Below are positions 1 to 38,118 of a stretch of 38,118 nt of DNA, piece after piece. A program made the position numbers and the translations under genes. The notes under the pieces are model-generated. The model searched no databases and had not been told where the DNA came from. It saw only the letters and a list, made by a program, of their open reading frames with translations. Position 1 is the stretch's first letter. Each line of letters opens with the position of its first letter. The DNA is taken from NCBI GenBank assembly GCA_028289815.1, contig JAPYNQ010000079.1, forward strand, positions 1 through 38,118, read 5' to 3'. The DNA comes from Gammaproteobacteria bacterium. Its GTDB lineage: Bacteria > Pseudomonadota > Gammaproteobacteria > JAJDYQ01.

Positions 1-358
1 TTATACGGATGAGCACCGCAGTTATCTCGGTCTGTCAGACGACTATACCCATGAGACGGTCAAACACTCGGCGAAGGAGTTTGTCAACGGCATGGCGCAT
101 ACGAACGGCATTGAGAGCGTGTGGGCGGTGCTCAAGCGTGGATTCAATTTGAACGAAGGCAACTGCGAGGTCGATACCAGGGATCGCATCTGTGCCCTGT
201 TTGCCGGGATGTGCGGTAAACGCCTGACTTACGCCGAACTGACCGCCTGGAAAACCGTCCTGAAATCTTACCAGGCTGCCGATCCGGATCGGCAGCACCC
301 GGTCAAGTTCAAGCTCGAATCCCCTTGTTTCAGGGAAACCGGAGAAGCATCTCCATGA
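1..358 (+). pseudogene. IS1595-family transposase, C-terminal part with internal deletion
   Basis: The frame is open from base 2 (the left edge cuts the gene) to TGA at 356-358. It encodes the end of an ISXO2-like DDE-type transposase. Recognisable blocks are YTDEHRSYLGLS, HETVKHSAKEFVNG and AHTNGIESVWAVLKRGF, the last carrying the conserved glutamate of the catalytic set. In family members the GF is followed by a block of roughly 20-25 residues (GTYHH...KHLQRYV...FR) before LNEGNC. Here GFN runs straight into LNEGNC, so that block has been removed without changing frame. The tail (GKRLTYAELTA) is otherwise normal. The deletion probably makes the enzyme inactive. The family call rests on recalled motifs. 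The 5' half lies outside the window. Confidence 0.85.
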
Positions 359-596
359 TGTCGTTTCCCAACCCGCATGAGTGGGTTCAAGGGGAACTGA
401 GAGGTATCATCCCGATCATCAAGGAATTTCAGGAAGATCAGTGCCAGTGAAAAACTACCCCTGAAACACCGGCGGGCTATCGCACTCCGCATGGAGATTT
501 ACTAGCCGGTGCTAATGCGGATTTATGCAGATAATTCCCAAATACATCCTTAAAAGGTTCGTATGCACTGTTCTATCCCATACCAAAAGAAGTTAA
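359..596. other. Intergenic stretch after the transposase remnant
   Basis: No convincing gene is present. A 31-codon ORF (355-450, plus) overlaps the transposase stop and has no recognisable motif. No clean terminal inverted repeat of the IS could be identified by eye, because the left end of the element is outside the window. The stretch separates the IS remnant from the stop of the AbiJ-like gene. Confidence 0.4.
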
Positions 597-1478
597 TCAT
601 TCATTATCCGGGATGGACGCAATGACGTAATTGGTAAAAGCCGAACAGCTGATTAACATGAATCTGGCCAGGGCAGGAGTGACGTTGAACTCCTCAATAC
701 TCCCGTGCCGTATGCCATCAGCATCGTTGGTATACCCGTATAATTTGCTGAATGCTTCCTTTAGTGCCGGATGCAGTGCATCTTTTTCCTCCAGTCTTTT
801 GAGTGCATCCCCTAAAGTGGCTTTATCCTTGCCGCTGACCTGTTTGCACAGGCTTTCTACAGCCGAGATGGATTCCTTGATGGAGTTCCGATAATCCGGG
901 TTTTCCCGGTCGCTTAACAGGGAAAGGGCCTGATCAAGATGCTGCGCTACGCCGGGATAAGGCTTTGATTCTTCAATGGCAGATTCTATCTCTTCAATTT
1001 CTTCGGAAGAAGTAATGAGAGCGATCTGTCCGTTAATGAACCGATAAGCAGCGTTTTCTCTTTCGAGAGCTTGGTTGCAATGTCTCATGAATTTATTTGA
1101 TTGGTTATCCAACTCTAAGCCATGTTTTGCTACAAATTCAATAAAGTCATAAACTTTGTTCCATGGTGCTGCAAAGAAATGTTTTCTTAGAACTGCTAAT
1201 CCGCAGTTCTCACGTCCCTTGTAATACTCAGGTATTGTATCTATTGGTTCTTTAAAGTAGAGAAACCAAAGGGTTTCGAAAAGTTGATCAAGATTACTAT
1301 GTTTAATCCTGTTGCCGTCACTAATATCATCGAGCCCACCCTCGAATTTCTCCCAGTAAAATATATTAAGAAGACTCCATAAACTGTTTTTTAACTCCTG
1401 ATCCATGGAATCAATCTGCAGTACTTTCCTGACCGGTTCGATTCCTTGTCGCTGTGAAAATGACAATTCCTGTTTCAT
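597..1478 (-). CDS. AbiJ-like abortive infection protein
   Basis: Protein of about 293 residues. The N-terminus (FSQRQGIEPVRKVLQ followed by an SMDQELKNSLW block) matches what I recall of the AbiJ N-terminal domain type 4. The C-terminal half has a HEPN-like helical block: YRNSIKESISAVESLCK, LGDALKRLEEKDALHPALK and YGYTNDADGIRHG. Proteins of this type act in phage defence, often as toxic RNases or sensors; the activity of this one is not known. AAGGAG lies about 11 bases before the ATG at 1478. An in-frame TTG at 1487 is only 2-3 bases from it, so the ATG is preferred. The gene lies 269 bp downstream of mod on the same strand and probably has its own promoter. It is more AT-rich than its neighbours, as expected for a transferred defence gene. 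Confidence 0.75.
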   Translation of the reverse strand: MKQELSFSQRQGIEPVRKVLQIDSMDQELKNSLWSLLNIFYWEKFEGGLDDISDGNRIKHSNLDQLFETLWFLYFKEPIDTIPEYYKGRENCGLAVLRKHFFAAPWNKVYDFIEFVAKHGLELDNQSNKFMRHCNQALERENAAYRFINGQIALITSSEEIEEIESAIEESKPYPGVAQHLDQALSLLSDRENPDYRNSIKESISAVESLCKQVSGKDKATLGDALKRLEEKDALHPALKEAFSKLYGYTNDADGIRHGSIEEFNVTPALARFMLISCSAFTNYVIASIPDNE

Positions 1479-1747
1479 TTGTGACAAATCTCCTTTTTAG
1501 TTAGGTGGGTGCTCCTGATGCCTGGTATTCAGTAACCACCAATCAAAGTATCCAGCATTGAGTCTCTCGTCTGAAGGCATATTTCTGTGCATATATTGAG
1601 GTTGGAGCAAAAGCGAAAGGAAATGTATTAATCAAGAACTGATGGCTGCTCGCGATTAAAAGTATCTGTCATTCTGATTAACTACTCCATCACCGTGAAT
1701 CAGAACATTTCTCAGGGTTATCACCCGCTTTATTTCGTTCCATGACT

Positions 1748-4525
1748 TCAGTTTCGATCATACCGATAAACCTTCATCACTTCGTCGCCGAGGTGATTGA
1801 TGATCTTGACTGCGAACCTGCCGCTTTTCGGTTTATCGAACGGGCGAGATATCGTGCTGCGCAGGGTTTCCCAGGCTTCCGGGTTGATCTCACATTTGAG
1901 GGTGTTTTTCAGTGCCTTGTAGGGGTCGCTGGTGGTCCTGGGGAAGTAGGCGTGGCGAACAAAGAAGCTCTCTTCGTTATAATTCGTGTCGATGAACCAG
2001 CAGGCGATACCTTCCGGTCCATCGCTGCGGATTTCACCCGTATTGGGATGAAAGACATCCACGCCTTTGATCTCGACTTGTATCTGCTCATTTTCGCTGT
2101 CGAGGATGTCGATGTCCGGGTCGCCGAAGATGACGAACAAGTTACCCTTCCCGGTATTTTTCAGGTCGGTGGCCATATGCAGATCGGCGTTTATACGCGC
2201 CTTGAGGATGGGAATGCGACCGAGTTTTGCCAGCTCAGCGGAATGGGCATCGTAATTAAACGCGCAGGCAATCAGCACTTCAAAGCCGGCATCGGCGGCC
2301 TCTCGTGCGGCGCTGACCAAGTCCGGTCGGGAGACTGTGCCAAACTCCGGACCGATAAAAACAGCCGCCCGCCGCTCGGTTGCTGATTGGTCCCGATACA
2401 CGCCTTCCGCATCAATCAGCTCTCCGGGCCACGGAACCAGCGAGATAAAATCAATCCGGTCGGTTTTGCTGGTCTGCTGAACGCCGGCAGTTTTCAGGTG
2501 ATCGAGGATAACCTCGGCGAAATCCGGTTTTTCGGCATAATCCATCAGGTTATCGTTTTCATCGACGCCGAGCATGCGATGCGGCGACAGGCTTTCTACA
2601 GTGAACGGACCGGCGACGCGAACCTTTTTGTTGTCTTCATAAGGCTTGTCGTAGAGATACTCGTAGTCGGCCTTGGCGGCGATAGCGGTATCCATTTCCT
2701 GTTGCCGGGCGATGCGTTGTGCCCACCAGTCTGCATGTGTTTTTTTCGCATTTTCGGTCCAGTCATCGTCGGTCTCTCGAGGGATTTCCCATTCCTCCCA
2801 AGAGGTACCGAGTGCGTCGTTCAATGCCGTTCGCAGGGGTTCCAGGGTTTTCTGAAATTTTGCATGGATGTCGTCAATTTCGGTGTTGTTGGCAATGGAC
2901 TTGAGGGTGATATGGGGAACACGCTTATACACAAAGCCCTGACGGATGTCATTGTATGTGGAGGCATCCGAAGGGGCTTTGCGGGCCAGTGCAGCTGCTT
3001 TGATTTGACCGTCCCGGCTGTCGGCGAGCAGGTAGTACGGATAGCGGGCACCCATGATGCGGGCACGGGCCAGCGCGAGCGCCACGCGAGAGGTGTCAAT
3101 GGTGATCCAGCGACGGCCCCACTGCTCGGCTACATACGCCGTCGTACCGGAACCGCAGGTGGGGTCGAGGACGAGGTCGCCGGGGTCGGTGGTCATCAGG
3201 ATACAGCGCTGGATGACCGTTGAAGCGGTTTCGATAACGTATTGCTTGGTGGAGCGCATGAGCACATCAGTCCAGATGTTATTGATCGGAACTGCCGGGT
3301 AATCATCAATATACATAACATAGGCAAGGTTCTTACCTGTGGGAATGATTCGATTTGCCTGTACGACCCGATTCATTAAATTTGGATGAGTAGACCAATG
3401 ACGAGCGTTAGGCGGTGTAAATTGACGCCCAAAAACCATAAGTGGATTTTCACGATGGCACTTGTTTTCATCCATTGAACAAGGATTGGAATGCTTGAAT
3501 AGTCTTCCATCAGGGGGCAACAAATTCGGATTGTCCTTCTCATCACGGGTAAGGGGCCGCCGCTTTCCATTCGAGAGCTCAAGTTGGTCATATCGTTGTC
3601 CAGTAGATTCACCTACCCCAATTTCTTTCCGAGAAAACAGTTGTTGATACTTTACAGATTCAATTCTCTTTGCATAAAAAAGAATAAAGTCGGATGTTGT
3701 TGGTAAATGCTTGGAGGTAGCTGTACCACCCTTCTTGAGAAGAATTTCGCTGACAAAATTCTCATCCCCAAACACCTCATCCATCACTGCCCGTACCCGA
3801 TGGACATTCTCATCCCCAATCTGCACAAAGACCGACCCGCTTTCTGCCAATAAATCCCGTGCCACGGTCAGCCGGTCCCGCAGATACGTCAGATAGGAAT
3901 GTATTCCATCCCGCCATGTGTCCCGAAACGCCTTAACCTGTTCGGGTTCGCGGGTAATATGCCCGGCATTGCCGTCTTTGACATCACGGCTGGTCGTTGA
4001 CCACTGGAAGTTGGAGTTGAACTTGATGCCGTAGGGCGGGTCGATGTAGATGCACTGCACCTTGCCGCGCAGCCCCTCTCGCTCTGCCAGTGAGGCCATC
4101 ACCTGCAAGCTGTCGCCCAGGATCATCCGGTTCGACCAGTTGGCATCATGCTGATAAAACTCGGTGTAAGCCTCCGCACTCGGCAATCCGTTAAAGTCTG
4201 CGAATAGGTCGGGTGGCACATTCGCCTCTTCTTTATTCGTCTCCTCACTCCATCTTTGCAGGTCGTCTATCAATACCTTGGGATGCACCTTTTCCTGAAT
4301 GAACAGCGGCGGTGCCTGTACCTGGAGTTCAGTCTCGTTTTGTATATCTTTTCCTCGCCAGATCAGCTGCGGGTCCAAGTCGCGATTACGACGCTCGTAG
4401 GCGACCTGAACGGAATGGTGATCTTCCTCCTCCATGACGGACTGATATTCCGCCGTGGGAATATTCTTTCGCGATGCCCGGTTGTGTGTGAGACTCTCAA
4501 GCTGTTTCTTCGATTTTTTCGCCAT
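1748..4525 (-). CDS. mod: Type III-like site-specific DNA methyltransferase (Mod)
   Basis: A 925-residue DNA methyltransferase. The catalytic DPPY motif is at 162-165 and the SAM-binding motif (LDPTCGSG) at about 453-460. Catalytic motif before SAM motif is the beta-class order typical of type III Mod subunits, which methylate adenine. The segment between them, roughly residues 260-420, is the expected target-recognition region. It is visibly more AT-rich (about 3265-3745) than the flanking conserved parts, suggesting exchange of specificity. The C-terminal 400 residues are a long extension of the kind seen in Mod proteins paired with DEAD/DEAH Res partners. The start follows res by 24 bp, so the two are probably co-transcribed. 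Gene order here is res then mod; the classical type III order is mod then res. The recognition sequence cannot be read from the protein. Confidence 0.9.
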   Translation of the reverse strand: MAKKSKKQLESLTHNRASRKNIPTAEYQSVMEEEDHHSVQVAYERRNRDLDPQLIWRGKDIQNETELQVQAPPLFIQEKVHPKVLIDDLQRWSEETNKEEANVPPDLFADFNGLPSAEAYTEFYQHDANWSNRMILGDSLQVMASLAEREGLRGKVQCIYIDPPYGIKFNSNFQWSTTSRDVKDGNAGHITREPEQVKAFRDTWRDGIHSYLTYLRDRLTVARDLLAESGSVFVQIGDENVHRVRAVMDEVFGDENFVSEILLKKGGTATSKHLPTTSDFILFYAKRIESVKYQQLFSRKEIGVGESTGQRYDQLELSNGKRRPLTRDEKDNPNLLPPDGRLFKHSNPCSMDENKCHRENPLMVFGRQFTPPNARHWSTHPNLMNRVVQANRIIPTGKNLAYVMYIDDYPAVPINNIWTDVLMRSTKQYVIETASTVIQRCILMTTDPGDLVLDPTCGSGTTAYVAEQWGRRWITIDTSRVALALARARIMGARYPYYLLADSRDGQIKAAALARKAPSDASTYNDIRQGFVYKRVPHITLKSIANNTEIDDIHAKFQKTLEPLRTALNDALGTSWEEWEIPRETDDDWTENAKKTHADWWAQRIARQQEMDTAIAAKADYEYLYDKPYEDNKKVRVAGPFTVESLSPHRMLGVDENDNLMDYAEKPDFAEVILDHLKTAGVQQTSKTDRIDFISLVPWPGELIDAEGVYRDQSATERRAAVFIGPEFGTVSRPDLVSAAREAADAGFEVLIACAFNYDAHSAELAKLGRIPILKARINADLHMATDLKNTGKGNLFVIFGDPDIDILDSENEQIQVEIKGVDVFHPNTGEIRSDGPEGIACWFIDTNYNEESFFVRHAYFPRTTSDPYKALKNTLKCEINPEAWETLRSTISRPFDKPKSGRFAVKIINHLGDEVMKVYRYDRN

Positions 4526-4549
4526 CGCTGTATCCTTAGTCCAGAGTGG

Positions 4550-7500
4550 TCAATGTTTCAGGTGGTTACCCGTAAGGTCTGTTTTCGTTGCGATTATCCG
4601 GTTAAGCCATGCTTCGATTTCCTTCTGAAAATCATGCTGCATCTCAAATACATCTGTAAATTCCGCAAATGCCCAGTGCCCATACGTCTTTAAGCGGTTC
4701 ACGCCGGGTACCCAGAGCGTTTCCATCGTCAGCCTTTTTTCTTTGGCATCTTCGCCTCGATAACCTTTGATCTCGACAATCAGATTGAGCAGGTCATCAT
4801 CACCATGCCCATCATCGACCCGCACGATAAAGTCCGGTCGGTATCGGCGTATTTCAGAACCATGACGGTAAGGGACTTCCAGCCCCAGACCGTGGTTTTT
4901 GACGTAAGCCCTTACCGGTTGATTGGGTGATTCGATCACACGGCAAAGTTCCGCTTCCCAGTCTCCATCCAGAATCAGCCAGTTAATATGAGATTTTGAG
5001 GGATCAGTCTGCCAACGTTCCGGCTTGGATGTATTGAAGTTGACATGCCTCGTTGAACCTGTCGGATTGTATGGGTCAAGCAATGCCTTGACGAGGCGTT
5101 CCTCAACAGTCTCGACTGAACGAATGGCGGCTGCAATCCTGGAACAGGCCATATCAGCCAATTCCTGATACCTGAGCTGTGCCGGATAGGTGTTGCCCTT
5201 ACATACAAGACAATTATTCAGCCATTCTTTGGTAATCCGTTTGAGCTGCCCAAACAGATACAATTTCGGTTCTTCCCCGGCATCTCGCCAGTGTTCATAG
5301 AGCAACCGTTTTGTCAGGTGAAATACCAGTGTCGAATGACGCCGCTGATCGGTATGTTCCAGATTCAGCTCCGCTTCTTCACCGATAACGGGGGCATTTC
5401 GGGTGGTGGAAGGACCCACCAGATCGGGGGTTAATTCCAGCACGGAATCCTCGGTAAATTCGGCGGCCAATTGCTCATCGGGTAATTCCACACGATATCC
5501 GGTGACACGCGGAAAGCGTATTTCAAGGGCATCCCGTTCGGGGCGAACTGCCTTGACGTGGATAGTCGTATTCGGCGGTATCGGCGGCGCCACAACGGGC
5601 TTTGCCGTAAAGTCAAATGGAATACCCAGGACATCGGCATATTCGACATTAAAGCGATCTTCTTCATTGAGGTCATAGGATTGTCTCCGGAGTGCCCGAC
5701 CCACCACCTGTTCGCAAAGCAGCTGGGTACCAAAGGCCCGAACACCGAGCACATGGGTGACGGTATTGGCATCCCAGCCTTCCGTCAGCATGGATACCGA
5801 GACCACACAGCGGATATTGGCACCGAGCGCACCTTCTTTGCCGACCGTGTTCATCACTTCCCTGAGCAGGTCTTGATCAGTCAGGTTTTCTGCCCGATGC
5901 GGGTCACCGGTTCTTTGAATGATTTCTCGGCGATAACGATCAATTTCATCCTTTGCCATCCGGCGAAAATTGCGATCAAGCACATCCCCTGATTCCAGTT
6001 GCTGACTGTCAATCAGCAGGGTGCGGGGTTGTGGGAACGGGTCACCGTTGTCATCAAAATTTCGGAACAACGCCAGCCTGCCCTGTTCAAATTCTGCTGA
6101 ACCGTCTTCTTTTTCACGATGAAAACCCGCAATATAATCGTAAACCAGCTTTGATGTGGATGTGTTATTACACACGATGATGAAGCAGGGCGGGACCTTT
6201 ATGCCACCTTCCTTCCACAGATCAAATGTTTTTTCATAATGCCCGTACAACGCATCCATTGCGGTCTGCAGCTCGACCGGAATCGCCAGAGGGTCCAGTG
6301 ATGCCGCCTTGCCTCGGCCTTTTTTCGGCATCTTTGTGCCTATGTGTTTCCATAGCTCACGCCATTTCGGCATGTCTCCGCCAGGGACATTGTCTGCGAC
6401 CGGAACACGCGGCAGTTTGACAATGCCGCTCTCAATCGCATCCATCAGTGAGAAATCACTCATGGTCCATGGAAACAGTGTACCTTCCGCATAGCCCGAT
6501 CCGCTCAGAAAAAAGGGTGTCGCCGACAGGTCAATAATCCGGTTGATGCCGATTTTGCCGGCAACGGTTTCCAGTCCGGTTATCCAGAGGCGAGCCGCTT
6601 CACGATTGCTCTCTGCCTCTTTTTTCTCATCGCCTTTCAGTCCGCTTTCTTTATCGGCACCGGACTTCTCCCGATAACAGTGATGTGCCTCATCGTTGAG
6701 CACCATGATGTTCTTCATGCCCATCAGTTCCGACATCACCCGTCGCATCATCTCGCCTTCGGTTTCCAGGGTATTCAGATCGGTTTCAAGTCTGCCTTTG
6801 AGCAAGGCACGCCCGCCTCTCGATAGATTCAGGCTTTCACGCAGCCTGAATGCGTGATAGTTGGTAATGATAATCCTTGCCCGTTCCAGGTCACGCAGCA
6901 TATCGTTCGGGACAAGCTCCCGCTTTGCATAATAGCTGCCCGGGTCATTCGGGTGCAGTACACGCAGGCGATCTCTGATCGTAATGCCGGGGGTCACGAC
7001 CAGAAAACCTCGTGTAAATTTTTTGCTGTTCGGATAACGCAGTGCATTAATAGTCTGCCAGGCAATCAGCATGGACATGACGGTGGTCTTGCCGGCACCG
7101 GTTGCGAGTTTGAGTGCCAGCCGCATCAATCCTGGATTGGCTTCCTCACTGGCATTTGCAAGGTATTCCAGAAATTTTTTGCCGGTTTTTCCAAACTTCG
7201 GTGCCACTTCCGTCAGCCATATGACCACTTCAACGGCCTCAACTTGGCAGAAAAACGGGCGGATACCGTTATACTGATAATCACGCCAATGCTTCAGCAG
7301 TCGGGCCGTATCGGGTGTCACCCTCCAATCCCGTTCGGCCGGCAGCCGTCGCCATGTGTCAACATGCCCGCGTAACTCGTTTATGATGGAAAGCGGGTCG
7401 TATTGATGACCTGTGCCAAGCCCCATGCTCTCATCAAATAACTCGCCTGACTTCCGGTCTTTGCGCTTTTTCGGTTTGGGGACAGGTGTAATGAATTCCG

Positions 7501-7618
7501 CTTTACGACGGGAAGGAATAATTTTCTGCGTGGGGATACCATCATCAAGTTCCCAGTGTTGCGATGGGTACTCGTAGGGTGAATTTAATATGGGCTTTTC
7601 AAAAAATATTTCGCTCAT
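4550..7618 (-). CDS. res: Type III-like restriction subunit (Res), DEAD/DEAH helicase-nuclease
   Basis: A 1022-residue superfamily 2 helicase with a nuclease tail. Walker A (ATGAGKTT) is at 172-179 and the DEAH box (NDEAHHCY) at about 308-315. A later helicase block (SMLTEGWDANTVTHVLG, then QVVGRALRR) supplies the arginine-finger motif. Near the C-terminus PD at 928-929 and EIK at 949-951 form a PD-(D/E)XK nuclease motif. It would translocate on DNA and cut unmodified targets together with the downstream methyltransferase. All catalytic motifs are intact, so the system could be active. It is the first gene of the minus-strand defence block, and the 179 bp to the divergent plus-strand gene at 7798 should contain its promoter. 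Confidence 0.92.
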   Translation of the reverse strand: MSEIFFEKPILNSPYEYPSQHWELDDGIPTQKIIPSRRKAEFITPVPKPKKRKDRKSGELFDESMGLGTGHQYDPLSIINELRGHVDTWRRLPAERDWRVTPDTARLLKHWRDYQYNGIRPFFCQVEAVEVVIWLTEVAPKFGKTGKKFLEYLANASEEANPGLMRLALKLATGAGKTTVMSMLIAWQTINALRYPNSKKFTRGFLVVTPGITIRDRLRVLHPNDPGSYYAKRELVPNDMLRDLERARIIITNYHAFRLRESLNLSRGGRALLKGRLETDLNTLETEGEMMRRVMSELMGMKNIMVLNDEAHHCYREKSGADKESGLKGDEKKEAESNREAARLWITGLETVAGKIGINRIIDLSATPFFLSGSGYAEGTLFPWTMSDFSLMDAIESGIVKLPRVPVADNVPGGDMPKWRELWKHIGTKMPKKGRGKAASLDPLAIPVELQTAMDALYGHYEKTFDLWKEGGIKVPPCFIIVCNNTSTSKLVYDYIAGFHREKEDGSAEFEQGRLALFRNFDDNGDPFPQPRTLLIDSQQLESGDVLDRNFRRMAKDEIDRYRREIIQRTGDPHRAENLTDQDLLREVMNTVGKEGALGANIRCVVSVSMLTEGWDANTVTHVLGVRAFGTQLLCEQVVGRALRRQSYDLNEEDRFNVEYADVLGIPFDFTAKPVVAPPIPPNTTIHVKAVRPERDALEIRFPRVTGYRVELPDEQLAAEFTEDSVLELTPDLVGPSTTRNAPVIGEEAELNLEHTDQRRHSTLVFHLTKRLLYEHWRDAGEEPKLYLFGQLKRITKEWLNNCLVCKGNTYPAQLRYQELADMACSRIAAAIRSVETVEERLVKALLDPYNPTGSTRHVNFNTSKPERWQTDPSKSHINWLILDGDWEAELCRVIESPNQPVRAYVKNHGLGLEVPYRHGSEIRRYRPDFIVRVDDGHGDDDLLNLIVEIKGYRGEDAKEKRLTMETLWVPGVNRLKTYGHWAFAEFTDVFEMQHDFQKEIEAWLNRIIATKTDLTGNHLKH

Positions 7619-7797
7619 ATCACTCCCTTTCTTTATGGATTTCCTGCGAAGGATATCATATTTGCTGCATTGGGATATCTTTTCCTGAGTCGTTTATGCC
7701 TTATGTCTAATAACCCCTGACCATACCTCGTCCGGGGTATTCAAAGGCAAGGCCTGTGTCCCTAGATTGTTAACGGCATAGAAAACAGGCGAATCAC

Positions 7798-8919
7798 ATG
7801 GATCAAACGGTCAGAAACACGGATCACCGGGAAATGATGCACTCCATAATCCAGCGGGTAGCAACCGGACCTCACCTGAGTAAAGACATATCTTTTGCCG
7901 AAGCCCGAGCAGGGATACAGGGTGTTCTTAGTGGTGACATCAGTCCTGTACAGTCAGCTATTTTCCTGATAGCACTGCGTATGAAGCGTGAGACTGAAGA
8001 AGAAAATGCCGGAATATTACAGGGCATTATGGATCACTCAGGCCGTGCCATAGCCGATGTCGACCATGTCCTGGATATAGCCGATCCCTACGATGGCTGG
8101 AATCGGGGTTTACCGGTTGCAGCCTTTCTGCCGGCAGTTATGGCGGCGGCGGGCATACCAAGTATCTCCCATGGTCTGCAGTCCGTAGGCCCTAAATACG
8201 GTGCAACACACCGGATGGTACTGAAAGAAGCCGGCAAGCGCACCGATCTGAACCTGCAACAAGCTGCCGCTCAGGTCGCAGATGCCGGTATAGGCTGGTC
8301 ATATCTCGACCAGTCCATATATTGTCCTACTCTGCACAATATGTTCGACTTCCGCCGTGAAATTGTTAAACGTACCGTCATTACTACCGTAGAAGTGTTG
8401 CTTGGGCCGATCCGGGGCCGTAAGGCAACCCATATAATGACCGGTTATGTTCACAAACCCTATCCGCCTCTGTATGCCAGTTTGGCACGTCACAGCCAAT
8501 TTGCATCTGCCATGATTATCCGTGGCGTCGAAGGCGGTGTTGTCCCTTCTCTGCAACAACCTGCTAAACTGTTTTACTATTACGATGGGTGCGAACAACA
8601 GGAAATAGCACTGAATCCTGCAGAAATTGGATTGGACCACAAAACGCGATGCGTCCCACTGCCCGATTCCATTCAAAAGGCCAGAGGCGGAACTGCATCC
8701 AATCCACAGCATATCTTTGAAATAGCTCGGCTGGCTGCCGAAGCCGGCCAACAGGCACTCAAGGGCACACGAGGTACAGCCTATGACAGTCTGGTCTATG
8801 CCGGAGCAGTCGCTTGGCAATGCCTCAGCCAGGGCGTTTCCCTGCCGGAGGCGGCTGACCACATCCGCGCTACCCTGGACAGTGGTGAGGCACTGAAACG
8901 CTTCCAGGCTGCCCTGTAA
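7798..8919 (+). CDS. TrpD-like (glycosyltransferase family 3) protein with a changed PRPP loop
   Basis: A 373-residue protein with the fold signature of anthranilate phosphoribosyltransferase: an N-terminal helical part (FAEARAGIQGVLSGDISPVQSAIFL), then AAGIPSISHG and GPKYGATHRMV. Where genuine TrpD has the glycine-rich GTGGD loop that binds PRPP, this protein has DPYDGWNRG (96-104). It is therefore unlikely to make phosphoribosyl anthranilate, and no other trp gene is nearby. It belongs to the TrpD2/YbiB-like paralogues, whose roles are poorly known. The ATG at 7798 is preceded by AGGCGA at suitable spacing. A strong hairpin follows the stop at 8937-8964. Confidence 0.8.
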   Translation: MDQTVRNTDHREMMHSIIQRVATGPHLSKDISFAEARAGIQGVLSGDISPVQSAIFLIALRMKRETEEENAGILQGIMDHSGRAIADVDHVLDIADPYDGWNRGLPVAAFLPAVMAAAGIPSISHGLQSVGPKYGATHRMVLKEAGKRTDLNLQQAAAQVADAGIGWSYLDQSIYCPTLHNMFDFRREIVKRTVITTVEVLLGPIRGRKATHIMTGYVHKPYPPLYASLARHSQFASAMIIRGVEGGVVPSLQQPAKLFYYYDGCEQQEIALNPAEIGLDHKTRCVPLPDSIQKARGGTASNPQHIFEIARLAAEAGQQALKGTRGTAYDSLVYAGAVAWQCLSQGVSLPEAADHIRATLDSGEALKRFQAAL

Positions 8920-8936
8920 CCAGGTGCCAGCATCAG

Positions 8937-8964
8937 GAAAACAAAACGCGCGTTTTTGTTTTTC
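8937..8964. terminator. Probable bidirectional terminator
   Basis: GAAAACAAAACGC is followed directly by GCGTTTTTGTTTTTC, an almost perfect inverted repeat with A-rich and T-rich arms. It lies between the convergent TrpD-like gene (stop 8919) and the gene ending at 9008, so it can serve both strands. It was identified by eye; no folding energy was computed. Confidence 0.7.
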
Positions 8965-9007
8965 TTGTTCCGGCAAGTCTTGGGTTAGGTTCAGAGTTCC
9001 CTTGGTA

Positions 9008-9682
9008 TCAGGCAGTGTCGCCTGCATATTCTCTGAGTAAATTGAGAATGCTGCTGGCGAAGGGTGCGCCGTGTATTGCACCGGTTTCGTTTTCTAGTAA
9101 ATTTTCTGCCTGATTTTTTAGCTCAATAATGTGTTCGGGGTCGAAAAGCCCCAGAGTGATGCGGGCACTGTCTACATCTTCTCCCAGTATAACGGCAGTG
9201 AGTTCGTTGGGTTGCACGGGTGAATCAGGTCTGAGCAGATGCGAGACTAACGGTAGCTGCAGTAGCTCATAATGTTGCGCACGGGCCAGCTCTTCCTGAT
9301 TAAGCCGGTCATGTGTTGCCGGGTCTTGGTTCGCACTTTTACGTATCGCTGCCGTGACTTCCTGCATGAGCCGGATCAGTCCCTTTTTATAGGGTGTGGG
9401 GTCACCTGTCAGGCCGGCACACTGCTCATAGAGCTTATCAATATCTTCTTTTAGTTTAGGAACAACAACGTTGCTGTCGCTATTGGGCTGGAGTTCCGCT
9501 GCTCTGTTCATCAGTTCAGTAAAGTCCTGTTTAAATTGCTCGAATTCGGCCAAATCCTGCTGGTGGGCAGAATTGACCATATCCTGGGTAATTTTTTCGC
9601 TGTAATACAGCAGAGGGTTGCGGTAGCGGCGCCTTAAGTGGCTTTCCTGGCAGCCAGGATGATTGGAAAACAGTAGTGGCAT
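9008..9682 (-). CDS. Conserved protein of unknown function
   Basis: Open frame of 224 residues with strong coding character. I do not recognise a family. It is charged and mostly helical, with coiled-coil-like stretches (residues 35-85 are rich in E, K, Q and L) and no signal peptide or membrane segment. The start is uncertain: the first ATG at 9682 lacks a clear ribosome site, and an internal ATG (residue 35, 9580) has AGGA almost touching it. It lies 47 bp behind the DUF3301 gene and on the same strand, so it may be the last gene of a purC operon. It ends at a probable bidirectional terminator. Confidence 0.65.
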   Translation of the reverse strand: MPLLFSNHPGCQESHLRRRYRNPLLYYSEKITQDMVNSAHQQDLAEFEQFKQDFTELMNRAAELQPNSDSNVVVPKLKEDIDKLYEQCAGLTGDPTPYKKGLIRLMQEVTAAIRKSANQDPATHDRLNQEELARAQHYELLQLPLVSHLLRPDSPVQPNELTAVILGEDVDSARITLGLFDPEHIIELKNQAENLLENETGAIHGAPFASSILNLLREYAGDTA

Positions 9683-9729
9683 AGCAGAAGGATCGGCAAT
9701 ATTACGGCGGTTACAAGTTGGAGAAAGCC

Positions 9730-10065
9730 CTACAGGTAGTTGTTGTTCGTTGTTATAATGGTTTGCCCGTCTATTTGATATTGCAGATATTCAATATTAT
9801 CTGCCGCCATCACGACTATTCCCCGATGTCGGTCCACGCCATTGGTGGTATATTCAAAATCATAAAAGCGCAGCAGGCCGATATATCCTGATGCCATTCG
9901 GGTTGGCCATACCTTATACAGGCATATGGAACCATCCAGTAATTGTAATCCCGCGTCCTGCAACGTTTCGGTAACATAGCTGATCGCAGACTCCTTAGCT
10001 TTGGTGTTGCCATACCATACCCCCAGAATAGTGCCTGACAGAAGCAGTAACAGTAAACCGTTCAT
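9730..10065 (-). CDS. DUF3301 family small membrane-anchored protein
   Basis: A 111-residue protein. An N-terminal hydrophobic segment (residues 2-18) is followed by the family pattern QLLDGSICLYKVWPTRM, then YDFEYTTNGVDRHRG. DUF3301 proteins are found in gammaproteobacteria; their function is unknown. The gene starts 25 bp after the purC stop, with the unknown gene at 9008-9682 behind it, so the three are likely co-transcribed. Confidence 0.8.
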   Translation of the reverse strand: MNGLLLLLLSGTILGVWYGNTKAKESAISYVTETLQDAGLQLLDGSICLYKVWPTRMASGYIGLLRFYDFEYTTNGVDRHRGIVVMAADNIEYLQYQIDGQTIITTNNNYL

Positions 10066-10090
10066 GTAGCAGAACCACTACCTCTGACCC

Positions 10091-10984
10091 TCAGCCTTGC
10101 AGACGCCTTGCTGCTTCCTGATATTTCCATATGGTACGCTCGACAATTTCTTTTGGTAGTTCAGGGCCGGGAGGCGTTTTATGCCAATCCAGAGTTTCAA
10201 GGTACTCACGTACAAACTGTTTGTCGAAGCTGGGCGGGCTGGTGCCCGGCTGCCAAGTATATGCCAGCCAGAATCTTGAGGAATCGGGTGTTAATACCTC
10301 ATCGATCAGGACAAGCTCATTACTCTCGTCCAAGCCAAACTCGAACTTGGTGTCGGCAATGATAATACCTCTTTGCAGTGCATGTTCAGCTGCTGCCGTG
10401 TATATGCGCAAGCTCATTTCCCGCACCTGCTCCGCGAGGCGCCTTCCAAGCAGCTCTATGGTATCATAGAAAGTGATGGTGGTGTCATGTTGCCCGGTGC
10501 CAGCTTTGGTCGAAGGCGTATAAACCGGAGCGGTCAGCCTGTCTGCCAGTCGCAGGCCTGTAGCCAGTGTAATGCCACCGATTGCTCCGGTCTGTTGATA
10601 GTCTTTCCAGCCGGAACCGGCTAAATACCCCCTCACAACAGCTTCTATTGGCAGAGGCTTGAGCGTCTGTGCGATGGTGGCACGTCCTTTAATTTGTGAT
10701 CTTTCCTTTTTATCCGGGAGAATTGCGGATAATTCCATATGGCTTAGATGATTCGGAATCATATCTTTGAAAAAATCAAACCAGAAATTGGAAATGGTAG
10801 TTAATACTATTCCCTTGCCATTGATGGGTGTCGGCAGGACAACATCAAAGGCGGACAGGCGATCTGTCGTGACAATAAGAATATGTCGGTTATCTATAGC
10901 ATAAATATCACGTACCTTGCCACGCTGAACAAGAGGGAGGGAAGTGAGGTTTGATTTAAAGAGACTGTTGCGGCCGTTTTTCAT
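10091..10984 (-). CDS. purC: Phosphoribosylaminoimidazole-succinocarboxamide synthase
   Basis: A 297-residue SAICAR synthetase of the longer type. It joins aspartate to CAIR with ATP in purine synthesis, in the cytoplasm. Family blocks are intact: RGKVRDIYAIDNRHILIVTTD near the N-terminus, DRLSAFDVVLPTPINGKG, EAVVRGYLAGSGWKDYQQTG in the middle, and DTKFEFGLDESNELVLIDEVLTPDSSRFW near the C-terminus. Length and motif order are normal. It probably heads a small operon with the DUF3301 gene. The 409-bp gene-free region upstream holds its promoter. Confidence 0.97.
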   Translation of the reverse strand: MKNGRNSLFKSNLTSLPLVQRGKVRDIYAIDNRHILIVTTDRLSAFDVVLPTPINGKGIVLTTISNFWFDFFKDMIPNHLSHMELSAILPDKKERSQIKGRATIAQTLKPLPIEAVVRGYLAGSGWKDYQQTGAIGGITLATGLRLADRLTAPVYTPSTKAGTGQHDTTITFYDTIELLGRRLAEQVREMSLRIYTAAAEHALQRGIIIADTKFEFGLDESNELVLIDEVLTPDSSRFWLAYTWQPGTSPPSFDKQFVREYLETLDWHKTPPGPELPKEIVERTIWKYQEAARRLQG

Positions 10985-11393
10985 GTATGACCATTGTATA
11001 CGTTTCCAGGAATTATCGTCCGGGAGACCGAGCGCGGAGAATATAGCACACCGTTATCTTGCTGGCCCGCCCGGCAGGGCGTTATGCAGTGACACTCGAA
11101 AAGGCGGATGTCGGTTGTTATTTTGTGTAACAAAAACCGATGATTCCGTGGATTGAGCATCTGCTGACAGATGGCTTGACGTTTATGAGTGAGGAGTGCA
11201 GATTGAATTGGATCTGCACCCTACGAATCATCGCATACGGTCACCATGTTCGACATAGATGGCGGCAGAGGAAAATACAGCATAGGTAGTAGGTTATGAA
11301 TTTATCCATGATGAACTTCTTACAGGGTTATGTTTGTCGAGCGAGCTCTGATTACAGGCCTGCCTGATTCTCACAGTAATATAATTAAAGGGT
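10985..11393. other. Gene-free divergent region with three hairpins
   Basis: No coding signal is seen between purC (minus) and amgK (plus). The stretch contains three inverted repeats in a row: 11111-11140 (TCGGTTGTTA against TAAC...AACCGA with a small bulge), 11158-11173 (CATCTG-CTGA-CAGATG, perfect) and 11196-11219 (GTGCAGAT-TGAATTGG-ATCTGCAC, perfect 8-bp stem). None is followed by a T-run, so they are not obvious terminators. They might be part of a structured RNA or simple repeat remnants. Confidence 0.45.
11380..11385 (+). promoter_or_regulatory. Possible -10 box of amgK
   Basis: A perfect TATAAT lies 8 bases before the amgK ATG at 11394. No good -35 box is seen at 16-18 bp. If used, transcription would begin at or just before the start codon, giving a nearly leaderless mRNA. 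This fits with the AAGGG at 11388-11392, which is too close to the ATG for a normal ribosome site. Confidence 0.35.
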
Positions 11394-12404
11394 ATGACCG
11401 ACAGGACAAAAGCAATTTTGCAGTGGCTAGGAGTGGCCGGTTATGAGGTTGAAAACCTGATAGTGATATCTGGTGATGCAAGTTTTCGGCGTTATCTGCG
11501 CATTTGTATCGGTGGGCGATCATATATCGTGATGGATGCTCCACCTGAGAGCGAGAATTGCCGGCCATTTATAAAGATGTCGCGCTCGTTGATTAAAATC
11601 GGTCTGAATGTACCGGAGGTTATTGATCAGGATCTGGAGCGGGGGTTTTTGCTGCTTGCTGATTTGGGTGATCGTCAGTATTTGCAGGAGCTCAATGATG
11701 AAACCGTGGAAAGGCTTTACGGGGATGCCCTCGGTTCATTGATAACTCTACAGGCATGCGGGCCTGATGCCGGGCAGGTTCCACCATACGATAAGGTCCT
11801 GCTGATACAGGAAATGGAGCTGTTTCGTGAATGGTTTTTGCGGCGTCATCTGAAATTGGAGGTGAATGGCGCAATTGGTAGTATGCTTGATAACGTTTTC
11901 AGATTGCTGACAGACAATGCGCTGCAACAGCCGCAGGTTTGTGTGCACCGGGACTATCACTCACGTAATCTGATGTTTATCGAACAGCATAACCCCGGTA
12001 TTCTGGATTTTCAGGATGCTGTGTTTGGGCCGGTTACATATGATCTGGTTTCTTTATTGCGCGATTGTTATATCGTCTGGCCGCAGGATCGGGTCGAGGC
12101 TTGGGCGCTCGGCTACCATGAGTTGGCAATGCAATCCGGGATACTTGATCGTGATGTCCATTACGACGAACAGACATTCCTGCGCTGGTTTGATCTGATG
12201 GGTTTACAAAGGCACCTGAAGGCCGCGGGGATTTTTGCCCGCCTGAATTATCGGGATGGCAAGCCGGATTACCTGCGGGATATCCCGCGAACTTTGGCCT
12301 ATGTGGAAGCTATTGGAGCCCGCTACCGAGAATTATGCTGCCTGCATGATTTTATTGTTGACCGAGTCAGGCCGATGCTGGCAGGAACCATCCCGAACTC
12401 CTGA
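11394..12404 (+). CDS. amgK: N-acetylmuramate/N-acetylglucosamine kinase (AmgK)
   Basis: A 336-residue aminoglycoside-phosphotransferase-fold kinase. The N-terminal SGDASFRRYLR block (26-36) is typical of AmgK. The catalytic loop HRDYHSRN is at 185-192 and the metal-binding LDFQD at 204-208. AmgK phosphorylates recovered MurNAc at carbon 1 in the cell-wall recycling route that bypasses MurNAc 6-phosphate. The next gene, one base away, encodes the partner uridylyltransferase, which strongly supports the role. The start is fixed by the conserved N-terminus although its ribosome site is unusually close. Confidence 0.92.
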   Translation: MTDRTKAILQWLGVAGYEVENLIVISGDASFRRYLRICIGGRSYIVMDAPPESENCRPFIKMSRSLIKIGLNVPEVIDQDLERGFLLLADLGDRQYLQELNDETVERLYGDALGSLITLQACGPDAGQVPPYDKVLLIQEMELFREWFLRRHLKLEVNGAIGSMLDNVFRLLTDNALQQPQVCVHRDYHSRNLMFIEQHNPGILDFQDAVFGPVTYDLVSLLRDCYIVWPQDRVEAWALGYHELAMQSGILDRDVHYDEQTFLRWFDLMGLQRHLKAAGIFARLNYRDGKPDYLRDIPRTLAYVEAIGARYRELCCLHDFIVDRVRPMLAGTIPNS

Positions 12405-12405
12405 A

Positions 12406-13056
12406 ATGAAAGCCATGATACTTGCAGCGGGTCGGGGCCAACGTATGCGTCCGTTGACCGATAAAACACCCAAACCTCTGCTCAGAATTCGAGGCAAATG
12501 CCTGATTGAATATCATATTGAGGCCCTGGAAAAGGCTGGTATTCGTGAGTTGGTTATCAATACCGGTTGGCTTGGGAGTCAAATTGAGACATATCTGGCA
12601 GATGGTTCACGCTATAATGTCAGCATAGCGTACTCTAGGGAACCTGAGGCAACCTATGAAACGGGCGGAGGCATACTGCACGCGCTCGACCTGCTCAGTG
12701 ATACCTTCATCGCAGTGAATGCTGATATCTGCACGGATTATGACTATGCTTGTCTGCCGGATACGCTTGCAGGATATGCCCATATCGTGTTGGTTAATAA
12801 CCCGGTCTATAACCTTGCTGGTGATTTTGTATTGTCTGCCGGATACGCTATAAGCGAAGGAGAACCTCGCCTGACTTTTAGCGGCATTGGTGTGTATAAC
12901 AGGGCATTACTGAATGATCGGCAGGCGGGAAAATTTCCTTTGGTACTTCTCCTCAGGGAGGCGATGCGCCATAACCGGGTTACAGCAGAGCACTACACCG
13001 GTGCCTGGAGTGACGTGGGAACCCCACAAAGACTTGATCTATTAAATAATATGTAA
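12406..13056 (+). CDS. murU: N-acetylmuramate alpha-1-phosphate uridylyltransferase (MurU)
   Basis: A 216-residue nucleotidyltransferase. The N-terminus MKAMILAAGRGQRMRPLT carries the GxGxRxxP nucleotide-binding loop, followed by KTPKPLLRI. An acidic metal site (NADICTDYD) and a C-terminal WSDVGTPQRL are present. It makes UDP-MurNAc from MurNAc 1-phosphate and UTP, feeding peptidoglycan synthesis. A longer frame opens at 12256, but the family N-terminus begins at the ATG at 12406, right after the amgK stop (12402-12404), so translational coupling is likely. Confidence 0.92.
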   Translation: MKAMILAAGRGQRMRPLTDKTPKPLLRIRGKCLIEYHIEALEKAGIRELVINTGWLGSQIETYLADGSRYNVSIAYSREPEATYETGGGILHALDLLSDTFIAVNADICTDYDYACLPDTLAGYAHIVLVNNPVYNLAGDFVLSAGYAISEGEPRLTFSGIGVYNRALLNDRQAGKFPLVLLLREAMRHNRVTAEHYTGAWSDVGTPQRLDLLNNM

Positions 13057-13136
13057 CAAGTTACGTATTCTTTTTATACTACTTGCGACTCTGGATGTGC
13101 AAAAATCTGGTTGATCAGGTGAATCCTGTCAGGCGG

Positions 13137-13711
13137 TTAAAATGGTATTGTGGGCGGGCGCCCATCGCTAAACTTTACTGCGGTCATGTTTGCTGAATCA
13201 GTCTGCATCCGATACATCGCCAGTAGCGGTGCTCGCAGTATATTGATGACGATTGCCCGAATGACGCCGGAATGGGCAATCAACAGGATGCGTTCAACGT
13301 CATTACGTGCACTGACTTCATCCCAGGCTTGCGAGACACGCAGGTAAAAGCTCCGTGAGGGTTCCGCTCCATCGGGTTGGTGATTGACCGGATCATGATA
13401 AAAGTTTCTAAAGGCTGCGACATCTTCCCTGCGAATGTCATCGCCTGTACGGTTTTCCCAGTGACCAAAACCGATTTTCTTCAATCGACTGTCAGCATTT
13501 GAGGTAATACCGAGTCTGGTTGCCAGTTCATTGGCAAGGTCAGCACAGCGACATAGCGGTGAATGTACGATCATATCCCGGTCATTCGATTACCAACGGC
13601 ATGACGCATTTCCCGCCAGCCTTTATTGTTTAGCGGGTGGTCAATCTGTCCACGATACAGTCTCCCATCCACGGGCTCGCCGTGGCGCATTAAGTCAATT
13701 TGCTTCAACAT
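13137..13711 (-). pseudogene. CobC-like histidine phosphatase, broken by a frameshift
   Basis: Reading from ATG at 13709-13711, the protein begins MLKQIDLMRHGEPVDGRLY, with the catalytic RHG motif, and continues DHPLNNKGW. It then meets a stop in the sequence ACCGGGATATGA near 13575. The rest of the phosphatase (IVHSPLCRC, GFGHWENRTGDD, LLIAHSGVIRA with the second catalytic His) is in another frame and ends at 13137. Adding one base at the GGG run joins both halves into one normal enzyme of about 190 residues. The best match I recall is the alpha-ribazole phosphatase (CobC) group, which removes phosphate in cobalamin assembly, but other histidine phosphatases are possible. It could be a real loss or a sequencing error in a G run. 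Confidence 0.8.
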
Positions 13712-13878
13712 GCCTGTTATTCATAAATCTGTTGCATGGTACCGTGGTGGCGCCATTTACTACAAGTTTTTTGAGGATGCCTGAGCTGAATTGTATGGAT
13801 ACTTTGTCGTCTGGATTATTATACATGTAATATGGTGTCGCATCGGTAGCCCGCGTGGCCATAGGCACGATATGGTCA

Positions 13879-14610
13879 TCAGAATTCAGTTGGAATATCA
13901 GAAAACCGGGCATAAACCGGTTCATAGCGGATCATCAGATAGACCCATTCCGTAAGCTGTGTGAGACCCTGCTGTTTGAAGCGCTGCTCCTGTTCAAGGA
14001 TATCGGTATCGGATAAGAACTCAATGATATGGTCAAAGGAATATTGCCAGACCACTTCCTCATAGTTGACTGAGTATGGTGGCCCGTTCATAAGCGACTG
14101 GTCATAGTCAAGGGTAATCAGCAGGGTTTTTGTGCCTGTACCGAACAATGTTCGAATCTGGTGCATATACGCCTTGCGCCCTCTTTGTCCTTCTTTCGGC
14201 AGGGCGACTAATGCGCCTCTGTCATAGATAGCTGTTATCTCTTCCACTTGGTCGGGTGTCATAGCAAAAAAATCTCCCTCATACAGGGTGTAAGGTCCAG
14301 CCTGCCAAGCGATCAATTTACTATCTGCCTGTTTGCGGGGTTGCAGGCCGACTGCCGAGAAAAAGTCTTTAATAGCCTTACCACTGATCTCACAACCGAT
14401 CACACTGAGTCCCTGTTTAGCGAGCCAGACCATATCCAGTGACCTGCCACACAGGGGAACAAATACACGGTCACCTCTGGCGCATTCAAGGCGGGAGAGA
14501 AATTCAATCAGGGACGGATGAACATCTGCTTGTTGCCATCCTGTCACGCCATCCTCCCAGCGTTGTTTCCAGTATGCCGGATTGCCGGCTGTTGCCTTAT
14601 CGGAAGGCAA
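13879..14610 (-). CDS. tpm: Thiopurine S-methyltransferase family protein
   Basis: A 243-residue class I SAM-dependent methyltransferase. The family opening AYWKQRWEDGVTGW is followed by the SAM-binding block RVFVPLCGRSLDMVWLAKQG and IYDRGALVALP. Bacterial members methylate thiol, selenium or tellurium compounds. No ATG is available near the conserved N-terminus; the TTG at 14608-14610 is the only suitable start and lies inside the end of lon (overlap 14 bp), so translation is probably coupled to lon. It is slightly longer than the usual 210-220 residues, mainly at the C-terminus. Confidence 0.88.
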   Translation of the reverse strand: MPSDKATAGNPAYWKQRWEDGVTGWQQADVHPSLIEFLSRLECARGDRVFVPLCGRSLDMVWLAKQGLSVIGCEISGKAIKDFFSAVGLQPRKQADSKLIAWQAGPYTLYEGDFFAMTPDQVEEITAIYDRGALVALPKEGQRGRKAYMHQIRTLFGTGTKTLLITLDYDQSLMNGPPYSVNYEEVVWQYSFDHIIEFLSDTDILEQEQRFKQQGLTQLTEWVYLMIRYEPVYARFSDIPTEF

Positions 14611-16990
14611 GGCTGTTTACCTGCCGATAATGTTCGGCAAAGTGGATTCGTATCCCGTTTGCAATGTGCTTCGGCAGTTCATCAACGTCACGTCGGTTAT
14701 CTTCAGGCAGCAGTACTTCCATGATTTTACTGCGACGGGCAGCAATCAGTTTTTCGCGTATGCCGCCCACCGGCAGAATCAGGCCGGTCAATGTCAGCTC
14801 TCCAGTCATGGCCAGCGGGTATCTGATACGTTTGCCGGTTGCCAGAGAAATCAAGGCAGTTGTTATGGTGATGCCCGCACTGGGACCGTCTTTGGGTGTC
14901 GCTCCTTCGGGGACATGCAGATGAATAAAGGCTTTATCAAAGTATCTTTCGTCAATATCAAATGACTCTTTGTTGGCAGTGACAAAACTATAGGCGATTT
15001 CGGCTGACTCTTTCATCACATCGCCTAGTTGACCGGTCAATTTAAGGCCTCTCTGCTTTTTATGTACCCGTGTTGCTTCAATACTTAGTGTCGCACCGCC
15101 CATCGCTGTCCATGCCAAGCCGGTTACAATACCGATACCGCTCACTTTACGTTCCATTCTGAATATCGGTTTACCCAGGTAGTTTTCCAATTGTTTAATA
15201 CTGATGCGTATCGGAGTCTTTTTCTTTCTTACAATCTGTACGGCTGACTTGCGTATGATTTTATCCAGACACTTTTCCAGTCCTCTGACACCTGCTTCAC
15301 GGGCATAGCCCGAAATAATATGCCGAATCGCTGCATTAGTAATTTTTAGCTGGCTGGTCCTGATACCTGAGCGTACAAGCAGCTTTGGCCACAGATGTAA
15401 TTTGGCGATAGCTTCTTTTTCTTCTGCGATGTAGCCCGATAGCTTGATAATTTCCATCCTGTCTCGTAGCGGGCTGGGAATAGTATCCAACTGGTTTGCC
15501 GTGCAGACGAACAAGACCTTGGATAAATCAATCCGTACGTCTAGATAGTGATCTAGAAATTCATTATTCTGTTCAGGGTCAAGGGCCTCAAGCAGGGCTG
15601 AGGCTGGGTCACCCTGAAACGATGCACCGATTTTATCGACTTCATCCAGCATAATGACTGGGTTGGAAACGGTTGTATCCTTGATAGCTTGTACAAATTT
15701 GCCAGGCATGGCACCTATGTAGGTCCGGCGGTGACCCTTGATCTCTGCTTCATCCCTCATTCCGCCGACACTGAAGCGGTAAAATTTCCGACCTAGTGCA
15801 TCAGCAATAGATTTTCCTGTTGAGGTCTTGCCCACGCCGGGTGGTCCAACTAACAGAATGATTGAACCGCTGACTTCTCCTCTCAGCGCCCCGACACTTA
15901 TAAATTCAATAATTCTGTCCTTGACATCATCAAGGCCTTCATGGTCGCGATTGAGGGTTCTACGGGCATGGTTCAAGTCCAGTTTGTCTTTGGAATGCCG
16001 GTTCCAGGGAATAGCGGTCAGCCAGTCCAGATAGTTGCGTGTCACGGCATATTCAGGTGAACCGGTTTCCAGCACGGAAAGTTTGTTTAGTTCTTCCTGA
16101 ATAACTTTTATGGCCTGAGCCGGCACTTCCAGTCCTTCCAGGCGCTTATGGAACCTGTCCGTGTCGGCAGTGAGGTCATCTTTTGACAGACCCAGTTCTT
16201 TTTGGATTTCCCTGAGCTGCTCACGCAGAAAAAACCGCCTTTGCTGTTCCAGTATTTTTCCCTCGACCCGACTGCGGATACGGGATTGCAGGCGGCCGAC
16301 TTCCAGTTCCTGTTTCAGTAGCGAGAGCACCTTTTCCATGCGCTTGACGAGTGGAATGGTGCGCAGGATATCCAGCAGTTCATTGGTACCGGCGGCAGTC
16401 AGAATGGCGCCAAAGTCTGCCAGCGGAGAAGGCTGGTTGGGGCTGAAACGTTCCAGATGCGTTTTCAGCTCCTCTCCATACAACGGATTGAGTGGCAGCA
16501 GGTCCTTGATCATACCGATAATAGCGTTGCCATAGGCGCGCAGCTCTTTAGTGTCTTCTTCTGGTACGACCGGATATTCAACCTGTGCCATAAAGGGCCG
16601 TCTTTTGGATACCCACTTAACGATGCGAAAGCGTTCCAGCCCCTCTGCAATAAATTGTATTTTACCGTCCTCCTTTAACGGATGGTGCATACGCACAATA
16701 CTGCCCATTTCAATAAAATCCTCAAATGTGGTTGTGTCGATACCTTCTATGTCGACCATTACCAGACCAACCATATGATGGGCTGCCTCACCAATTTTTG
16801 TGACCGTCTCCAGCCAGTGTTCCTCATTCATCTGAATAGGTAATGCTTGTACCGGCAGAAATGGTCGGTCGGCAACCGGCAGGATATGAATTGTGGTGGG
16901 TAGCACTTGACCGGGGATACTCAGGTCCGAACCAGCAGCACTATCTTGCGTAGCAGCAAGCTCCGCACCTTCGGCCGTCTCTTCGTTCAT
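14597..16990 (-). CDS. lon: ATP-dependent protease Lon (LonA type)
   Basis: A 797-residue Lon. The order is: N-terminal substrate-binding domain (FLPVQALPIQM), a central coiled-coil region, an AAA+ domain with Walker A GPPGVGKT and Walker B VIMLDEVDKI, and a protease domain with the catalytic serine S704 (in PKDGPSAG) and lysine K747 (in GIREKLIAA). The 43-residue spacing matches the E. coli pair S679/K722. It degrades misfolded and regulatory proteins in the cytoplasm. GAGGA precedes the ATG by 8-9 bases. A heat-shock-type promoter candidate lies at 17021-17048. Confidence 0.97.
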   Translation of the reverse strand: MNEETAEGAELAATQDSAAGSDLSIPGQVLPTTIHILPVADRPFLPVQALPIQMNEEHWLETVTKIGEAAHHMVGLVMVDIEGIDTTTFEDFIEMGSIVRMHHPLKEDGKIQFIAEGLERFRIVKWVSKRRPFMAQVEYPVVPEEDTKELRAYGNAIIGMIKDLLPLNPLYGEELKTHLERFSPNQPSPLADFGAILTAAGTNELLDILRTIPLVKRMEKVLSLLKQELEVGRLQSRIRSRVEGKILEQQRRFFLREQLREIQKELGLSKDDLTADTDRFHKRLEGLEVPAQAIKVIQEELNKLSVLETGSPEYAVTRNYLDWLTAIPWNRHSKDKLDLNHARRTLNRDHEGLDDVKDRIIEFISVGALRGEVSGSIILLVGPPGVGKTSTGKSIADALGRKFYRFSVGGMRDEAEIKGHRRTYIGAMPGKFVQAIKDTTVSNPVIMLDEVDKIGASFQGDPASALLEALDPEQNNEFLDHYLDVRIDLSKVLFVCTANQLDTIPSPLRDRMEIIKLSGYIAEEKEAIAKLHLWPKLLVRSGIRTSQLKITNAAIRHIISGYAREAGVRGLEKCLDKIIRKSAVQIVRKKKTPIRISIKQLENYLGKPIFRMERKVSGIGIVTGLAWTAMGGATLSIEATRVHKKQRGLKLTGQLGDVMKESAEIAYSFVTANKESFDIDERYFDKAFIHLHVPEGATPKDGPSAGITITTALISLATGKRIRYPLAMTGELTLTGLILPVGGIREKLIAARRSKIMEVLLPEDNRRDVDELPKHIANGIRIHFAEHYRQVNSLAFR

Positions 16991-17020
16991 GCTGCTGTTC
17001 CTCGTTAATCAGAGAACTGT

Positions 17021-17048
17021 ATATCAGGGCACAGCTGGAAGTATCAAG
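17021..17048 (-). promoter_or_regulatory. Candidate heat-shock (sigma-32) promoter of lon
   Basis: On the minus strand CTTGATA (17042-17048) is followed after 12 bases by CCCTGATAT (17021-17029). This resembles the sigma-32 consensus CTTGAAA and CCCCATnT at normal spacing. The predicted start point is about 25 bases before the lon ATG. Heat-shock control of lon is known in enterobacteria; here it is inferred from the motif alone. Confidence 0.5.
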
Positions 17049-17049
17049 C

Positions 17050-17191
17050 CAAATACCACAGGGAACCACCTGCACAAGCTGCTGCCGCCTCTGTAATCCC
17101 TGTTTCCCCCGTCATGCTTGCTTTTGTTGCTCCCGCCGCGAAGTAAGCGGTTACAAGCTTGGGTTCCTCGGCGATATTGAGGGGCGTAGAG
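17050..17191 (+). ncRNA. Candidate small RNA or leader RNA before EF-G
   Basis: The stretch is non-coding and is closed by the terminator at 17192-17225. A small internal inverted repeat (CCTC...GAGG around 17166-17182) precedes the terminator stem. No promoter could be assigned with confidence, and no known RNA family was recognised, so the 5' end is arbitrary. Confidence 0.3.
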
Positions 17192-17225
17192 GCCTCTCCA
17201 ATGAAAATTGGAGGGGCTTTTTTTT
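17192..17225 (+). terminator. Strong intrinsic terminator with no upstream gene
   Basis: GCCTCTCCAAT (17192-17202), loop GAAA, ATTGGAGGGGC (17207-17217), then eight T. The stem is 11 bp with one G-U pair. It points along the plus strand, but the only genes upstream (lon) are on the minus strand. It therefore ends either an unannotated small RNA in 17050-17192 or a short leader transcript of EF-G, whose ATG is 120 bases further on. Confidence 0.85.
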
Positions 17226-17345
17226 ATCAGTATTGGTAGAATCGCGCACTTTTTGCGGCCGGGCATATGTTTTACTGCTACTGGTGTGCTTTTCCTTGCT
17301 AGGCCCTTGATTTTTATCCTTACAGTTTTAATCAGAGCGACCAAC

Positions 17346-19433
17346 ATGACTGACTTATCCATTTACCGCAATATCGGTATTTTCGCCCATGTGGATGCCG
17401 GCAAAACGACGACTACCGAGCGTATCCTTAAATTGACCGGGAAAATTCATCAGATCGGCGAGGTACATGATGGCGCTGCTACTACTGATTTTATGGAGCA
17501 GGAGCAAGAGCGCGGTATTACAATTCAGTCTGCTGCAACCTCCTGCATGTGGAATAAACATCGCCTGAATATCATTGATACTCCGGGGCATGTGGATTTC
17601 ACGATAGAGGTCTATCGTTCATTGAAGGTACTTGACGGTGGAATCGGAGTATTCTGCGGTTCCGGTGGTGTGGAACCCCAGTCAGAGACCAACTGGCGCT
17701 ATGCCAATGAATCTGAGGTTGCCCGTATTGTCTTCGTGAACAAGCTCGACCGTATAGGTGCGGATTTCTATCGTGTAGTCAGCCAGATTAAAGATGTGCT
17801 TGGTGCCAATCCCCTGGTGATGGCACTGCCTGTCGGCATTGAGGATCAGTTCACTGGTGCTGTTGACCTGTTGACCCGTAAGGCATGGGTCTGGGATGAC
17901 TCCGGTGACCCGATGAATTACGATATCGTTGAACCACCGGTGGACATGGCGGACAGGATTGAGCAGTATCGCGAGAAAATCATCGAAGCTGCCGTTGAGC
18001 GGGATGATGGTATCATGGAGGCTTACCTTGAAGGTAGCGAACCTGATATACCGACCATCCGTAAGCTGATTCGCAAAGGAACCATCGCATTGGATTTTTT
18101 CCCGACTTATTGTGGTTCCGCATTTAAAAACAAGGGTGTTCAACTCGTGTTGGACGCGGTTGTTGACTATCTGCCGAACCCGACTGAGGTCAAGCCCCAA
18201 CCGGAAGTTGATCTGGAGGGTAACGAGACCGGCACAATAGCAATTGTTGATCCTGATCGGTCACTGCGCGCCTTGGCGTTTAAAATTATGGACGACCGCT
18301 TCGGAGCCCTGACCTTTGTCCGCATCTACTCCGGCAGGATCAGCAAAGGCGACACCGTTTTGAATACCTTTACTGGTAAAACCGAGCGTATCGGTCGCAT
18401 GGTGGAGATGCATGCCAATTCCCGTGAGGAGCTGGAATCCGCTCAGGCCGGTGACATTATTGCAGTTGTCGGTATGAAGAATGTACAAACCGGTCATACC
18501 CTTTGTGACCCCAATAATCCGGCTACTTTAGAATCCATGGTATTCCCTGATCCGGTTATTTCTATCTCTGTTACCCCCAAAGATAAGGCATCTGTTGAGA
18601 AGATGGGTATTGCCATCAACAAAATGGTTAAGGAAGACCCCTCGTTTTATGTCGAGACCGATGAGGAAAGTGGTGAGACCATCCTCAAGGGTATGGGTGA
18701 GCTGCATCTTGATGTCAAGGTGGACATCCTCATGCGTACCTATGGTGTAGAGGTAGAAGTGGGTAAGCCTCAAGTGGCCTATCGTGAGACTATTACACAG
18801 CGTGTCGAAGACAGCTACACTCACAAGAAACAGACTGGCGGTGCCGGCCAATTTGGTAGAGTTGATTATATTGTTGAACCAGGTGAGGCAAACAGCGGTT
18901 TTCAGTTTGAATCTATAGTTACCGGAGGTAACGTGCCTCGCGAGTTTTGGCCGGCGATTGAGAAGGGTTTTCGCTCCAGCATGGAAAAAGGTACGTTGGC
19001 TGGCTATCCGCTACTGGATGTTAAAATCACCTTGGCTGACGGCGCATTCCATCCGGTTGATTCCTCTGCGGTAGCCTTTGAAATTGCGGCAAGAAATGCT
19101 TACCGTCTTACCATTCCAAAGGCTGCGCCTCAGCTGATGGAACCCGTTATGAAAGTTGATGTGTTTGTTCACGAAGATTATGTCGGCGATGTTATCGGCG
19201 ACCTGAACCGTCGTCGTGGTATCATCCGCTCTCAAGAGTCGGGTACAACAAGTGTCCGTGTGCAGGCTGATGTCCCTTTAAGCGAGATGTTCGGCTACAT
19301 CGGCGACCTGCGTACCATGACTTCTGGTCGTGGTCAGTTTTCCATGGAGTTTTCCCACTATGCGGCTTGTCCGAAAAATATTGCGGATGAGGTCATCAAG
19401 GAGACTCGGGAGCGTGGAGCTGCAAAGGCCTAG
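17346..19433 (+). CDS. fusA: Elongation factor G, stand-alone second-copy type
   Basis: A 695-residue translational GTPase. G1 AHVDAGKT is at 14-21, G2 lies in [11 protein letters not shown]3 is DTPGHVDF and G4 [10 protein letters not shown]. The later domains are complete ([11 protein letters not shown], then [17 protein letters not shown] and the C-terminal [17 protein letters not shown]). EF-G moves tRNAs and mRNA on the ribosome and helps recycling. It is not in a str operon (no rpsL, rpsG or tuf beside it), as for the second EF-G of many gammaproteobacteria such as Pseudomonas. Its motif details also resemble that second type. The ATG at 17346 opens the conserved N-terminus; upstream in-frame codons cross the terminator and are rejected. 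Confidence 0.93.
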
Positions 19434-19520
19434 GGCCGATTCTTTCTGAACATACGCAAGGGAACCCAAGGTTTGGGTAAAGGCTGATCAATGCGGCAGA
19501 GGTGAAGTCCGTCATGGTAA

Positions 19521-19539
19521 TGTCAAAAATTTTTTGACA
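19521..19539. repeat. Perfect 9-bp inverted repeat, possible operator
   Basis: TGTCAAAAA-T-TTTTTGACA lies in the 258-bp gap between the convergent EF-G gene and the DUF1641 gene. It could form an A/T-rich hairpin ending transcripts from either side, but is also shaped like a dimeric protein-binding site. A weaker hairpin without a T-run (ACCCAA-GGT-TTGGGT) is at 19464-19478. Confidence 0.45.
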
Positions 19540-19631
19540 CTACCGATATCAGTGATCTGCCATGTTTTTAGCGCAGCAGAGAAATCCGGTAGAGGAAACG
19601 GAAGATGCACGCTTGTAAAGCGCAACATTTC

Positions 19632-19650
19632 AAAGATGAGAGCATCTTTT
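19632..19650. terminator. Short A/T-flanked hairpin downstream of the thiocyanate cluster
   Basis: AAAGATG-AGAG-CATCTTTT forms a 7-bp stem with A and T flanks. It sits about 40 bases past the stop of the last gene of the thiocyanate cluster (19692, minus) and 200 bases past the EF-G stop, so it may act on both. The T-run is short, making this a modest candidate. Confidence 0.45.
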
Positions 19651-19691
19651 AGCTCAACTTGTTGTGAGGCAACTCTAACAGAGAAACAGGC

Positions 19692-20135
19692 CTAATCCCG
19701 CTTAAGACCTTTTTCGCCGCCAACATGATGAAGTTCCCGCAAGCCTTCACCCCAATATTTGCCGATAATGGATATGGCACGTAAGCCTTCCTGTGTATTT
19801 GGATCGGAAATCAGTTTAATCATGTTCCTGATACCTCCGTTGGGGGGTGGTGCTATTGCAATATCGCGGGTTATCCCGTGAATGGAATTTGCTAGGCTCA
19901 CCAGATGACATTGAACGTCGGGATGATCCAGCATTCTGAGTAGTCGCATCAGGCCTTCATTGCGTGTCAGTCGATCCAGCAGCGTTATACCCTCACTGAT
20001 TGCCCCTGCCATGCGGGCAACCATATCATCTGTCAGCGCATCTTGGGCCGCAGCAAATATTGATGCCAGTTCCGCAATTCGTTGTAGATCTTTTTCATTG
20101 ATGCCTGTGCTGGGTGTTTCCGACGAGGTAACCAT
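19692..20135 (-). CDS. DUF1641 family protein, partner of the SQR-like flavoprotein
   Basis: A 147-residue helical protein without signal or membrane segment. The DUF1641 signature is seen at the C-terminal half: LMRLLRMLDHPDVQ, then NGGIRNMIKLISDPNTQEGLRAI and YWGEGLREL. DUF1641 genes are commonly found beside sulfide:quinone-oxidoreductase-like or formate-dehydrogenase genes; the molecular role is not established. Here it follows the flavoprotein gene by 15 bp and is the last gene of the cluster, so a role with that enzyme is inferred. Confidence 0.8.
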   Translation of the reverse strand: MVTSSETPSTGINEKDLQRIAELASIFAAAQDALTDDMVARMAGAISEGITLLDRLTRNEGLMRLLRMLDHPDVQCHLVSLANSIHGITRDIAIAPPPNGGIRNMIKLISDPNTQEGLRAISIIGKYWGEGLRELHHVGGEKGLKRD

Positions 20136-20150
20136 AGCCCTTTGAATCCC

Positions 20151-21287
20151 TTATAGCAGTCCGCGGACACTGGTCCAGTACATTTTGTTATAGGACATTT
20201 TGAACCAGTGCATTGACTTGTTGGCATCTTTCAGATCTGGAGGATGATCGTAGTTAAACATGGCATATGTAGCCCGATCATGGCCAGCTTCAATAAAGCA
20301 ATATACTTTGCCATTGTACTCGGTGACCGGTGTACCGATCTTAACGATGGAAGCGATATTTTCAGCTACTACTTCGGCTTCAAAGTGAGCGGCCGAACCG
20401 GTTTTGCTCACAGGCAGATTTGTTGTGTCGCCCACCACATAGACATTATCATAACCTTCCATAGTTAGTTTATGGCGGTCGGTAGGTATCCAGCCATCAG
20501 TACCTAGGCCATTATCCTCCACCACACTCATCCCGTGATGTTCCGGGATGGAAATCAACAAGTCATATTTATATTCCGATCCCTCCATGCTTTTCATTAC
20601 CCTGCTTTCAATATCGACTTCTTCAATGTTGAACAGGGTTTCATATTCGACGCCCATGCGATCAAATTCGGGTTGTGCCCAGTTGGCGACATTTTCAATG
20701 CTGTGTATACGATTAATAGGGTAGTGATATTTGATATTTACCTTGTCGCGGATGCCGCGGTCCTTGAAAAAATCGTGCAATGAAAATACTACTTCAACTG
20801 GAGCTATTGGGCATTTATGTGGTACGCCGACCACAATACCAACATTACCGCCTTCAAATTTGCGCAGCGCCTGATACATTTTGATAGCTCCTTCCTCTGT
20901 ATAGAAGGTCTCTGCGCCTTCATCAAGGCCCGGTATCTTTTGGGGCATAATCCGGGAACCGGTTGCAATTACCATGATGTCATAATCATGTACTTTCCCA
21001 CTTCGGGTTATGACACGATTATTATCCAGTTCGAAGCCTTCCACCGAATCAACATGGAAATCAATATTGGATTCCAGCAGGCTGGCTTCATCCCGATATA
21101 GTTCATCAGGCATCATCTGACCAAAGGCGACATAAAATAGTCCGGGCTGATACATATGACGATCAGACGCCGACAGTAGCGTGATCCTGGCTTTGTGATC
21201 ACGTGTCTCCCGCACCAAGCGACGGGCAACATTGTTGGCGACAATGGTGCCGCCTGTACCGCCACCAACGATTAATATCTTCATCAT
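20151..21287 (-). CDS. Sulfide:quinone oxidoreductase-like FAD protein
   Basis: A 378-residue two-dinucleotide-fold flavoprotein. The FAD loop GGGTGGT is at 8-14, IATGSR is near 108, and the second FAD contact VYVVGDTTNLP is at 282-292. Two cysteines, C159 (in HKCPIAPVE) and C330 (in GKVYCFIEAG), sit where SQR enzymes carry their redox cysteines. The C-terminus is amphipathic and rich in W, Y and M, like the membrane anchor of SQR. It would pass electrons from sulfide or a persulfide to the quinone pool, delivering sulfane sulfur. It lies between tusA (22 bp) and DUF1641 (15 bp). AGGA fits the second of two tandem ATGs slightly better. A persulfide-processing rather than a classical SQR role is possible. 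Confidence 0.82.
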   Translation of the reverse strand: MMKILIVGGGTGGTIVANNVARRLVRETRDHKARITLLSASDRHMYQPGLFYVAFGQMMPDELYRDEASLLESNIDFHVDSVEGFELDNNRVITRSGKVHDYDIMVIATGSRIMPQKIPGLDEGAETFYTEEGAIKMYQALRKFEGGNVGIVVGVPHKCPIAPVEVVFSLHDFFKDRGIRDKVNIKYHYPINRIHSIENVANWAQPEFDRMGVEYETLFNIEEVDIESRVMKSMEGSEYKYDLLISIPEHHGMSVVEDNGLGTDGWIPTDRHKLTMEGYDNVYVVGDTTNLPVSKTGSAAHFEAEVVAENIASIVKIGTPVTEYNGKVYCFIEAGHDRATYAMFNYDHPPDLKDANKSMHWFKMSYNKMYWTSVRGLL

Positions 21288-21309
21288 ATTTTCCTGGAAA
21301 CCAATGGCA

Positions 21310-21540
21310 TTACTTCATTTTCTTTACCTGGATATGCCAAACGTCATTGACCTGTTCACTGCTGATCAATTCATGTCCTATCTTGTTAACCCACTCCGGT
21401 ACATCAACTGCCGTGCCATTGTCAGTTGACAACAATTCCAGTGTTTCACCAACTTTGGCCTGTTTCATGTAAGTAATAAGCTCCATCAACGGGCCCGGGC
21501 AATAGGTGTTACATGCGTCAATCACTTTTACATCGCTCAT
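21310..21540 (-). CDS. tusA: TusA-family sulfur carrier protein
   Basis: A 76-residue protein with the TusA fold pattern. The sulfur-binding CPGP motif is at 14-17, with C14 the expected persulfide site and a second cysteine at C10. The TDNGTAVDVPEW block follows. TusA proteins carry sulfane sulfur between enzymes. In sulfur oxidisers they work with DsrE-type proteins, which is exactly the upstream neighbour here (34 bp). Its partner in this cell may be the SQR-like enzyme or an Hdr/Dsr system elsewhere in the genome. Confidence 0.9.
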   Translation of the reverse strand: MSDVKVIDACNTYCPGPLMELITYMKQAKVGETLELLSTDNGTAVDVPEWVNKIGHELISSEQVNDVWHIQVKKMK

Positions 21541-21574
21541 TAGCCTTACACTCCTAATTTATTCCTAGTTATCC

Positions 21575-21964
21575 TTAAAAGGTAATAATCGTTCCACCTT
21601 CCGCGTCACTTAAAAATTTTGTCAATCCGGTAGGTGGACCCAGCTCATCATCCAACTCACTCTCACTAATTTCAAGCAGATCCATCGCCATTGAGCAGGG
21701 TAGTAGCTTAGCATTACCTAGCTCAACGGCCTGTTGAAATAACTGTTTAAAGGGCGGGACGCCTTTCGTTGTCAGCAGGTTACCAAAATCGCCCTCTGCG
21801 GGTGCCTTATTACTATGCCCCTTGACAAAATGCTCCAGGGCATTCATGGAAAAGAATACGGTAACGCTATCACCACTGGCGACACCAACGGATGCCACCA
21901 TGGCCGCCATTTGTAGTTTTTCATGGGTCCCTGCCGAGCAGATAATATATTTTCTGTCTGTCAC
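21575..21964 (-). CDS. DsrE-family sulfurtransferase
   Basis: A 129-residue cytoplasmic DsrE/F-fold protein. The N-terminal YIICSAGTHEKLQMAAM block and the LLPCSMAMDLL block contain C9 and C90; C90 matches the conserved sulfur-accepting cysteine of DsrE2-type proteins. The membrane helices of some DsrE2 proteins are absent. It likely exchanges sulfur with the TusA encoded next. The start is GTG (21962-21964), since no ATG fits the conserved N-terminus. It follows cbtB by about 48 bp. Confidence 0.87.
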   Translation of the reverse strand: MTDRKYIICSAGTHEKLQMAAMVASVGVASGDSVTVFFSMNALEHFVKGHSNKAPAEGDFGNLLTTKGVPPFKQLFQQAVELGNAKLLPCSMAMDLLEISESELDDELGPPTGLTKFLSDAEGGTIITF

Positions 21965-22012
21965 TTCTATCTCAGTCTGTATAAAAATATTTTCAGAAAA
22001 AGATGGCCGTGA

Positions 22013-22204
22013 CTAATGGCAGGGAAATCCCTGCGAGTGACGCGCATCATGGGTCGCATTATGTACTGCTGCGATATTCACGAAGCCTGTGCCATATAAA
22101 ATGACACTACCCAGCAATATCACACCAATGATCTGTACGGTCTTTGGCAGACTCCAGGTTGTCTGCAAAGATTCTTGGTTTAAGGTTGTGGTTTGTTCTT
22201 TCAT
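22013..22204 (-). CDS. cbtB: Cobalt transporter subunit CbtB (intact copy)
   Basis: A 63-residue protein with one membrane helix (about residues 23-45) and the metal-binding C-terminus HNATHDARHSQGFPCH, which defines CbtB. CbtAB systems are predicted cobalt importers, often under cobalamin control; here the need is probably the cobalt centre of thiocyanate hydrolase. AAGGAG is 8 bases from the ATG at 22204 but only 2 from the ATG at 22210, so the shorter form is preferred. The gene lies behind cbtA, opposite to the usual cbtB-cbtA order. A damaged second copy occupies the usual place at 23055-23254. Confidence 0.9.
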   Translation of the reverse strand: MKEQTTTLNQESLQTTWSLPKTVQIIGVILLGSVILYGTGFVNIAAVHNATHDARHSQGFPCH

Positions 22205-22236
22205 AATCATCTCTCCTTATCGTTTAATATCATCGC

Positions 22237-23031
22237 CTAAGCGGAGTAACCAGGCTTAGTATCTGTATCGGATAATCCAGCCTGTTTCATTGAAGTAATC
22301 ATGCGCTGTACTGCCCACGCAGAAGTTAAACCCAATGCCAGCCACAAGGCGACATTGGCGATTGCGGCAGCACCGATAAACTGTTGTGCCAATTGTTCAA
22401 GTGAAGCCGATACGTCGGGCGTCTGGTCTGGAAACATGGCACCAGCCGGGTGCGGTGCGCCGATAATATGCGGAACGACCAACAGCGCCGGGGCCATCCA
22501 GCGCCATGGGGATGGGGCAAGTGCCAAGCCTGTTAAGCCGCCGGCTGTACAGAGCACGGCAAATAACCACCAGATCTGCCGGTGTTCCAAGGGGGCTGCG
22601 GCCTGCAGCGGGATTTCCGGCGGTAAACCGATGGCGGGTGCCAGCCAGAATACGGCGTATCCTGTAGCACCCCATAGCAAACCTTGTTTCCAGCCAAATT
22701 TCAGGTTTCGGCCCCAAGACGTACCGCGAGTTGTTATCATCACCGCCATAAGTATTAGTGCGAAACCGATTGCTGTCAGCATGTTTGCTATTGCTGTAAA
22801 GGCCGTTCTTTGCATACCGTCGGTCGGGGCCCATCCGTCTTCTTCCGTTGCATGGTGACCATGAGCATGCAGTGCGGGAATCATGGTTTCTTCAGCTTCA
22901 GCAGCGGCACCTTCGTATTGTTCCGCTGCCAGTATTATTGGTATAACCTGAAATGTCTGAACAATCGTCAGCACTGCTCCGGATAGTATGCCAACCAGTA
23001 GTGCGTAAAATACAATTTGTCTAAATAACAT
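22237..23031 (-). CDS. cbtA: Cobalt transporter subunit CbtA
   Basis: A 264-residue membrane protein with about five to six hydrophobic segments. Residues 5-33 form the first helix. A histidine-rich loop with H55, H57, H59 and H60 follows, then WAPTDGMQRTAFTAIANML, as in CbtA. Later blocks GATGYAVFWLAPAIGLPPE and HIIGAPHP fit the family as I recall it. It should bring cobalt across the inner membrane with CbtB. It is flanked on both sides by cbtB copies and lies inside the thiocyanate cluster. Confidence 0.9.
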   Translation of the reverse strand: MLFRQIVFYALLVGILSGAVLTIVQTFQVIPIILAAEQYEGAAAEAEETMIPALHAHGHHATEEDGWAPTDGMQRTAFTAIANMLTAIGFALILMAVMITTRGTSWGRNLKFGWKQGLLWGATGYAVFWLAPAIGLPPEIPLQAAAPLEHRQIWWLFAVLCTAGGLTGLALAPSPWRWMAPALLVVPHIIGAPHPAGAMFPDQTPDVSASLEQLAQQFIGAAAIANVALWLALGLTSAWAVQRMITSMKQAGLSDTDTKPGYSA

Positions 23032-23054
23032 TTTGTAATTCTCCTGCTGTTATT

Positions 23055-23254
23055 TCAGTGACAGGGAAACCCCTGCGAGTGACGCGCATCATGCGTCGCA
23101 TTATGTACCGCTGCGATATTCACGAAGCCTGCACCGTATAAAATGACTGTTCCCAACAATAGTGCCTAACAATCTGCACTGCCCTTGGTAGGGCTGGGGC
23201 TATTGAAGGGCTGTTAATGTCTTTATCGTTTACAGATGTTGTCTGGTTTGTCAT
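23055..23254 (-). pseudogene. cbtB: Second cbtB copy, frameshifted
   Basis: Starting at ATG 23252-23254, the frame reads MTNQTTSVN...LPRAVQIV, then shifts and stops early. One base later in frame the sequence resumes as LLLGTVILYGAGFVNIAAV and ends with HNATHDARHSQGFPCH before the TGA at 23055-23057, identical in its last 16 residues to intact cbtB. Alignment with the intact copy shows one missing base just after the VQIV codons. The N-terminal part differs clearly between copies while the C-terminal 25 codons are almost the same in DNA. This is the ancestral position (cbtB before cbtA). A sequencing error is the main alternative. Confidence 0.88.
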
Positions 23255-23300
23255 GTTTTTCTCCGTAACTTGTCATACCGGGTTGTTTACTGTCCTGTTG

Positions 23301-24155
23301 CTATCTTTGATCTATGCCTCTATGCCAGCCGAATCGTTTAATCGCCAAGGCACAACTGCTATCAAGTATATATCCGATGATCCCGATCACAAGCACCATC
23401 GCGGTCAGGTGATCATAAGAAAGTGTCTCCCGAGCATCTGCAATAGAATAGCCCAGTCCTGATGTGACGCCGAGGAACTCGGCCGGAACCAGTACGATCC
23501 ACGCCACGCCCAATGCGGCACGGATACCGGTGAGGATGTCGAACAGGATCGCTGGTAAAATGATTTGTGTAAGCAAATGCCAAGGTTTAGCTCCCAGATT
23601 TTTTGCTACCTTGAACCATGCCGGATCAACTTTGGCCAGCCCGGCGGCAGTCGCAAATGCAACTGGCCAGACTGATGCTATTGCCAAGAGGAATATAATC
23701 GCTTGATTCCAGGTCACGAAAACGATAACCGCGATTGGTTCCCAAGATAACGGGCTAATCATACGCAGTAGTTGAAATGGTGAATTGCTAAGCTGGCGAA
23801 AAGTTCTGCTGACACCCAGTAAAATCCCAATCGGTATACCGCAGGCAATGGCAATGCCCAGACCAATGCTTAGTCGATAGCCGCTTGACTGGATCGCATT
23901 TTGGATTGTCTGTTCTTCCCAAAGGACAGGAAATGCCTTAAGTGTCTGTATCGGGCCAAAGTCTGCGAAATGGGTTGTCGCCGGATTTCTCTCAATCAGA
24001 TATCCACCGAGATACCACAGAGCAAACAGGATCAGTAACCCCGCAGCCCAGTTGAACAGGGTTTTGCTGAATGTCTTTAGCCTAGCAGAAGATCGTTTCT
24101 CTTCTATCTCAGCCAGAGTACCACCGGTTATCACATTGCTGTCGCCGTTGCTCAA
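23301..24155 (-). CDS. ABC transporter permease (SsuC/NrtB type), likely thiocyanate uptake
   Basis: A 284-residue inner-membrane permease of the nitrate/sulfonate/cyanate uptake family. It has about six membrane helices and the coupling-loop block (ATAAGLAKVDPAWFKVAKNLGA, then WHLLTQIILPA) that contacts the ATPase. The start is TTG at 24153-24155, sharing bases with the TGA of the binding-protein gene (TTGA overlap), so translation is coupled. With the preceding binding protein and ATPase it forms a complete importer. The substrate is inferred from context to be thiocyanate; cyanate or nitrate are related possibilities. Confidence 0.88.
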   Translation of the reverse strand: MSNGDSNVITGGTLAEIEEKRSSARLKTFSKTLFNWAAGLLILFALWYLGGYLIERNPATTHFADFGPIQTLKAFPVLWEEQTIQNAIQSSGYRLSIGLGIAIACGIPIGILLGVSRTFRQLSNSPFQLLRMISPLSWEPIAVIVFVTWNQAIIFLLAIASVWPVAFATAAGLAKVDPAWFKVAKNLGAKPWHLLTQIILPAILFDILTGIRAALGVAWIVLVPAEFLGVTSGLGYSIADARETLSYDHLTAMVLVIGIIGYILDSSCALAIKRFGWHRGIDQR

Positions 24156-25450
24156 AGCTGTACCACTTCTACACGATTGTAGGGATCATCACCCTTGGGT
24201 ACGCTTACGTCATTTCTCCATTTCGGATTTGCTTCAAGTGCTGTCTTGATGAAATCATAGTTCACCAGATCATTTGCCACATGCTCAGGTGTGAGATCTG
24301 CAAGGAATTTGTCGTCACCAGTAATCACTGTCTTTTTCAGATCATTTACCACCAGTTCTGTGGCGGAACGATAAGGCCATGCTTGGAAGTTGATGCGGTC
24401 CATACCCCACTCAGGATGTTTGATGGCTCTCGGATTGCTGTAGTAGGCTGGGTCATAAAACAGCATGGCACGCTCAACTATCTTTTTGGGGAACGGCAGG
24501 TATTTTTTGCCGTCCTTGGATAACAGCACGGCCATTTCCTGCCGATTTTCCGCCAAGGTAATCTGGGCTCTGACCACGGCATTATGGATACCCTGTGCCC
24601 AAGCCGCACGTTCAGGGTCCATGGTATTTTCTTCATGCATCACAACTACGCAGCAAGGATGGCCTTTCCATACGTCGCCGGTAAATCGTAGAACCTTACC
24701 GCGTGCCTTGATTTCTCCCAGCGCGTTAAAGGGTTCTGCTACGCAGTAGCCGTCAATCGTTCCGGCAGCCAGTGCGGGTGGCATGGATGGTGGCGGTAAC
24801 ACCAGGAAGTTGCATTCATCATCGGCCAGTTTCGCATCTTGGGGACGGATAACCGGCTTTATACCGGCATCTCTCAACAGACGCTGAGAGACTATATTGT
24901 GGATAGAGTACCAATAGGGCATGGCAAATTGCTTGCCGCCAAAGTCTGCTGGCGAGTTAATGCCGCTCTTCTCGCCTACGACGATCGCCGAACCATTGGT
25001 GTGGTCCCATGCGGTAATTTTTACCGGATAACTATTGTTATAACGCATCCAGATAGGAATCGGGATGAGCATATGCGTCAGGTTAAAGCGGTAGGATGAA
25101 AATGCTTCGACCAGAGCGGACCAGCCCCGAATCAAGGTCGGCTTGACAGAATCAATACCTTCGTCTTTCAGATATCCCAGTTCATGCGCGATCAACAACG
25201 CCGCAGAGTCGGTAATCGGGATATAGCCGATCTTGACCACCGGATCCCAAGTCTTTTGCTGTGCCCATGTTGGTTGAGGAAGACCGGCACCGAGTATGCC
25301 GCCTGCTGCCGCAGCACCAATTTTCAGGAAGTCACGCCGGTCCACTCCGGTTCCCAGTACTCCTTGGAACAGTGGATCATAATCAATGACAAGCTCCGGA
25401 TCGTTAATGCCGTCCCCGTGTTGCTTGTACATCTGTTTCATATCAGTCAT
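24152..25450 (-). CDS. ABC transporter substrate-binding protein, NrtA/CynA-like, Tat exported
   Basis: A 432-residue binding protein. After a 37-residue leader a twin-arginine signal (RRDFLKIG followed by an Ala/Gly-rich stretch) starts at R38; such long leaders are usual for NrtA-type proteins. The mature part opens with VKIGYIPITDSAALLIAHELG and contains MLIPIPIWMRYNN and GTIDGYCVAEPFN, as in NrtA/CmpA-like proteins that bind small anions. A strong GGAGGTAGGA ribosome site precedes the ATG. Thiocyanate is the probable ligand from its place behind scnBAC; this is inference. Confidence 0.9.
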   Translation of the reverse strand: MTDMKQMYKQHGDGINDPELVIDYDPLFQGVLGTGVDRRDFLKIGAAAAGGILGAGLPQPTWAQQKTWDPVVKIGYIPITDSAALLIAHELGYLKDEGIDSVKPTLIRGWSALVEAFSSYRFNLTHMLIPIPIWMRYNNSYPVKITAWDHTNGSAIVVGEKSGINSPADFGGKQFAMPYWYSIHNIVSQRLLRDAGIKPVIRPQDAKLADDECNFLVLPPPSMPPALAAGTIDGYCVAEPFNALGEIKARGKVLRFTGDVWKGHPCCVVVMHEENTMDPERAAWAQGIHNAVVRAQITLAENRQEMAVLLSKDGKKYLPFPKKIVERAMLFYDPAYYSNPRAIKHPEWGMDRINFQAWPYRSATELVVNDLKKTVITGDDKFLADLTPEHVANDLVNYDFIKTALEANPKWRNDVSVPKGDDPYNRVEVVQL

Positions 25451-25508
25451 TTTTTCCTACCTCCAGTAGTCAATTAAACCTGAATTACAATACTCCTACC
25501 CAAGTGTC

Positions 25509-26342
25509 CTATGTGATACCAGCCAGATTGGCTTCGGACATGGCTCCATCATACTTTTCTGCAATTGAGTCGCCGCTTAATGCCCCATTTACCGCATCTT
25601 GAAAAATCTGCATAAGGTGTGCACGTTTATCCTGCACTACTTGATCTTCCCGGTTACGTGGGTCGGGAAGGTCAACCATCAAATCGTGCATAATTTTTCC
25701 GGGAGAACCGGCCATAACCAGTGTACGGTCGGCCATCAGTACGGCCTCGTCAATATCGTGGGTTACCATGACCAAGTTGATTCCGAGTTTTTTGGAAATG
25801 GATCGAACATCTTTTTGCAGCGCAGCCCGAGTGAACGCATCCAGTGCCGAGAATGGTTCGTCCAGCAACAGTATTTCCGGTTCCATAACCAGTGAACGCG
25901 CAAGAGCCACACGCTGTTGCTGACCGCCGGACAAGTCCTGTGTATTGTTTCGTGCATACTCTTCCATGTGTACCAGATGTATGGTTTCGGCGACACGTTC
26001 TCTGATCTTTTCTTTCGGCCAGCCAGCAAAGTGCAGTCCTACGCCAACATTGTGTTCAACTGTCATCCATGGAAACAGGTGCGGCGCCTGAAACATCATC
26101 ACCCAGCGCGAAGATGGTTTTTTTACATCTTCCTTATCCAGCTTCAGTGTGCCGGAATATCCATCCAGCAGACCAGCGATGATATGTAGCAGTGTTGACT
26201 TACCACAACCTGATCGGCCAATAATGACGAGTGATTCACCGGGGCTAGCCTGGATGTTGACATCCTCAAAAGTCAGTGGATTCTTCGGTGTATATCGGTG
26301 CGCCAAGCCCCGTATATCGATTTCCACACCCCGGATTGCCAT
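25509..26342 (-). CDS. ABC transporter ATP-binding protein (SsuB/NrtD type)
   Basis: A 277-residue ATPase. Walker A (GRSGCGKST) is at 42-50, the Q-loop in MMFQAPHLF near 85, the signature LSGGQQQ at 138-144 and Walker B ILLLDEP at 157-163, with the H-loop in VMVTHDIDEAV. All are intact. It powers the importer formed with the two following genes. It comes 94 bp after the maturation-protein gene, the largest gap in this part of the cluster; no terminator is seen there. Confidence 0.92.
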   Translation of the reverse strand: MAIRGVEIDIRGLAHRYTPKNPLTFEDVNIQASPGESLVIIGRSGCGKSTLLHIIAGLLDGYSGTLKLDKEDVKKPSSRWVMMFQAPHLFPWMTVEHNVGVGLHFAGWPKEKIRERVAETIHLVHMEEYARNNTQDLSGGQQQRVALARSLVMEPEILLLDEPFSALDAFTRAALQKDVRSISKKLGINLVMVTHDIDEAVLMADRTLVMAGSPGKIMHDLMVDLPDPRNREDQVVQDKRAHLMQIFQDAVNGALSGDSIAEKYDGAMSEANLAGIT

Positions 26343-26436
26343 TGTCTACTCCCTCCTGCCCAAGTCGGTGTATTTTTTGTATTTTCCTGTCGATTTTGCT
26401 TTCATTGATTGACCTATCTTCAGTTAACGGCACGGC

Positions 26437-26931
26437 TTAACCGGTTTCGGTGTTACTTATTTGTTCTTCCTGGTAAATTCCGTCCACCATATTTAAGCGG
26501 TCACTTACTTTTTTCAGCTGTACGGCCAATTCTCTTTCACCAAAGAGTCCTCGGCGAATCATAGTATGGGCCAGCGCCAGTAGCTGCCTTTCGGGGAATG
26601 GCACATCGGTGTATAACTCATTGGTCAGCTGGTCTTCTTCCCAGCGACGTTCAACGGCATCAACTTTCTTGTTACTCGGTTCTTCACGCTGGTCGACTGG
26701 CCGGCAGATGTTGAGCGGGCCATTGTGACCATATGCAAGGTTGTCGCAGGTGCTCTCCAAGTTGATGCGCCAAGGTGGGTCGGGATTATCCACTCCATAC
26801 TCTGCACTGAGATCTTTCCAAGTTCTGCCTTTCCGCCGGATGCGCTCCAGCAATTCAATCGGTGAGTTGTCCAGATTCTTGCCGGACATCTCCTTATCAA
26901 GTGCGACGTAGTCAGGGTTAGTCTCAGCCAT
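26437..26931 (-). CDS. Thiocyanate hydrolase maturation protein (P15K-like)
   Basis: A 164-residue acidic soluble protein. Its C-terminal half (FPERQLLALAHTMIRRGLFGERELAVQLKKVSDRL) has the pattern of the N-terminal domain of nitrile hydratase beta subunits, as do known nitrile hydratase and thiocyanate hydrolase activators. Its place 17 bp after scnC matches that of the P15K activator gene in Thiobacillus thioparus, which helps insert cobalt and oxidise the cysteine ligands. It is somewhat longer than a 15-kDa protein. AGGA stands 9 bases before the ATG. The function is assigned by context plus weak similarity. Confidence 0.75.
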   Translation of the reverse strand: MAETNPDYVALDKEMSGKNLDNSPIELLERIRRKGRTWKDLSAEYGVDNPDPPWRINLESTCDNLAYGHNGPLNICRPVDQREEPSNKKVDAVERRWEEDQLTNELYTDVPFPERQLLALAHTMIRRGLFGERELAVQLKKVSDRLNMVDGIYQEEQISNTETG

Positions 26932-26948
26932 GCGGGGGGTTCCTGCTA

Positions 26949-27656
26949 TCAGTGGTGATAAGGATTAACGGCGCGTCGTACAGGGCGTTTGCGGTTTGCC
27001 GTCACGCTTGGTTTTGGTACGGCGACACCTATTAGGCAGTCGCGAGTAACAATCTCGGCAAGCTGATCTTCGCTCCATCCTTCCGTGCCTTCAGGCCTGA
27101 CCGGCAGAACGATAAACCTGGATTTTTGGTTGGAGTCCTCGACCCGAACTTCAATATCCTCCGGCAATTGCAAGCCGAATTCAGCGAGCACTTGGCGTGG
27201 CCATCGTACTATTCGGCGACGGTAGTTTGGCGTACGATACCATTCTGGCGATTGCCCAAGAATAGGACGTGGATAGCAGGAACAAAGTGTGCATACTACG
27301 ACATGCTTTAGCTTGGGAGTGTCTTCCAAAACCCGCAGGTTGCAGTAATCACTGGGAGTTCCAAAGTTGGTGGGCATGCTGTTGATCCAGTCGATGCCAA
27401 CATCCAGACTGGCTTTGACACCGTCATTAACCGCCAGTTTCTTGAATTCGGGGTCCAGCCATGCTTTTGCCACCAAGCGAGCAGCGGGCGCAGGGCCCAG
27501 TGTATGCATGTACTCCGTCCAGCGATTATGGTCCTCTTTGGTAAACAGTCCTTTTTCAATTGCCAGTTCACGCACAGCCAATTCTAGGACTTCGAATTCA
27601 CTGACCTCATCAACCATGGGTGCCGGCGAGTGTAGATCATGTTTATCATCAGACAT
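26949..27656 (-). CDS. scnC: Thiocyanate hydrolase gamma subunit, cobalt-binding
   Basis: A 235-residue homologue of nitrile hydratase alpha subunits. The metal centre CTLCSC is present with C122, C125 and C127; the threonine form is typical of cobalt rather than iron enzymes. Other family blocks are LGPAPAARLVAKAWLDPEFK, WYRTPNYRRRIVRWPR and LPVRPEGTEGWSEDQLAEIV. The enzyme converts thiocyanate and water to carbonyl sulfide and ammonia in the cytoplasm. Separate small genes for the two halves of the beta subunit (scnB, scnA) upstream distinguish this from an ordinary nitrile hydratase. Confidence 0.93.
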   Translation of the reverse strand: MSDDKHDLHSPAPMVDEVSEFEVLELAVRELAIEKGLFTKEDHNRWTEYMHTLGPAPAARLVAKAWLDPEFKKLAVNDGVKASLDVGIDWINSMPTNFGTPSDYCNLRVLEDTPKLKHVVVCTLCSCYPRPILGQSPEWYRTPNYRRRIVRWPRQVLAEFGLQLPEDIEVRVEDSNQKSRFIVLPVRPEGTEGWSEDQLAEIVTRDCLIGVAVPKPSVTANRKRPVRRAVNPYHH

Positions 27657-27711
27657 TGTTGCTACCTCTCTTGCTCGTTATTGCCTTCTTATGCGGATAC
27701 GGACGCAACCT

Positions 27712-28080
27712 TCAGGCCGCCTCCAGATAGTGTTCGGGTATTTCCGTTTCGACTGTGTCATTGGGGAAATAGTCAGGATAGTCTGGCCACAGGTCAGCCA
27801 TTTTGAATACTAGGCTGTAAAACCATTCAACATTTTCGGTGTTATCCCATGATTCATCTTCTGCAGGTGGGCTTTCATAAACCAGTTCGGCAACCACCGC
27901 TTCGGCACCTCTCACGTAACCTTGGGTGCGGGTATAAAATATATCTGGTAAATTCCGGACACGTACTCTGTCGCCTACCTTAAATCTGGGTTTACCCGCC
28001 TCTCCCTTAAAGCATTGCGGGTCACCGATGTCAGTGGCTTTCTCGACATGATGATTTCTGTCGTAATGTGGCTTACTCAT
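27712..28080 (-). CDS. scnA: Thiocyanate hydrolase alpha subunit
   Basis: A 122-residue protein corresponding to the C-terminal, SH3-like half of nitrile hydratase beta: FKVGDRVRVRNLPDIFYTRTQGYVRG, then VEWFYSLVFKMADLWPDY. It packs against the gamma subunit around the cobalt centre. The gene overlaps the end of scnB by 8 bases and precedes scnC by 55 bp. Length is close to the 126 residues I recall for the T. thioparus protein. Confidence 0.92.
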   Translation of the reverse strand: MSKPHYDRNHHVEKATDIGDPQCFKGEAGKPRFKVGDRVRVRNLPDIFYTRTQGYVRGAEAVVAELVYESPPAEDESWDNTENVEWFYSLVFKMADLWPDYPDYFPNDTVETEIPEHYLEAA

Positions 28081-28504
28081 AGCGTTTTCTCACCTCATCC
28101 ATTTTTTCTTGAAGCTCTGTGAGCGTAATAAATTGCTTATCCACCAAGATTTTGGCTGCTGTTAGCAACCAGCGACCGTAGTAAGGTAAACCCAGATACA
28201 TGGTCTCGCCGACTTCGACGTTTTGGCGACGACGTCTTTCTTCTGCATTCCATACGCCGCGCCAAGCAAGAACCTCGCAGGTTACAAAAGTATTATGTTC
28301 CCAAACCTCTTCTTCTTTCTCTTCCCAAGTGATGGGAATATCGGGCTCGCCGCCAATATCATGGGGGGATCGAGTATAGGCACGGAAATGTGCATTATCG
28401 ATCATGTCAGGAGAAGGTGCATGAGTCTCCTGATGCAGGGCAGGTTGTATCTGTCTGCAGATGTCCAAGTGCCGATGGACTTTATCTCGAATAGACGATG
28501 GCAT
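28073..28504 (-). CDS. scnB: Thiocyanate hydrolase beta subunit
   Basis: A 143-residue protein corresponding to the N-terminal half of nitrile hydratase beta. SPHDIGGEPDIPITWEEKEE carries the HDIGG signature, followed by TFVTCEVLAWRGVWNAEERRRR and a helical C-terminus. It is the first gene of the 8.8-kb minus-strand cluster. GAGGAG lies about 9-11 bases before the ATG at 28502-28504, and the leader is short. It overlaps scnA by 8 bases, so the two are translationally coupled. Confidence 0.92.
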   Translation of the reverse strand: MPSSIRDKVHRHLDICRQIQPALHQETHAPSPDMIDNAHFRAYTRSPHDIGGEPDIPITWEEKEEEVWEHNTFVTCEVLAWRGVWNAEERRRRQNVEVGETMYLGLPYYGRWLLTAAKILVDKQFITLTELQEKMDEVRKRYE

Positions 28505-28540
28505 AGTCCTAAACTCCTCTTTAATACGACAAGCGAAACT

Positions 28541-28546
28541 AGTATA
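28541..28546 (-). promoter_or_regulatory. Candidate -10 box of the scn operon
   Basis: TATACT on the minus strand, about 37 bases upstream of the scnB ATG. No good -35 hexamer is seen 16-18 bp above it, which is what an activator-dependent promoter would look like. The inverted repeats at 28575-28590 and 28594-28608 lie upstream of it, in a suitable place for a LysR-type activator. Confidence 0.45.
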
Positions 28547-28574
28547 TAGTTGCTAAAATTAACTCTACTACTCG

Positions 28575-28608
28575 GAAATTTTAAGATTTCAGCCTTTGAT
28601 TATCAAAG
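28575..28608. promoter_or_regulatory. Candidate LysR-type operator pair
   Basis: Two inverted repeats sit side by side in the divergent gap: GAAAT-TTTAAG-ATTTC (28575-28590) and the perfect CTTTGAT-T-ATCAAAG (28594-28608). Their size suits the T-N11-A type sites of LysR proteins. The second covers the -35 box of the regulator gene, as expected for self-repression. Confidence 0.55.
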
Positions 28609-28624
28609 ACTGTTTTCCTATAAT
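28596..28624 (+). promoter_or_regulatory. Promoter of the LysR-type regulator gene
   Basis: TTGATT (28596-28601), a 17-bp spacer, and a perfect TATAAT (28619-28624). Transcription should start near 28631, about 11 bases before the ATG at 28642. Confidence 0.7.
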
Positions 28625-28641
28625 GTTTATAGGCACAGCTT

Positions 28642-29631
28642 ATGAAGCGCAGAGTTGTATTTCCCAGATCCCTGCAATACCTGATGGCTATCGTTGAGTG
28701 CGGAAGCTATACCAAGGCTGCGGAAGCGTTGCATGTCTCTCAGCCTAGTTTATCTCAACAAATCAAGCAACTGGAAGAATCACTGCAGTCACCTTTGCTG
28801 GTCCGAACAGGTCGAGCTGTGCGTCTGACAGATGTCGGCGAAGTTTATCTACACCATGCTAAACGCGCCTACGGAGAGCTTGATGCTGGTACCCGTGCCA
28901 TCCATGATGTTCAGGACCTGAGTCGGGGTTCGCTCTGCTTGGGTTGGACCCCGATTACAGATTACCTCGCCTGCTCTTTGCTGGAACGTTTTAGTCGTCT
29001 GTATCCGGGTATTATGCTGAATACGCTTGAGATGTCGGCAGATAATATTGAAATCGCCGTGACCGAAGACCGTATTGATATCGGTATCGCGTTCAGCCCT
29101 GTAACGTTGGCCACTCCCCGGGTATCCGGTATTGAGGTCAGGCAGCTGTTTAAAGAGTCACTCTGTTTTGCGGTTGGTAATAGCCACCTTTGTGCAGGGC
29201 AGAAAGAACGTATGAGTGTGCAGGAATTTAACAAGGAATCCTTGGTGCTTCTGAACTCTAATTTTGCCTTGCGACGCCAGATTAACACCTACTGTACCGA
29301 ACAAGGCATCATGCCACGCATTGCGATTGAAACCGATTCGCTGAGCGTGATTATTGAGATGGTCCAGCATAGTCCATATGGTACGGTACTGCCCAAAAGC
29401 ATTATCCAAGCCCAATGTGGCATTTACCCGATTGTATTGGCACCCGCCGTGCCCGCGCAGGCCGTAACCCTGATTACCCGAAACCATGGTTATAGCAGTG
29501 CGGCTTCTATTGCTTTCTCCAGATTGGCGATGGATTGGGCGGTTGACCAGATCACGTCACTTAGAAACGATAAATCCGGGTACTGTCCGTTATCAGGTAG
29601 TCATCGCTGCAGCAAAAAACAGCTGTCCTGA
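28642..29631 (+). CDS. CynR-like LysR-family regulator of the thiocyanate cluster
   Basis: A 329-residue LysR-type protein. The winged helix-turn-helix is at about 8-65 (GSYTKAAEALHVSQPSLSQQIKQLEES). The blocks GRAVRLTDVGEVYLHHA, RAIHDVQDLSRGSL and LEMSADNIEIAVTEDRIDIG follow E. coli CynR closely as I recall it (CynR responds to cyanate). It is transcribed divergently from scnB across a 137-bp gap with paired inverted repeats, so it probably activates scnB onward in response to thiocyanate, cyanate or a product. The ligand cannot be read from the sequence. The C-terminal tail after the effector domain is long and serine-rich. Confidence 0.88.
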   Translation: MKRRVVFPRSLQYLMAIVECGSYTKAAEALHVSQPSLSQQIKQLEESLQSPLLVRTGRAVRLTDVGEVYLHHAKRAYGELDAGTRAIHDVQDLSRGSLCLGWTPITDYLACSLLERFSRLYPGIMLNTLEMSADNIEIAVTEDRIDIGIAFSPVTLATPRVSGIEVRQLFKESLCFAVGNSHLCAGQKERMSVQEFNKESLVLLNSNFALRRQINTYCTEQGIMPRIAIETDSLSVIIEMVQHSPYGTVLPKSIIQAQCGIYPIVLAPAVPAQAVTLITRNHGYSSAASIAFSRLAMDWAVDQITSLRNDKSGYCPLSGSHRCSKKQLS

Positions 29632-29786
29632 TTAGCCGCTCATTCGGTTGGTTAGTATGGAATTGGTGGTGTTCGGTCACCCGGCTAGGCAGCTTCACTG
29701 GGTTGTATATCCGGTACCTTCGCTTGTCGCCCGGAGCAGGCGCCTGCGCTATTCACATCGGTCGGGTTTTGGGATATCATTCGGTG

Positions 29787-30149
29787 ATGGATAGTACCCA
29801 ACAGTCGCTGCTCGACTTTTTCAGACGCATTGCTCTGAGAGATACTGTGCAGATTGAGTCCATACGAAAACATGTGGGCTTTACGCTTAAGGATAATCAG
29901 TGGTTATTTCGGCTTTCCGCTCTGCATCATTACCTGCAACAGCTCAGCCCGCCGGGGTATGTTGTCATTGACTATCCTAGCTTCCGGAAACTGCTATACG
30001 GCATACCGATTAATGAGAACATAAGGCCTCTCGGAGCTGAGATCATTATTGCCGATAATCAGGGCAGGGTCGATTATTCGACTTATGCTTTGGTATGGAA
30101 AGTGCCATACAGATGTTGTACGGAAAATTTAAGATGGCGCGGTATTTAA
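29787..30149 (+). CDS. Small protein of unknown function
   Basis: About 120 residues from the ATG at 29787; the frame is open further upstream to 29703 but without a better start. I recognise no domain. No signal peptide or membrane helix is seen; the centre (YVVIDYPSFRKLLYGIPINE) looks like a folded domain. It overlaps the start region of the next gene, suggesting a shared transcript. It could be the C-terminal part of something, since the N-terminus is unclear. A perfect 12-bp palindrome (GCAGGCGCCTGC, 29736-29747) lies just upstream. Confidence 0.5.
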   Translation: MDSTQQSLLDFFRRIALRDTVQIESIRKHVGFTLKDNQWLFRLSALHHYLQQLSPPGYVVIDYPSFRKLLYGIPINENIRPLGAEIIIADNQGRVDYSTYALVWKVPYRCCTENLRWRGI

Positions 30150-30535
30150 GCCATGCGGCCCTTATAGTTGGTTCGGCGCTGGCCTGTGTGTCGGATGCCG
30201 CCGGTAACTCATGGCAAACCATAAGCGGCAAGTACTTTGCTGTTTCCTACCAAAGTCAGACTGTTCCGTTACCACTAAATCGGATACATAGTTGGCAGAC
30301 TACAATAAAGACGGTTGATGATGGCAGGCCTGTGGAAGGCGCTGTGGTAAAGATATATGGAGGCATGCCGGCCCATCGCCACGGGCTACCGACACAGCCA
30401 AGGACGACGGAAGTTGGTAATGGCAGATACCTTATCAGGGGTCTTAAGTTCAGTATGATGGGGGACTGGGAAGTCTGGTTGGATGTTACGTATGGTAGTC
30501 TCAGCGAGAAGCTTGTCTTCAAGCTCAGTCTTTGA
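30134..30535 (+). CDS. Secreted FixH/YtkA-like protein
   Basis: About 133 residues from ATG 30134 with a signal peptide (MARYLSHAALIVGSALACVS, cleavage probably near DAAG). The remainder has an immunoglobulin-like beta pattern: HSWQTTIKTVDDGRPVEGA, VKIYGGMPAHRHGLPT and MMGDWEVWLDVTY. Proteins of the FixH/YtkA-like group are often encoded beside haem or copper proteins; the MPAHRHG block could bind metal. A longer start at 30095 would put 13 residues before the signal peptide and is less likely. The next gene, 54 bp on, encodes a di-haem peroxidase. Confidence 0.7.
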   Translation: MARYLSHAALIVGSALACVSDAAGNSWQTISGKYFAVSYQSQTVPLPLNRIHSWQTTIKTVDDGRPVEGAVVKIYGGMPAHRHGLPTQPRTTEVGNGRYLIRGLKFSMMGDWEVWLDVTYGSLSEKLVFKLSL

Positions 30536-30589
30536 GTCAGTGTTAACAGACTTGAACTGTCGGCCCGGCATAGCGGTCCTTTTTTCATC

Positions 30590-31903
30590 TTGGCCCATTT
30601 CTTAAAGCTGCTGTTTTGGGCCTGTTGTATTATGCCCTTTTCTTTACGAGCCGATAGCGGAAGTCCGTGGACCGGAGCAGAAATCGCCCTGTTACGGTTA
30701 CAATGGATTGGTAGCTTGGAAAAACTTCCGACTGACCCGACAAACCGATATGCCGACGACCCGCAGGCGGCTTGGCTTGGGCATCGGTTGTTTTTTGATA
30801 GACGTTTCAGCATCAACGGAAGGATATCCTGTGCTACGTGCCATCAACCTGATAATAACTTTACTGACGGCGTGATCAAAGGCCGGGCTATTGGCGAGGC
30901 GCGCCGCAATACACCGGCTATTTCTGGCATAGCGTATAGTCCCTGGTTTTTCTGGGATGGACGCACAGACAGTCTCTGGTCGCAGGCACTGGAACCTCTG
31001 GAATCACCTGTGGAGCAGGGCGGTAACCGTACATTTTACGCACGACTTATCTACTCTGATCCTGTTTACAAAAAATCCTATGAATTGACTTTTGGTGCCT
31101 TGCCGGACCTGAGCGACCGGATACGCTTTCCTGATGGTGCCACCCCCGCGGGTAATATTGCGCAGAAAAAAAAATGGGACTTGATGTCGGCAAAAGACCG
31201 GAGAGAAGTAAATCGTATTTTTTCCAATATTGGTAAAGCTATCGCGGCTTACGAAAGAAAGCTGTTGCCGGGCACATCACGATTCGACCGGTATGTTGAG
31301 GCATTGTTAAACAACCGCATTGAAGAAACTGATGCGACCATGACACATAAAGAAGTTGCCGGCCTAAAGCTATTTATCGGAAAGGCAATGTGTGTAACCT
31401 GTCATCAAGGACCGTTGTTTACCAATAACAGTTTTCACAATATCGGCATAACTGACCCTGCAACATTAAAGCCCGGTTATTTACCGGCTATCATTTATCT
31501 GTTCACGGACAGGCCAGAACCCGATTATGGTCGATACCGGGGTATCCGAAGAGCGCTAAAAAGCGAATTTAACTGCCTAGGCGAATACAGTGATGCGCAG
31601 GAAGGGGATTGTGTTGAACTCATTTATGCAGGCAGGCACCATCGGGCCACACTGGGAGCATTCAAGGTGCCGTCGTTGCGAAACGTTGCCCAGACCGGAC
31701 CCTATATGCATGCTGGAGTTTTTGCTTCCCTGGAAGAGGTGCTGAAGCATTATAATACGGCACCGCCGGCATCAGTAGGGCGCAGCGAACTCGCGCCGTT
31801 AAACCTGTCCGAGCAAGAATTGGAACAGCTGGAAGCCTTTCTGCGTACTCTAGACAGCCCCGTCAATGCCGAAACAAGGTGGTTTAAGCGCCCAAGCTCA
31901 TGA
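30590..31903 (+). CDS. Di-haem cytochrome c peroxidase/MauG-family protein
   Basis: A 437-residue periplasmic protein with an N-terminal signal (cleavage near SLRA-DSG, residues 18-24). Two haem c sites are present: CATCH at 81-85 and CVTCH at 268-272. Blocks GHRLFFDRRFS, RNTPAISGI, FWDGRTDSLWSQALEPL, GPLFTNNSFHNIG and VPSLRNVAQTGPYMHAG fit the family. It reduces peroxide or oxidises another protein or small molecule using cytochrome electrons. The start is TTG (30590-30592) without a clear ribosome site; no ATG precedes the signal peptide. Substrate and link with the neighbouring thiocyanate cluster are unknown. Confidence 0.88.
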   Translation: MAHFLKLLFWACCIMPFSLRADSGSPWTGAEIALLRLQWIGSLEKLPTDPTNRYADDPQAAWLGHRLFFDRRFSINGRISCATCHQPDNNFTDGVIKGRAIGEARRNTPAISGIAYSPWFFWDGRTDSLWSQALEPLESPVEQGGNRTFYARLIYSDPVYKKSYELTFGALPDLSDRIRFPDGATPAGNIAQKKKWDLMSAKDRREVNRIFSNIGKAIAAYERKLLPGTSRFDRYVEALLNNRIEETDATMTHKEVAGLKLFIGKAMCVTCHQGPLFTNNSFHNIGITDPATLKPGYLPAIIYLFTDRPEPDYGRYRGIRRALKSEFNCLGEYSDAQEGDCVELIYAGRHHRATLGAFKVPSLRNVAQTGPYMHAGVFASLEEVLKHYNTAPPASVGRSELAPLNLSEQELEQLEAFLRTLDSPVNAETRWFKRPSS

Positions 31904-31906
31904 TGC

Positions 31907-32359
31907 CTATGAGCGATGATCTTGATCTTCACGTCTTTTCTGTACGCCTTCCAAGTAAAGAAAAATACCGAAAGCAGTTCCAAATCCCGCTAGTATTGAA
32001 ATAACTATGAGTATAATGTTCGCAACGGTGACGGTGCCGCCGATATCGGTTTCTATGCCGAATAGAGTCGCCAGCAGCATCATAATCAGCCATGTGAAAA
32101 AAATCCCGCCGAATAACAGAATACGCAATGGTCGATTACCCATGGATAGCATTTCTATAAATCTGGCCAATAATTTTGTAGTCATGTCAAAAGTAACTTC
32201 ATCTCTGCTGGCTACTGGTGCCTTGGCGCCAAGGTAGCCATGATCTCCCGTCAAGCTGTCTATTCGGAATTCATACAGCACTATCAGGAATGAATACTTT
32301 AACAGTTGAAGTGGTGCCCCGAATGGACTGATATAAGAATGCCCGACTGATACCCGCAT
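31907..32359 (-). CDS. Membrane protein, perhaps the C-terminal end of a truncated glycosyltransferase
   Basis: About 150 residues with two clear membrane helices at the C-terminus (RILLFGGIFFTWLIMMLLATLF, then IILIVISILAGFGTAFGIFL) and a charged tail. The pattern LLARFIEMLSMGNRPLRIL before the helices resembles the C-terminal membrane part of GtrB/ArnC-type family 2 glycosyltransferases, but the catalytic domain is missing. The frame continues upstream from a GTG at 32377 into the IS481 remnant, so the gene may have lost its 5' end to that element. It might equally be a small stand-alone membrane protein. The two stops of this gene and the peroxidase gene almost touch (31903 and 31907). Confidence 0.45.
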   Translation of the reverse strand: MRVSVGHSYISPFGAPLQLLKYSFLIVLYEFRIDSLTGDHGYLGAKAPVASRDEVTFDMTTKLLARFIEMLSMGNRPLRILLFGGIFFTWLIMMLLATLFGIETDIGGTVTVANIILIVISILAGFGTAFGIFLYLEGVQKRREDQDHRS

Positions 32360-32364
32360 GTCGA

Positions 32365-33079
32365 GCGATTCTGGCACAACGCATCCCGGAACAAGGGTTT
32401 TGCGTGAAGAAGTCGTTCAGGTTTCGGGGTTGAGTGTGCGTACTGCACGTCTTGGGAAATCAGCCGGGCTACCGGTGTGGCATAAGGCAATGTGGACGCA
32501 TTATCAAATTGAGCCGATCTCGGCCGGCTTTTCAGCCTGTGGCTGCCGATGCCAGCCCGGCACTATGTCTATCCCAATCTTAGCTATAGGTTGTCCCTGC
32601 ATATCCAAGTGCCCGGAGCGCATCACTCGTCCGGATAGCCGCGTTACCGACAATTGTCAGATGAGTTCACTTGGTGCCGGATGAGAATATTTGTGCATCG
32701 CCGTTGACGATCATTCCTGGCCAGGATCCGTTTGTATCCAGCCAACCGTACACAGCGCCTGTACCACATTGTGTGCTACTCTCTGCCCTCGGCTTCACCT
32801 TATCTTGAGTGATAAATGACAACGACCTTATTATGCTGCCACCCAGAACGCTTTTGGCGATTACACCGACGCTTAAAGCCGATTCATGTCAAGACATGCC
32901 GTTACACCCCGCCCACTAACGGCAAGATGGAATACTTCATTCGGACCACATTGCGTGAATGGCTTACACTTGTTATCGCTTCGGTCGGTGCACCCAACAC
33001 TTCACATTTTGGGTGTATTGCCGCAGCTGGTATCAGTTACATGCCGGTTTGCGGTACTAAGTTCCCATTCAATCTTTGA
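32365..33079 (+). mobile_element. Degraded IS481-family transposase
   Basis: Fragments of an IS481 transposase follow in order but in different frames: GLSVRTAR of the N-terminal region near 32430; LSRSRPAFQPVAADASPA near 32508; EYLCIAVDDHSW from 32685, with the first catalytic aspartate; LILSDK before a stop near 32810, with the second; IHVKTCRYTPPTNGKMEYFI from about 32881, with the third catalytic residue, the glutamate; and, after another shift at TGGCTTAC, WYQLHAGLRY and VPIQSLN to 33079. At least four frame changes and several stops make it dead. Terminal repeats were not located. Longer ORFs crossing this stretch are artefacts. Confidence 0.85.
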
Positions 33080-33229
33080 ATATTCCACTGAACAGCGTGA
33101 TGGGTTTACACAGCCGGCGATGCCATTCGATCAGCATGAGAAATACTATGGTCGATTCCCTGAAAGAACTGTACTGTTAATGTGGCTTTGGTCTATCTTT
33201 GCTGCAGTTGATAAACGTGGAGAGGCGGA

Positions 33230-34459
33230 TTGGATGCAATCAGTATGTTTGAGTCATATGCCGTTGAGGTCTGGTATGTTCTTGTTGAGCTTGCGCCGCC
33301 ACTGTTGGTCGGTTTGCTTTTGGCCGGGTTCCTACATGTTTTGTTGCCCGCAGGCCTGATTTATCAGGCTTTGAACCGACCGGGGTTTATGAGTACCTTT
33401 AAGGCGGTAGTGATAGGTGTTCCTTTGCCTTTATGTTCCTGTAGTGTGGTGCCGACGGCGTTGGGCTTAAAACGGGAAGGTGCTTCCAATGGTGCAACTA
33501 CGGGCTTTCTGATTAGTACACCATCGACCGGGGTGGACTCAATTCTGGTCAGTATTGCCTTCCTAGGGTGGCCATTTGCTGTCTTTAAGGTGTTTGCCGC
33601 CTTTGCAACAGGGATTATCGGTGGCCTGATTGCCGATAAGGTTGTACCGGAGCAGGCGGTTGGTATCGCGGCAGAGCAAATCCCCGACGGTAAAGTCGGG
33701 CATCATGGTCCACTGGTTGAAGTTGTCCGTTATGCGATAGTTGATCTTTACGGTGCGATTGATCGCTGGATTATTCTTGGAATCCTGCTTGCAGCTGCGA
33801 TCAATATCGTTTTGCCGAGTAATTTTTTTCAGGATATTCACTGGGCTCAGGGACTGGCCGGTATGTTGCTGATGCTTATCGTTGCAATTCCGCTCTATGT
33901 CTGTACGACCGGTTCGGTTCCTGTTGCGGCAGCTTTTATTGCAGCCGGTATGCCGCTGGGAGCCGCGCTGGTATTTTTGATGGCGGGACCGGCCACTAAT
34001 ATGGCAACAATCGGTGCGGTTTATCGAGCCCTCGGCGGGCATTTGCTGATGGTATACATCGGCACGGTTATTGTGATGAGTATTGGTTTTGGTTTGGGAT
34101 TCGACTTTATTTTGTCTGACGTATCCGGCAAGCCCATACATCGGCACGAACAGGGATGGTTCGGTAGTGCCTCGGCGTTGTTAGTGGTTGCTGTGACCGC
34201 TTATCTCAATGTCAGACGCTATCGTAACAGAGGCCTGTCCAAACGGCATAAAGATATGGGTATGTGGCTGACGCTGCAGGTAGAAGGTATGTCCTGTCAG
34301 CACTGTTTGGCCAGCGTGAAAAAAACACTTGAGAGTATTGAGGGTGTCGAAAGTGCGATACCGAATCTTGATTCAGGTAGCGTAATGATTAAAGGTAACG
34401 GCCTGGACCGGAATCAACTGAGTGCTGCAGTGCATCAGGCAGGTTATAAAGTCAGGTGA
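33230..34459 (+). CDS. SO_0444-type Cu/Zn efflux permease with C-terminal HMA domain
   Basis: A 409-residue inner-membrane protein. About eight to ten helices carry the permease signature PLPLCSCSVVPTALGL (C69, C71) and GFLISTPSTGVDSI. A second conserved repeat, PLYVCTTGSVPVAAAFIAAG, lies in the middle. The C-terminus adds a heavy-metal-associated domain with GMSCQHC (C356, C359). It should export copper or zinc, or related soft metals. The start is TTG at 33230, supported by GGAGAGG 5-8 bases ahead; the next ATG (33245) has none. Upstream lies only the IS481 remnant, so its promoter is probably in 33080-33229. Confidence 0.88.
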   Translation: MDAISMFESYAVEVWYVLVELAPPLLVGLLLAGFLHVLLPAGLIYQALNRPGFMSTFKAVVIGVPLPLCSCSVVPTALGLKREGASNGATTGFLISTPSTGVDSILVSIAFLGWPFAVFKVFAAFATGIIGGLIADKVVPEQAVGIAAEQIPDGKVGHHGPLVEVVRYAIVDLYGAIDRWIILGILLAAAINIVLPSNFFQDIHWAQGLAGMLLMLIVAIPLYVCTTGSVPVAAAFIAAGMPLGAALVFLMAGPATNMATIGAVYRALGGHLLMVYIGTVIVMSIGFGLGFDFILSDVSGKPIHRHEQGWFGSASALLVVAVTAYLNVRRYRNRGLSKRHKDMGMWLTLQVEGMSCQHCLASVKKTLESIEGVESAIPNLDSGSVMIKGNGLDRNQLSAAVHQAGYKVR

Positions 34460-34485
34460 ATTTCAGCTTGCTATCAGCAGACCCT

Positions 34486-35169
34486 CTAGCGCCTGAACAT
34501 GGTGATCCAGCGCCAGATATTGAGCAGCCCAGCCAGAGAATTTGCAACATATGTAAGGGCGCAGGCCAGTAAAATTTTGCGTGCATGGGTGCGGTCTGTT
34601 TCGTCCAGATAATTGCCTGCCTTCAATACCGGCATGGCCCGGTTAAAGCTGGCATCAAACTCAACCGGCAAGGTGATAAAATGGACCAGGCTGGAAATTC
34701 CCATGGTGGTAATCCCCAGTAGCAGCATAGTTAAGCCGGATGTGGGCGCTCGAGTAATAAGGGCGATAAACGGTACGGCATAAATCAGCAGGGTGCCGAT
34801 ACGCTCGGCATGATGGGCAATCTGCGCCATGTGTGTGCGTATTTTTAACGGTTTGTATTCTAGTTTATCCTGTAGCGCATGTCCGACCTCATGGGCCGCG
34901 ACTACTATGGCCGTCAGTGACTTTTGGCCATAGTTGTGTTCGCTCAGGCGAACCGTTTTCGATACTGGGTCGTAGTGGTCCCCTTCGCTGGTGGTCTCCA
35001 GGGAGACATTGTTGAGATTCAGTTGTTTGATGAGATGGTCGGCAAATTCTCCTCCGGTTCCTTTGAAATCTTGACGAGGGGTCTGGTGCTTTTTCAGAAT
35101 GCGGGAGGCCCATAGTGAGGGACCGTACAGGAGTGCACCGATTACGGCTGCCAAGATCAAAAAGTGCAT
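34486..35169 (-). CDS. YugP-type zinc metallopeptidase
   Basis: A 227-residue membrane protease. It has an N-terminal membrane helix (3-20), the zinc motif HEVGH at 93-97, a probable third ligand in the EFDASFNRA block, and further helices (LLIYAVPFIALI, then TMLLLGITTMGISSLVHFI and a C-terminal one). All family parts are present. The substrate is unknown. It converges with the metal exporter gene; the stops are 26 bp apart. Confidence 0.9.
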   Translation of the reverse strand: MHFLILAAVIGALLYGPSLWASRILKKHQTPRQDFKGTGGEFADHLIKQLNLNNVSLETTSEGDHYDPVSKTVRLSEHNYGQKSLTAIVVAAHEVGHALQDKLEYKPLKIRTHMAQIAHHAERIGTLLIYAVPFIALITRAPTSGLTMLLLGITTMGISSLVHFITLPVEFDASFNRAMPVLKAGNYLDETDRTHARKILLACALTYVANSLAGLLNIWRWITMFRR

Positions 35170-35277
35170 TCGGGAACCTCTGGGGCAGGTTGTTCAAAAA
35201 ACTATTGTGCGATGCTATGGCTGCGTCGCACATGCCTTGCTTTAATGGCGCTCGCTATGGTCTTTCGAGGCTCCTGA

Positions 35278-35742
35278 TTATAATTCCAGTTGCACATAGC
35301 CGATGTTCAGATAGTCGTTGATCTGTGCTGGTCCGGCATGGGTTACATCAATGAATTCAGGGTAATCTTCCGGGGCAATATCGTACCAGGATGCATGGGT
35401 TCCGCAGACATGTACATCAATGTCATTTTTTACCAAGTCTTCTACATCTGCGTGTAATGCACGGTACTTGCCGGCATTGGCTGATGTCAGTGCAAACTGT
35501 TCATGACCGTGGCTGACGATGGCAATCGGCAGCCCGGGGAATTTCTGGCGAATTGCGTCTGAAGCGGTGCGAACCTCTATAAGGTGTTCATGCAGGGCAT
35601 CGCCGTCGGCTTTCGTCACTTCTATGACGATTCCAACAGGGCTTTCTTCAAGCTGTAGTACATCGTTCAATAATTCGGCACTGACATGGGTCGTCATCAA
35701 CAATAGGGCGTTAAATGTACTAAGCAGTGTTCCTTTCATCAT
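35278..35742 (-). CDS. Exported DsrE/DsrF-like protein
   Basis: A 154-residue protein with a signal peptide (residues 1-22, MMKGTLLSTFNALLLMTTHVSA). The rest is a DsrE-like fold: VGIVIEVTKADGDALHEHL, PIAIVSHGHEQFAL, and VEDLVKNDIDVHVCGTHASW, where the single cysteine sits in a CGTHASW block. Periplasmic DsrE-like proteins of this type are common in sulfur oxidisers, with unclear roles. It is not next to other sulfur genes, lying 108 bp after the YugP start. Confidence 0.75.
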   Translation of the reverse strand: MMKGTLLSTFNALLLMTTHVSAELLNDVLQLEESPVGIVIEVTKADGDALHEHLIEVRTASDAIRQKFPGLPIAIVSHGHEQFALTSANAGKYRALHADVEDLVKNDIDVHVCGTHASWYDIAPEDYPEFIDVTHAGPAQINDYLNIGYVQLEL

Positions 35743-35877
35743 TTGATCCTAGCATTTAGCGTACCTCTCAAAGACCACAGATAGCCATGGGGAGTTCCCG
35801 CGGGTATCTTCATCAGGCTATGTTATGTCCTAATTGTCGTTAGTCCCGGTCATTGTGATAGGCAGTTACTGATTAAC

Positions 35878-36876
35878 TCAGGGCTTACCGGCCAACATGC
35901 TGAGAAACGCCCGGCGGGTTTCGGCGTCGTTTTTTCTGAAAGTGACTTCCTCGGCATGTGAATATGGGCTGTGTGGATGCAGCCGGATTCCCCATAGCGG
36001 AGATACGCTGTGGGGCAGCATTGCGTAGCGTATATCGCCTATGACATGGTGCTGTTCAGGGTGGCGGACGAGATAGCCACCGGATAATCTGCTGAAGCGC
36101 AGCACATCTTTTGATTGCTGTGATAATTTGGCGTGCTCGTGTATGTTATGTCCCGGTTTGTAGCGGGCGATGGATTGACCTTCGTATATTTGTATATCAC
36201 CGCCAATGCCGACACGTATGGCATCAACATAGTAGCGGTCATCGTGCAGGTAGATACTTCGCCATAAAATAATGTTTCCCAGCGTTGGCTTAATAACCGC
36301 TTGTTCAATATTGTGGCCGCGGTTTCGGGCAAGCTGCTGTTGCGCTGCGTAACCGGTCTGTTGCTGTATATAAGCCAGCGATAGATAGATTGCAGTAAAT
36401 CCGATGGCGGCAATCGGATATATTCGTCGGTGTTTGCGCCAGCCCGCTATTAGCAGGATAAGCAAGGACAGTGTCAATACGGGGTCAATGACCGCGATCA
36501 GATTCCAGGCAGTACGTGCGTCGCTAAACGGCCATAATAGCTGAGTGCCGAAACTGGTACAGGCATCTAGGATACCACCGGCACTGTAACCCAGCAGGGT
36601 ATATACGTAGAGTTGGGAAAATTTCAGATAGCGCCGAACAAATGGCCATAGCAGCAGGGCTGCAATCAGTCCTCCGACAGGGATAAACGTTAGAGAGTGG
36701 GAAAACTGCCGATGAAATTCTAGGGTAAGCAGCGGGTCATCGGCGGATCGGATCAACACATCTGCATCAGGTAACAGGCCGGTGGTAAAGCCGACAATGG
36801 TTGCGATGCCTTGTTTCCTGCTTGTACCGGCCTGTGCCAGAACGGCACCAGCGATTCCCTGTGTGATGATGTCCAT
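35878..36876 (-). CDS. YdjM/DUF457-type membrane-bound metal-dependent hydrolase
   Basis: A 332-residue protein. The N-terminal half carries the family motifs DIITQGIAGAVLAQAG, GLLPDADVL and EFHRQFSHSLTFIP, whose H and D residues should bind metal, and four to five membrane helices. The second half is a soluble domain with no recognised motif. E. coli YdjM was reported as a LexA-regulated membrane hydrolase; the substrate is unknown. The gene appears to be transcribed alone. Confidence 0.85.
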   Translation of the reverse strand: MDIITQGIAGAVLAQAGTSRKQGIATIVGFTTGLLPDADVLIRSADDPLLTLEFHRQFSHSLTFIPVGGLIAALLLWPFVRRYLKFSQLYVYTLLGYSAGGILDACTSFGTQLLWPFSDARTAWNLIAVIDPVLTLSLLILLIAGWRKHRRIYPIAAIGFTAIYLSLAYIQQQTGYAAQQQLARNRGHNIEQAVIKPTLGNIILWRSIYLHDDRYYVDAIRVGIGGDIQIYEGQSIARYKPGHNIHEHAKLSQQSKDVLRFSRLSGGYLVRHPEQHHVIGDIRYAMLPHSVSPLWGIRLHPHSPYSHAEEVTFRKNDAETRRAFLSMLAGKP

Positions 36877-36953
36877 GCAGGCAACTGTGTCAGACTAAAA
36901 TATTCTTGGTAAAGTCCGACAACGATGTTGTTCCTGCCGAATATTTTTATGCC

Positions 36954-37676
36954 TCATACCCATGTGGGCAGAGCTGTTTGTGCATGCCTTAACCGCTTAT
37001 CAAGGTTTTTATGGCTTGGGCTGTATCTTGCCACCAGCGACCAGAACTCCTGTGAATGATTCATATGCCGCGTGTGGCACAGCTCATGGATTAACACATA
37101 TTCCACCAGCTCACAGGGTAGCAGTATTAACCGGTCATTCAGGCTGATGCTGCCTTTGGAAGAGCAGCTGCCCCAGCGGCTTTTCTGAGTACGGACGCTG
37201 ACTTTCCGGTACTCCAGTTCACATTTCCGGCTGATTTCATAGAGCAGGCCGGGCAGAAATTTGCATGCCTGCCTGCGCAGCCAGCGATGTAGCACATTGA
37301 TGCACGCCCCGGTATCTTCCGCGGGTCCCCTGATCTGCAAATGGTTGGGATACTCTTCCAGGTAACGCCAAGTGCTGCTATCACCGAATCGGTAATGTAC
37401 CGACCAGATCTCGCTAATTGCCGCAAGGTGGATTTCTGCCGGCAGTTCAACAGGTTGGCCCAGCCGTAATTGCTCAATTTGTTTCTTGATCCACTGGCGA
37501 TGCTGTTGTACGAAAGGTTCAACATGTTTTAATGCCATGCGTCTGGGAATAACGACCTCTACACCTCTGTCCCGGCGAGCATTGATGTGCATATATCTGG
37601 CACGGTTGCTGCGACGAATTGTGTATCGGATTTCAGATTCAGGGTTTATGCCTGTCTGTAATTGTTCTGCTATCAT
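36954..37676 (-). CDS. YgjP-type zinc-binding metallopeptidase (DUF45/M48-like)
   Basis: A 240-residue protein. The N-terminal part RYTIRRSNRARYMHINARRDRG and the block SVRTQKSRWGSCSSKGSISLN are family marks. The zinc motif HELCH is at 197-201, followed by HMNHSQEFW with the third ligand region. It is predicted to be a cytoplasmic zincin; the substrate is not known. A longer frame starts at 37775, but AGGGA lies about 8 bases before the ATG at 37676 and the conserved region begins soon after it, so the shorter form is preferred. Confidence 0.88.
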   Translation of the reverse strand: MIAEQLQTGINPESEIRYTIRRSNRARYMHINARRDRGVEVVIPRRMALKHVEPFVQQHRQWIKKQIEQLRLGQPVELPAEIHLAAISEIWSVHYRFGDSSTWRYLEEYPNHLQIRGPAEDTGACINVLHRWLRRQACKFLPGLLYEISRKCELEYRKVSVRTQKSRWGSCSSKGSISLNDRLILLPCELVEYVLIHELCHTRHMNHSQEFWSLVARYSPSHKNLDKRLRHAQTALPTWV

Positions 37677-37820
37677 TGTGTTGTCCCTGTTATGTACAGG
37701 TCTGTTGGTATATCCATGCCATGTGGCACTGTCCTTTCTCATTTTATCTGAATTGTTTGTAATGAAACCATGCATGATAGCCCATAACGGCTATGATTGA
37801 TCGCAGTAGCCTGTTAGTTG

Positions 37821-38118
37821 TTAACTCTGGTTCTTGTTTTCTGCGATTCCGAGTTCCAGCTGACTAGTTGCCGACTCATGTTGAATCTGGCCCCATTTCT
37901 GGTATTCCCGAAGCTGTCCGAGTTCTTCGGCTACTTTTTTGATCGACAGCTTTCTCAAAATCTCTGTAGTTATAGGACGCTTTTCATCCCAAAATATCAT
38001 AGACTCTAAAAATTCAGTAGCAGGTAATGAAATAATAACTTTATAGAAAAATTCTGCTTCTTCTTTAGAGTCAAATGACAGAAAATTGACTGTGTCATCA
38101 AATATCACTGCTTTATCA
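37821..38118 (-). CDS. C-terminal fragment of a DNA methyltransferase-like protein (cut by window edge)
   Basis: The frame is open to the right edge of the window, reading DKAVIFDDTVNFLSFDS at its start, so the gene continues outside. The pattern VIFDDTVNFLSFDSKEEAEFFYKV, then FLESMIFWDEKRPITTEILRKLSI, matches the C-terminal end of Eco57I/N-6 adenine-type DNA methyltransferases as I recall them. The catalytic part is not visible. It is AT-rich compared with its neighbours. If right, a second restriction-modification or defence locus begins here. Confidence 0.65.
   Translation of the reverse strand, partial: DKAVIFDDTVNFLSFDSKEEAEFFYKVIISLPATEFLESMIFWDEKRPITTEILRKLSIKKVAEELGQLREYQKWGQIQHESATSQLELGIAENKNQS

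Follow-up and report, generated by a model that had tools for sequence, protein, structure and literature searches.

A cbtB-cbtA-cbtB cassette in a thiocyanate hydrolase gene cluster: near-identical cbtB tails and a one-base frameshift in the assembled upstream copy

CbtAB systems are mostly linked with vitamin B12 synthesis. In their usual order cbtB lies directly upstream of cbtA, which is not a strict requirement, and a cobalamin riboswitch close to the operon is common without being strictly defining. Thiocyanate hydrolase is said, after Arakawa et al. 2007, to be a cobalt enzyme. The protein families CbtA (PF09490) and CbtB (PF09489) were predicted as a cobalt transporter (PMC2667541), and in Methylococcus an apparent cobalt toxicity was relieved by knock-down of cbtB (PMC13108547). 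A described case of paralogs within one operon, in which gene conversion homogenised a single domain, is that of methanogen mtrA-1 and mtrA-2 (PMC4632066).

The locus analyzed here lies in a window of 38,118 nt, i.e. the whole stretch of DNA under study, from a draft genome of 89 contigs (G000). With the predicted CbtAB transporter it shares both families, each far above the Pfam cut-off, and a cbtB directly upstream of cbtA, whereas it differs by a second cbtB directly downstream, by the frameshift in one of the copies and by its setting among thiocyanate hydrolase (scn) genes. It also resembles the scn loci of Thiobacillus thioparus and Tv. thiocyanodenitrificans, for which the excerpted part of PMC5328954 lists scn, a NitT/TauT-like ABC transporter, DsrE-like, TusA, SQR and a hypothetical protein in a similar order and places cobalt uptake genes close by; unlike here, differing cobalt uptake systems are reported at scn loci in this part of the source, and a double cbtB is unmentioned in it. 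As in mtrA-1/mtrA-2, an old duplicate in one operon has one part that is homogenised within genomes and another that stayed distinct, although the tract found here is far shorter, clear signs of recent conversion are confined to one genome and one of the copies is broken. No description of a double cbtB was found in the literature searched.

Layout of the cassette and its setting

As outlined in Table 1, cbtA is flanked on both sides by cbtB copies and all three genes are on the minus strand, in agreement with the earlier note, which had placed two cbtB genes around cbtA. The cbtB directly upstream of cbtA, i.e. the one in the usual order, is the frameshifted copy in the assembly (cbtB1), and the intact one follows directly downstream (cbtB2). 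CbtA covers PF09490 over its full length (profile positions 1-239 of 239; 151.3 bits versus a cut-off of 30.7). PF09489, with a cut-off of 27, is matched by both CbtB copies, i.e. by cbtB2 with 70.6 bits and by the tail of cbtB1 with 64.7 bits and one in-frame TAG at its edge, and both carry the His-rich tail ending in FPCH. For cbtB2, whose stop lies at 22013, the ATG start at 22204 agrees with the relatives, and an alternative in-frame ATG is located earlier, at 22210. A third cbtB was not found in the draft genome, and a search of positions 15000-34000 against Rfam gave no match, neither to a cobalamin riboswitch nor to another RNA element within the cassette or around it.

Table 1. Coordinates of the features of the cassette and the surrounding cluster in the window.
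Feature	Position	Strand	Basis
cbtB2, intact CbtB, downstream of cbtA	22013-22204	-	PF09489, E 1.2e-19; ribosome-binding site AAGGAG upstream; synteny with relatives
cbtA, predicted cobalt transporter membrane subunit	22237-23031	-	PF09490, E 5.4e-44
cbtB1, CbtB gene one base out of frame, with preserved start and ribosome-binding site	23055-23254	-	position intact in 7 other genomes
position of the cbtB1 frameshift; after ...VQIV of the start frame, the CbtB tail follows at net -1	23165-23170	-	
cbtB1 tail, 24 codons, part of probable gene conversion tract (may extend to about 23147)	23058-23129	-	19/24 codons same as cbtB2
cbtB2 tail, 24 codons, partner of probable conversion tract (may extend to about 22105)	22016-22087	-	
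ABC importer, probably for thiocyanate	23301-26342	-	Pfam and synteny
ABC importer permease	23301-24155	-	Pfam, synteny
ABC importer NMT1-like binding protein	24152-25450	-	Pfam, synteny
ABC importer ATPase	25509-26342	-	Pfam, synteny
scnC, thiocyanate hydrolase gamma subunit (cobalt site)	26949-27656	-	PF02979, E 2.4e-71; subunit name by place in known scn locus
dsrE-like	21575-21964	-	Pfam
tusA-like	21310-21540	-	reading and synteny
SQR-like	20151-21287	-	reading and synteny
DUF1641-like	19692-20135	-	reading and synteny

The scnC product is an alpha chain of the nitrile hydratase family, which fits the gamma subunit of thiocyanate hydrolase. Judging from these genes, the window comprises the cluster of this cobalt enzyme and the host is predicted to degrade thiocyanate. 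Since thiocyanate hydrolase is reportedly a cobalt enzyme, a cobalt importer would fit the scn locus, and the enzyme would then be the destination of the imported cobalt.

A LysR-type regulator (28642-29631) is divergent from the scn genes and has a counterpart in G002 (L037:1574-2581); by reading, it is a candidate thiocyanate regulator. In two further genomes, G632 (L109) and G633 (L110), dsrE-tusA-SQR follow almost directly after scnC, and the ABC importer and CbtAB are absent there. In G558 (L104:468-1764) the alignment of the binding-protein gene from the thiocyanate cluster falls into two overlapping parts that lie in different frames, which hints at a frameshift or an assembly error in another draft.

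History of the two cbtB copies

The order permease-cbtB-cbtA-cbtB-dsrE-tusA-SQR was observed in G000 and, at the same spot between permease and dsrE, in seven other genomes (G002, G298, G371, G325, G056, G562 and G558; G562 is the JANQLO record, the same genome, and was counted once), both copies being intact in all except G000. These eight genomes span five families of the class. With respect to the gene order, both cbtB sites are older than the G000 species, because the cassette occupies the same spot in the seven other genomes, and the duplication accordingly predates the species. In the sample of the class CbtB was matched in 25 of 369 genomes and twice in only five, all of which carry scn genes. 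The only cbtB in the scn clusters of G310 and G619 lies upstream of cbtA, and insofar the upstream position was rightly called the ancestral place in the earlier note. Three scn-bearing genomes (G349, G125 and G634) lack a CbtB between permease and dsrE, so that CbtAB is not essential to the thiocyanate system. In G194 the downstream cbtB is cut off by the end of the contig (L075:9001-9143), so that its upstream partner is not visible. The plasmid-borne relatives of CbtA (83 records, all below 60% identity) were uninformative.

It had furthermore been suggested that the function moved to the downstream copy. This is unsupported: the downstream cbtB is an old syntenic member of the cassette, so no relocation is needed, and at most the upstream copy was recently lost in G000. 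A related explanation, according to which the downstream cbtB arose by a recent duplication and assumed the function once the upstream copy had broken, could draw on tails that are more alike than expected; a recent local duplication is, however, rejected by the synteny with the seven other genomes and has the high divergence of the 5' parts against it, which makes this explanation extremely improbable.

The C-terminal tails of cbtB1 and cbtB2 are identical over 24 residues (GFVNIAAVHNATHDARHSQGFPCH), and not over 16 as previously described; tail peptides by which the copies can be told apart are ALLLGTVILYGAG... in cbtB1 and VILLGSVILYGTG... in cbtB2. DNA identity amounts to 93% over the 72 bases of the tail versus 72% over the preceding 36 bases (12 codons), and the N-terminal parts are highly diverged, which bears out the reported strong difference of the 5' halves. 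All five differences within the tail are synonymous. With synonymous codons drawn by the window's own usage, 9.5 of the 24 tail codons would on average be the same by chance, compared to 19 observed in G000 (P about 3e-5) and 9-14 in the pairs of five other genomes. Likewise, the synonymous difference of the tails is 0.31 within G000 versus 0.57-0.89 within the pairs of other genomes (five genomes). An excess of synonymous identity between the paralogs is thus present in G000, whereas the other seven cassette genomes show it weakly or not at all.

The earlier note had named conversion or strong constraint on the metal-binding tail as the cause of this likeness. Constraint is real family-wide, since the CbtB tail is invariant or nearly so across genomes, and outside G000 the likeness within genomes is clear in the amino acids and weak at third positions (0.36-0.61), a pattern that co-adaptation to one CbtA could also give. 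As the sole cause of the G000 tails, constraint is nevertheless improbable: amino-acid constraint leaves synonymous sites unprotected, the codon identity in G000 exceeds both the codon-usage null and every other pair, and the residues T and A in HNATHDARH, which are found in G000 only, are common to both of its copies. From these comparisons, recent partial gene conversion between the tails of cbtB1 and cbtB2 appears well supported and is the simplest account of their identity, with a probable tract of only 72-90 bases.

The wider history of the copies was derived from trees and clade tests which rest on 108 columns. CbtB copies group by genome and not by position, the G000 copies form a pair (94/93), and the topologies with all upstream or all downstream copies in one clade were rejected (p 0.007 and p 0.015, respectively). 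The amino-acid likeness was 0.87 within genomes versus 0.76 between genomes at the same position (permutation P 6/40320, eight genomes). Outside G000, older conversion and co-adaptation to the common CbtA cannot be told apart, because the likeness at third positions is weak there.

The frameshift in the upstream copy

The start frame of cbtB1 (MTNQ...AVQIV) reads 44 residues up to a stop (MTNQTTSVNDKDINSPSIAPALPRAVQIV), and the CbtB tail ALLLGTVILYGAGFVNIAAVHNATHDARHSQGFPCH is encoded in the -1 frame (36 residues, 23055-23165). The loss of one base after the VQIV codons, as proposed earlier, was therefore confirmed in the assembly by the reading frames; the site has no homopolymer. Compared to the relatives, the frameshift is the only feature peculiar to the G000 species, and the broken copy would be derived here. 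No further decay of cbtB1 was observed, its ribosome-binding site, start, tail and amino-acid constraint being preserved, and its branch in the tree (0.092) is shorter than that of cbtB2 (0.18), i.e. the branch of the broken copy is not lengthened. Since, in addition, the tail differences are exclusively synonymous, the lesion is either young or an error of the draft assembly.

With respect to the 89 contigs of the draft, a single-base indel may be an error, and an error of sequencing or assembly, with both cbtB genes intact as in seven out of seven other cassette genomes, would also account for the preserved state of cbtB1. We regard this as a possible but not the favored explanation, as the lesion lacks a homopolymer and no frame break shows in the alignment of the other cluster genes searched with those of relatives; nor is a collapsed repeat likely, because the longest exact run common to both tails comprises 23 bases, which is less than the usual assembly words. 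An expression of cbtB1 despite the lesion, yielding full or tail-only CbtB via ribosomal -1 frameshifting or an internal restart, would be in line with the purely synonymous codon differences of the tail and with a TTG a few bases behind AGG just past the lesion. Programmed frameshifting is unlikely, however, as an in-phase slippery heptamer X XXY YYZ was not found, and a restart at the TTG is possible and has no support; such a layout is seen in no relative, a simpler explanation of the constraint is that the lesion is recent, and we consider continued expression highly improbable.

Overall, the locus holds a conserved variation on a known transporter, with a minor lesion in it. Probably, an old cbtB-cbtA-cbtB cassette of the scn cluster underwent a recent conversion of the tails, followed by the loss of a base in cbtB1 of G000. 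In this reading, the thiocyanate hydrolase cluster would possess a dedicated CbtAB-type predicted cobalt importer; its cbtA lies between two cbtB genes, the old duplication of which is common to several families of the class, and the two CbtB copies retain distinct N-termini next to nearly the same transmembrane and His-rich tail. In G000 the 3' part of one cbtB would recently have been overwritten by the other, and through the later loss of a base from the upstream cbtB, cbtB2 would have become the sole full-length CbtB. Only tentatively, the cassette may be seen as a distinct importer variant dedicated to thiocyanate hydrolase, with two CbtB proteins of different N-termini and a common metal-binding tail per CbtA, from which G000 might be midway in its return to a single CbtB.

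The association of a doubled cbtB with a non-corrin cobalt enzyme provides a natural starting point for studying the role of CbtB and the CbtB:CbtA copy number. Furthermore, the G000 tails provide a small and clear example of gene conversion between adjoining genes of an operon, and short paralogous genes in draft genomes call for caution.

Elsewhere in the window, positions 33230-34459 encode a permease-like membrane protein with a C-terminal HMA-like metal-binding motif (GMSCQHC), and positions 1748-7618 hold an apparent type III restriction-modification pair, as judged by reading the translations.
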